From: Clostridia bacterium
GTDB taxonomy: Bacteria; Bacillota; Clostridia; RGIG6154
Direction: 5' to 3'
DNA length: 40,118 nt
Assembly (NCBI GenBank): GCA_017410375.1
Contig: JAFQQW010000056.1
Coordinates: forward strand, 1 to 40,118
The notes beneath the pieces are model-generated. The model worked only from the letters and a program-made list of their open reading frames with translations. It did no database searches and had not been told where the DNA came from. Made by a program: the position numbers and the translations under genes. Below, one piece after another: positions 1 to 40,118 of the stretch (within the stretch, counting starts at the first letter, position 1; every line of letters starts with the position of its first letter).

Positions 1-25
1 CGAGGATTCCGCTCCATTGCTTGCT

Positions 26-83
26 TTTTGTCAATTTGAACTCTACCGTACCTCTGTACGCCGACGAATTCAAATTGACAAAA
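26..83. repeat. Bipartite inverted repeat (hairpin/cruciform element)
   Basis: A perfect 15-base inverted repeat has its arms at 26-40 and 69-83. A second, inner inverted repeat (CGTAC at 47-51, GTACG at 56-60, 4-base loop) sits between the arms. Neither arm is followed by a clear T-run, so it does not look like a simple terminator. It could be one copy of a dispersed intergenic palindromic repeat. No second copy of this exact sequence was noticed in the window. Confidence 0.6.
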
Positions 84-109
84 TATAACTTCCTTTTTCT
101 TAAGTCTAC

Positions 110-136
110 AGCGTGTCGATAGGTTTATCGACACGC
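110..136 (-). terminator. Hairpin downstream of the GH20 gene
   Basis: A 12-base perfect stem (110-121 with 125-136) and a 3-base loop lie about 30 bases past the stop codon of the GH20 gene. There is no strong T-run on its 3' side in the minus direction, so termination is plausible but not certain. Confidence 0.4.
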
Positions 137-167
137 TGAAACAGCCTTAAAAAAACTGTTTTGTTTT

Positions 168-1622
168 TTAAAATTCGCTTTCTTTGAATCCTGCCGTTTT
201 GTAAATACCGTCCGAAGGCAAGATACCCCGCATGAAGCGACAAATCATGCTCCGGCGATAACCGTTTAATGAGTATTCTTGTTTGTACGGCTCTGCACCT
301 TGTTCCCACATGTCACAAGCTGTAAACACCATGTCGCCGCAACTTGTTTCGGTATTTCCCCAGGTTGTGCCGATAATACCGAGCATGTTATGTTTCTTCG
401 CAAGATTAACTCTGCCATGAATTTTGGACATATCCGACCAGGGCGCAAGAATCAGTCTGGAGGCAGGAATGTTCTTTAAGAAATACTGTACAGATTCGTC
501 CTGAGCCTCTTCAATATTATACTGCCAGTCCACTACATACATATCCTCCGCAAGACCGTCCATATCGAAAGTAAATGTGTCATTGGTGTTGCAACAGAAG
601 GGATAATCAAAATCCTTTTTATCCAAAAACATTTCGCCCCACATAATCGGTTTTCTGTGAATGTCGTTTTTAACAGATTCTGCGGTGCGATTTAAAAATC
701 TTACAAAGCCTTCTGTATCCGAAACATCTTTTTCTGCCCAGGGACTGTACAAATCCGCAAACTCATCACAACCAATGTGAAAATAATCCCCTTCTCCGAA
801 AATTTCACACAGTTCAGCTCGAATTTTTTTATGCAGTTCGATAACCTCCGGGTTGTCCACATCCCATGTCCATCCACCCTGTGTAAACCATTCCTCGTAT
901 TCGGGATTCTGGTCTAAAACTACATGCTTTCCGGACACGAGCCGCGATTGCGAGGAGTGACCGATGTGATTCATAAACGGGATAAATTCTACCCCCATTG
1001 CACGTCCTAAATAAACAATTTCTTTCAAATCTTCCGCAGTCGCAGCATCCGGCCACCCGAATTCAGGAAACACTTCCAGTTTTAAACTTCCCCAGGTTTC
1101 AATACAAATGTGACTGCACTTTAAAAAAGCACAAAGTGCCACCATTTTTTTAATGTGTGTAAGAGATGTATCGTGAAACAGGCATAGATGCATCCCACGA
1201 AAAGAAAGAGCCGGCTTGTCTTTGATGCAAACAAACGGAATAATAAAATCATTTGTTTTTCTTCTGTACGGACTCAAAAGCTGTAACATTGATAAAAATG
1301 CATGAATCAGACCAACGCTTTCGCTAAACGCCATGAAAACACCTTTTTCATCAACGGAAATTTCGTATTCGTATTCTGAATCAAAGGAAGGTATATGTAC
1401 GTCCTTATCAACAGATAGACACGCATTGCCTTTTAATCCGGGTACAAATATAATCTCGAGCACACTTTTTTTGGCAGTAAAATTATTCCAGAGTACAGGG
1501 CAAAAGTCTAAAAACTCTTTTTTATCAAATTCTGCGTCCAAATGCAGATATACTTTTTCATTAACGATATAGTGTCCGCTTTTTTTCTCCAGAAATAAAG
1601 GCTCAGGAAACAATTTAATCAT
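168..1622 (-). CDS. GH20-family beta-N-acetylhexosaminidase-like enzyme, cytosolic
   Basis: 484 residues. The family removes terminal N-acetylhexosamines by substrate-assisted catalysis. Residues about 1-130 look like the small alpha/beta domain that precedes the GH20 barrel. The barrel opens with FRGMHLCLFHD (about 141-151) and carries the family's Asp-Glu pair in HIGCDE (D286, E287). There is no signal peptide, so the enzyme should act on imported sugars. Start choice: the ATG at 1622 lies 8 bases after GAGG; a longer reading from GTG at 1631 would start inside the ribosome binding site. The AraC-type regulator gene lies directly upstream on the same strand. The family call is firm; the exact sugar (GlcNAc, GalNAc or 6-phospho forms) cannot be read from sequence. 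Confidence 0.85.
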   Translation of the reverse strand: MIKLFPEPLFLEKKSGHYIVNEKVYLHLDAEFDKKEFLDFCPVLWNNFTAKKSVLEIIFVPGLKGNACLSVDKDVHIPSFDSEYEYEISVDEKGVFMAFSESVGLIHAFLSMLQLLSPYRRKTNDFIIPFVCIKDKPALSFRGMHLCLFHDTSLTHIKKMVALCAFLKCSHICIETWGSLKLEVFPEFGWPDAATAEDLKEIVYLGRAMGVEFIPFMNHIGHSSQSRLVSGKHVVLDQNPEYEEWFTQGGWTWDVDNPEVIELHKKIRAELCEIFGEGDYFHIGCDEFADLYSPWAEKDVSDTEGFVRFLNRTAESVKNDIHRKPIMWGEMFLDKKDFDYPFCCNTNDTFTFDMDGLAEDMYVVDWQYNIEEAQDESVQYFLKNIPASRLILAPWSDMSKIHGRVNLAKKHNMLGIIGTTWGNTETSCGDMVFTACDMWEQGAEPYKQEYSLNGYRRSMICRFMRGILPSDGIYKTAGFKESEF

Positions 1623-1628
1623 GGTAAT

Positions 1629-1669
1629 CACCTCAATTGAAATTATAGCACAATAATCAAATGAAACAA
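1629..1669 (-). promoter_or_regulatory. Promoter and RBS of the GH20 gene
   Basis: On the minus strand TATAAT (1642-1647) is preceded by TGC, an extended -10, with a weak TTGTTT -35 16 bases further upstream. The predicted transcript start (about 1635) falls at the edge of the GAGGTG ribosome binding site (1629-1634), giving a leader of only about 13 bases. Confidence 0.6.
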
Positions 1670-1691
1670 GACATTTTATTAAATATTTATG

Positions 1692-2522
1692 TCATTTTTT
1701 GTGAACATCTTTCGGAAGGACACCGAAGCGTTCTTTAAAAATTTTGGTGAAATTGGAACTGGAATTAAAGCCACAATCCATGCATATTTCGGTAACACTC
1801 ATGTTGGTTGTATTTAAAAGCATCATGGAATAATCAAGGCGCATATTACGAAGGTATTCATGAAAAGTGATATTGATTTCTGTTTTAAAAAGCTTACTGA
1901 AATATTGCGGTGTCACATGCACAAAATCAGCAACCTCAATTAGCGTGATTGGGTGTCTGAAATTTTCACGCATGTATTTTAATGCGTTTCGCAAAATTGC
2001 ATTTCCTATTTTTAAATCCGAATTATCGGTTTGACGCAATATTTTAATGAGCACTTCTGTGATAATGCTCTGTACAAGCAGTTTGCCATACTGCTCATTA
2101 TTCTCTTTTTCTACCAAAAGTTTTTCAAAGCATTGTTTTACATTTTCGCACTCTTTTGAATTAAAGGTAGCTGTAAATGCCGTGTTTTTTGCATACAAAA
2201 CATCTGTAATTTCCTTTGGTAACATATCGTCGGCAAAGCAAAGGCTGTAAAGCAGAGTTGGTTTCGCAAAAGAAAGATACTCATGCACATCTCGTGATAG
2301 CATAAAAACAATCGTTCCGCTTTTACATGGAATGGTATGTCCGTTTACTTTCTGCACGCAATCCCCTTCTGCCACAAACTCAATCTCTGTAAAAATATGA
2401 TTGTGAATAGGCGGAATGGGCAAATCTTCGGGCCCCCAGACCTCTTTATCAACCAGAAAATGACTTTCTTGCTGTAAAACATTTTCCCGACTATTCTTCC
2501 AGGTATTGATATATTTTTCCAT
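1692..2522 (-). CDS. AraC/XylS-family transcriptional regulator
   Basis: 276 residues. The N-terminal half (about 35-110) looks like a cupin ligand-binding domain (PPIHNHIFTEIEFV, then HTIPCKSGTIVFM). The C-terminal 100 residues are a typical AraC double helix-turn-helix, with HPITLIEVADFVHVTPQYFS and the second-helix signature ending CGFNSSSNFTKIFKERFGVLP. Regulators of this type usually bind a sugar and activate neighbouring uptake or hydrolase genes. It sits between the GH20 gene (same strand, 69 bases downstream) and the divergent unit at 2654, so it is the obvious candidate controller of both. GGAGG lies 4 bases before the ATG, slightly close. The ligand is unknown. Confidence 0.92.
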   Translation of the reverse strand: MEKYINTWKNSRENVLQQESHFLVDKEVWGPEDLPIPPIHNHIFTEIEFVAEGDCVQKVNGHTIPCKSGTIVFMLSRDVHEYLSFAKPTLLYSLCFADDMLPKEITDVLYAKNTAFTATFNSKECENVKQCFEKLLVEKENNEQYGKLLVQSIITEVLIKILRQTDNSDLKIGNAILRNALKYMRENFRHPITLIEVADFVHVTPQYFSKLFKTEINITFHEYLRNMRLDYSMMLLNTTNMSVTEICMDCGFNSSSNFTKIFKERFGVLPKDVHKK

Positions 2523-2541
2523 TTTGCCTCCAAAATATTAA

Positions 2542-2569
2542 ATAGTAGCTAAAATTTATTAAAAAACAA
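2542..2569 (-). promoter_or_regulatory. Possible promoter of the AraC gene
   Basis: On the minus strand TTGTTT (2564-2569) and TACTAT (2542-2547) are 16 bases apart. The match is weak, and the surrounding AT-richness means such matches arise easily by chance. Confidence 0.35.
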
Positions 2570-2570
2570 G

Positions 2571-2598
2571 TTGAAAAAATTAAAAATAAGCTTATAAT
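2571..2598 (+). promoter_or_regulatory. Sigma-A promoter of the 2654-8609 unit
   Basis: TTGAAA (2571-2576) and TATAAT (2593-2598) are 16 bases apart. The leader is about 49 bases and includes AGGAGG at 2640-2645, 8 bases before the ATG at 2654. The intergenic space is shared with the divergent AraC gene, so a regulator site here could act on both. Confidence 0.75.
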
Positions 2599-2653
2599 TA
2601 AAGTATAGAGCATATTTAAAAAAAATGCAAGTATTTTTTAGGAGGTTGAAAAT

Positions 2654-3688
2654 ATGGAAAAATTATTAACCGGTGTTGCTTATCACGGCAACAGAATTTT
2701 AAAGCATGTGGAAGAAGACATGATTGACATTGTAAAGCATAACATGAATCTTGTGGTGCACATGTTTACACACAATGACTGGGACCGTCATTTAAAAGTA
2801 ATGAAGGATATTGTCAGAATCACAGAATACTACGGTCTTGATATGTGGTGGGACAACTGGGGTATCGGAGGCCCTCCGGGAGATAAATCCTTCTTTACCG
2901 GTCAGCATCCCGAAACCAGAATGCAGTATAACGACGGTACATTTGACCCCGTTCGCGTTTGCTTTAACAGACCTGAGCTTTTAGAATTTACAAAAAACTG
3001 GGCTTACACCGTTAAAGAATTTGGCGGAAACAAAATTCTATGGGACGAACCGCACATTCCACCCCACCTTCCCAGCATGGATCAGAACAAATACGGTTGC
3101 TGCTGTGACACCTGCAAAAAGTTATTCGCAGAAAAATACGGCAAGGAAATGCCTCTCGATGGTATGACACCCGAAATGAAGGAATTCCGCGCCTGGAGTA
3201 TGCGCGAATATTTCAATAAGATTACCGCTTATTCCGCAGGTCTCGGTATGGAAAACATTGCCGTTGTTATGGTTCATACATTAGACAATACGCAAGATAT
3301 TATCAACACGCCTGATTTACATAATTTTGGCATTGACCCCTACTGGGATCCCAAATACGGCAAACGTGATCCGTATGAATATGTATATGAAAACACAAAA
3401 AAACAGGTCGAGCTTGCTAAATCGTTAGGCAAAGACTGCCACACCTGGATTCAGGGATTTGATATTCCTTTCGGAAAAGAAGATGAACTGATTCTTGCTA
3501 CAGATGCGGCATACGATGCAGGCGCAAGAACCATTTTAGACTGGAGCTTCCGCGGGGCTGAATCTAACACCTATAAATCAGATGTTGCAGAGCTGACATG
3601 GCAGGTTATGGGTGAAGCTATGGGACGCATTCGTGCCAGACATTTTGATGCCATTCGCAGAGAAAGAATGGCAAAATATCAAAAATAA
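2654..3688 (+). CDS. TIM-barrel glycoside-hydrolase-like protein, cytosolic, unassigned family
   Basis: 344 residues with no signal peptide. I do not recognise a named family. The alternating hydrophobic strands and the acidic motif ILWDEPHIP (about 128-136), on what looks like a beta-strand end, suggest a TIM-barrel hydrolase; E132 is a candidate catalytic acid. A cysteine cluster CCCDTCKKLF (about 149-158) resembles the CxCxxC insertions seen in several barrel glycosidases and may bind a metal. Later barrel-like strands include DCHTWIQGF and ARTILDWSFRG. It is first in a unit with the giant secreted protein, whose start codon is 16 bases after this stop, so the two are probably made together. 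Hydrolase function is inference. Confidence 0.6.
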   Translation: MEKLLTGVAYHGNRILKHVEEDMIDIVKHNMNLVVHMFTHNDWDRHLKVMKDIVRITEYYGLDMWWDNWGIGGPPGDKSFFTGQHPETRMQYNDGTFDPVRVCFNRPELLEFTKNWAYTVKEFGGNKILWDEPHIPPHLPSMDQNKYGCCCDTCKKLFAEKYGKEMPLDGMTPEMKEFRAWSMREYFNKITAYSAGLGMENIAVVMVHTLDNTQDIINTPDLHNFGIDPYWDPKYGKRDPYEYVYENTKKQVELAKSLGKDCHTWIQGFDIPFGKEDELILATDAAYDAGARTILDWSFRGAESNTYKSDVAELTWQVMGEAMGRIRARHFDAIRRERMAKYQK

Positions 3689-3704
3689 TTAAAGAGGGAT
3701 AAAT

Positions 3705-6700
3705 ATGAAAAAAAGAATCAGCTTTCTTTTAATATTCGTTATGCTGGTCGGCATGCTTACAATTCCTGCGCAAGCCGCCGATGTGCAGACTATATTTATT
3801 GCGCCTGAAAATTTTCAGGAAAATTTGGGTTCCTGGACTTATAAAACAAGCGACGTAGCAGATGCGTTCAAAAGCATCCTGATTGGACGCAGTGACAAGG
3901 CGCAAAATCTTTTAAAGCCTGCAGGGGTAAATGTTGTTGTTCCTGCCGACGGTACATACACCGTTTATGTCCGAACACGTGATTACGATACACACCCCGG
4001 TACCCGTAAAAGCCAGATTGCCGTAAACGGCACCATTTATCCACACATTTTAGGTGCACACGGAACAAATGGCTGGGCCTGGGAAACGGTAGGCGAAGTT
4101 TCCTTAAAAAAAGGCACATCGACCGTTCAGCTTGTAGATATTACCGGATACACGCCACGCGTTGAAGGTATTATTCTGTCAACAGATAAAAACATTAAGT
4201 TGCCCGAAAATGCAAGTGCTTTTGGAAGTTTTGCTTCCAAATATGCATGCACTGCCGTTCCCGGTGCGCTTGTATCGCCTATTTACGAAGAAAAGCCTGT
4301 CGAAACAAATTTTAAATCAGATAAGGTTTACAGCACTTTAGACTATACTTCCTTTTCACCTCTCGGAACTTGGGAAATAAAATCCGAAAGCGGAACTATG
4401 CTGGATTCGTTTCTTTTCTCTACCACAAAATCAGCAAACGCATCTGACAATGCTAAAGCGGTATTTGGAGTTACGCAAGATGGAGTTTATGATGTGTGGG
4501 TACATACCAAAGACTCTTCCAACAATCCCGGAAGCCGCTCATTTTATTTAACAATAAATAACAATGAGCCAGTACTCGCCGGTGGCCACGGAAACGAAGG
4601 GTGGCACTGGGACAAGGTTACCGCCTGTCCCCTTTTCGCGGGTGAACATACGCTTTCTTTAAGTGACTATCGTGGTAATTTCTCGCGTGTTGACATGATC
4701 GTAATTACCAACGATAAAGAATTCAAAATCGGCGAAAATAAAGAAATTATGCATAAGCTTCAAAATGAATATCTTTACAAATCCGGTTCTGCAAAAGAAA
4801 CCAAGGCTACTGATAACGGTCAGGTGCGCCCAAGTGATGAAATTGCGGTTGAATTCAACGGAAGCTATATGACCTTTGATGTTCCACCTCTTCTGATTAA
4901 CGACAGAACTATGGTTCCCATGCGTGCCATTTTTGAAGCGCTCGGTTGTACCGTTTCCTGGAACAACGATACGCAAACTGCAACCGGCATGCGAAACGGC
5001 TCCATTGTATCCCTGACTATCGATTCAGATGTCGCACAGGTAAATAATAAGAAAGTATCATTGGATGCACCTGCTGCGTTAATTAATGACAGAACCATGA
5101 TTCCGTTACGTTTTGTTTCGGAGGCATTGGGAGCTTCTGTAAAATGGGAAGGTGACACCAACACCGTCAGGATCTTAGCTGATATTCCGTCTGCCGCTTA
5201 TTTCCTGCGTCCTGAAAGTTTTGAAGCTTTGGGAACATGGTTCATGGAAAGCGGACAGGCAGATGCATTTAATCAGACAACGCTTCGCGGTTTGGTTAAG
5301 CCCGAAGACAACCCGGCACAGACTGCTGAAGATTATAACAATCCAAAGCCCGCAACAGCATATATTCCGGTTGCAAAAGGCGGTCAGTACCGAATCTGGG
5401 TACATTCAAAAGATTTTGAAACCAGCTCCCCCGGCACACGTTATTTTAACATTGGTGTAAACGGCAAAATGCACGAGCAAAAGTTCGGCACGCACGGTAA
5501 AAACGGGTACCGCTGGGCAGACGCAGGTGTATTCACATTAAACGAAGGAACAAATTCAATTTCATTATATGATACCTCCAAATTCTATGCCCGTTGTGAT
5601 GGTGTCTTAATTGTAGAAGATTTAGGATATATTCCCGAAGAAAGCTATTCGGTGACATCGGCACTTGCCAAGCCATACAACCCGGCTTCCACACGTTCTA
5701 CAGAGTTCCCAAAATGGGCTAAGGAACAAAACGCACCAACAGAAAGTATTGCAATTGAAAACGAATATACAAAAGTTATATTCCACAAAGTACCTACACA
5801 AAACGGCATTGTGATTCAGAATGAAATTTATGCAAAAAAAGACGGCAAGTGGGTGTTAACCAACAAACGCGATGAACCTCTTGGGTATCTTATGATGCAA
5901 GCGGACGATTCGTTAAAAGCAGGTTCTTCTGCTGAAATTGCCGCATTTAAGAACACATATACCGAAAACGGCATTGAGAAAAACTATATTGGTTCTGATG
6001 TGTACAGCGCGGGTACTGTGAACTGGATGATCCCAAACGATTATACTGTAAACGGAAACACAGTAACGCTGTTGTTCCCAGATAACAACTATGCTTCCTT
6101 GCAGGTTGTATGGAGCTTAGATGACGGCCGTTCTCCGAAGGTTACTTTAGATGCAAGCTTTAAAACAAACGGTGCATATTCCTTCGGTTGCTTTGAAGGT
6201 CAAGGGTTTGCAGACTATGATTTTGCAATGATTCCTTACAGAATTATGAGCAAGCAAGTTGCCGGAGATCGCGGTCTTACAACGCAACAATCCGCAATGA
6301 CACCCATGTCCACCTATACACTTCCTGCAAATAACATCTATAATGCAAACAAGGTTACAAAAGGCGTTGTTGTTGAGCCGTCCTGGCTTCCCATTATGTG
6401 GAATTATACCGAAAACAATATGTTCGGTTTAGCTTCCATTGATGCTTCCGGCGCTTACGGTGGCGGTGTATTTGCTCCCCTTTTCGGAACAGAGGCATGC
6501 AAATTTTACAGCGGCGATACCTATAATTTCAGCTATCGTGTTATTTCCGAGGTATCTGACTGGTATGATTCTTATAAACACATCGCAACAGATTTGTTTG
6601 AAGTAAAAGACTACAGAACCAACTATTACACCTCCTTAAATGAGGGTATTTATAACACCATCGACCTGATGATGGATGACGATTTGGGTGGTTGGAACAA

Positions 6701-8609
6701 ATATGCAAAAGGGTTTTATAATATGGAATCCTCTTACATGGCAACCAACGCAAATCCTATGGCGTTGCTTCAGGCATATCAACTGACCGAAAACAAAGAC
6801 ATTTTAGAAAGAAGAACTGTTCCGACCATTGCGAATTTGCTGACACGTCCAAATTTACACATGAACTGGACAACCAACAAATCCTCACAAGCATGGGGAC
6901 AGCACGAAATCGGTTCTCCTATCAAATATTACAACTTAAATGTAATGGGTGGGGTTTACGAGCAAACAGGCGGTACCCTTCCCTGGCTTCTGAACTATTC
7001 CATCGAAAAAGCAAAAGCTGGCACAGTAAACGAAACCGCTTCGGCAGTTGCACCATTCATGAACGACTTACATCTGTACAAATATACGGGAGACGAATCC
7101 TATCTCAAAAAAGCAATTGCTACCGCTGATAAATATTTAGAGGATGTTGTATACGCACCGCGTACTACACAGCAAAAAGAAACTGTATTTGTGTACTCCG
7201 GCTACTATCCGAGCCTTTCTTCTCTGCTGGATATTTATGATGTAACCGGAGACAAAAAATACTTAGATGCTGCAGAATACACCGGACGTTGGATTTCAGC
7301 TATGGTGCAGACTGCAGGTGTAGATTCTTCAAAACGAAATCAGATGATTACTGTAAACGATCCTTTGGACGTGGCAGTTCGCTGGCAAGGCGGTAAGGGT
7401 GAGCATTTAAGCTCCTCCTTCTGGTGGCACGGTGATGTTATCTGGCGTCAGGGTACAACACCCGGAAACCCTGCGGATACAGACAAAGCTTATGCGCTTA
7501 TGCGTGAGCATATCGAGGATGTTCCGCTTTGGGTTGCAAGCAATGTAGGGCTCGGTGTGGAACAACCTGTAACATTTGGCGGTTCTTCCTACATTACAAT
7601 GCAATGCTGGGCAGGTGATATGGTAAGACTTGCATATCTTACAGGTGACGATTATTTTGAATCGGTGGCAAGAAATGCAATCGTCGGCAGATTCGGCGGA
7701 TATTCCGGCTATTATCTGCAACGGTTCTGGACCTATTATATGCAACCGGAGTACGGATTTAACGGTCCTGACTTTACAAACATTTACTGGCACCATATTC
7801 CGCAGTTTTATGCAATGCTTTGCGATTTCCTGGTGAACCAGATTTCCGCAAAATCCGATTATCTGATTTCCTTCCCTGGTTTACGTCAGCAGGGTTATGC
7901 ATATTTTGACTCGAACCAATACGGGTACGCACCCGGCAAATTTTATGATGAAGATGGTATGTGGCTGTGGCTTGACCGCGGAATTGTAACTCCGAATTCG
8001 GTTCAGATTGACTATTTGACTGCAAAAAAAGATGGCATGTTTGCTGCTGCATTCTTGAACGAAGGAAACGAGGCGGTAACCACCGAAATTGTTCTGGGTG
8101 AAAAACTCCCTGGCAGTCAAACCTATACAGGTTCTGCTACACTTTATGATAATGCAGGCAATAAGTCTGAAATTCAGATTGAAAACGGAAAGTTTATGCT
8201 TACCATTCAACCGAAAGCTCTTGTAAGTGTAAAAATCAGTCTGCCTGATGTGAAAGCACCCTCTTATGCATTGCTCAAATACACGCTCAACGGAAAATAT
8301 GATGTAAAACAGTCGGTTGCAGAGCATGAAAACGGAAAAGCATTTGCGATTCAACTTAGTCCGGACGAGTATTTTGCCTACATTTATGTAACAGACACCG
8401 AAGAAACCGCATCCGCGATTAAAGTTTACTACACAATAGGTGACAGCGAAGAACAGATGGCCGAAATGGATGTTTATCCTTACGAAGTTATCCTCCCCGT
8501 TCAGCAACCTGTTAAGCCACTCACCTACCGCATTGAACTGGTCCAAAATGATGGATCTGTTAAAAAAATACCGGGTGGTACGATTATACCAATCGGTTCC
8601 GGTTTATAA
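3705..8609 (+). CDS. Giant secreted multidomain protein, candidate carbohydrate-active enzyme (paralogue 1)
   Basis: 1634 residues. A signal peptide ends near AQA (residue 24). Modules in order: beta module A about 27-165 and 205-340, each with PGTR or PGSR and a G-x-HG-x2-G-x-x-W motif; a Cu_amine_oxidN1 pair about 378-492 (LINDRTMVPMRAIFEALGC and LINDRTMIPLRFVSEALGA); a third module A about 498-640; a beta-rich region about 670-950; a helical, toroid-like region about 955-1400 with DYRTNYYTSLNEGIYN and IYWHHIP (1360-1366); a beta domain about 1410-1515 with YDEDGMWLWLDRGIV; and a short beta tail. The core matches the proteins at 23824 and 29707, but the C-terminal modules of those two are absent. 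The order beta region, helical toroid, beta domain resembles several (alpha/alpha)6 glycosidases and lyases. No family was recognised, and the activity is unknown. Confidence 0.8.
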   Translation: MKKRISFLLIFVMLVGMLTIPAQAADVQTIFIAPENFQENLGSWTYKTSDVADAFKSILIGRSDKAQNLLKPAGVNVVVPADGTYTVYVRTRDYDTHPGTRKSQIAVNGTIYPHILGAHGTNGWAWETVGEVSLKKGTSTVQLVDITGYTPRVEGIILSTDKNIKLPENASAFGSFASKYACTAVPGALVSPIYEEKPVETNFKSDKVYSTLDYTSFSPLGTWEIKSESGTMLDSFLFSTTKSANASDNAKAVFGVTQDGVYDVWVHTKDSSNNPGSRSFYLTINNNEPVLAGGHGNEGWHWDKVTACPLFAGEHTLSLSDYRGNFSRVDMIVITNDKEFKIGENKEIMHKLQNEYLYKSGSAKETKATDNGQVRPSDEIAVEFNGSYMTFDVPPLLINDRTMVPMRAIFEALGCTVSWNNDTQTATGMRNGSIVSLTIDSDVAQVNNKKVSLDAPAALINDRTMIPLRFVSEALGASVKWEGDTNTVRILADIPSAAYFLRPESFEALGTWFMESGQADAFNQTTLRGLVKPEDNPAQTAEDYNNPKPATAYIPVAKGGQYRIWVHSKDFETSSPGTRYFNIGVNGKMHEQKFGTHGKNGYRWADAGVFTLNEGTNSISLYDTSKFYARCDGVLIVEDLGYIPEESYSVTSALAKPYNPASTRSTEFPKWAKEQNAPTESIAIENEYTKVIFHKVPTQNGIVIQNEIYAKKDGKWVLTNKRDEPLGYLMMQADDSLKAGSSAEIAAFKNTYTENGIEKNYIGSDVYSAGTVNWMIPNDYTVNGNTVTLLFPDNNYASLQVVWSLDDGRSPKVTLDASFKTNGAYSFGCFEGQGFADYDFAMIPYRIMSKQVAGDRGLTTQQSAMTPMSTYTLPANNIYNANKVTKGVVVEPSWLPIMWNYTENNMFGLASIDASGAYGGGVFAPLFGTEACKFYSGDTYNFSYRVISEVSDWYDSYKHIATDLFEVKDYRTNYYTSLNEGIYNTIDLMMDDDLGGWNKYAKGFYNMESSYMATNANPMALLQAYQLTENKDILERRTVPTIANLLTRPNLHMNWTTNKSSQAWGQHEIGSPIKYYNLNVMGGVYEQTGGTLPWLLNYSIEKAKAGTVNETASAVAPFMNDLHLYKYTGDESYLKKAIATADKYLEDVVYAPRTTQQKETVFVYSGYYPSLSSLLDIYDVTGDKKYLDAAEYTGRWISAMVQTAGVDSSKRNQMITVNDPLDVAVRWQGGKGEHLSSSFWWHGDVIWRQGTTPGNPADTDKAYALMREHIEDVPLWVASNVGLGVEQPVTFGGSSYITMQCWAGDMVRLAYLTGDDYFESVARNAIVGRFGGYSGYYLQRFWTYYMQPEYGFNGPDFTNIYWHHIPQFYAMLCDFLVNQISAKSDYLISFPGLRQQGYAYFDSNQYGYAPGKFYDEDGMWLWLDRGIVTPNSVQIDYLTAKKDGMFAAAFLNEGNEAVTTEIVLGEKLPGSQTYTGSATLYDNAGNKSEIQIENGKFMLTIQPKALVSVKISLPDVKAPSYALLKYTLNGKYDVKQSVAEHENGKAFAIQLSPDEYFAYIYVTDTEETASAIKVYYTIGDSEEQMAEMDVYPYEVILPVQQPVKPLTYRIELVQNDGSVKKIPGGTIIPIGSGL

Positions 8610-8613
8610 AAAA

Positions 8614-8642
8614 ATGCAGACCGACTTTAAGTCGGTCTGCAT
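8614..8642 (-). terminator. Strong hairpin, oriented as a minus-strand terminator
   Basis: A perfect 14-base stem (8614-8627 with 8629-8642; in practice a 4-5 base loop) follows the stop at 8609. The A-run lies on its 5' side, so the T-run appears only in minus-strand transcripts. In the plus direction it is a stable hairpin without a U-tract, so it may protect the 3' end or only partly stop transcription into the next gene. Confidence 0.5.
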
Positions 8643-8665
8643 AACTTACTTGAAAGGATTACTAT

Positions 8666-9559
8666 ATGTCTATAACAACGTTAAGCCTTATTCTTCTTAT
8701 GATTGTCCTGTTTTCCTGGCAGTCGCTGTTCAGCCGTTTGCAGGCAACTGCGTATCCAGGCAATGAAAACGATGCTCCGATTGTCTTTTCTGTGTTTTAT
8801 GGGTTGATAATCACTTTTATCACCTTTATCAGTGCCGGCTTCATATTCGAGCCTTCCAAAGCAACTGTTTTGCTTGGTGTTTTAAACGCACTCATTGTGC
8901 TTGGCTACAACATCTGTTTGCTTGGTGCATCCGACCGGGGCAATTATTCCATCACAATTATCTTCATGATTTTCGGTGGTATTCTGATTCCTTTATTCAT
9001 TTCTTTGTTTAAAGGAGATACTTTAAATGCCGTGCAATGGATTTCTATTTTGGTGATGCTTTTATCTTTCATACTGATGAATTTACCGCAAAAGGGGGCA
9101 ACCAAACAAAAAAGCAAAAAAGGTTTTTTACTTTTATGTGTGTTGCTCTTTTTATTCAACGGCTTTTACGGTGCAATCATGGCATGGCAACAAGAGTTTA
9201 CAAACCAGACCGAACAAAACGAAATGATTATTGTTACCTATTTTTGTCTCGCGCTATTCTCGTTTTTGTTTATGCTGTTTAAAAATCGTGGTCAATTGCA
9301 ATCTTTTAAGCAAACCAAAAAATCTGTTCTGTTCTTAATTATTGCAAGCTCCGTCGGCACCTTTGCACAAAAGCTGATGTTGTATCTGGTAGGACCCGGC
9401 GGTGTTCAGGAAGGTATTTTGTACACATTTGATAACGGCGGTGCAATGATATTATCTATTGTTTATTCTTTCTGTATTTTTAAAGAAAGACTTACAAAAA
9501 TACAGATTTTTTCGCTATTGATGGCATTAGCGGCACTCATTGCACTTTCAGTTGCGTAA
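8666..9559 (+). CDS. DMT/EamA-superfamily membrane transporter
   Basis: 297 residues, almost wholly hydrophobic, with about ten predicted membrane helices in two halves separated by a basic loop (KGATKQKSKKG, about 144-154). This is the layout of drug/metabolite transporters with two EamA repeats. The second half ends with LTKIQIFSLLMALAALIALSV, typical of the last helix pair. Members move small metabolites or sugars in either direction, and the substrate cannot be predicted. It follows the giant secreted protein by 56 bases with GAAAGG as its ribosome binding site and no evident promoter of its own, so it may rely on read-through past the hairpin at 8614. It is the only transporter in the window. 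Confidence 0.8.
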   Translation: MSITTLSLILLMIVLFSWQSLFSRLQATAYPGNENDAPIVFSVFYGLIITFITFISAGFIFEPSKATVLLGVLNALIVLGYNICLLGASDRGNYSITIIFMIFGGILIPLFISLFKGDTLNAVQWISILVMLLSFILMNLPQKGATKQKSKKGFLLLCVLLFLFNGFYGAIMAWQQEFTNQTEQNEMIIVTYFCLALFSFLFMLFKNRGQLQSFKQTKKSVLFLIIASSVGTFAQKLMLYLVGPGGVQEGILYTFDNGGAMILSIVYSFCIFKERLTKIQIFSLLMALAALIALSVA

Positions 9560-9590
9560 AAAGGCGGTTTATCCGTCTTTTTTTCTTTTT
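9558..9590 (+). terminator. Rho-independent terminator after the DMT transporter
   Basis: A short GC stem (GGCGG with CCGTC, one G-T pair) extended by A-T pairs, followed by a run of T interrupted once by C. Confidence 0.75.
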
Positions 9591-9600
9591 TACAGAATTC

Positions 9601-9641
9601 TTGACAAAAATCGCCTTTTCCGCTATACTAAGCGAGAGGTG
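9601..9641 (+). promoter_or_regulatory. Near-consensus promoter and RBS of the YHYH-type gene
   Basis: TTGACA (9601-9606), a 17-base spacer and TATACT (9624-9629). The GAGAGGTG ribosome binding site (9634-9641) starts at about the predicted transcript start, leaving a leader of about 13 bases. Confidence 0.8.
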
Positions 9642-9648
9642 AAGCACT

Positions 9649-10461
9649 ATGAAAAAACTACTTATCCTGTTTGCGTTTATTATTTTATTCACTGTACAGA
9701 CAACTGCCCACCCGGGAAGAACGGATAAATATGGCGGACACACGGAGTCTGCCACCGGACAGTATCACATACACAATGACGATGGTACAATAACATATAC
9801 AACCAAACCCTCCGATTCCACACAAAAGAACACACAAATCTATACGCCGGACACTTCGTCTCAAAACGGAACAAACTCCATACAGCAACAGTCTCCTGCT
9901 CCGTCATATTCTGATGTACAACAAACCTCGCCTGAACCACAGACAGAGCAACCGATGTACGTGCCGCCGGTAACAGAACAAGAGCCCATCACCGAAGAAA
10001 TTTTGACTGAACCGAATTCTGAACCGCAGGCAAGTAATGATGCAAATCAAAGTTCTATAATAGTTGGAGATGTGACAAAACCTTTGCAGGACGATGTAAG
10101 TCCCAACGCCACCGATACGAATCCGGAAAATAAAGCTACTGTGTACCGACAAGTAAACGGAAATGGTTCGCCGCTTCAAGCACTCAGCACAGTTGGGCTG
10201 AGTTTACTGGTTATTTTTGCGTTAATCGGCATTTGTATCGTCTCTTCAATCGTACAAATGGCAATTAAAAAACTCGAAGGCAAATCAGAAAATATTGATT
10301 TTTTGCTGTATATACCAACTGTACTGGTTGTCGTTCCGGCATTTTTAGGAAATGCACTTATGAAAATTTATCACTTTCTCGAAAGAACAAAAGTAGAGGA
10401 AAATCGAAAAAGTCCTTATTCTGAAGATGATTTTATCCGAAGAAGTAATTATCCGGATTAA
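9649..10461 (+). CDS. Secreted, membrane-anchored YHYH-type histidine-motif protein
   Basis: 270 residues. A signal peptide (1-20, ending TTA) is followed at once by HPGRTDKYGGH and TGQYHIH (21-42), the histidine-rich pattern of the small YHYH domain, which is thought to bind metal. About 130 residues rich in Pro, Gln, Ser and Thr follow as a flexible linker, then two hydrophobic segments (about 179-206 and 217-240) and a charged cytoplasmic tail. The result is a metal-motif head on a stalk tethered to the membrane. It is a single-gene unit with its own promoter and terminator. Metal binding is inferred from the family, and the biological role is not known to me. Confidence 0.7.
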   Translation: MKKLLILFAFIILFTVQTTAHPGRTDKYGGHTESATGQYHIHNDDGTITYTTKPSDSTQKNTQIYTPDTSSQNGTNSIQQQSPAPSYSDVQQTSPEPQTEQPMYVPPVTEQEPITEEILTEPNSEPQASNDANQSSIIVGDVTKPLQDDVSPNATDTNPENKATVYRQVNGNGSPLQALSTVGLSLLVIFALIGICIVSSIVQMAIKKLEGKSENIDFLLYIPTVLVVVPAFLGNALMKIYHFLERTKVEENRKSPYSEDDFIRRSNYPD

Positions 10462-10940
10462 GCAAAATAAAAGGGAATGTAAAAAAAGTCCGGATCGCAA
10501 AAACGCGAGTATAAAGGCGAACAAAGTTTGTGTAAACTCACGAGAAAGACACGAAATGAAGAAAACACGCAAAATTTTGCGTGTTTTCTTTTGATAAATG
10601 CGTTTTTGCTATGAACAAACTTCGCCTCTCGACGTACCGCGTCGGTGCAAGAGCTTTTATATCGCAATCCACCTTATGGCGTTTTGCTCATTTTATACTC
10701 TGCACCTCCTTTTAGCCGAAAAGTTTGCAAGCAATACTTTTCGGCTGGCTCGCAAAAAGTATTTCGGTGAAAACTTTTGGCGAAAGAGGAAGAGCAACGG
10801 CGCAAAAGAAACCCTTCGTCGCAAAACGAAGGGTGCCCAATGCATCGTTTGCTCTGACGAGCCTTCGGGTAACCCCAAACCGCGATGCAACGCAGTTTGG
10901 GCTCAGTTTGTCCATTCCAAACATTTTTTCCTATTCCCTA
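10462..10940. repeat. Gene-free stretch packed with inverted repeats
   Basis: No convincing gene lies here. Inverted repeats seen: a perfect 32-base palindrome at 10559-10590; an 11-base stem at 10714-10724 with 10736-10746; an imperfect stem at about 10751-10782; a 9-base stem with 6-base loop at 10811-10819 with 10826-10834; and nested arms at 10835-10840 with 10897-10902 and 10841-10847 with 10883-10889. Flanks of the palindrome (about 10514-10528 and 10613-10628) are also partly complementary. This pattern suits a compound palindromic element or MITE-like remnant. Small open frames here are by-products of the repeats. Confidence 0.65.
10559..10590. terminator. Perfect 32-base palindrome, possible terminator of the YHYH gene
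   Basis: Two 16-base arms pair without mismatch, centred on AAAATTTT, and end in TTTTCTT on the plus side. It lies about 100 bases past the YHYH gene stop. It could end that transcript, or be part of the repeat element around it. Confidence 0.5.
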
Positions 10941-10975
10941 AAAAAGGGCTGTAATAAATTTACAGCCCCTTTTTA
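10941..10975. terminator. Bidirectional terminator
   Basis: A 9-base stem (10946-10954 with 10960-10968) is flanked by an A-run on the left and a T-run on the right, so it can stop transcripts from both sides. It directly abuts the stop codon of the minus-strand GH106-like gene. Confidence 0.85.
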
Positions 10976-13675
10976 TTAAAGTGAAGTTTCTACAAAACAA
11001 TAACCATCGTTCCATGTACTGCCCTGATTCCATGTGTAATTCCATATGCATCGTTCTTTATAGAAGATGCCGGGACCAACAGAATAACTTTCCCCCACCT
11101 GCAGATGATGCGGACCTAAAAGGTTGCGTAGGTTGTTAATCAATGTGATTTCAACCTCGGTTTCTCCTGAAACACCGAAATCTGCTAGAGAAATTTTATT
11201 GTCGGACAGAACAACTTTTGTTTTATCACCAATTGTAATACGAATGGCGTTTACGCCTTTTTTATCCAAGAGGATATAGGGATTTTCACCGGAGATGTTT
11301 ATCTTTCCGTATACAGTCAATTCACCGCTGAAGAACGGGAAGCCCTGTTGTTCAATGTTCGAAAGGGTAATCTCTTTCTTAGGTTCTTCAATGGTAAACG
11401 AACCGGTATACCGAACCGCTTTTTTATCAAGCTTTTCCCACGTTCCATCTGTCCCCACAGAAAAATCACCTACAAGGTAAATGGATTCAATTTCCATATC
11501 ATAGCACAGCTTATTTTTTTCACTTTCGAAAATTTTGGATTTCCGGATATTATCATAAACGGTTTGCGACTGCTTGAAATCACAATCAAAGCTGATGGTA
11601 TTCTTGCCTTTTGTAAGATAACGAGCGATGTCTGTTTTGCGGAAAGAAATGTCTCTGAAATAACCCTCATCCTTAAACGCAATTTCTTTGCCGTTAACAG
11701 CAATGGTAAAGTTTTCGGGTGTTTCGCAAACAAGAAACAGTTTTTCTGGAATGTAATTTATCTCAACAAAATAATCCTGATGGATTTGTACCGGACATTC
11801 TTTTTTGTTGGCGCGCTCTAAAATATTTAAAACATAACCGTTTTTCTCCTGCAGTTCGCCATCAAAATAGTAATCACAGAAATCAAGTGTGATAGAATTC
11901 TCCACTGCCCCGCCCAATTTAAATGGACCGCTTAACTCAATTTTTGTTTCTTTTTGCGGTGCATGAGGTGCGTTTTCAGATTCAATCACCATGAGGCTTC
12001 CCCAGGGTTCAAATTCATAGGGCGAAGCAAAGTTTTCCAGTTCTCCTGTCTCAAGATTTACTTTTTTGCCTTTTACATAAATTTCCGCATTCTTTCTGTC
12101 GGGACTTGTGTTGACAAAGAAATGAACTTTTTGTTCCTTGCTTTCTCGGTAGGTGTATGTTAGTGTCTTGTCGTTTGTAACAGAATTTTCGGTAAATGAG
12201 TCTGTGCTGTCAAGTACAATACCACCGTTTGCAATAAATTCTGAAAGAAGTTTTTCGGTTGACGGAAGCAACACTTCACATCCCGCCTTAACAACATACT
12301 TATAGCTCTGACAGCCGATTTCAAAACGGTCACCGTTAACCTTGCCATGGCGTTCAATAATAGTTTCGTCCCCTAAATGGAACGGAAGATGCTTTTCTTC
12401 AAGACCTTTCACAATTGCCTTAAACCGTTCAAACATTTCGTCGATTCCTTTGTTTTCATTTGCATCATAAACAGTCCACGCTGTCGTTTGAGGGTGTAAA
12501 ACTAAAATTTCAGGTTTAATTTCTCCCTCGGTTAAAATCATGCCTTCGCGGGACATTGCATCCACAAACTGCTTATATTCACTCCACCAAGGCTGTTGGC
12601 AATACATCGCAGGCGGATAGTCTCTTTTTCGGATACCACGGTTGGAATAGCCTTCTAAGTGCTGGCAAAGTAAATTAACACCGCGAACAGTCTGCCATTC
12701 ATAGATGCCTTTCAACTCTTCAAAACTTACGTTATGTCCACAAAGTGCAAATGTTTCGGAAAGGACTTGTTTTTTGCCAAGCTGTTGGGCAACAGAGCCG
12801 AGCTGATGAATCATAACACCATCCTGAATCTTTCTTCCTAACCAATCCATACCCGGCACGTGGAAATATTCATAATGCGGCATACATGCACCGTTAGATG
12901 CAAGTTGAGAACCGAATGTGTTTTCACAAACAAGATGACCGGTAAATTTTAAATTACGTGCATCACACCAGTCATAAATTTGTTTCATAAAAGCTTCAGA
13001 GAACAAATCGGTTACCATTTTCCAGAATTTAACGCGAACTTCTTTATATCCATCCACTTCAAAGAATAAAGCATCCAGATGATCCAGAAGATTCTCGTTA
13101 TAACGGGCTTTATAGCTTTCTTCCATTACAAAGCTCCATGGAATACCGTTACGGGAAATCTGCGGTTCATCAGTGAAAAAACCTTCAATCTGATTTTTAT
13201 ACTTCTCATAATAAGGCTCGTATGTACATTTGATAAACTCTTTGATAACCTTTTTATCGAGTGTATCTACATAAAAAGGATTGACATCGTAATAAAAATA
13301 CAAGTCCCCGATTTGACAAATAGCTGTATCCTTATGCTCAAATTCTTTTTCCCAGCGAAGGTATTTTTGTTGGAAATCTAATCCCATACCATTTACGATA
13401 CCACTACCGAAACCACTGGGCCAGCCGTTTTCATCGTATGCCCACGCACGCATTCCAAGCTCATCTGCTTTTTCGACCGAAGCGGAGACGTTTTCAAACC
13501 ATTCTTCTCCCATATATTCGGTCTGCAAACCGCCACGAGCATGCATAAAGAAACCGCCGATGCCCACATCATGCATTTTCTGAATCTGGGATTTGGTTTC
13601 TTCAACATTTAATTTTTCGTTCCAACTCCAGAACGGAATGGGACGGTATTTTTGAGGTACATTTTTATAATCCAT
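10976..13675 (-). CDS. GH106-like glycoside hydrolase (alpha-L-rhamnosidase-related), cytosolic
   Basis: About 899 residues with no signal peptide. Family-type motifs: RPIPFWSWNEKL near the N-terminus; GIGGFFMHARGGL; AYDENGWPSGFGSG (about 79-92); EGFFTDEPQIS, a candidate acidic active-site strand; and a long signature VLSETFALCGHNVSFEE through RGVNLLCQH to RKRDYPPAMYCQQPWW. The C-terminal third is beta-rich with galactose-binding-like stretches. These features fit the Glyco_hydro_106 group, whose characterised members remove alpha-linked rhamnose; many relatives are untested. Start choice: the ATG at 13675 is 8 bases after AGAAGG, whereas the ATG at 13684 would be only 3-4 bases away. No promoter is evident; it lies just past the pyr operon terminator. 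Confidence 0.75.
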   Translation of the reverse strand: MDYKNVPQKYRPIPFWSWNEKLNVEETKSQIQKMHDVGIGGFFMHARGGLQTEYMGEEWFENVSASVEKADELGMRAWAYDENGWPSGFGSGIVNGMGLDFQQKYLRWEKEFEHKDTAICQIGDLYFYYDVNPFYVDTLDKKVIKEFIKCTYEPYYEKYKNQIEGFFTDEPQISRNGIPWSFVMEESYKARYNENLLDHLDALFFEVDGYKEVRVKFWKMVTDLFSEAFMKQIYDWCDARNLKFTGHLVCENTFGSQLASNGACMPHYEYFHVPGMDWLGRKIQDGVMIHQLGSVAQQLGKKQVLSETFALCGHNVSFEELKGIYEWQTVRGVNLLCQHLEGYSNRGIRKRDYPPAMYCQQPWWSEYKQFVDAMSREGMILTEGEIKPEILVLHPQTTAWTVYDANENKGIDEMFERFKAIVKGLEEKHLPFHLGDETIIERHGKVNGDRFEIGCQSYKYVVKAGCEVLLPSTEKLLSEFIANGGIVLDSTDSFTENSVTNDKTLTYTYRESKEQKVHFFVNTSPDRKNAEIYVKGKKVNLETGELENFASPYEFEPWGSLMVIESENAPHAPQKETKIELSGPFKLGGAVENSITLDFCDYYFDGELQEKNGYVLNILERANKKECPVQIHQDYFVEINYIPEKLFLVCETPENFTIAVNGKEIAFKDEGYFRDISFRKTDIARYLTKGKNTISFDCDFKQSQTVYDNIRKSKIFESEKNKLCYDMEIESIYLVGDFSVGTDGTWEKLDKKAVRYTGSFTIEEPKKEITLSNIEQQGFPFFSGELTVYGKINISGENPYILLDKKGVNAIRITIGDKTKVVLSDNKISLADFGVSGETEVEITLINNLRNLLGPHHLQVGESYSVGPGIFYKERCIWNYTWNQGSTWNDGYCFVETSL

Positions 13676-13701
13676 AGCATTCACCTTCTTCTTATTTTTT
13701 A

Positions 13702-13728
13702 AAAAAGGGAGTAAAACAACTCCCTTTC
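13702..13728 (-). terminator. Terminator of the pyr operon
   Basis: A 9-base stem (13705-13713 with 13720-13728) is followed on the minus strand by six T. It lies 12 bases past the pyrI stop. Confidence 0.85.
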
Positions 13729-13740
13729 ATTAGATTTTGA

Positions 13741-14160
13741 TTATTTTTTTGCACCGGATTCGCAATAAATACATCTGTAGATACGTTTTTCCCGGTCAGT
13801 CAGTTTGAAAATCTGCTGAATTTCCTGTTCTGTGGTTGTAATGCAGCGCGGATTTTTGCAAGTGATAATATTCACGAGTTTTTCAGGAAGATTCGGTTTT
13901 TTCTTTTCAACACGCAATCCGTTTTTAATTACATTAATGGTGATGTTTGTATCAAAATAAGCTACCACGTCTAAATTCGAATCCATCAAAGCGTCCACCT
14001 TGATGATATCTTTTTTGCCCATTTTTTTACTGGTTACATTTTTCATAAGCGCAACCGAACAATCCAGCTCATCTAAGTGCAGAAAATGATAAATTTCCAT
14101 ACCAAGACCTGCAGGAATGTGGTCGATTACAACACCGTCTTTAATGGAATCAATATTCAT
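13741..14160 (-). CDS. pyrI: Aspartate carbamoyltransferase regulatory subunit
   Basis: 139 residues. It pairs with PyrB to make allosterically controlled ATCase, binding nucleotide effectors in its N-terminal domain and a structural zinc in its C-terminal domain. The four zinc cysteines are C101, C106, C130 and C133, and their spacing (4, 23 and 2 residues between) is exactly that of the E. coli subunit. The chain is slightly shorter than the 153 residues of E. coli, mainly at the N-terminus. It overlaps the pyrB stop by 4 bases, so translation is coupled. It is the last gene of the operon. Its presence suggests that pyrimidine flow is controlled at the enzyme level. Confidence 0.95.
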
Positions 14161-15074
14161 TCTTCCACCTCCAGCAATTTTAGAATCAATGCCATGCGCA
14201 CAAATTTGCCGTTTAATACCTGTTTGAAATAGCAGGCTCTCGGATCGTCGTCGACTTCGCAGGAAATTTCATTCACACGAGGCAACGGATGCAAAATGGC
14301 AAGATCTTTTTTTGCATTTTCCAGTTTCGCCATATTTAAAATGTAGGTATCTTTAAGACGGATATAATCTGCTTCATTAAAGAAACGCTCTCTTTGTACG
14401 CGAGTCATGTACAAAACATCAAGCTCAGGCATTGCCTGTTCTAAGCTTGTCACTTCCACATAATCCATGTTATATTTTTCAATGATTTCAGATTTGATAT
14501 ACTCGGGAATCTTTAATTCTTCAGGCGAAATAAGTACCAGTTTTATGTTTTTATATCGGGTTAGTGCCGAAATCAAAGAGTGTACCGTTCTGCCAAATTT
14601 CAAGTCACCGCAAAAACCAATGGTGAGATTATCGAGCCTCCCCTTTTCACGGGTAATGGTAAGCAGGTCAGTAAGCGTTTGTGTAGGATGATTATGGCCA
14701 CCGTCACCCGCATTAATGATGGGCACTTCAGATTTCATAGAGGCGACCATCGGAGCGCCTTCTTTCGGGTGACGCATTGCAATAATATCTGCGTAGCATC
14801 CGACTGTGCGGATGGTATCGGTTACGCTTTCTCCTTTTGATGCAGAGCTGGAATTTGCTTCCGAAAACCCAAGAACACTTCCCCCAAGATCGAGCATCGC
14901 TGCTTCAAAACTAAGGCGCGTTCTAGTTGACGGTTCAAAAAATAAGGTTGCAAGTTTTTTACCTTTACATTTTTCGCTGTACAAAGCAGGGTTTTCAATA
15001 ATATCATTTGCTTTGTCAATTAAGCGGTCGATTTCAGACACCGACAAATCATAAATATCAATTAAATGACGCAT
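14157..15074 (-). CDS. pyrB: Aspartate carbamoyltransferase catalytic subunit
   Basis: 305 residues, full length. It joins carbamoyl phosphate and aspartate to give carbamoyl-aspartate, the first committed step of UMP synthesis. Visible active-site motifs are FFEPSTRTR (S49 to R53) for carbamoyl phosphate, K80 in SASKGES, HPTQ at H129 to Q132, and HPLPRVNEI for the aspartate loop. It lies 18 bases after pyrE and overlaps pyrI by 4 bases. Confidence 0.97.
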
Positions 15075-15092
15075 TTAGAAAACTCCTTTTTC

Positions 15093-15722
15093 TTATTTAA
15101 TCCAGCTTTCGTCAGACGGATTGTTTCTGAATGCGATAAGACGGGAAATGTCTTCTTCCTTAATATAACCCTCTTTTGCTGCAACCTCACAGATCGCATC
15201 AAAATTCGTAAGGCTTACATTCTTAAGTTCTTTTTCGGCAAGTCTGTCAAGCCCCTTCTGCATCCCATAAGTAAAGATGCTTACAATACCCAAAACTTCG
15301 GCGCCGGCTTCACGAAGAACATCTGCTACTTCAATTACAGAACCGCCTGTGGAAATCAGGTCTTCTACAATTACAACCTTCTGACCTTTTTCAAGCTTAC
15401 CCTCAATCTGGTTGTTTCTGCCATGGTCTTTTGCACCGCCACGAACATAACCCATAGGAAGACCCAAAATTTCAGCCGCAATTGCCGCATGTGCGATACC
15501 TGCGGTAGATGTACCCATAATCACTTCGCAATCGGGATATTCTGCCTTAATTGTGTTTGCGATAGCAGTTTCCACAATGGTACGAACCTTAGGTGCTGTT
15601 AAAATTAAGCGGTTATCACAATAAATCGGACTTTTAATGCCGCTTGCCCAGGTAAAGGGATTTTCGGGGCGTAAAAACACGGCTTCAATTTCCAATAAGC
15701 ATTTTGCAATCTGATTTTTCAT
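15093..15722 (-). CDS. pyrE: Orotate phosphoribosyltransferase
   Basis: 209 residues. It converts orotate and PRPP to OMP. The PRPP-binding loop VVIVEDLISTGGS spans about 116-128, and the flexible loop region GGAKDHGRNNQIEG about 95-108. Start choice: the ATG at 15722 has GAAAGGAAG 9 bases upstream. A longer frame from 15764 would overlap pyrF by 22 bases, add 14 residues unlike the family and lack a ribosome binding site. The corrected gene starts 20 bases after the pyrF stop. Confidence 0.95.
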   Translation of the reverse strand: MKNQIAKCLLEIEAVFLRPENPFTWASGIKSPIYCDNRLILTAPKVRTIVETAIANTIKAEYPDCEVIMGTSTAGIAHAAIAAEILGLPMGYVRGGAKDHGRNNQIEGKLEKGQKVVIVEDLISTGGSVIEVADVLREAGAEVLGIVSIFTYGMQKGLDRLAEKELKNVSLTNFDAICEVAAKEGYIKEEDISRLIAFRNNPSDESWIK

Positions 15723-15742
15723 AATTAATATCTTCCTTTCTG

Positions 15743-16438
15743 TTAAATAAAATCCTTTGCACATCTTTGGTATGCAGCAACCACATCGTCAGCCTGGGTA
15801 ATGGGTCTGCCCACCACAATAAAGTCGGAGCCAATTTCCTTTGCTTTTGCAGGGGTGGTTACACGAACCTGGTCAGCAACTTCCCCATCCGCAAAACGAA
15901 CTCCCGGGGTAACGGTCAAGAAATCTTTACCGCAAACCGCTTTAACCTTGCCTGCTTCCAAAGGTGAGCAAACAACGCCGTCAAGACCTGCATCCTTTGC
16001 ATTCTTAGCGTAATGCATAACAACTTCGTCAATAGGTTTGTTAATTAAAAGCTCTTCATGCATCACTTCATCCGAGGTAGATGTAAGCTGCGTTACAGCA
16101 ATCAAAAGCGGTCTTGTTCCGTCTTCGCGAGTCAAACCTTCGATTGCTGCTTTCATCATAGCCTTTGTGCCTGCTGCATGCAGATTCACCATATCAACAT
16201 CTAAGTTTCTTAAAACAGACATCGCCTTTTTAACGGTATTCGGGATGTCGTGCAGTTTCAAATCCAGAAAAATTTTGTGACCGCGACTTTTGATTTCTTT
16301 GATGATCGCGGGACCTTCTGCATAATAAAGCTCCATACCTACTTTGCAATACAATGTTTCACCGTCGAACTTGTCTAAAAAGTTTACCAAGTCCTGCCTG
16401 GAATTAAAATCACAAGCGATAATTACATCTCTGTTCAT
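15743..16438 (-). CDS. pyrF: Orotidine 5'-phosphate decarboxylase
   Basis: 231 residues. It decarboxylates OMP to UMP. It has the classic catalytic set D10, K32, D59, K61 and D64, the last three within [10 protein letters not shown], and the phosphate-gripping end motif FIVVGRPIT. This is the short bacterial form without fusion to PyrE. It overlaps the end of pyrD by 4 bases. Confidence 0.97.
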
Positions 16439-17349
16439 TTGTTTGCACCTCCGATAATTTCTGTTAAACTGTTTATACCATATTTTACCATAGTTTCAGG
16501 TAAATTTTCAACTATTTTTTTAGATGCGAAAGGATCTACTAAATTTGCCGCACCGACCTGCACAGCAGTTGCCCCAGCAAGCATCATTTCGAGCACATCC
16601 TCTGCTGTAGATACACCGCCCATGCCGACAATCGGAATTTTTACGGCATTTGCAACCTGGTTAACCATACGAACTGCCACCGGGAAGATTGCAGGACCGG
16701 AAAAACCGCCCATTCGATTGGCAATAACCGGCTTTTTGGTTTTTAAATCGATTCGCATACCCAAAAGTGTATTAATTAAACTGATACCATCTGCGCCTGC
16801 ATCCTCACAAGCTTTAGCAATAGCACAGATATCTGTTACATTGGGACTGAGTTTTATGATAATCGGTTTGGTTGTAACCGCTTTAACGGCTTTGGTAACC
16901 TCTGCAGCCGCTTCAGGGCTTGTTCCAAAGCTCATGCCGCCGCCGTGTACATTCGGACAACTGACGTTCACTTCAATCCAGCCCACCTGGTCACATTTGT
17001 CGATTTTTTCGCACGTATAAACATATTCATCCACCGAAAAACCGCTTACGTTTGCCATAACTTTTTTATTAAAGCATTTTTTAAGCTTCGGCAACTCTTC
17101 CGATATAACTTTTTCTACGCCGGGATTTTGCAAACCAACGGCATTAATCATGCCGGAGGTGCATTCTGCAATTCTGGGAAGCGGATTTCCAAATCTCGTT
17201 TCCTTGGTGGTGCCTTTAAAAGAAAAAGAACCTAAAATATTGATATCATAAAGTTCTGCAAATTCGTAGCCGAATCCAAATGTTCCGCTGGCAGGGATTA
17301 CAGGGTTATCAAGCTCAATGCCGCAAAGATTTACTTTTGTGTTTACCAT
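16435..17349 (-). CDS. pyrD: Dihydroorotate dehydrogenase, class 1B catalytic subunit
   Basis: 304 residues. It oxidises dihydroorotate to orotate with FMN and passes electrons to PyrK and NAD+. Class 1B is supported by the catalytic cysteine C131 in NVSCPNV and by the pyrK gene directly upstream. FMN-binding strands such as [17 protein letters not shown] are present. It overlaps pyrK by 7 bases. Class 1B enzymes do not need a quinone or fumarate, which suits a fermenting anaerobe. Confidence 0.96.
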
Positions 17350-18077
17350 ATAATCTCCTCCTTTTCTAAAATAGGACCATCTTTACAGATGCGTTTGTTT
17401 CCGTATTTGGTTTTACAGCTACAACCCATACATGCACCAAAGCCACAACCCATTCTTTCTTCAAAGCTAAGCTCTCCGCTTGTGGAGGTTGTGTTATAAA
17501 CCGCTTTCAACATCGGTTCAGGACCACAGGTGAAGAAATAATCATAATCGGAAAGAGTTTCTATCACGTTGGTTACAAAGCCCTTTGTGCCAATACTGCC
17601 GTCTGCTGTCGCAATCAATGTATTTGCGCCGATTGCTTTAAATTCTTCTGCATAAAACACATCCCCTACTGTGTTAAAGCCAAGAACAGCAGTTACGTTT
17701 TTTCCTTCCGCAATCAGTTTTTTTGCTAAGTTAAACATAGGCGGAACACCAACGCCACCGCCGATTACAAGTGCATTTTTTTCACACTTTTCAGTATGGA
17801 AACCGTTGCCGAGACCAACTAAAACATCCAAAACTTCACCACTTGACATTTCAGACATCTGTTCTGTGCCATGTCCTACCACTTTATAGATAATGGTAAT
17901 GGTTTCAGCATCATAATCACAAATGGAAATGGGACGGCGCAGATACAAGCCATCAAGCTTGATATTGATAAACTGGCCGGGATTGGTAATGCCGGAGGTA
18001 TCACCTTTTAAAACCATCTTATAAACATCGTTTGCAATTTTAACATTTTTTAAGATTTCGTACATACCTTGTGTCAT
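17343..18077 (-). CDS. pyrK: Dihydroorotate dehydrogenase electron-transfer subunit
   Basis: 244 residues, of ferredoxin-reductase type. RRPISICDYD (about 47-56) binds FAD, IGGGVGVPPMF (about 105-115) begins the pyridine-nucleotide domain, and the 2Fe-2S cysteines are C211, C216, C219 and C231 with spacing 4, 2 and 11 between, as in known PyrK. It carries electrons from PyrD to NAD+. It overlaps pyrC by 4 bases, with a ribosome binding site (GAGGAG) inside pyrC. Confidence 0.96.
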   Translation of the reverse strand: MTQGMYEILKNVKIANDVYKMVLKGDTSGITNPGQFINIKLDGLYLRRPISICDYDAETITIIYKVVGHGTEQMSEMSSGEVLDVLVGLGNGFHTEKCEKNALVIGGGVGVPPMFNLAKKLIAEGKNVTAVLGFNTVGDVFYAEEFKAIGANTLIATADGSIGTKGFVTNVIETLSDYDYFFTCGPEPMLKAVYNTTSTSGELSFEERMGCGFGACMGCSCKTKYGNKRICKDGPILEKEEIIW

Positions 18078-19366
18078 ACTAAATCTTTCTCCTCTCTCTT
18101 GTTGTCATTCTGCCACACAATGTTGCCATCACAGATTGTAAGCAGACATTTTCCGTAAACCGTATCCCCTTTAAAAGGTGTGCTTCTGCCCATAGACTGA
18201 AATGTTTCGGGATTAACGGTATATTTTTCGTTTAAATTAAAAACAGTTAAGTTGGCTTTTTCGCCCACTTCAAGCCCGGTTTGAATACCAAACCGTTCAT
18301 TCGGGTTAAGGTGCATCAGCTGTACTAACTTTTCCATTGTAATGATACCCGTTTTAACAAGATGGGTATAAAGCTCGGCAAAAGCAGTCTCCAAACCTAC
18401 AACACCCATGGCGCTTTTCTCTAAACCCTTTCCTTTTTCCTCGGCAGAGTGCGGTGCGTGGTCGGTAGCAATCATGTCGATTGTGCCATCCTGAACACCT
18501 TGAATCAGTGCTTCTCTGTCAGTCTTATCCCGGAGAGGCGGATTCATTTTGAATCTCCCGTCCTCCTGCAAACAACTGTCATCCAAAATCAGATAGTGCG
18601 GACCAGTTTCACAAGTAATATTTACACCCTCTGCTTTCGCTTTTCGGATTATTTCGACACTTTCTTTTGTGGAAATGTGGCAAACGTGATAAGGACAGCC
18701 TGTTTCTTTCACAAGCTCAATGTCACGGGCAATCTGTTTCCACTCGCTTTCAGAGCAGATACCCTTGTGGTTGTGGGCTTCAGCATACTTGCCTTTATGG
18801 ATATAACCATCTTCTAAAAGGTCGTTTACTTCACAATGTGCAACAATCATTTTGTTTAAGGATTTAGCTTTCAGCATTGCAGACTTCATCATTTCATCGC
18901 TTTGCACACCTCTGCCATCATCTGAAAAAGCAATCACATTATCTTTCATACCATCCATATCGGAAAGTTCTTCGCCTTTTTGGTCTTTTGTTATGCTTCC
19001 GTACGGATATACATGAACACAAGCGTCTTTTTCAATTAAGTCCAACTGTTCTTTTAATGTATCCGGAGTGCTGGGTACCGGATTTAAATTCGGCATGGAG
19101 CAAACCGCGGTATAACCACCTGCAGCTGCAGCTTTCGTTCCGGACTTAATTGTTTCTTTATATGAAAAGCCCGGTTCTCTTAGATGCACATGTACATCTG
19201 TAAAACCGGGTAATATCAAACAATCCGAAAAATCAAAAACAGTCATATCTTCTGTTTTCGCGGTCGCTAAAGAAACGTCCGAAACAATGCCGTCAACAAT
19301 CAGGATATTTTTCTGTTCAACGGTTTTTCCGTCACAAACATTTGCACCTGACAAGAGAATTTTCAT
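18074..19366 (-). CDS. pyrC: Dihydroorotase, type I
   Basis: 430 residues. It cyclises carbamoyl-aspartate to dihydroorotate. Metal ligands visible: H59 and H61 in DVHVHLREPG, H177 (AHCE), H230 (CHIST), D302 (ATDHAPH), and the bridging Asp in FSDDGRG (150/151) that marks type I enzymes in place of a carboxylated lysine. It is first in the operon, with AGGAGG (19377-19382) 10 bases before the ATG. No pyrR, pyrP, carA or carB gene lies in the window. Confidence 0.96.
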   Translation of the reverse strand: MKILLSGANVCDGKTVEQKNILIVDGIVSDVSLATAKTEDMTVFDFSDCLILPGFTDVHVHLREPGFSYKETIKSGTKAAAAGGYTAVCSMPNLNPVPSTPDTLKEQLDLIEKDACVHVYPYGSITKDQKGEELSDMDGMKDNVIAFSDDGRGVQSDEMMKSAMLKAKSLNKMIVAHCEVNDLLEDGYIHKGKYAEAHNHKGICSESEWKQIARDIELVKETGCPYHVCHISTKESVEIIRKAKAEGVNITCETGPHYLILDDSCLQEDGRFKMNPPLRDKTDREALIQGVQDGTIDMIATDHAPHSAEEKGKGLEKSAMGVVGLETAFAELYTHLVKTGIITMEKLVQLMHLNPNERFGIQTGLEVGEKANLTVFNLNEKYTVNPETFQSMGRSTPFKGDTVYGKCLLTICDGNIVWQNDNKREEKDLV

Positions 19367-19397
19367 CGTTTCTTTGCCTCCTTTTTACATTTTATTT

Positions 19398-19427
19398 ATT
19401 CTATCATACTTTATATAAGTTTGTCAA
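19398..19427 (-). promoter_or_regulatory. Promoter of the pyr operon
   Basis: On the minus strand TTGACA (19422-19427), an 18-base spacer and TAGAAT (19398-19403). The predicted leader is only about 25 bases, too short to hold a PyrR-binding anti-anti-terminator or an attenuator. Any control must act at initiation, by start-site switching, or through the PyrI-regulated enzyme. Confidence 0.8.
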
Positions 19428-19438
19428 GATTATACAGC

Positions 19439-19468
19439 AAAATCCTGCCGTAAAAACGACAGGATTTT
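19439..19468 (-). terminator. Terminator of the GH43 gene
   Basis: The AAAATCCTG arms pair perfectly (19439-19447 with 19460-19468) and are extended inward by C-G-T/A-C-G. It ends in TTTT on the minus strand, just upstream of the pyrC promoter. Confidence 0.7.
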
Positions 19469-19472
19469 AAGA

Positions 19473-20387
19473 TTACTCTATTCCGTTCCACTCGTCTGTC
19501 CAGGTGATGGTCATGGTTTTGTTTTCTTCATCGTATGTGATAGGCAAAATGCTGTAACCGGAGGTTTTTAAATCCTCAGGATGCCAATGGTCAAACATAA
19601 TATAATCTTTACCTTTAACCGAGAAAATATAGGTGCTCTGACCGTAGTAGGTCTGGCGATAGTTGGGTCCTTCGCATGGGTTATCGATAAGCTTCCATTG
19701 TCCTAAAAGATGTTCACATCTGGAAAATAGAGCGCTGTTCGGAAGCCAGCCTGTACATCCTGAGGTTACCATATAATACATGCCATTGTGATAAACGACA
19801 GCAGGTGCTTCACGGGTCTGATCCTTCATTACAGAAACATAAAGACCTGCAAGATCGGTATATTCATCATTTAAAAGCGCGATATCCAACGTTTTGTTCC
19901 AATCTGCAGAATGCACCAGATACGCCTTACCATCTATATCTTTAAAAACAGTCATATCACGACAATCCTGGCGATTTGGTTGTTTGGCTTCGATGAATTT
20001 GAAAGGTCCCGTCGGACCGTCCGAAACCGCAATGCCGGCTGCTGCAAAAGTATAATCTGCAGAATCAATATGTGCCCACATCACAAATTTCTTTGTCTTT
20101 TCGTTATAAATCACCTTAGGTCGTTCGAAAACCTTAGATGTATGCACGGGACTTTCAGGATTTTCTTTATCCGTTTCAAAGGCAAGACCTTCGTTTTTCC
20201 AGTTCACAAGGTCTTTTGAGGAATAACACCCCATGCCAAGGGCAGGTGTTTGCCATTTTCCGGGCATGTTATCCACACCTTTAAATTCACCGTACCAATA
20301 AAAAACACCGTTGTATTCTATAATACAGCCACCATGCGCCTGAATGTCGTTGCCATCTGTATCTTTCCAGATTTGTCCGTTTTTCAT
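19473..20387 (-). CDS. GH43-family glycoside hydrolase, cytosolic
   Basis: 304 residues, a five-bladed beta-propeller fold by family. The opening DTDGNDIQAHGGCIIEYNGVFYWYGE (about 9-34) and the motifs DCRDMTVFKDIDGKAYLV (D144 as likely pKa modulator) and REAPAVVYHNGMYYMVTSG (E193 as likely acid) match GH43 members of the subfamily type often active on galactose- or arabinose-containing side chains; substrate assignment is uncertain. No signal peptide. Start choice: the ATG at 20387 has GGAGTG 9 bases upstream. The ATG at 20426 lies upstream of the predicted transcript start (about 20410), so it cannot be used from this promoter. Confidence 0.85.
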   Translation of the reverse strand: MKNGQIWKDTDGNDIQAHGGCIIEYNGVFYWYGEFKGVDNMPGKWQTPALGMGCYSSKDLVNWKNEGLAFETDKENPESPVHTSKVFERPKVIYNEKTKKFVMWAHIDSADYTFAAAGIAVSDGPTGPFKFIEAKQPNRQDCRDMTVFKDIDGKAYLVHSADWNKTLDIALLNDEYTDLAGLYVSVMKDQTREAPAVVYHNGMYYMVTSGCTGWLPNSALFSRCEHLLGQWKLIDNPCEGPNYRQTYYGQSTYIFSVKGKDYIMFDHWHPEDLKTSGYSILPITYDEENKTMTITWTDEWNGIE

Positions 20388-20416
20388 CGTTCTGCACTCC
20401 GTTTCTTTTTTCTTTA

Positions 20417-20445
20417 AGTATACCATTATTTTAATATTTCGTCAA
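20417..20445 (-). promoter_or_regulatory. Promoter of the GH43 gene
   Basis: On the minus strand TTGACG (20440-20445), a 17-base spacer and TATACT (20417-20422). Upstream (20453-20493) are overlapping short inverted repeats (AAGCATT at 20472-20478 with AATGCTT at 20487-20493; GCTTT with AAAGC) that could bind a regulator. Confidence 0.8.
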
Positions 20446-20569
20446 GGGATTGCTTTCGCCAAATCGTGATAAAGCATTCGCCGAAAAATGCTTGACAAAG
20501 CTTAGTTTTCCTGCTTTAATAAATTATAAAGATATAATTTCGGATAAATAAAATATAAAATTTTGAGCA

Positions 20570-20598
20570 TTGAAAGTGTTTCATAAAGAGAGTATAAT
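20570..20598 (+). promoter_or_regulatory. Promoter of the GH16 gene
   Basis: TTGAAA (20570-20575), 17 bases, TATAAT (20593-20598). AGGAGG (20612-20617) lies 6 bases before the ATG. A second possible promoter (TTGACA 20492-20497, 17 bases, TTTAAT 20515-20520) lies further upstream. Confidence 0.85.
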
Positions 20599-20623
20599 AG
20601 AAATAAACAAAAGGAGGTTGGGT

Positions 20624-23600
20624 ATGCGAAGTAAGCATTTTGTGTTTTGTTTTATTTTGATACTGCTGTTGATAGTTGGTATCACTTGTCTTGCCGACGT
20701 GCCGAGTTCTGATTATCAATTGATGTTCCGGGACGATTTTAACGGCACGGAGCTTGATACAGATTTGTGGTCAATTCGTGGCGGCACACCGTATGGCGGC
20801 AAGAATTTAGCCGAAAACGTGCGCATTGCAAACGGTAAGCTATACTTGGATTACAAAAAACTGGACGGATATTATACAGGTGGTGGTATTTTAACCAACA
20901 TGCCACTTCCTTACGGCTATTACGAAACCAAAGCAAAGGTGTTTTCCGGTGTTAACGGGTTTCACTCATCCTTCTGGCTTTCGGGCGGTGATTCATTCAT
21001 CACAAAGCCCACTTATTATCCGGACGGAAACACAATTATTGAAATTGACGGTTTTGAAATCGATTCGAATGAATGGGTAACACAAGCACCCAACCCCTAT
21101 TTTAACACGCACTACTGGTGGGGCGTGCATTCTTCAACAGGTGGTGGTGCATATAACATTGAATCTGACGGAAACAAAGCAACCTTAGACGAATTCACTA
21201 TGGGTATTGAATGGCTTCCCGGTAAGGCTATTTTTTACGCCAACGGCGTTGAAGTGGGCAGAAACGAAAATATAACGGTTTACGGCCCCTCTTATTTATG
21301 GCTGACCGGTGTCGCGACACCCGAATGGCAATCCTCCATCAGCGATTACAAGAAGGATGAAAATGGTTATTTTGGAAGCTCTACATACGAATATGCGTTT
21401 TATGCACAGAAAAAATTAAAGGGTGTTAACCTTTTGGGTAACGGTCATTTTGAATTAAACCGATCGGCAACAAAATCAGCGCCCAAAGCTTTTGACAGCA
21501 TCAATGCAAAGATTGTTGCCAACTACAATGCGCACAACGGTTTTTGCTACATGCAATTAAATGAAGGCGGCAAAGCCGAGCAACAGCTCCCTTATCTGGT
21601 GACAGGCATATACGGTTTTGAGGGTTATTTCCGTGCACAGGCAGAGACGATTGCAAAGGTTATTGTTAAAAATAAAGCAGGAACTGTTTTAAAATCTGCA
21701 ACCATCCCGGTTACGAGCGAATGGAAAAAGCTTTCTATTCCGGATATTTCAATTACTGATTCAGCGTTTATTTCTATTGAATGTACCAAAGGCTTACTGG
21801 TTGCAGACGATTTGAGCTTCTTCTGCCAGGAAGGTGATGCCAGCTACACAAGCTATAAAGATACCGATTACGAAAGTTATGATATTTATAACAAGTCCTA
21901 CGGTACCATCTATGCCGCAGACACAACCGTAAGAAGCGGCACATGGAGCACCTCAAATCTAAACAGCACTGCTAATCTTTGGATGCAGGTTTACGGTGAC
22001 GACGACACGCTTACACCGCATTACAAAGACGTTTATGCTACCTGGAGCATTCCTGTTGAAGCGGACGGTACATACACCATTGAGCTTTACAACATGCAAT
22101 ACATGAATAACGTGTTGACGCAGGACTATGAAATTGCAATTGACGGCACGGTTGTGGACACCGTAACAGTAGACAGCTACAGTGCAACACCAAGCTACAA
22201 CTGGATAATTTTAAAGAATATCGAAGCAGAAGCCGGGCAAACTGTGACGGTTAAAACGACTCCGTGCGCGCCTGTAAACGATGCGGTTTGTTCCCGTATT
22301 AGTCCCCTACGTTTTGCAAAACAAAGTGAAACAATCCTCGGCAATACGGTTGTTGCACAGATAGGTATGCCGAATCTTCTGGACTTTTCCACGCCGAAAT
22401 TGTTTGATGTAAGTGATTTATCTGTTGTTCCATATATGGAAAACCAAACGGTTTATCTACCGAGAGATGCTGTAGAAAATGCTTTAGGTGTTAAGCTTGC
22501 AGGCAGCACTGCATTTGTTGCAGAATCAAACATCGAGGACAATACCGACTACGTCGTGGATGTAAAGGATAGCTTGATTTTCATTCAGAAAGATGGATAT
22601 TCATTAAATAACGAAAATATATATACAGTTTTGGATTTTATGCATAACAAAACAAGAGATCCGTTAACACATGGGTATTCTACTTCAGATTTTGTGGGTA
22701 CGGGCGCTGTACAGGGCGAAGAAGTACATAAATCCGACGAAGCAAATCTTACGGGCAATTGGCTTTCTTCGAGTCTTGGCTACAACAGTAGCAGCAAATA
22801 TACAAACGCCACAGAAGATGTTGTAAGCTGGTCTGTTTCGCCCAAAACGACAAGACGGTATTCGATTCAATTTTACTCTGTTGTGCACAACGGAAGCTCC
22901 AACGGCACGCCATCTACCAAAAACGCAGAGCTTCTGTTACATGTTCCGGGAAAAGGCTCATACATCTATTCTTTCGACCAATGTGACGGCTCAATGGGCT
23001 GGTATGACTTGGGACATATGGATTTAAATGCTGATGACACAGTATATATGTACTTATCCAACGGCGCCGCAAAAGGAACACTTCGTGCAAGTGCTGTCCG
23101 TTTTGTTCCCTCTGATACAGATGCCAAGCTTGTAGGTGACTTTGATGAAGCCATCGAAGAACGCTATAAATTTACACAAGCGACAACCACCGGAAACTGG
23201 TTAGATTCCGGCATAGGCACAGCCTCCTATTATGGAAGCGGAAATGCATCTGCAAGATGGAAAATGGCACCTGCAAAAGGACAGAAATACAGTGTGCAGA
23301 TATATATTCCCACCACAACGAGCAACAACAATACAACCACAAAAGCAGATGTTGCTCTTTCCGTAGACGGCAAGCCTTATCATTACACAGTTAATGAATG
23401 TATGGATACGAACACGCACACAGGTTGGTACGATTTAGGGCTGTTTGATTTAAAGGCGGATTCTGTTGTAGAGCTTTTTATAAATGAGCAAACCAATGGT
23501 TTTTTGCGTGCAGCAGACGCCCGGCTTGTTCCCTATCCAAATAAACCATATGCAACAAAAAACGGTACAACGGTCACCCTTTATTCCGGTACAATAAGTC

Positions 23601-23779
23601 GCTATAAAGATTCTTTTCTTTTTGCCGAATATGACAGTACCGGAAAAATGGTTCACGCTTATCCGCTTCCGTCATTACCAAAACAAAGTATAACTCTAAA
23701 AAACGCAAGCAACACCTTTAAATGCTTTTTCTGGCAAGCAAACAATACGTTTCATCCGATTACCGAAGTAGCTGAATAA
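20624..23779 (+). CDS. Secreted modular GH16-family glucanase-like enzyme
   Basis: 1051 residues. The signal peptide ends near CLA (residue 24). The GH16 domain spans about 30-262, with the catalytic signature E140-I-D142-G-F-E145 (E-x-D-x-x-E, the laminarinase/beta-bulge type) and substrate-facing HYWWGVH and GFHSSFWLSGG. After it come a CBM4/9-like module (about 268-400), a golvesin/xylan-binding-like beta module (about 425-565), a degenerate Cu_amine_oxidN1-like segment (about 605-660), two further related beta modules (about 695-830 and 850-972, each with TGNWL near its start), and a C-terminal module (about 985-1051) shared with the giant proteins at 23824 and 29707. The likely substrate class is a beta-1,3(1,4)-glucan, beta-galactan or similar; it cannot be fixed from sequence. 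The start at 20624 is used because the upstream TTG at 20570 is part of the -35 box. Confidence 0.88.
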   Translation: MRSKHFVFCFILILLLIVGITCLADVPSSDYQLMFRDDFNGTELDTDLWSIRGGTPYGGKNLAENVRIANGKLYLDYKKLDGYYTGGGILTNMPLPYGYYETKAKVFSGVNGFHSSFWLSGGDSFITKPTYYPDGNTIIEIDGFEIDSNEWVTQAPNPYFNTHYWWGVHSSTGGGAYNIESDGNKATLDEFTMGIEWLPGKAIFYANGVEVGRNENITVYGPSYLWLTGVATPEWQSSISDYKKDENGYFGSSTYEYAFYAQKKLKGVNLLGNGHFELNRSATKSAPKAFDSINAKIVANYNAHNGFCYMQLNEGGKAEQQLPYLVTGIYGFEGYFRAQAETIAKVIVKNKAGTVLKSATIPVTSEWKKLSIPDISITDSAFISIECTKGLLVADDLSFFCQEGDASYTSYKDTDYESYDIYNKSYGTIYAADTTVRSGTWSTSNLNSTANLWMQVYGDDDTLTPHYKDVYATWSIPVEADGTYTIELYNMQYMNNVLTQDYEIAIDGTVVDTVTVDSYSATPSYNWIILKNIEAEAGQTVTVKTTPCAPVNDAVCSRISPLRFAKQSETILGNTVVAQIGMPNLLDFSTPKLFDVSDLSVVPYMENQTVYLPRDAVENALGVKLAGSTAFVAESNIEDNTDYVVDVKDSLIFIQKDGYSLNNENIYTVLDFMHNKTRDPLTHGYSTSDFVGTGAVQGEEVHKSDEANLTGNWLSSSLGYNSSSKYTNATEDVVSWSVSPKTTRRYSIQFYSVVHNGSSNGTPSTKNAELLLHVPGKGSYIYSFDQCDGSMGWYDLGHMDLNADDTVYMYLSNGAAKGTLRASAVRFVPSDTDAKLVGDFDEAIEERYKFTQATTTGNWLDSGIGTASYYGSGNASARWKMAPAKGQKYSVQIYIPTTTSNNNTTTKADVALSVDGKPYHYTVNECMDTNTHTGWYDLGLFDLKADSVVELFINEQTNGFLRAADARLVPYPNKPYATKNGTTVTLYSGTISRYKDSFLFAEYDSTGKMVHAYPLPSLPKQSITLKNASNTFKCFFWQANNTFHPITEVAE

Positions 23780-23781
23780 CT

Positions 23782-23814
23782 AAAAAAACACTCCTTAGTT
23801 TTTCTAAGGAGTGT
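23782..23814. terminator. Bidirectional terminator between converging genes
   Basis: An 11-base perfect stem (23788-23798 with 23804-23814) and a 5-base loop. Seven T follow on the minus strand; the plus side has a weaker T content. It separates the GH16 gene from the giant gene ending at 23824. Confidence 0.82.
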
Positions 23815-23823
23815 ATTTGATAT

Positions 23824-26800
23824 TTAAAACGAAAGAGGTTCACAAAGCGGATGGAATATGGGCGTTTGTAAAACTTTTACGCCCCATATATAAATCTTTT
23901 GGTTTTTCTTCGCCTGACCTACATAAGGCTCTAAAATCGTTACGACTTTTTCATCGCTTGCGGAAATGTCTGTCACTTTCCCGTTTGTATCATAAGATAC
24001 GGTCATAATTTTAACAACAGAAACCCCTTCAGAACGAATAATATAGCGATTATTTGATGCTTTCACTGCAAACGCACCGTCACCCAGCCTTGCGTTACCT
24101 AAATAAAGCTTCGCGGCATCGTAATCGGAAACACCTGCGCCTGCACCACCCACTTTATATGGATTCAAATAGGTAGTTCCATTCTTTTCAACGGTGTATC
24201 CCTCTACCTTATAGGAACTCCAGGGAATTTCTTTCGTTCTGAAAATGGGATTTCCGTTTGAATCGGTCTGATCCGAATAAAAAATATCCACACTCTCATA
24301 GACAACCTTTGAGTTTTTCAAATCCAGATTAGCAGAAACATTTGTTGTCCAATTGTCTCCGGTTGGTGTCAGAACACCGAATAATTTCGCATTATTTAAT
24401 TTCGCGTAATCGCCGTCAGAAACATATGGTGTTAAGAAAGAAGCAGAAAGTGTGTACTTACCAAAACCATTGGTTGCTTTTTCTATTTTGAGCAAAGACG
24501 AAGTGTTACTTGAAATCGGTACAGGTTTAAATGTAGATATACCGGGACGTATGGTGGTGATAACGTCCCCATCTCTTACGGGGGTCTGATCAAGATTATA
24601 GCACGGTACACCATTAACAAGCACTGCTACATTTTCCATTTCGCCGCCAAGCTTTAATGTCGATGGATCATAAGCTCCGCCTTTATATGTCAAAACAAGG
24701 TTACTGAGGCGATATGAATTGATTTCAGAGTTAAGTTCCATCCCCTCCGGAGGCAAAAGATTCAAAACTGTAGTCGTTTCCCGCATTTCATTGCTCATAA
24801 CAATGCTGTCAATCGGAATAACAGTTCCTTCTGTTTTGTGCACAAGTTCGCCTGTTACATAAAGACCGTTCAGACTATTTTCATAGATATCAAATTCGAA
24901 CGCGTTTTGATTTACTACGGCACGAATACTGTCTCCGTATGTTCCGATATTGTTAACGGGTGCCGCAACGGATTTAAAGTCATCCGGCACATCAGCAATA
25001 CCGTATCTGAAATCAAGCGGTTTGGCAAGAGCCAAAGCATCAAATACAGTTGCATATGAAATAGCATCACCAAGCTCATCGTGTGTAGATACATTGTTAT
25101 ATCCTTCAAGACCACTATTATAACCTAAAATTCTGGCGTGATTGGGTTTAACCGTAAGTTTTTCGCCGTTGACAGATACATTTACAGGCTCGCTTGTCAG
25201 TTGAGTCGTGGTTGCATTCTGCATTGCATTTAACTCTGTTTGACTTTTTGGAACATTCAAATGATGCCAGCTGCTATCTGCAAGAGTATCCATTGGGTTT
25301 TGTCCGTTCGGATATGCAGGAACGAGCGCAACAGCAGCCAATCGGTCATACGCACCCAGCTGATTTTGACGCAGAACAAAAGGAACACCTGAGCGAAGTT
25401 CTATCGTGTCACTCCCCTTGCTCCAGTAAAAGCACATGTTCGGATTAGACGTATCGACACCGTTCCGCGTGGTAAAATTAATTTTGGTATCATTGATTGT
25501 TACAGAGGATTCGCGTCCACCGGGACTTGATTCCATGTTGATTCTTAGTCCGTAAACGTAATACTTTCCTGTTTTTAAAGGTGTGAACACACCAAAATTA
25601 CCGTGAGCATTGTAATACAAATCTAACTTTGAAACAGTTCTTAAAGCACCGGGCTGTACATCATTTAATGTAAGGTTTGCGAGTGCCACAAAGGTTGTGC
25701 CTTTTGGAAAACCGTATTCCCAATTGTCGGTATTTGCTTCCTCGGATTCGCTGATTGGTTTAAGGGTTCCGTTGCCTAATGTCTTGGTTTTCCCTGCAGT
25801 ATCAGTAACCTTAACAGAGAAGTCGAAGGTTTTTGCGGTCGCAGGCACCTTTACAATGGTTTCGTAAGGATATTCACTGATTGTTTTGGAGTAAGTTTTA
25901 CCTCCATATGTATAGGTGAAGGTTGCTTTTTGTGTAGTGTCTGTCGTTTGTGAAGTATACATATATGCATAGTAATTATCGTCATTGAATTGAATCAGAT
26001 ACGCCTTTCCGTCCGTAAATTCAGCAACGGTCTGCCCTGTATAAGAAGAAGGTGTATATTCTTTAACATAAGAGGGCTTTTTCACATCCGGATGCAACAC
26101 AACCGTTTGAATACCTCTGCCGGGAATTGTTAACGAAAACTTACCGTTGGAAATCTGAACACTGGATTTCTTACCATCTGCATCGTAAAGTGCTGCTGTT
26201 TCAGTGAAAGATGACGCATTAGGCACTTTATTCCCAAGCGCAACGGTTGTTGTCAGCGCTTTTTGACTTTCATTTACAAAAGCAACTGCAAGCACACCGT
26301 CTTTTTTGGCAGGCAAATAGTCCACCTCGACAGAATCAGGCTGTACAATTCCACGGTCAAGCCAAAGCCACATATCATTCTCATCGTAAACTTTGCCGGC
26401 TGCTATACCGTACTGATTGGTATTAAAATACGCATATCCCGAGTTTACAACAGAAGGAAATTCAATATTTTCGTTGGAACGGTACCAGATATTATTTATC
26501 AAAAAGTCCTCAAGTAAAGCCAGGAATACAGGAATATGATGCCAGTAAATCAAATTATAATCGGGGCCGACATAGGGATAATCCGCTTGTTTATCATGTA
26601 ATAAATAACGCTCGCTATAATACCCTGCATAATTTGCATAGCGTCCGATCATCGCATTTCTTGCCTGAGCCAGAAAGAAATCATCACCGGTATATTTTGC
26701 AACACGAAGCATTGTTCCTGCCCACATATTCATGTTGATAGCGTTGCCGTTTCCGGGCGTCATTCTATGTTCGGTGCCAAGACCTGTACGCGCAGGAATC

Positions 26801-29520
26801 CAACCGGGCGCATATTCTTTTTCTAGTTTACTTTCGGATTCGCTTGCTTTTTTGAACACGCCGTAATCGTTACCGATTCTCCATTGCACACCATTGGTAT
26901 GCCAAAACCAGTCCGCATCATCATTCGCCAATGGAATTGATGCTGTTTTTTCAGGTCCTACAGTATAGTTTGTATCTGCATAACCATTCTGATATCCGGT
27001 CGTCCAGACAGAGGTCATGATGTATTTTGCGACCTCGTTTGCACCGTTCAAATATTTGATATCGCCCGTTTGTTCATATGCCAGAGTAAGTGCGTTTAAT
27101 GCAGGAACCGTACTTTCGTACACAAATCCACCAATAGGGGTGAATTTTTTCTGTTCTAAGAGCTGTAAATAGCTATCTGCAACATTGGTAGTATATTTCG
27201 TGTAGCTGTTTACACCGAGCATATCGTTCATAGCAGGTCCGTAGCTTGCTCCGCTGATGCTTCCGCTTGACGCATTTGTTGCATGTTCTAACATAAAAGG
27301 CATTCTGCCCTGCGACATGCGATACAAGCCAACAAAGGTACCGCGGCTGAAAAAGGTAGCCGGCTTCTTAAGCACAGTCGGGGCATTGTTTCCGGTATAA
27401 TTATTGTATTTGGAAGATCTTGTGGAATGAGAAGAATTACGCGTCAATTGAAATGCAATAAGCGGAATTGCTCTTTTATCCAGAATTTCTTCGTTTTCGG
27501 TCAGCATATACCGTTGCATAATTTCAATGTTATTTGCGTTCGAAACAACACCTTCTGCTTCCATATTCGCAAAGCCCATATCCTTTTCGATAAAACCGCT
27601 GTACACATCATCCATTATAAGATCGGTTACGTTATAAATCGCATCATTTAACGATGCATAGTAATTCGTACGGATATCTTTACAGTTAAAAATATCGCGA
27701 GCTACATGCACATAGTTTTCATACCAATCACAATCATTAAAAAGCAATCTATAGGAAAAATTAAAGCTTCCGTTCAAATCAAATTTGCATTGTTTTGTGG
27801 TAAATACAGGTGCAACAAGCTGAGCCCGGGCATTTCCTGTCGGTGAACGGAACATAACACCAAAATCCAAATCCCCGGGACGTGCTACATACTGACGGAC
27901 AGATGTTGGATCTACTGCAATACCTTTTGTAAACGCTTCCGCAGTTCCTTCGTTAAAGGTAAACGTTGCCATGGGTGTAAACATCATATATTCTTCCAGA
28001 ACAACGTCATCTGCAGGGATGTAGTCTTCTACATAATTCATAGGTGCGGTTACGCGGTGGAATGAAGTATCAGAAAAATCATCACCATTAAAATAAACGA
28101 AGGAATAACAGCCTGCAGTTTTCATATTCGCAGAAAATTTCACTTTAGGTTCTTCTGTTAATGTATCAAACGAAAATGTTAAAGTGCCTTTTACGTTTGC
28201 TGATTCCACATCCAAAACAACACTGTTTCCGCTTTTTGTCATATTAAACGGAATCAACCACTCCGGACACCCCATTTCATAATAATTGGATTCATTCACC
28301 AGGGTTATTTCACCATTAAAACCCTGCAATTTTTGCTCTTTGGAAAAAGTGTTGGGCGCAGAGGTCAGTCCGTCCGTAGGCGGACAACCGTCAGCCGTTA
28401 CAGAGGATGTAGCACGAAGAGCCAATACACCCAATTCCTCTCGTCTTCCCTTTACAACTTCCCACGCCCCATTGCGTTTAATAAAAATTTCGTTCTGCAC
28501 TACACTGCCTTTATCGCCGGTACCCTTATAAAAAACAATTTTAAATTTATCGTTTTCTATAGTTTGAGTAGCAGTTGCAGCAATCTCTTTTTTCGCCCAA
28601 CCGGGAAAATTGGAAGGGATAATCGAATACGTTTCAGTCGGTCTAACCATATAGGTTGAAAACTCACCGACATCATTACTGGGAACATAATCGGGATTGT
28701 TGGTCAAAAGAACACCTTCACACCGGGCATAAGCAGTAGAACTTTTTATCAGAATTTCATGCTCGCCCACCGATAAGCTGAAAGTTCCGGCATTTTCCCA
28801 TTTATATCCGTTTTCACCATGTTTTCCAAAATAAGAAGCCGCATATGTACCGTCAATACCTGCCTGAAAATAGCGGGTTCCCGGTCTGTCACCCGGGAAA
28901 TCTTTTGCACGGACATACATGGTATATGTACCTGCTTTTTTTATGTTAAGTTTAGCCTTTGCAACCTGTTTCGCTTCGGTTGAACGAATTGCGGTAGAGC
29001 CATCTGCTTTCCAACCGCCAAGTGTGTAAAAGTTTGGCGTGGTGATATAATGCGTATAAAGTGAATAGGACTGTTTGTCGGTAATATACATGGTTTTGTC
29101 CGTGGAATTGTATACCGCATTACAATTCAAAACCGCAGAAAGCACCTGACGTTCCCCATAGAGTACACCTTTGTAAACAATAGGAGTTGTCCCCAGATTC
29201 ACCGCTTTCCCCTGCATATTGGCTATAGGATTTTCAGCACAGATGGTTGTTTTTGCCCCATCCTTTGAAAAAACCGAAAGCGTCTGTCCGTCCTCGTGCC
29301 ATGTCACGGTTGCATTCAGCTTTTCAAAGCATTGTTTTAACGGAACATAGGCTTTCCCGTCAATCAGATATGCTCCGGGACTTAATGTTACTGTTTTCCC
29401 GTTCAAAACAACAGGAATTGCCGTTACAGTTGCAGCCGAGACCGATTCATAGACTGAACATGTACACAAGCAAATAAACAGCATAAAATATAAACATATA
29501 AATGCTTTGATTTTTTTCAT
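23824..29520 (-). CDS. Giant secreted multidomain protein, candidate carbohydrate-active enzyme (paralogue 2)
   Basis: 1898 residues. A signal peptide runs to about VSA (residue 29). Modules: Cu_amine_oxidN1 about 33-148; beta module A about 155-280 (PGTRYF, FGKHGENGYKW); beta-rich region about 310-600; helical toroid-like region about 600-1025 with DIRTNYYASLNDAIYN, ARNAMIGRYANYAGYYSERY and IYWHHIP (991-997); beta domain about 1040-1145 with YDENDMWLWLDRGIV; then about 750 residues of beta-rich C-terminal modules without recognised family, ending in a module (about 1790-1898) with VSYDTNGKV and IYIWGVKVL-x-P. The core closely matches the protein at 29707 throughout and the protein at 3705 over the enzyme-like part. 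It would act outside the cell or on the wall. The activity is unknown, and no cell-wall sorting signal (LPxTG) or SLH repeats are visible. Confidence 0.8.
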   Translation of the reverse strand: MKKIKAFICLYFMLFICLCTCSVYESVSAATVTAIPVVLNGKTVTLSPGAYLIDGKAYVPLKQCFEKLNATVTWHEDGQTLSVFSKDGAKTTICAENPIANMQGKAVNLGTTPIVYKGVLYGERQVLSAVLNCNAVYNSTDKTMYITDKQSYSLYTHYITTPNFYTLGGWKADGSTAIRSTEAKQVAKAKLNIKKAGTYTMYVRAKDFPGDRPGTRYFQAGIDGTYAASYFGKHGENGYKWENAGTFSLSVGEHEILIKSSTAYARCEGVLLTNNPDYVPSNDVGEFSTYMVRPTETYSIIPSNFPGWAKKEIAATATQTIENDKFKIVFYKGTGDKGSVVQNEIFIKRNGAWEVVKGRREELGVLALRATSSVTADGCPPTDGLTSAPNTFSKEQKLQGFNGEITLVNESNYYEMGCPEWLIPFNMTKSGNSVVLDVESANVKGTLTFSFDTLTEEPKVKFSANMKTAGCYSFVYFNGDDFSDTSFHRVTAPMNYVEDYIPADDVVLEEYMMFTPMATFTFNEGTAEAFTKGIAVDPTSVRQYVARPGDLDFGVMFRSPTGNARAQLVAPVFTTKQCKFDLNGSFNFSYRLLFNDCDWYENYVHVARDIFNCKDIRTNYYASLNDAIYNVTDLIMDDVYSGFIEKDMGFANMEAEGVVSNANNIEIMQRYMLTENEEILDKRAIPLIAFQLTRNSSHSTRSSKYNNYTGNNAPTVLKKPATFFSRGTFVGLYRMSQGRMPFMLEHATNASSGSISGASYGPAMNDMLGVNSYTKYTTNVADSYLQLLEQKKFTPIGGFVYESTVPALNALTLAYEQTGDIKYLNGANEVAKYIMTSVWTTGYQNGYADTNYTVGPEKTASIPLANDDADWFWHTNGVQWRIGNDYGVFKKASESESKLEKEYAPGWIPARTGLGTEHRMTPGNGNAINMNMWAGTMLRVAKYTGDDFFLAQARNAMIGRYANYAGYYSERYLLHDKQADYPYVGPDYNLIYWHHIPVFLALLEDFLINNIWYRSNENIEFPSVVNSGYAYFNTNQYGIAAGKVYDENDMWLWLDRGIVQPDSVEVDYLPAKKDGVLAVAFVNESQKALTTTVALGNKVPNASSFTETAALYDADGKKSSVQISNGKFSLTIPGRGIQTVVLHPDVKKPSYVKEYTPSSYTGQTVAEFTDGKAYLIQFNDDNYYAYMYTSQTTDTTQKATFTYTYGGKTYSKTISEYPYETIVKVPATAKTFDFSVKVTDTAGKTKTLGNGTLKPISESEEANTDNWEYGFPKGTTFVALANLTLNDVQPGALRTVSKLDLYYNAHGNFGVFTPLKTGKYYVYGLRINMESSPGGRESSVTINDTKINFTTRNGVDTSNPNMCFYWSKGSDTIELRSGVPFVLRQNQLGAYDRLAAVALVPAYPNGQNPMDTLADSSWHHLNVPKSQTELNAMQNATTTQLTSEPVNVSVNGEKLTVKPNHARILGYNSGLEGYNNVSTHDELGDAISYATVFDALALAKPLDFRYGIADVPDDFKSVAAPVNNIGTYGDSIRAVVNQNAFEFDIYENSLNGLYVTGELVHKTEGTVIPIDSIVMSNEMRETTTVLNLLPPEGMELNSEINSYRLSNLVLTYKGGAYDPSTLKLGGEMENVAVLVNGVPCYNLDQTPVRDGDVITTIRPGISTFKPVPISSNTSSLLKIEKATNGFGKYTLSASFLTPYVSDGDYAKLNNAKLFGVLTPTGDNWTTNVSANLDLKNSKVVYESVDIFYSDQTDSNGNPIFRTKEIPWSSYKVEGYTVEKNGTTYLNPYKVGGAGAGVSDYDAAKLYLGNARLGDGAFAVKASNNRYIIRSEGVSVVKIMTVSYDTNGKVTDISASDEKVVTILEPYVGQAKKNQKIYIWGVKVLQTPIFHPLCEPLSF

Positions 29521-29523
29521 ATT

Positions 29524-29558
29524 GCACCCCTTAATATTTATCTAATTATATTATATCA
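29524..29558 (-). promoter_or_regulatory. Extended -10 promoter and RBS of the giant gene (paralogue 2)
   Basis: On the minus strand TGATATAAT (29550-29558) is an extended -10 with no good -35. AGGGGTG lies just before the ATG. An inverted repeat ATACT-N5-AGTAT (29606-29620) lies about 50 bases further upstream, where an activator might bind. Confidence 0.6.
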
Positions 29559-29680
29559 TTCCCAAATGCTCCCTTCTTCTGTTTTATTGATTTATTTTTT
29601 CAGTTATACTGATATAGTATTTCTTTAACAATTAACCGGTTTTGAGTCCTGCGCACGCGAGTTAGACATTGTTACATAAA

Positions 29681-29704
29681 AAAACCGCCTTAAAAGGCGG
29701 TTTT
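29681..29704 (-). terminator. Terminator of the giant gene (paralogue 3)
   Basis: An 11-base stem (29681-29691 with 29694-29704) is flanked by A and T runs. It lies 3 bases past the stop of the gene ending at 29707, so the two giant genes are separate transcription units. Confidence 0.88.
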
Positions 29705-29706
29705 TC

Positions 29707-32700
29707 TTAAAATTCAAGAGGTTCACAAAGAGGCTTAAAGGTTGGCTCCTGTAACACCTTTGCTCCCCATATAAAGATTTTTTGATTTTCTTTCGCATGA
29801 CCAATATAGGGTGCGTTTACAAACGCAAACAGGTCATCAGTCGAAGCAATACTTTCCACTTTACCGTTTTCGTCATACGATAAGGTTATAATTTTAAAAA
29901 CAACAAACCCGTTAGTTGAAACAATGAAACGGTTGTTGGATGCCTTGGTTACAAAAACACCGCTGACAAAGTCTTGTCCGCCAAGGAAAAGAGATGACGA
30001 AGCATAGTCGGCTGCACCACCGCCTGCACCTCCAACCTTATAAGGATTTAAGTATACCTTTCCATCTTTTTCAACAAGGTAGTCCTCTGCGGTATAGTTG
30101 TTGTAAGCAACTTTGTCTGCCATGAAGTACGGATTCCCGTTCTCATCAGTACCATCCATCAGCGTCAGCTCTGCATTTTCAAAAACAACCACAGAATCCT
30201 GCAAATCAAGTTCCTCTGAAACATTTTTAGCCCAGTTTTCGCCAATGGGTTTCATAAGACCAAAAAGTCTTGTGCCGTTTAATGCAGAAAAATCTGATTT
30301 GTGTGGTAAAGCAGACAATGCATCTGCCGAAAGTAAATATATGCCGTTGCCGTTTTCTCCTTCGGTTATGCCTAACAAAGCAGAATTCTCTTCCGAAAGT
30401 CCGGGAAGCGGAATCGGTTTGAAGTTGGACATATTTGTTTTTACGATTTTAATAACATCACCGTTTTTGATGGGCATCCGGTCGGGATCATAGCACGGAA
30501 CACCGTTAAGAAGAACAGTGATGCTACCAAAGCCTTCACCCGGAGTATATTTATTTATGTCGAAACTTTCAAATCCGCTGTACGAAATCACAAGATTTGT
30601 CAGCGTATAACTGTTTACGGAACTCAAAACAAACCCTTCTGGCGGTTCAACATTCAAAACCGTTCCTGTGGTTCGAAGTTCATTACTCATAACAAGCCCA
30701 TCCAATTTAACAGTTGTTCCGTCTGTTTTGTGAACCAAATCACCCGTAACACGCAAGCCTGTTAAGCTGTTTTCATATACATCAAACGGAAAATATGTGA
30801 GTGAAACAGATACGCGGACGGATGACCCATATGTTCCGATGCTGTTTTTGGCAGGCGACATACTTGTAAAGGTTTCCGGCACATCCGGCGAACCATAATA
30901 TGTGTCAGACATAGGTGCAACCGCAAGCGCATCAAACACTGTAGCATAGCTTATGGCATCTCCTGCCGCATTATACAAAGAAGCCATGCCCCGACCTGTA
31001 ACACCGCTGTTTATCCCTTTAATACGAGCATTACCCGCCTTAACACTCAATACTTCTCCGTTAACGGTTACAGAATATGTATTATTGTCACCAATCTTGC
31101 CTGCAGAAGCTTTTTCCCATTGGTTTAAGCTTTCCTGATTTTCAGGAATATTCTGACTTTTCCAAAACGGATTCGGAATGCATAGCATGGGATTGGTTCC
31201 ATCCGAAAGCGCAGGCACAAGTGCAACACCCGCAAGGCGGTCGTAATCTCCGAGTTTATTCTGTCTGAGAACAAACGGAACGCCCGCCTCCAGCTCTACC
31301 GCATCGGTACCAAGACACCAGAAGAAACTGAAATTAGGAATAGAAGAATCTGCACCTTCATTTGTCGTAAAATCCACACGCATATCATTAATGTTTATCG
31401 AAGACTGTCGGTTCCCACCAGTCGTGGAGTTATAGGAGCGCAGACCGTAAACATAATATTTGCCTGACTTTTTTGGTGTAAAGAAACCAAAATTGCCCTG
31501 TCCGTTCTGGTATACGGTAAAACCGGCAACAGATGCCTGCGACCCGGGCTGCACCTCATTTTTTGTAAGGTTACCTACAGATATGAACATGGTATCTTTC
31601 GGGAAGCCGTTCACCCACTCTACATCATCCAAAACATTTGACGCAGATAAAGACTTTAAGCTACCTCCGCCAAGGCTGTCGGTCGTGCCATCCTGCTCAC
31701 TTGTTTTAACTGAAAACTCAAATTCTGTTGCTGTAGCTGGAACCTTAACTATTGTTTCAAAAGGGTATTCGTTTACAGTTTTTGAATAGGTTTTTCCGTT
31801 ATATTGATAAGTAAAGGTTGCGCTCTTTGTTGTATCTTTCATACGGTTGGTGTACATGTATGCATAGAAATTCTCGTCATTAAACTGCAACAGATATGCT
31901 TTGCCGTCCGTAAACGTCTGAACCGTTTCACCCAAATAGCTGAGCGGTTCATATTCCCGAACATATCCGGGCTTTTTAACATCCGGATGTAACACCACAG
32001 ACAAAATACCTCTTGCAGGAATTGTAAGTGTGAATTTGCCGTTTGTAATCTGAACAGTAGATTTATTTCCGTCTGCATCATAAAGTGTAGCTTTTTCGCT
32101 GTAAGAAGATGCGTTCGGGATTTTTTCGCCTAATGTAATGGTGGTGGTAAGCGCATCACTGCCCTCGTTTACAAATGCAACGCCTAGCACACCGTCTTTT
32201 TTGGCAGGCAAATAGTCTACCTCGACAGAATCAGGCTGTACAATTCCACGATCCAACCACAACCACATGTCTTCTTCATCATAAAATTTACCAGAATCAA
32301 AGCCATATTGATTGGAGTCAAAGTACGCGTATCCCGACTGGAGCACAGACGGAAATTCGATATTTGCATTAGAACGGTACCAGATGTTGTTGATCAAAAA
32401 GTCCTCCAGCATACCTAAAAAGACGGGAATATGATGCCAGTAAATCAAATTGTAGTCAGGCCCGTCGTAAGGGTAATTTGCTTTTTTGTCATGCAAAAGA
32501 TACCGTTCGCTGTAATAACCGGAATAGTTCGCATAGCGACCAATCATGGCATTTCTGGCTTGAGTTAAGAAAAATTCGTCGCCTGTGTATTTAGCAAGAC
32601 GCATCATAGTGCCTGCCCACATATTCATATGAATTGCATTGGCATTCGCCGGAGTCATTCTGTGTTCTGTACCAAGACCTGCTCTTGCAGGAACCCATCC

Positions 32701-35412
32701 GGGCGCTGTTTCTTTGGTAATCTTATTTTTTGCTTCGCTTGCTTTTGTAACCACTCCGAAATCATTACCGATTCGCCATTGCACACCATCTTCATAGTAG
32801 AACCATTCTGCTGCATCGTTCGCAAGACGAAGGGCTGAGGTGGATTCGGGATCAACCGTGTAATCGGTGGTTGCATAATCGTTCTGATAACCGGTTGTCC
32901 AGGTGGTAGTCATAATGTATTGCGCTACTTTTTCCGCCCCGTCCAGATATTTTTGTTCACCCGTTTCTTCATAAGCTGAAACGAGTACATTTAAAGCAGG
33001 AACCGTATTTGAATAAACAAAGCCACCCACAGGTGCAAAGCTGTTGTTTTTGAGCTGATTTAAATAATTATCTGCCACAGATGTTACTTTAGAATCGAAT
33101 GTATCCGTTTTCAGCAAGTCGTTCATGGCTGTTCCGTACGAAGATGCGCTGATACCTCCACCTGACGCCGCTGATGCTGCATGTTGCAACATAAAAGGCA
33201 TTCTACCCTGAGACATTCTGTAGAAACCGATATAGGAGCCACCGCTAAAACCTTTGCCGGGGCCTTTTAAAGGTGTTGGAACGTTAATTCCTGTGTAGCT
33301 GTTATATTTTGAAGTTCTTGTAAAATGTGTACCACTTCTTGAAAGCATAAACGCAATAAGCGGAATCGCACGTTTGTCTAAAATTTCTTCATTTTCGGTA
33401 AGCATGTAGCGTTGCATCACTTCAAGATTGTTAGATATGGTTGCTACACCGCTTGCCTCCATGTTGGCAAACGCCATATCCTTTTCAATAAAACCGCTGT
33501 ACACATCGTCCATAATAAGGTCTGTGGTGTTATAGATTGCGTCATTCAGAGACGAGAAATAATTTGTACGTAAGTCTACGCAGTTAAAGATATCCTGTGC
33601 TACATGTACATAGTTTTCATACCAGTCTGCATCGTTAAACAGCAATCGATACGAGAAGCTGTACACTTCATCCGCATCAAATTTACACTGTTCTGTGGTA
33701 AACACAGGCGCAACAAGCTGCGCGCGTGCATTGCCGGTCGGAGTACGGAACATAACACCGTAATCCAGATCCCCGGGACGCGCTACATACTGACGCACAC
33801 AGGATGGATCTACCGCAATACCTTTTGTAAACGCCTGACTTGTCCCCTCATTAAAGGTGAAGGTTGCCATGGGTGTAAACATCATATATTCCTCAAGAAC
33901 AATATCGTCAGCAGGAATATAGTTTTGCGTATAGTTAAAAGGAGCTGTTACACGGTCAAAATCTGTATCGGAAAATTCGTCGCCGTTGAAATAGATAAAT
34001 GAGTAACAGCCTGCTGTTTTGGTTCTGATTTTAAAGGTTACTTTGGGTTCTTCGGTTAAACTGTCAAAGAAAAATGTCATAGAACCGGACAAATTCTCAG
34101 AATTAAGTGTCAGCTTGACATTACTGCCGTTTTTCACCATATCAGACGGGATAAGCCACTCAGGACGGCCCATTTCATAATAGCTTTTTTCGTTATAAAT
34201 TGTAACAGCACCGTCAAAGCCCTCAAGAGTCTGCTCTGCGGTGGTAACAGACGGAAACCCGCTTAAACTTTCAACCGGCGGACAGCCTTGTGCAACGGTT
34301 GTAGACAAGGCGCGAAGCGCGAGAACACCAAGTTCTTCGTTTCTGCCCTTGACCGCTACCCACGCCCCATCACGTTTCATGAAAATTTCATTCTGTACAA
34401 GAGCGCCTTTATCCCCTTCGCCTTTGTAAAACACAATTTTAAATTTATCGTTTGAAATGGTCTCTGTTGCAGTTTCACTGATATCTTTAGTTGCCCAGCG
34501 CGGAAAATTGGCAGGAATCAGAGAGTTTTGCGCAGAAGTTCTTTGTGAATATCTCGAATACTCGTTAAAATCATCGGTCGGAACATAAGTGGTATCATTT
34601 GTTAAGATAATGCCCTGACAACGGGCAAAAGCCGTATTGCTGTAAAGCATAATTTCGTGTTCGCCGGCATCCAACGAAAATGAGCCGGCACTTTCCCACT
34701 TGTACCCGTCCGCACCGTGTTTTCCAAAAACATTCGAGGAATATGTACCGTCAACTGCCATTTTAAAATGTCTGGTTCCGGGTCTGTCATACTTAAAATC
34801 TTTTGAGAGCACATATACAGTGTAAGTAGATGCCTTTTCTGTTTTAAATTTCGCCTTCGCCGTTTGCCTTGAATCGGTGGAACGCAAAGCATTGGTACCC
34901 TCGAAAATCCAACCGCCACAATCATAAAAATTAGAAGCACCAACATAAACAATATGCTTGCTGTAATCCTGTGTATCATTAATGCTGATGACACCGGTAG
35001 AAAAATTGTATGTCGTCGTACAGCTCAGTACAGTAGAAAGAATATTCAACTGTCCATATAAAGTGTCGTTCAACATAACAGGCTTAGACGGAAGGAGTGT
35101 TGCTGTGCCGTGTATATTGGCAGTTAAACACTCCGCCGATAGTGTTGTTTTTATACCATCTTTGGAGTAAACGGACAGCGTTTCATTTTCAGCATGCCAG
35201 GTAACAGTTGCATTTAATAATTCAAAAATTTGTTTTAGAGGCACCAACACCTCCCCTGTTTCAGACAATACCGGAGATGGTGAAACAGATATTTGTTTAC
35301 CGTTGAATTCCACCCTCATCGACAATGCCGAAGTTTCCGCTGAAAAAAATGTTGGAAGCATCACAAACAGCATCAATGCTGCCAAAAGTAAGGCTGTGAT
35401 TTTTATTTTCAT
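29707..35412 (-). CDS. Giant secreted multidomain protein, candidate carbohydrate-active enzyme (paralogue 3)
   Basis: 1901 residues. A signal peptide runs to about FSA (residue 24). The architecture is the same as the protein at 23824: Cu_amine_oxidN1 about 32-146; beta module A about 153-278 (PGTRHF, FGKHGADGYKW); beta-rich region; helical toroid-like region with DLRTNYFSSLNDAIYN and IYWHHIP (990-996); beta domain with YDEEDMWLWLDRGIV; long beta-rich C-terminus; and the same final module (SYDENGKV, then IFIWGAKVLQEP). The two are tandem duplicates on one strand, 186 bases apart, with most core residues identical. The C-terminal modules and the N-terminal 150 residues differ more than the core. 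No polymer-specific motif that I recognise is present. Confidence 0.8.
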   Translation of the reverse strand: MKIKITALLLAALMLFVMLPTFFSAETSALSMRVEFNGKQISVSPSPVLSETGEVLVPLKQIFELLNATVTWHAENETLSVYSKDGIKTTLSAECLTANIHGTATLLPSKPVMLNDTLYGQLNILSTVLSCTTTYNFSTGVISINDTQDYSKHIVYVGASNFYDCGGWIFEGTNALRSTDSRQTAKAKFKTEKASTYTVYVLSKDFKYDRPGTRHFKMAVDGTYSSNVFGKHGADGYKWESAGSFSLDAGEHEIMLYSNTAFARCQGIILTNDTTYVPTDDFNEYSRYSQRTSAQNSLIPANFPRWATKDISETATETISNDKFKIVFYKGEGDKGALVQNEIFMKRDGAWVAVKGRNEELGVLALRALSTTVAQGCPPVESLSGFPSVTTAEQTLEGFDGAVTIYNEKSYYEMGRPEWLIPSDMVKNGSNVKLTLNSENLSGSMTFFFDSLTEEPKVTFKIRTKTAGCYSFIYFNGDEFSDTDFDRVTAPFNYTQNYIPADDIVLEEYMMFTPMATFTFNEGTSQAFTKGIAVDPSCVRQYVARPGDLDYGVMFRTPTGNARAQLVAPVFTTEQCKFDADEVYSFSYRLLFNDADWYENYVHVAQDIFNCVDLRTNYFSSLNDAIYNTTDLIMDDVYSGFIEKDMAFANMEASGVATISNNLEVMQRYMLTENEEILDKRAIPLIAFMLSRSGTHFTRTSKYNSYTGINVPTPLKGPGKGFSGGSYIGFYRMSQGRMPFMLQHAASAASGGGISASSYGTAMNDLLKTDTFDSKVTSVADNYLNQLKNNSFAPVGGFVYSNTVPALNVLVSAYEETGEQKYLDGAEKVAQYIMTTTWTTGYQNDYATTDYTVDPESTSALRLANDAAEWFYYEDGVQWRIGNDFGVVTKASEAKNKITKETAPGWVPARAGLGTEHRMTPANANAIHMNMWAGTMMRLAKYTGDEFFLTQARNAMIGRYANYSGYYSERYLLHDKKANYPYDGPDYNLIYWHHIPVFLGMLEDFLINNIWYRSNANIEFPSVLQSGYAYFDSNQYGFDSGKFYDEEDMWLWLDRGIVQPDSVEVDYLPAKKDGVLGVAFVNEGSDALTTTITLGEKIPNASSYSEKATLYDADGNKSTVQITNGKFTLTIPARGILSVVLHPDVKKPGYVREYEPLSYLGETVQTFTDGKAYLLQFNDENFYAYMYTNRMKDTTKSATFTYQYNGKTYSKTVNEYPFETIVKVPATATEFEFSVKTSEQDGTTDSLGGGSLKSLSASNVLDDVEWVNGFPKDTMFISVGNLTKNEVQPGSQASVAGFTVYQNGQGNFGFFTPKKSGKYYVYGLRSYNSTTGGNRQSSININDMRVDFTTNEGADSSIPNFSFFWCLGTDAVELEAGVPFVLRQNKLGDYDRLAGVALVPALSDGTNPMLCIPNPFWKSQNIPENQESLNQWEKASAGKIGDNNTYSVTVNGEVLSVKAGNARIKGINSGVTGRGMASLYNAAGDAISYATVFDALAVAPMSDTYYGSPDVPETFTSMSPAKNSIGTYGSSVRVSVSLTYFPFDVYENSLTGLRVTGDLVHKTDGTTVKLDGLVMSNELRTTGTVLNVEPPEGFVLSSVNSYTLTNLVISYSGFESFDINKYTPGEGFGSITVLLNGVPCYDPDRMPIKNGDVIKIVKTNMSNFKPIPLPGLSEENSALLGITEGENGNGIYLLSADALSALPHKSDFSALNGTRLFGLMKPIGENWAKNVSEELDLQDSVVVFENAELTLMDGTDENGNPYFMADKVAYNNYTAEDYLVEKDGKVYLNPYKVGGAGGGAADYASSSLFLGGQDFVSGVFVTKASNNRFIVSTNGFVVFKIITLSYDENGKVESIASTDDLFAFVNAPYIGHAKENQKIFIWGAKVLQEPTFKPLCEPLEF

Positions 35413-35464
35413 ATTCTCCTCCTCGAAATCCTATCTTTCGGTCAAAAACAAAATCTATAACATT

Positions 35465-35493
35465 ATTATACACAAAACAAACATGTTTGTAAA
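35465..35493 (-). promoter_or_regulatory. Promoter of the giant gene (paralogue 3) with palindromic operator
   Basis: On the minus strand TTTACA (35488-35493), a 17-base spacer and TATAAT (35465-35470). A perfect 14-base palindrome, ACAAACATGTTTGT (35477-35490), overlaps the -35 box and spacer. A dimeric regulator bound there would block RNA polymerase, so repression is the simplest reading. Confidence 0.75.
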
Positions 35494-35560
35494 TATTTTT
35501 TTATTTCTTGCTCCATACTTTTATTCTACAGTTTTACGCTTAACCGAAAAAAGAAAAAAT

Positions 35561-35605
35561 TTGACATAATAGCATTTTTGTGCTATATTAAATTAAGAAA
35601 GGAGG
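35561..35605 (+). promoter_or_regulatory. Promoter and RBS of the DUF975 gene
   Basis: TTGACA (35561-35566), 17 bases, TATATT (35584-35589), then AGGAGG (35600-35605), 8 bases before the ATG at 35614. Confidence 0.82.
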
Positions 35606-35613
35606 AAACGTAT

Positions 35614-36231
35614 ATGATTCAGAGAGAGCTTTTAAAAGCAAATGCAAAAGAAAGCATCAAAGGCAATATCGGTACGATATTCGGAATGACTATTATTGTT
35701 TCGCTCATCTCCGCGGTCCTCAATTTTATTCCGACTATTGGTTCAGTTGCTAACACATTTTTTGTGTCACCTGCATTCAATCTCGCATTTGTGGCAATCT
35801 ACTTAAAAATCGCTCGTGGCGGAAAAGTTGTTTTTAGCGAACTATTTGACGGTTTCGCCTATTTCTGGGGTGCTTTCAAGATTTACTTCTTAGTAGGATT
35901 ATTCACACTTTTATGGTCGTTACTCTTCATTGTTCCGGGTATCATCAAAGCATACTCCTACTCAATGGCAATGTACATTTATTCTGAAAATCGCAATATG
36001 GGCGCGCTTGAGGCAATCAACAAATCCAAAGAAATCATGGAAGGTCATAAAATGGATTTGTTTATTTTAGAATTGTCCTTTGCAGGTTGGTTTTTGTTAG
36101 GTGTAATCACTTTCGGTATTGCTTTAATTTATTTTATTCCGTATGCTGAAACAACGTTTGCAAACTTCTACCTTGCAATTTCAGGTCAGCCTATGGAAAA
36201 TGCGACAGTAATTGATGCAGATTTAGTGTGA
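35614..36231 (+). CDS. DUF975-family integral membrane protein
   Basis: 205 residues with about five or six hydrophobic segments. The pattern fits DUF975: an N-terminal amphipathic part (LLKANAKESIKGN), repeated long helices, the central LLFIVPGIIKAYSYSMAMYIYSEN, and ALEAINKSKEIMEGHKMDLF before the last helices. The function is unknown; the family is common in Bacillota membranes. Start choice: the ATG at 35614 follows AGGAGG, and the earlier ATG at 35578 is upstream of the predicted transcript start. It is a single-gene unit flanked by two terminators, and it is the last chromosomal-looking gene before the integrated element. Confidence 0.85.
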   Translation: MIQRELLKANAKESIKGNIGTIFGMTIIVSLISAVLNFIPTIGSVANTFFVSPAFNLAFVAIYLKIARGGKVVFSELFDGFAYFWGAFKIYFLVGLFTLLWSLLFIVPGIIKAYSYSMAMYIYSENRNMGALEAINKSKEIMEGHKMDLFILELSFAGWFLLGVITFGIALIYFIPYAETTFANFYLAISGQPMENATVIDADLV

Positions 36232-36245
36232 AATGTAAAAAACAG

Positions 36246-36279
36246 AAAACGAGGATTTTAGTAGAATCTTCGTTTTTTT
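36246..36279 (+). terminator. Terminator of the DUF975 gene (first of two)
   Basis: A 12-base stem with one G-T pair (36246-36257 with 36265-36276) runs into seven T, 14 bases past the stop. Confidence 0.8.
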
Positions 36280-36286
36280 GTGCAAC

Positions 36287-36314
36287 AAAAAGACCGCCTG
36301 ATAGCGGTCTTTTT
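36287..36314. terminator. Second, bidirectional terminator
   Basis: An 11-base perfect stem (36287-36297 with 36304-36314) with A-run and T-run flanks. Together with the first it shields the DUF975 gene from its right-hand neighbour. Confidence 0.78.
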
Positions 36315-36399
36315 GCTTGTAAGAACCATATGATTTTACTGCCACATCAAATTTTGCTTGATTTCAAGCGGTTTTCAAGGTTTTACCCTTATCAATTCC

Positions 36400-36488
36400 A
36401 AAGGCAGAATAAATCTCTTTTACAAGATTTATTCTACCATAAAACAATATTTTTTACAAGGCCTTTTTGAAAAAAATCTTGTAAAAAG
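36400..36488. other. Candidate end of the integrated element / recombinase attachment region
   Basis: Between the terminators and the recombinase stop codon lie an 11-base inverted repeat (36406-36416 with 36425-36435) and a 10-base one (36451-36460 with 36478-36487). The 9-mer TTTTACAAG occurs at 36418-36426 and 36452-36460 and, inverted, at 36478-36486. Serine integrases lie next to their attachment site, so the boundary is probably here. The exact crossover dinucleotide cannot be seen without the other end. Confidence 0.45.
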
Positions 36489-36510
36489 ACCTGCCGTTAT
36501 TCCGGCAGGT
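36489..36510 (-). terminator. Terminator overlapping the recombinase stop codon
   Basis: An 8-base GC-rich stem (36489-36496 with 36503-36510) is followed by CTTTTT on the minus strand. The stop codon at 36497-36499 is inside the loop. Confidence 0.75.
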
Positions 36511-38101
36511 CAACCTCATAAGGTATGTCGCCGATGAACCATATGGTCATCTTTTTCTTTGACACAACCTCGTATCTTTCGATGATGCTTCGAATGAGAG
36601 GTGTATCAATCTCGCTCACCTTATCTTCCATACCATCAATGGCTTTGAAGATAAGCTTCAGCTTAGATGACTCGGTTGATTTCATCTTTCTCTCCATCTC
36701 ATATTCCTTATTCTCTTGACGCAGTCTTTGCGATTCCATCTTTACTTCCAGACATATTCTGTCAAGCTCGTCCGTTGATATTTCACCGTTAGCATTTTGG
36801 TATATAGCCTCGCGCATTCTGTCGCTCATTAGATTAAGCTTTTCCATATTGGCACTTATCTTTGGCTGTTCGGTATCCCCGAGTAGAGAGGCGATTGAGC
36901 TTTTTAATATGTCCTTTACTCTTTTTCTGCTTGTATATATCGTATTGATGGCTTCGAGCGTAACCTCATTCATATAGTTATTGTTGATGGAAGGAGAATT
37001 CTGACAGCAATCTTGTCCGTTCTGAATTCTGTTTAGGCGCCGCCATACATATTTCTTATCACCGCTACGGGTTTTCCATTCTGTTCGTCTGTACTTGGCA
37101 CCGCATTCGCCACAGAATATTAAGTCGTTGTATGGAAACTTGCCGCTGTATTTTCCATAGCTTTGTTTTTTATCAAACTTTTTGATACATCCACGTCGGC
37201 TAATTTCCTCTTGCACACTGTCGAACAGGTCACGTTCTACGATTGGCGGATGATGGTCTCTGATATAATACTGCGGAGCTTGACCTGTGTTCTTTACCTT
37301 TTTCTTTGAGATTGGATCAAGAGTTACTGTCTTTGAGGTCAGGACATCACCTGCATACTTTTCATTCTTAAGTATTCTTTCCACTGAGCCGGGCGACCAT
37401 CTTTCTTTACCTCTTGGAGATGGGATTTCTCTTTCGGCAAGTGCATTGACAATTTGTTCTATGCTCATACCTTTTATGAAGCAGTCGAAGATGAATCTGA
37501 CATTGATTGCTTTACCGATTTCTACTGATATGTTTCTTTCTGCATCCTGACTGAAGCCGTATACGCCGTTAAAGTTATAGCAACACTTGCCCTCACGGTA
37601 TCTGTAGCTTCTGCCCATCTTTATGTTTTCACTCATTGACTCACTTTCAGCCTGAGCAAATATGGTATGCAGTGCAATGAACATCTCGGTTGTATAGTTA
37701 AGTGTGTTGATGCCTTCTTTTTCGAATAGCACCCCGACTCCCAAATCCTTAAGTTCTCTGATGCATTGTAAGCTTTCGGCTGTATTTCTTCCGAATCTTG
37801 ATACGGATTTTGTTACTACGAGGTCTAACTTACCCTTTCTGCAATCGTTCATCATTCTCTGAAATTCAGGTCGGTTATATATAGAGGTTCCGCTGATGCC
37901 TTCATCGCCGTATATATCTACATATTTCCAACCTGCCGTTTCTTTAATCATTTTGGTATAGTGTTCAACCTGAGTCTCAAAGCTTTTTGTCTGTTGCTCT
38001 GCCTCGGTGCTGACTCTTGCATAGGCACCGACATTCAGCACTCGCTTTGCACCATGCCCGAAATATGATTTTGTTGCAGGTATTTCGATTACATTTGCCA
38101 T
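36497..38101 (-). CDS. Large serine recombinase, full length (third of three)
   Basis: 534 residues. The resolvase catalytic domain spans about 20-160, with nucleophile S31 in YARVSTEAEQQ and arginines in SVSRFGRN (R102, R105). The recombinase DNA-binding domain is about 175-300 (NGVYGF through WSPGSVERILKNEKYAGD), followed by a zinc ribbon (C330, C333, C365/C366) and a coiled-coil-rich C-terminus, as in large serine integrases. It cuts and rejoins DNA at attachment sites through a covalent seryl link. It starts 2 bases after the stop of the middle gene, whose 3' end carries its GGAGTG ribosome binding site, so expression is coupled. It is the gene nearest the presumed element boundary. Confidence 0.92.
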   Translation of the reverse strand: MANVIEIPATKSYFGHGAKRVLNVGAYARVSTEAEQQTKSFETQVEHYTKMIKETAGWKYVDIYGDEGISGTSIYNRPEFQRMMNDCRKGKLDLVVTKSVSRFGRNTAESLQCIRELKDLGVGVLFEKEGINTLNYTTEMFIALHTIFAQAESESMSENIKMGRSYRYREGKCCYNFNGVYGFSQDAERNISVEIGKAINVRFIFDCFIKGMSIEQIVNALAEREIPSPRGKERWSPGSVERILKNEKYAGDVLTSKTVTLDPISKKKVKNTGQAPQYYIRDHHPPIVERDLFDSVQEEISRRGCIKKFDKKQSYGKYSGKFPYNDLIFCGECGAKYRRTEWKTRSGDKKYVWRRLNRIQNGQDCCQNSPSINNNYMNEVTLEAINTIYTSRKRVKDILKSSIASLLGDTEQPKISANMEKLNLMSDRMREAIYQNANGEISTDELDRICLEVKMESQRLRQENKEYEMERKMKSTESSKLKLIFKAIDGMEDKVSEIDTPLIRSIIERYEVVSKKKMTIWFIGDIPYEVDLPE

Positions 38102-38103
38102 TC

Positions 38104-38967
38104 TTAATTCACACTCCTTGTTATTAATTTTCCATTAGTAAGCAGTATAGAAAGCTCTTCCTGACCGCCTACATAGAATTTTGATATAATTTTCTGCATA
38201 AGCGGAAGATGAGGCTCTGTAAGTATCCCATACTTGCAAAGCTCTTTTTTTATCCTTTCGGTAACTGCACTCATATCTGTTTTGATACTGTTTCGGAATT
38301 TGATTTTTGCAAGCTCGTATATGTCTGCAAGCACTTCATCCTTATCATATTCCGTCAGCATTTTTATGTAGATATCGTTTGCCATATCGTCTGTCAGCTC
38401 ATCATCGGGAATTGCGGTTATAACGGGTTCGTCTGCAAGGCTTAAATCGTCTGCAATTTTGTTAAGCAATTCCGTTATGAGATTTACAAGTCGATTCTCT
38501 TTAACGGATTTTGCTGGGCATACGGAATTGGTACATTTATATGCCACAGACCTATTCTCGCCATAGCATTGATTCTGCCTTTTTATCGGTGAACTGCATA
38601 TCGGGCACTCCGAATGAGTCCGCAGGAAGTTATCAAGCTCTGCTTTTTCGGGCGGTTTATTTACGACTTTTGAAAGCCTTGTTTTGTTCGCCTTGTTATA
38701 GAGCTTTTCTTCTATGATTTGCGGATAACCGTTTCTGCCGATATATTTATTGTTTTCAATTATCCGTTTTACCATATTTTTATTCCATTTGTCAGAATCA
38801 ATGTTGTATCTGATTCCGCTTAAGGTAAATCTTTCGGCAATCTGACTGTATGATTTTCCTGCCGCATACAGTGTAAAGGCCGCCTTTACAAGTTCTGCCT
38901 CAGTTTCTTCAACACAAAGTTTGCCGTCAGCTATTTTGTAGCCGAATGCAAGGTAACGGTTTGCCAT
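38104..38967 (-). CDS. Serine-recombinase-like protein lacking the catalytic domain (second of three)
   Basis: 287 residues. It begins directly with the DNA-binding recombinase domain (YLAFGYKIADGKL, then SYSQIAERFTLSG and VKRIIENNKYIGRNGYP), followed by a zinc ribbon (ECPICSSPIKRQ, then YKCTNSVCPAKS) and a helical C-terminus. The about 140-residue resolvase domain with its serine and arginines is absent. This is not a frameshift remnant: the ATG follows AGGAGGTG at the end of the gene before it, directly after that gene's stop. It should bind DNA but not cut it, and may act as a partner or directionality subunit for its neighbours. That role is inference. Confidence 0.8.
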   Translation of the reverse strand: MANRYLAFGYKIADGKLCVEETEAELVKAAFTLYAAGKSYSQIAERFTLSGIRYNIDSDKWNKNMVKRIIENNKYIGRNGYPQIIEEKLYNKANKTRLSKVVNKPPEKAELDNFLRTHSECPICSSPIKRQNQCYGENRSVAYKCTNSVCPAKSVKENRLVNLITELLNKIADDLSLADEPVITAIPDDELTDDMANDIYIKMLTEYDKDEVLADIYELAKIKFRNSIKTDMSAVTERIKKELCKYGILTEPHLPLMQKIISKFYVGGQEELSILLTNGKLITRSVN

Positions 38968-40118
38968 TTATAACACCTCCTTTTTGCTAACCTCAAGCCC
39001 CATTCCGTTTATTAGGATAAAGGTTATTATTTCATTATCTGCTTCAATTCTGCTTACAAGATTTTTGAAACTCTCAGCATCGAATTTGCCTATTGCACAA
39101 GCCGATTCCATTTCTCTTATGATTTTTCTTGTCTTTGAGATAATGTCATCATATCGGTTGTTGTGCAGTATGGTATTTTTCTTTTTGCGAAGGTCCATTG
39201 TCTGTTTATCAAAGCGGTTAAGCTCCTGAATATAGAAAGCAGGCTCTATCAGCTCCTGACTCTTTAGTCTTCGGAGCGATAAAACCTGCTCTGTATTCTG
39301 TGCTATTTGCATGTTGATATCAGCAATTCTATCTTGCTCTGCCTTGTTTATCTTCATAGCCTCTACCTGTGTTAAGAACGGGAGAAGGATATGCTCATAA
39401 TTTGCTTTCAGCTTGTTATACATTTGAACAAATGCCTTTTTAAGCATTTCTTCGCTTACAGGCATTGCCTGACATTTGTCTGTACCTTTATCGTGAGTTC
39501 TGCATACCCATGTGTCTGTACCGTTTTTATGTCGGTAAGTTGAACCGCAGTGCCTGCAATGTATTTTCTTTGCGAAGATACTTGCACTTTCGCGGCTTTC
39601 CTTGGCATGCTTTTCACGCCTTGTCTGCATAAGCTCGGCAGCTTTGTCAAAGTCTTCCGCACTTACTATGGGAATATTGGCATTCTCTGCATAATACATC
39701 GGCAATTCGCCTGTGTTCTTCTTTTTCTTATACGGAAATCCTGTTTTAAAGGATTTCTGGAACAGGGCACCGCCTTTGTATCTTGGGTTATTTATGATAT
39801 AGCTGACACTTTGCGGTGTCCAATGCACCTTGCCGTACTTATTGGGAATTTTATCTCGCATAAGTCCATCGGCAATTTTGCTTGTACCGCTTCCTGACAG
39901 GTATTCGGCAAATATTCGTTTGATAACCTCGGCTTGTTCTTCGTTAACCTCGAATTCAGTGCCGTTTAATGTATAACCGATTGGAGGGTTGCTTTGAACA
40001 AATGTACCCATCTTCATTCTCTGGCGGTTTGCCATTCTGCCGTTTTCAGCAGTAGAGATTGACTCCTGTTCTGCCATTGCTGCTTTTACAGATATCATTG
40101 TAAAGTCAGCAGGCTTTC
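38968..40118 (-). CDS. Large serine recombinase, partial, N-terminus beyond window (first of three)
   Basis: The frame stays open to the window edge, so the ATG at 40098 is internal; the residues before it (KPADFT) fit the end of a resolvase domain. Visible parts are the long-helix remnant (AAMAEQESISTAENGRMAN), the recombinase DNA-binding domain (NPPIGYTLNG, then WTPQSVSYIINNPRYKGG), a zinc ribbon (HCRHCGSTY, then WVCRTHDKGTDKC), and a coiled-coil C-terminus ending in FILINGMGLEVSKK. The catalytic serine must lie outside the window. The stop codon directly abuts the ATG of the middle gene. Confidence 0.9.
   Translation of the reverse strand, partial: KPADFTMISVKAAMAEQESISTAENGRMANRQRMKMGTFVQSNPPIGYTLNGTEFEVNEEQAEVIKRIFAEYLSGSGTSKIADGLMRDKIPNKYGKVHWTPQSVSYIINNPRYKGGALFQKSFKTGFPYKKKKNTGELPMYYAENANIPIVSAEDFDKAAELMQTRREKHAKESRESASIFAKKIHCRHCGSTYRHKNGTDTWVCRTHDKGTDKCQAMPVSEEMLKKAFVQMYNKLKANYEHILLPFLTQVEAMKINKAEQDRIADINMQIAQNTEQVLSLRRLKSQELIEPAFYIQELNRFDKQTMDLRKKKNTILHNNRYDDIISKTRKIIREMESACAIGKFDAESFKNLVSRIEADNEIITFILINGMGLEVSKKEVL

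Follow-up and report, generated by a model that had tools for sequence, protein, structure and literature searches.

Organization of the recombinase operon

The window, which is the whole stretch of DNA analysed here, is an entire contig of 40,118 bp. Three serine-recombinase genes (A, M and C) lie on its minus strand, the first of them cut by the contig end. Their positions and those of the neighbouring features are as follows.

38968–40116 (listed to 40118), minus strand: gene A, first of the three recombinases; its last 382 aa are visible, the 5′ part with the catalytic domain being off the contig end
38976–38982, minus strand: Shine-Dalgarno sequence AAGGAGG of gene M, inside the 3′ end of gene A, read from the sequence
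38104–38967, minus strand: gene M, middle gene; 287 aa, with RD, zinc ribbon and a short helical arm, without Resolvase domain
38113–38119, minus strand: Shine-Dalgarno sequence AAGGAGT of gene C, read from the sequence
36497–38101, minus strand: gene C, third of the three; a complete large serine recombinase of 534 aa, whose catalytic motif is YARVS
36488–36511, minus strand: terminator-like hairpin at the operon end
36431–36459, minus strand: outward promoter TTGTAA-17-TAGAAT, with TG before the -10 box; found at the same place in 8/8 related element ends
36318–36424, minus strand: non-coding stretch of about 107 nt, a candidate small RNA or else a candidate extended arm for integrase binding
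36318–36343, minus strand: element end GGCAGTAAAATCATATGGTTCTTACA, half of attL; the homology with locus L050 ends here and the motif recurs at other ends
36284–36317, minus strand: terminator hairpin on the host side, abutting the element end
35578–36231, plus strand: DUF975 membrane protein gene in the host flank (ORF and Pfam)

Open reading frames and coordinates agree with the original prediction of three serine-recombinase genes on one strand with gaps of 0 and 2 bp: the TAA codon of gene A abuts the ATG of gene M, and 2 bp separate M from C. The good translation signals claimed for the middle gene are also present, with AAGGAGG upstream of M. The description as a three-recombinase operon holds for the genes and their gaps, but the contig breaks off within gene A and, the window being a whole contig, the catalytic domain of that gene lies out of view. 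The visible part of A begins right after the expected place of this domain and matches the Pfam families Recombinase and Zn_ribbon. A 95%-identical relative at locus L050 (MAG SIG432, from another family of the same class) shares 93.9% DNA identity with the window over 3.8 kb; all three of its genes are complete, and its gene A (10859–12481) encodes a full catalytic recombinase (513–540 aa).

Gene C contains Resolvase, Recombinase and Zn_ribbon domains. In gene M, Pfam recognized Recombinase (PF07508, E 5e-13) and weakly matching zinc ribbons, and the search found no Resolvase domain. The Resolvase domain with its catalytic serine is thus present in C and in the homologues of A and absent from M, as had been proposed for a middle gene that keeps its DNA-binding and zinc domains.

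The middle protein resembles a free-standing integrase C-terminal domain

The AF2 model of M (pLDDT 84.6) shows the RD, the zinc ribbon and arm helices of 14–18 aa. These are about half as long as the arm helices in the model of C (27–33 aa; pLDDT 74), so that normal arm-arm contacts may be out of reach for M. Its likeness to known structures was assessed by sequence-profile comparison, which matched M to the SPbeta integrase (9dxh, E 6e-14) and, over residues 7–271, to the C-terminal domain of the A118 (LI) integrase (4kis, E 5e-7); no match to a catalytic domain was obtained in this search. By these models and profiles, M appears to be a C-terminal domain whose arm is shorter than the long coiled-coil arm inserted in the zinc domain of large serine recombinases.

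4kis is a construct of the A118 integrase without its catalytic domain, crystallized on a whole 25-bp attP half-site, and the arm of that integrase has been proposed to act in site pairing and in locking attL/attR (PMC3783163). Domain order is alike in 4kis and M (RD, zinc ribbon, helical arm); 4kis is however an experimental fragment, whereas M occurs naturally as a free-standing protein, its arm being shorter. Since 4kis binds an attP half-site, a protein built like M can bind att DNA without cutting it. By homology, M would bind DNA and contact A or C.

A widespread and fixed gene order

We searched 391 genomes of the class. By hand tally, a stand-alone M of about 287–343 aa occurs in about 21 of them, and 5 further genomes contain a "mini-M" of 138–141 aa that retains the RD only. 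Among class genomes, phages, plasmids and genome_contigs matches, nearly every locus has the order full recombinase, M, full recombinase, the exceptions being loci in which A has decayed or which run into a contig end. The distance between A and M lies between -8 and +3 bp in 22/22 triplets measured. Some copies in which A is decayed or missing (L081, L065) still have M and C, so that the three genes may not be strictly interdependent.

The same order was found outside these genomes, with other cargo and at other sites. The finished Ruminococcus albus (R. albus) plasmid pRUMAL02 carries a full-empty-full triplet with a middle gene of 291 aa, and Erysipelothrix phage phi1605 and Streptococcus phage Javan630 each carry one with a middle gene of 138 aa. 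In all three records the triplet genes are labelled "recombinase" only and the missing domain is unremarked. The triplet family is widespread in gut Clostridia, and the catalytically empty middle gene, although confirmed, is not peculiar to the window: a large family has full-empty-full as its fixed arrangement.

At L123, L124 and L125 the middle gene of the triplet is a mini form of 138 aa, and in L124 the first gene is cut short. These mini-M triplets adjoin mef(A)/msr(D) in phi1605 and ant(6)-Ia in both the E. faecium plasmid pEF0656-3 and Javan630.

The middle gene is ancient and under selection

A tree was built from the C-terminal parts of 105 proteins, drawn from 36 triplets of Clostridia, phages and plasmids; its root is not fixed. 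Each role forms one clade (SH-aLRT 99 for M, 100 for C and 78 for A), and only two role changes are needed, which is the minimum. Subgroups within the A, M and C clades match one another, and pairwise distances are correlated (Spearman 0.67 for A-C, 0.53 for M-C and 0.44 for A-M), with 0/999 permutations giving values as high. With one group per role and subgroups that correspond, the simplest history is a single, probably old loss of the catalytic domain in a common ancestor, the three genes being inherited as a unit thereafter.

The dN/dS ratio of M is 0.113 for window/L050, 0.065 for L071/L080 and 0.054 for L053/L082, compared with 0.07–0.10 for A and C in comparable pairs. M is thus under the same constraint (0.05–0.11) as its catalytic partners. 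Four zinc cysteines (C121, C124, C145 and C150) are invariant in all 27 aligned M proteins, and all 27 keep the motif W-x-KN-x-VK. These comparisons show that M is ancient, under selection and inherited together with A and C, and that its place is always between them. Motifs, dN/dS, tree, AF2 model and profiles support that part of the original proposal in which a cutting-dead partner of DNA-binding type has been kept by selection in a fixed three-gene operon; its sequence fits a possible role in direction as well as one in site choice.

The mobile element and its ends

Homology between the window and L050 ends at about 36300–36318, some 180 bp beyond gene C. Both ends could be delimited in two relatives, L081 (2020–9030, 7.0 kb, with a decayed A) and L084 (4976–12643, 7.7 kb). 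Besides the triplet, both contain a divergent DUF6076 gene and a gene whose product is a small lipoprotein containing a Listeria-Bacteroides repeat; a DUF6076 gene is also present in L050/L079. The end on the operon side has the motif (T)GRCAGTAAAA...TACA and the opposite end is TATCAAAATATGATACGC. The crossover dinucleotide is likely CA.

A tie of the triplet to integrative conjugative elements is not supported for the window's subclade: no conjugation genes were found in the delimited L081 and L084, which contain the lipoprotein, DUF6076 and triplet genes only, and an ICE identity was rejected on that ground. The elements of this subclade have a size of about 7–7.7 kb and a DUF6076 gene, and are not ICEs. 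The rest of the element is absent from the window's own assembly. An empty insertion site was not found in close relatives (the flank of L053 is a repeat), and a scan of viral contigs with the end motifs gave no match.

Several related arrangements were noticed. The contig JAGAUW010000027.1 carries two different triplet elements (L080 and L082) that face each other about 16 kb apart and have similar flanking repeats. In L080, the end motif recurs about 325 bp after gene C and is followed by another hairpin, perhaps as a relic of an earlier insertion. In the window's own genome, a MITE-like element several hundred bp long (G000:C28 23451–23476; L137 about 12019–12477) lies between the tmRNA gene and a terminator; its inverted ends of 26 bp are imperfect and match the end of the triplet element. 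Similar MITE-like elements follow tmRNA in genome G307 and tRNA-Ser in genome G064, and the triplet may mobilise such elements.

Insertion against intrinsic terminators

An intrinsic-terminator hairpin, differing in sequence, lies immediately beyond 13/13 operon-side ends found. These are the ends of the window, L050, L080, L082, L053 and L051, together with seven that were picked up solely through the end motif (L118, L119, L133, L134, L135, L136 and L129). Terminators were called by a fixed rule, that is a start within 30 nt of the end; 13/13 ends have one, whereas in the same DNA the rule applies to 14.7% of non-ORF positions and to 6.6% of positions overall. Because the flanks of L080 and L082 are similar, at least 12 of the 13 ends are independent. 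A match to the end motif in genome G019, with 3 mismatches and no terminator, was excluded as a likely coincidence within coding DNA. At the other element end the same rule finds a terminator in 1/13 cases, and folding energy in 4/13. Terminators at the operon-side end, with no such rule at the other, indicate insertion between a gene and its terminator. The rule is strong for the window's subclade and we do not extend it to other subclades; the comparable end of L068 has no directly adjoining terminator.

A sequence TTGTAA-17-TA[CG]AAT faces outward beyond the operon terminator in 8/8 triplet ends examined, and the distance from the -10 box to the element boundary is 113–114 nt in all 8. The last 100 bp are more similar than gene C in 3/4 pairs (72–80% versus 56–65% identity), the fourth pair being equal at 59%. 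A transcript from this promoter would stop in the host terminator. The candidate RNA shows 12 pairs, 1 of them with a double change, and folding z values of -0.3 to -2.6; Rfam gave no family at gathering score for it, with weak chance matches only. Given this weak folding and covariation signal, a structured RNA and an extended protein-binding arm are equal readings of 36318–36424.

Possible roles of the middle protein

In single serine integrases, DNA binding, cutting and direction control reside in one chain. With moderate confidence, we favour a reading in which the window triplet would be the integration module of a mobile element ending at 36318 and would encode a heteromeric integrase, M being its obligatory third subunit, which would only bind DNA and would set site choice and/or direction. 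A and C would act as the catalytic large serine recombinases and M, as a stand-alone C-terminal domain, would be produced by translation coupled to theirs. M would be placed on an att half-site or else on an additional arm site, and contacts of its zinc ribbon and helical arm with A and C would restrict synapsis to the correct pair of sites. M would thereby take over the specificity or directionality task that a single integrase performs with its own C-terminal domain and an RDF. In the window's subclade, the product would be insertion directly upstream of intrinsic terminators. This mechanism relies mainly on the 4kis precedent; the step under the control of M may be site choice, synapsis or direction.

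Alternatively, M could be a built-in RDF that binds A or C on attL/attR, frees the arm-arm lock and permits excision. The delimited L081 and L084 have no separate RDF-like gene, and M is a zinc-ribbon/arm protein, made of the part of large serine recombinases on which RDFs are proposed to act. RDFs known so far are however small and unrelated to integrases (e.g. GirX), and M keeps its RD and DNA-contact motifs, which would be needless for an arm binder; we therefore regard this role as possible but doubtful. M could also act as a brake, a dominant-negative DNA binder on half-sites or on its own promoter that limits transposition. It is a catalysis-free paralogue that has probably retained DNA binding, and its place in the operon allows a tunable dose. 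But a pure inhibitor need not be so conserved and co-inherited with A and C, and direct translational coupling, giving similar doses, fits a subunit better, so that we consider a brake unlikely.

A further and more speculative proposal, to which we give little credence, is that these are terminator-seeking elements: the heteromeric integrase with its cutting-dead subunit would insert exactly at the foot of intrinsic terminators, the host terminator would complete a small RNA from the outward promoter, at a constant promoter-boundary distance of 113–114 nt, and this RNA and/or M would help to choose the target. Finally, the idea that M results from recombinase decay, or from an artefact of assembly or frameshifting, raised by a metagenome-style contig that cuts gene A at its end, has practically no chance of being right, being refuted by dN/dS of about 0.1 or less, by the tree, and by intact copies in dozens of genomes, including the finished plasmid pRUMAL02, and in phage records.

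If M is the third subunit, the triplet has turned the binding module into a separate protein that seems to be obligatory, and its part in site choice or direction is testable by gene removal. A recombinase that naturally prefers terminator-flanking DNA would be a gentle insertion tool.

Comparison with known multi-recombinase systems

Streptococcal ICEs carry three tandem co-oriented serine recombinases that fall into position-specific groups and were read as one ancestral triplet (Ambroset et al. 2016, PMC4701971). The window shares the three tandem co-oriented genes. In that description all the streptococcal integrases have a Resolvase domain and the ICEs insert in mutT, traG or hsdM (PMC4701971), whereas M has no Resolvase domain; and, unlike the streptococcal ICEs, the delimited relatives L081 and L084 have no linked conjugation module; none is in view in the window either, which breaks off within gene A. 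CcrA and CcrB of SCCmec are likewise two different large serine recombinases of one operon that act together, but CcrA is itself catalytic and there is no third subunit. The best NCBIfam matches are CcrA for M and CcrB for A and C, with scores (44.6, 131.6 and 132.7 bits) far below the CcrA/CcrB/CcrC cut-offs of 700–900. Three recombinases are also reported in gin (PMC5595907) and in prophage 1207.3 (PMC4260502). Among open papers, we found none that describes a conserved member lacking catalysis or a link between terminators and serine-recombinase insertion.

The window's own genome has further serine-recombinase genes, a tandem pair on contig C66 (L127, G000:C66) and partial genes at L126 (G000:C61) and L128 (G000:C9). 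Elsewhere in the window, two neighbouring genes (23824–29520 and 29707–35412) encode secreted proteins of about 1,900 aa each, in which only a copper-amine-oxidase N-like domain was recognized. GH127- and GH106-like genes lie nearby (3705–8609 and 10976–13684), as in a polysaccharide-use locus.
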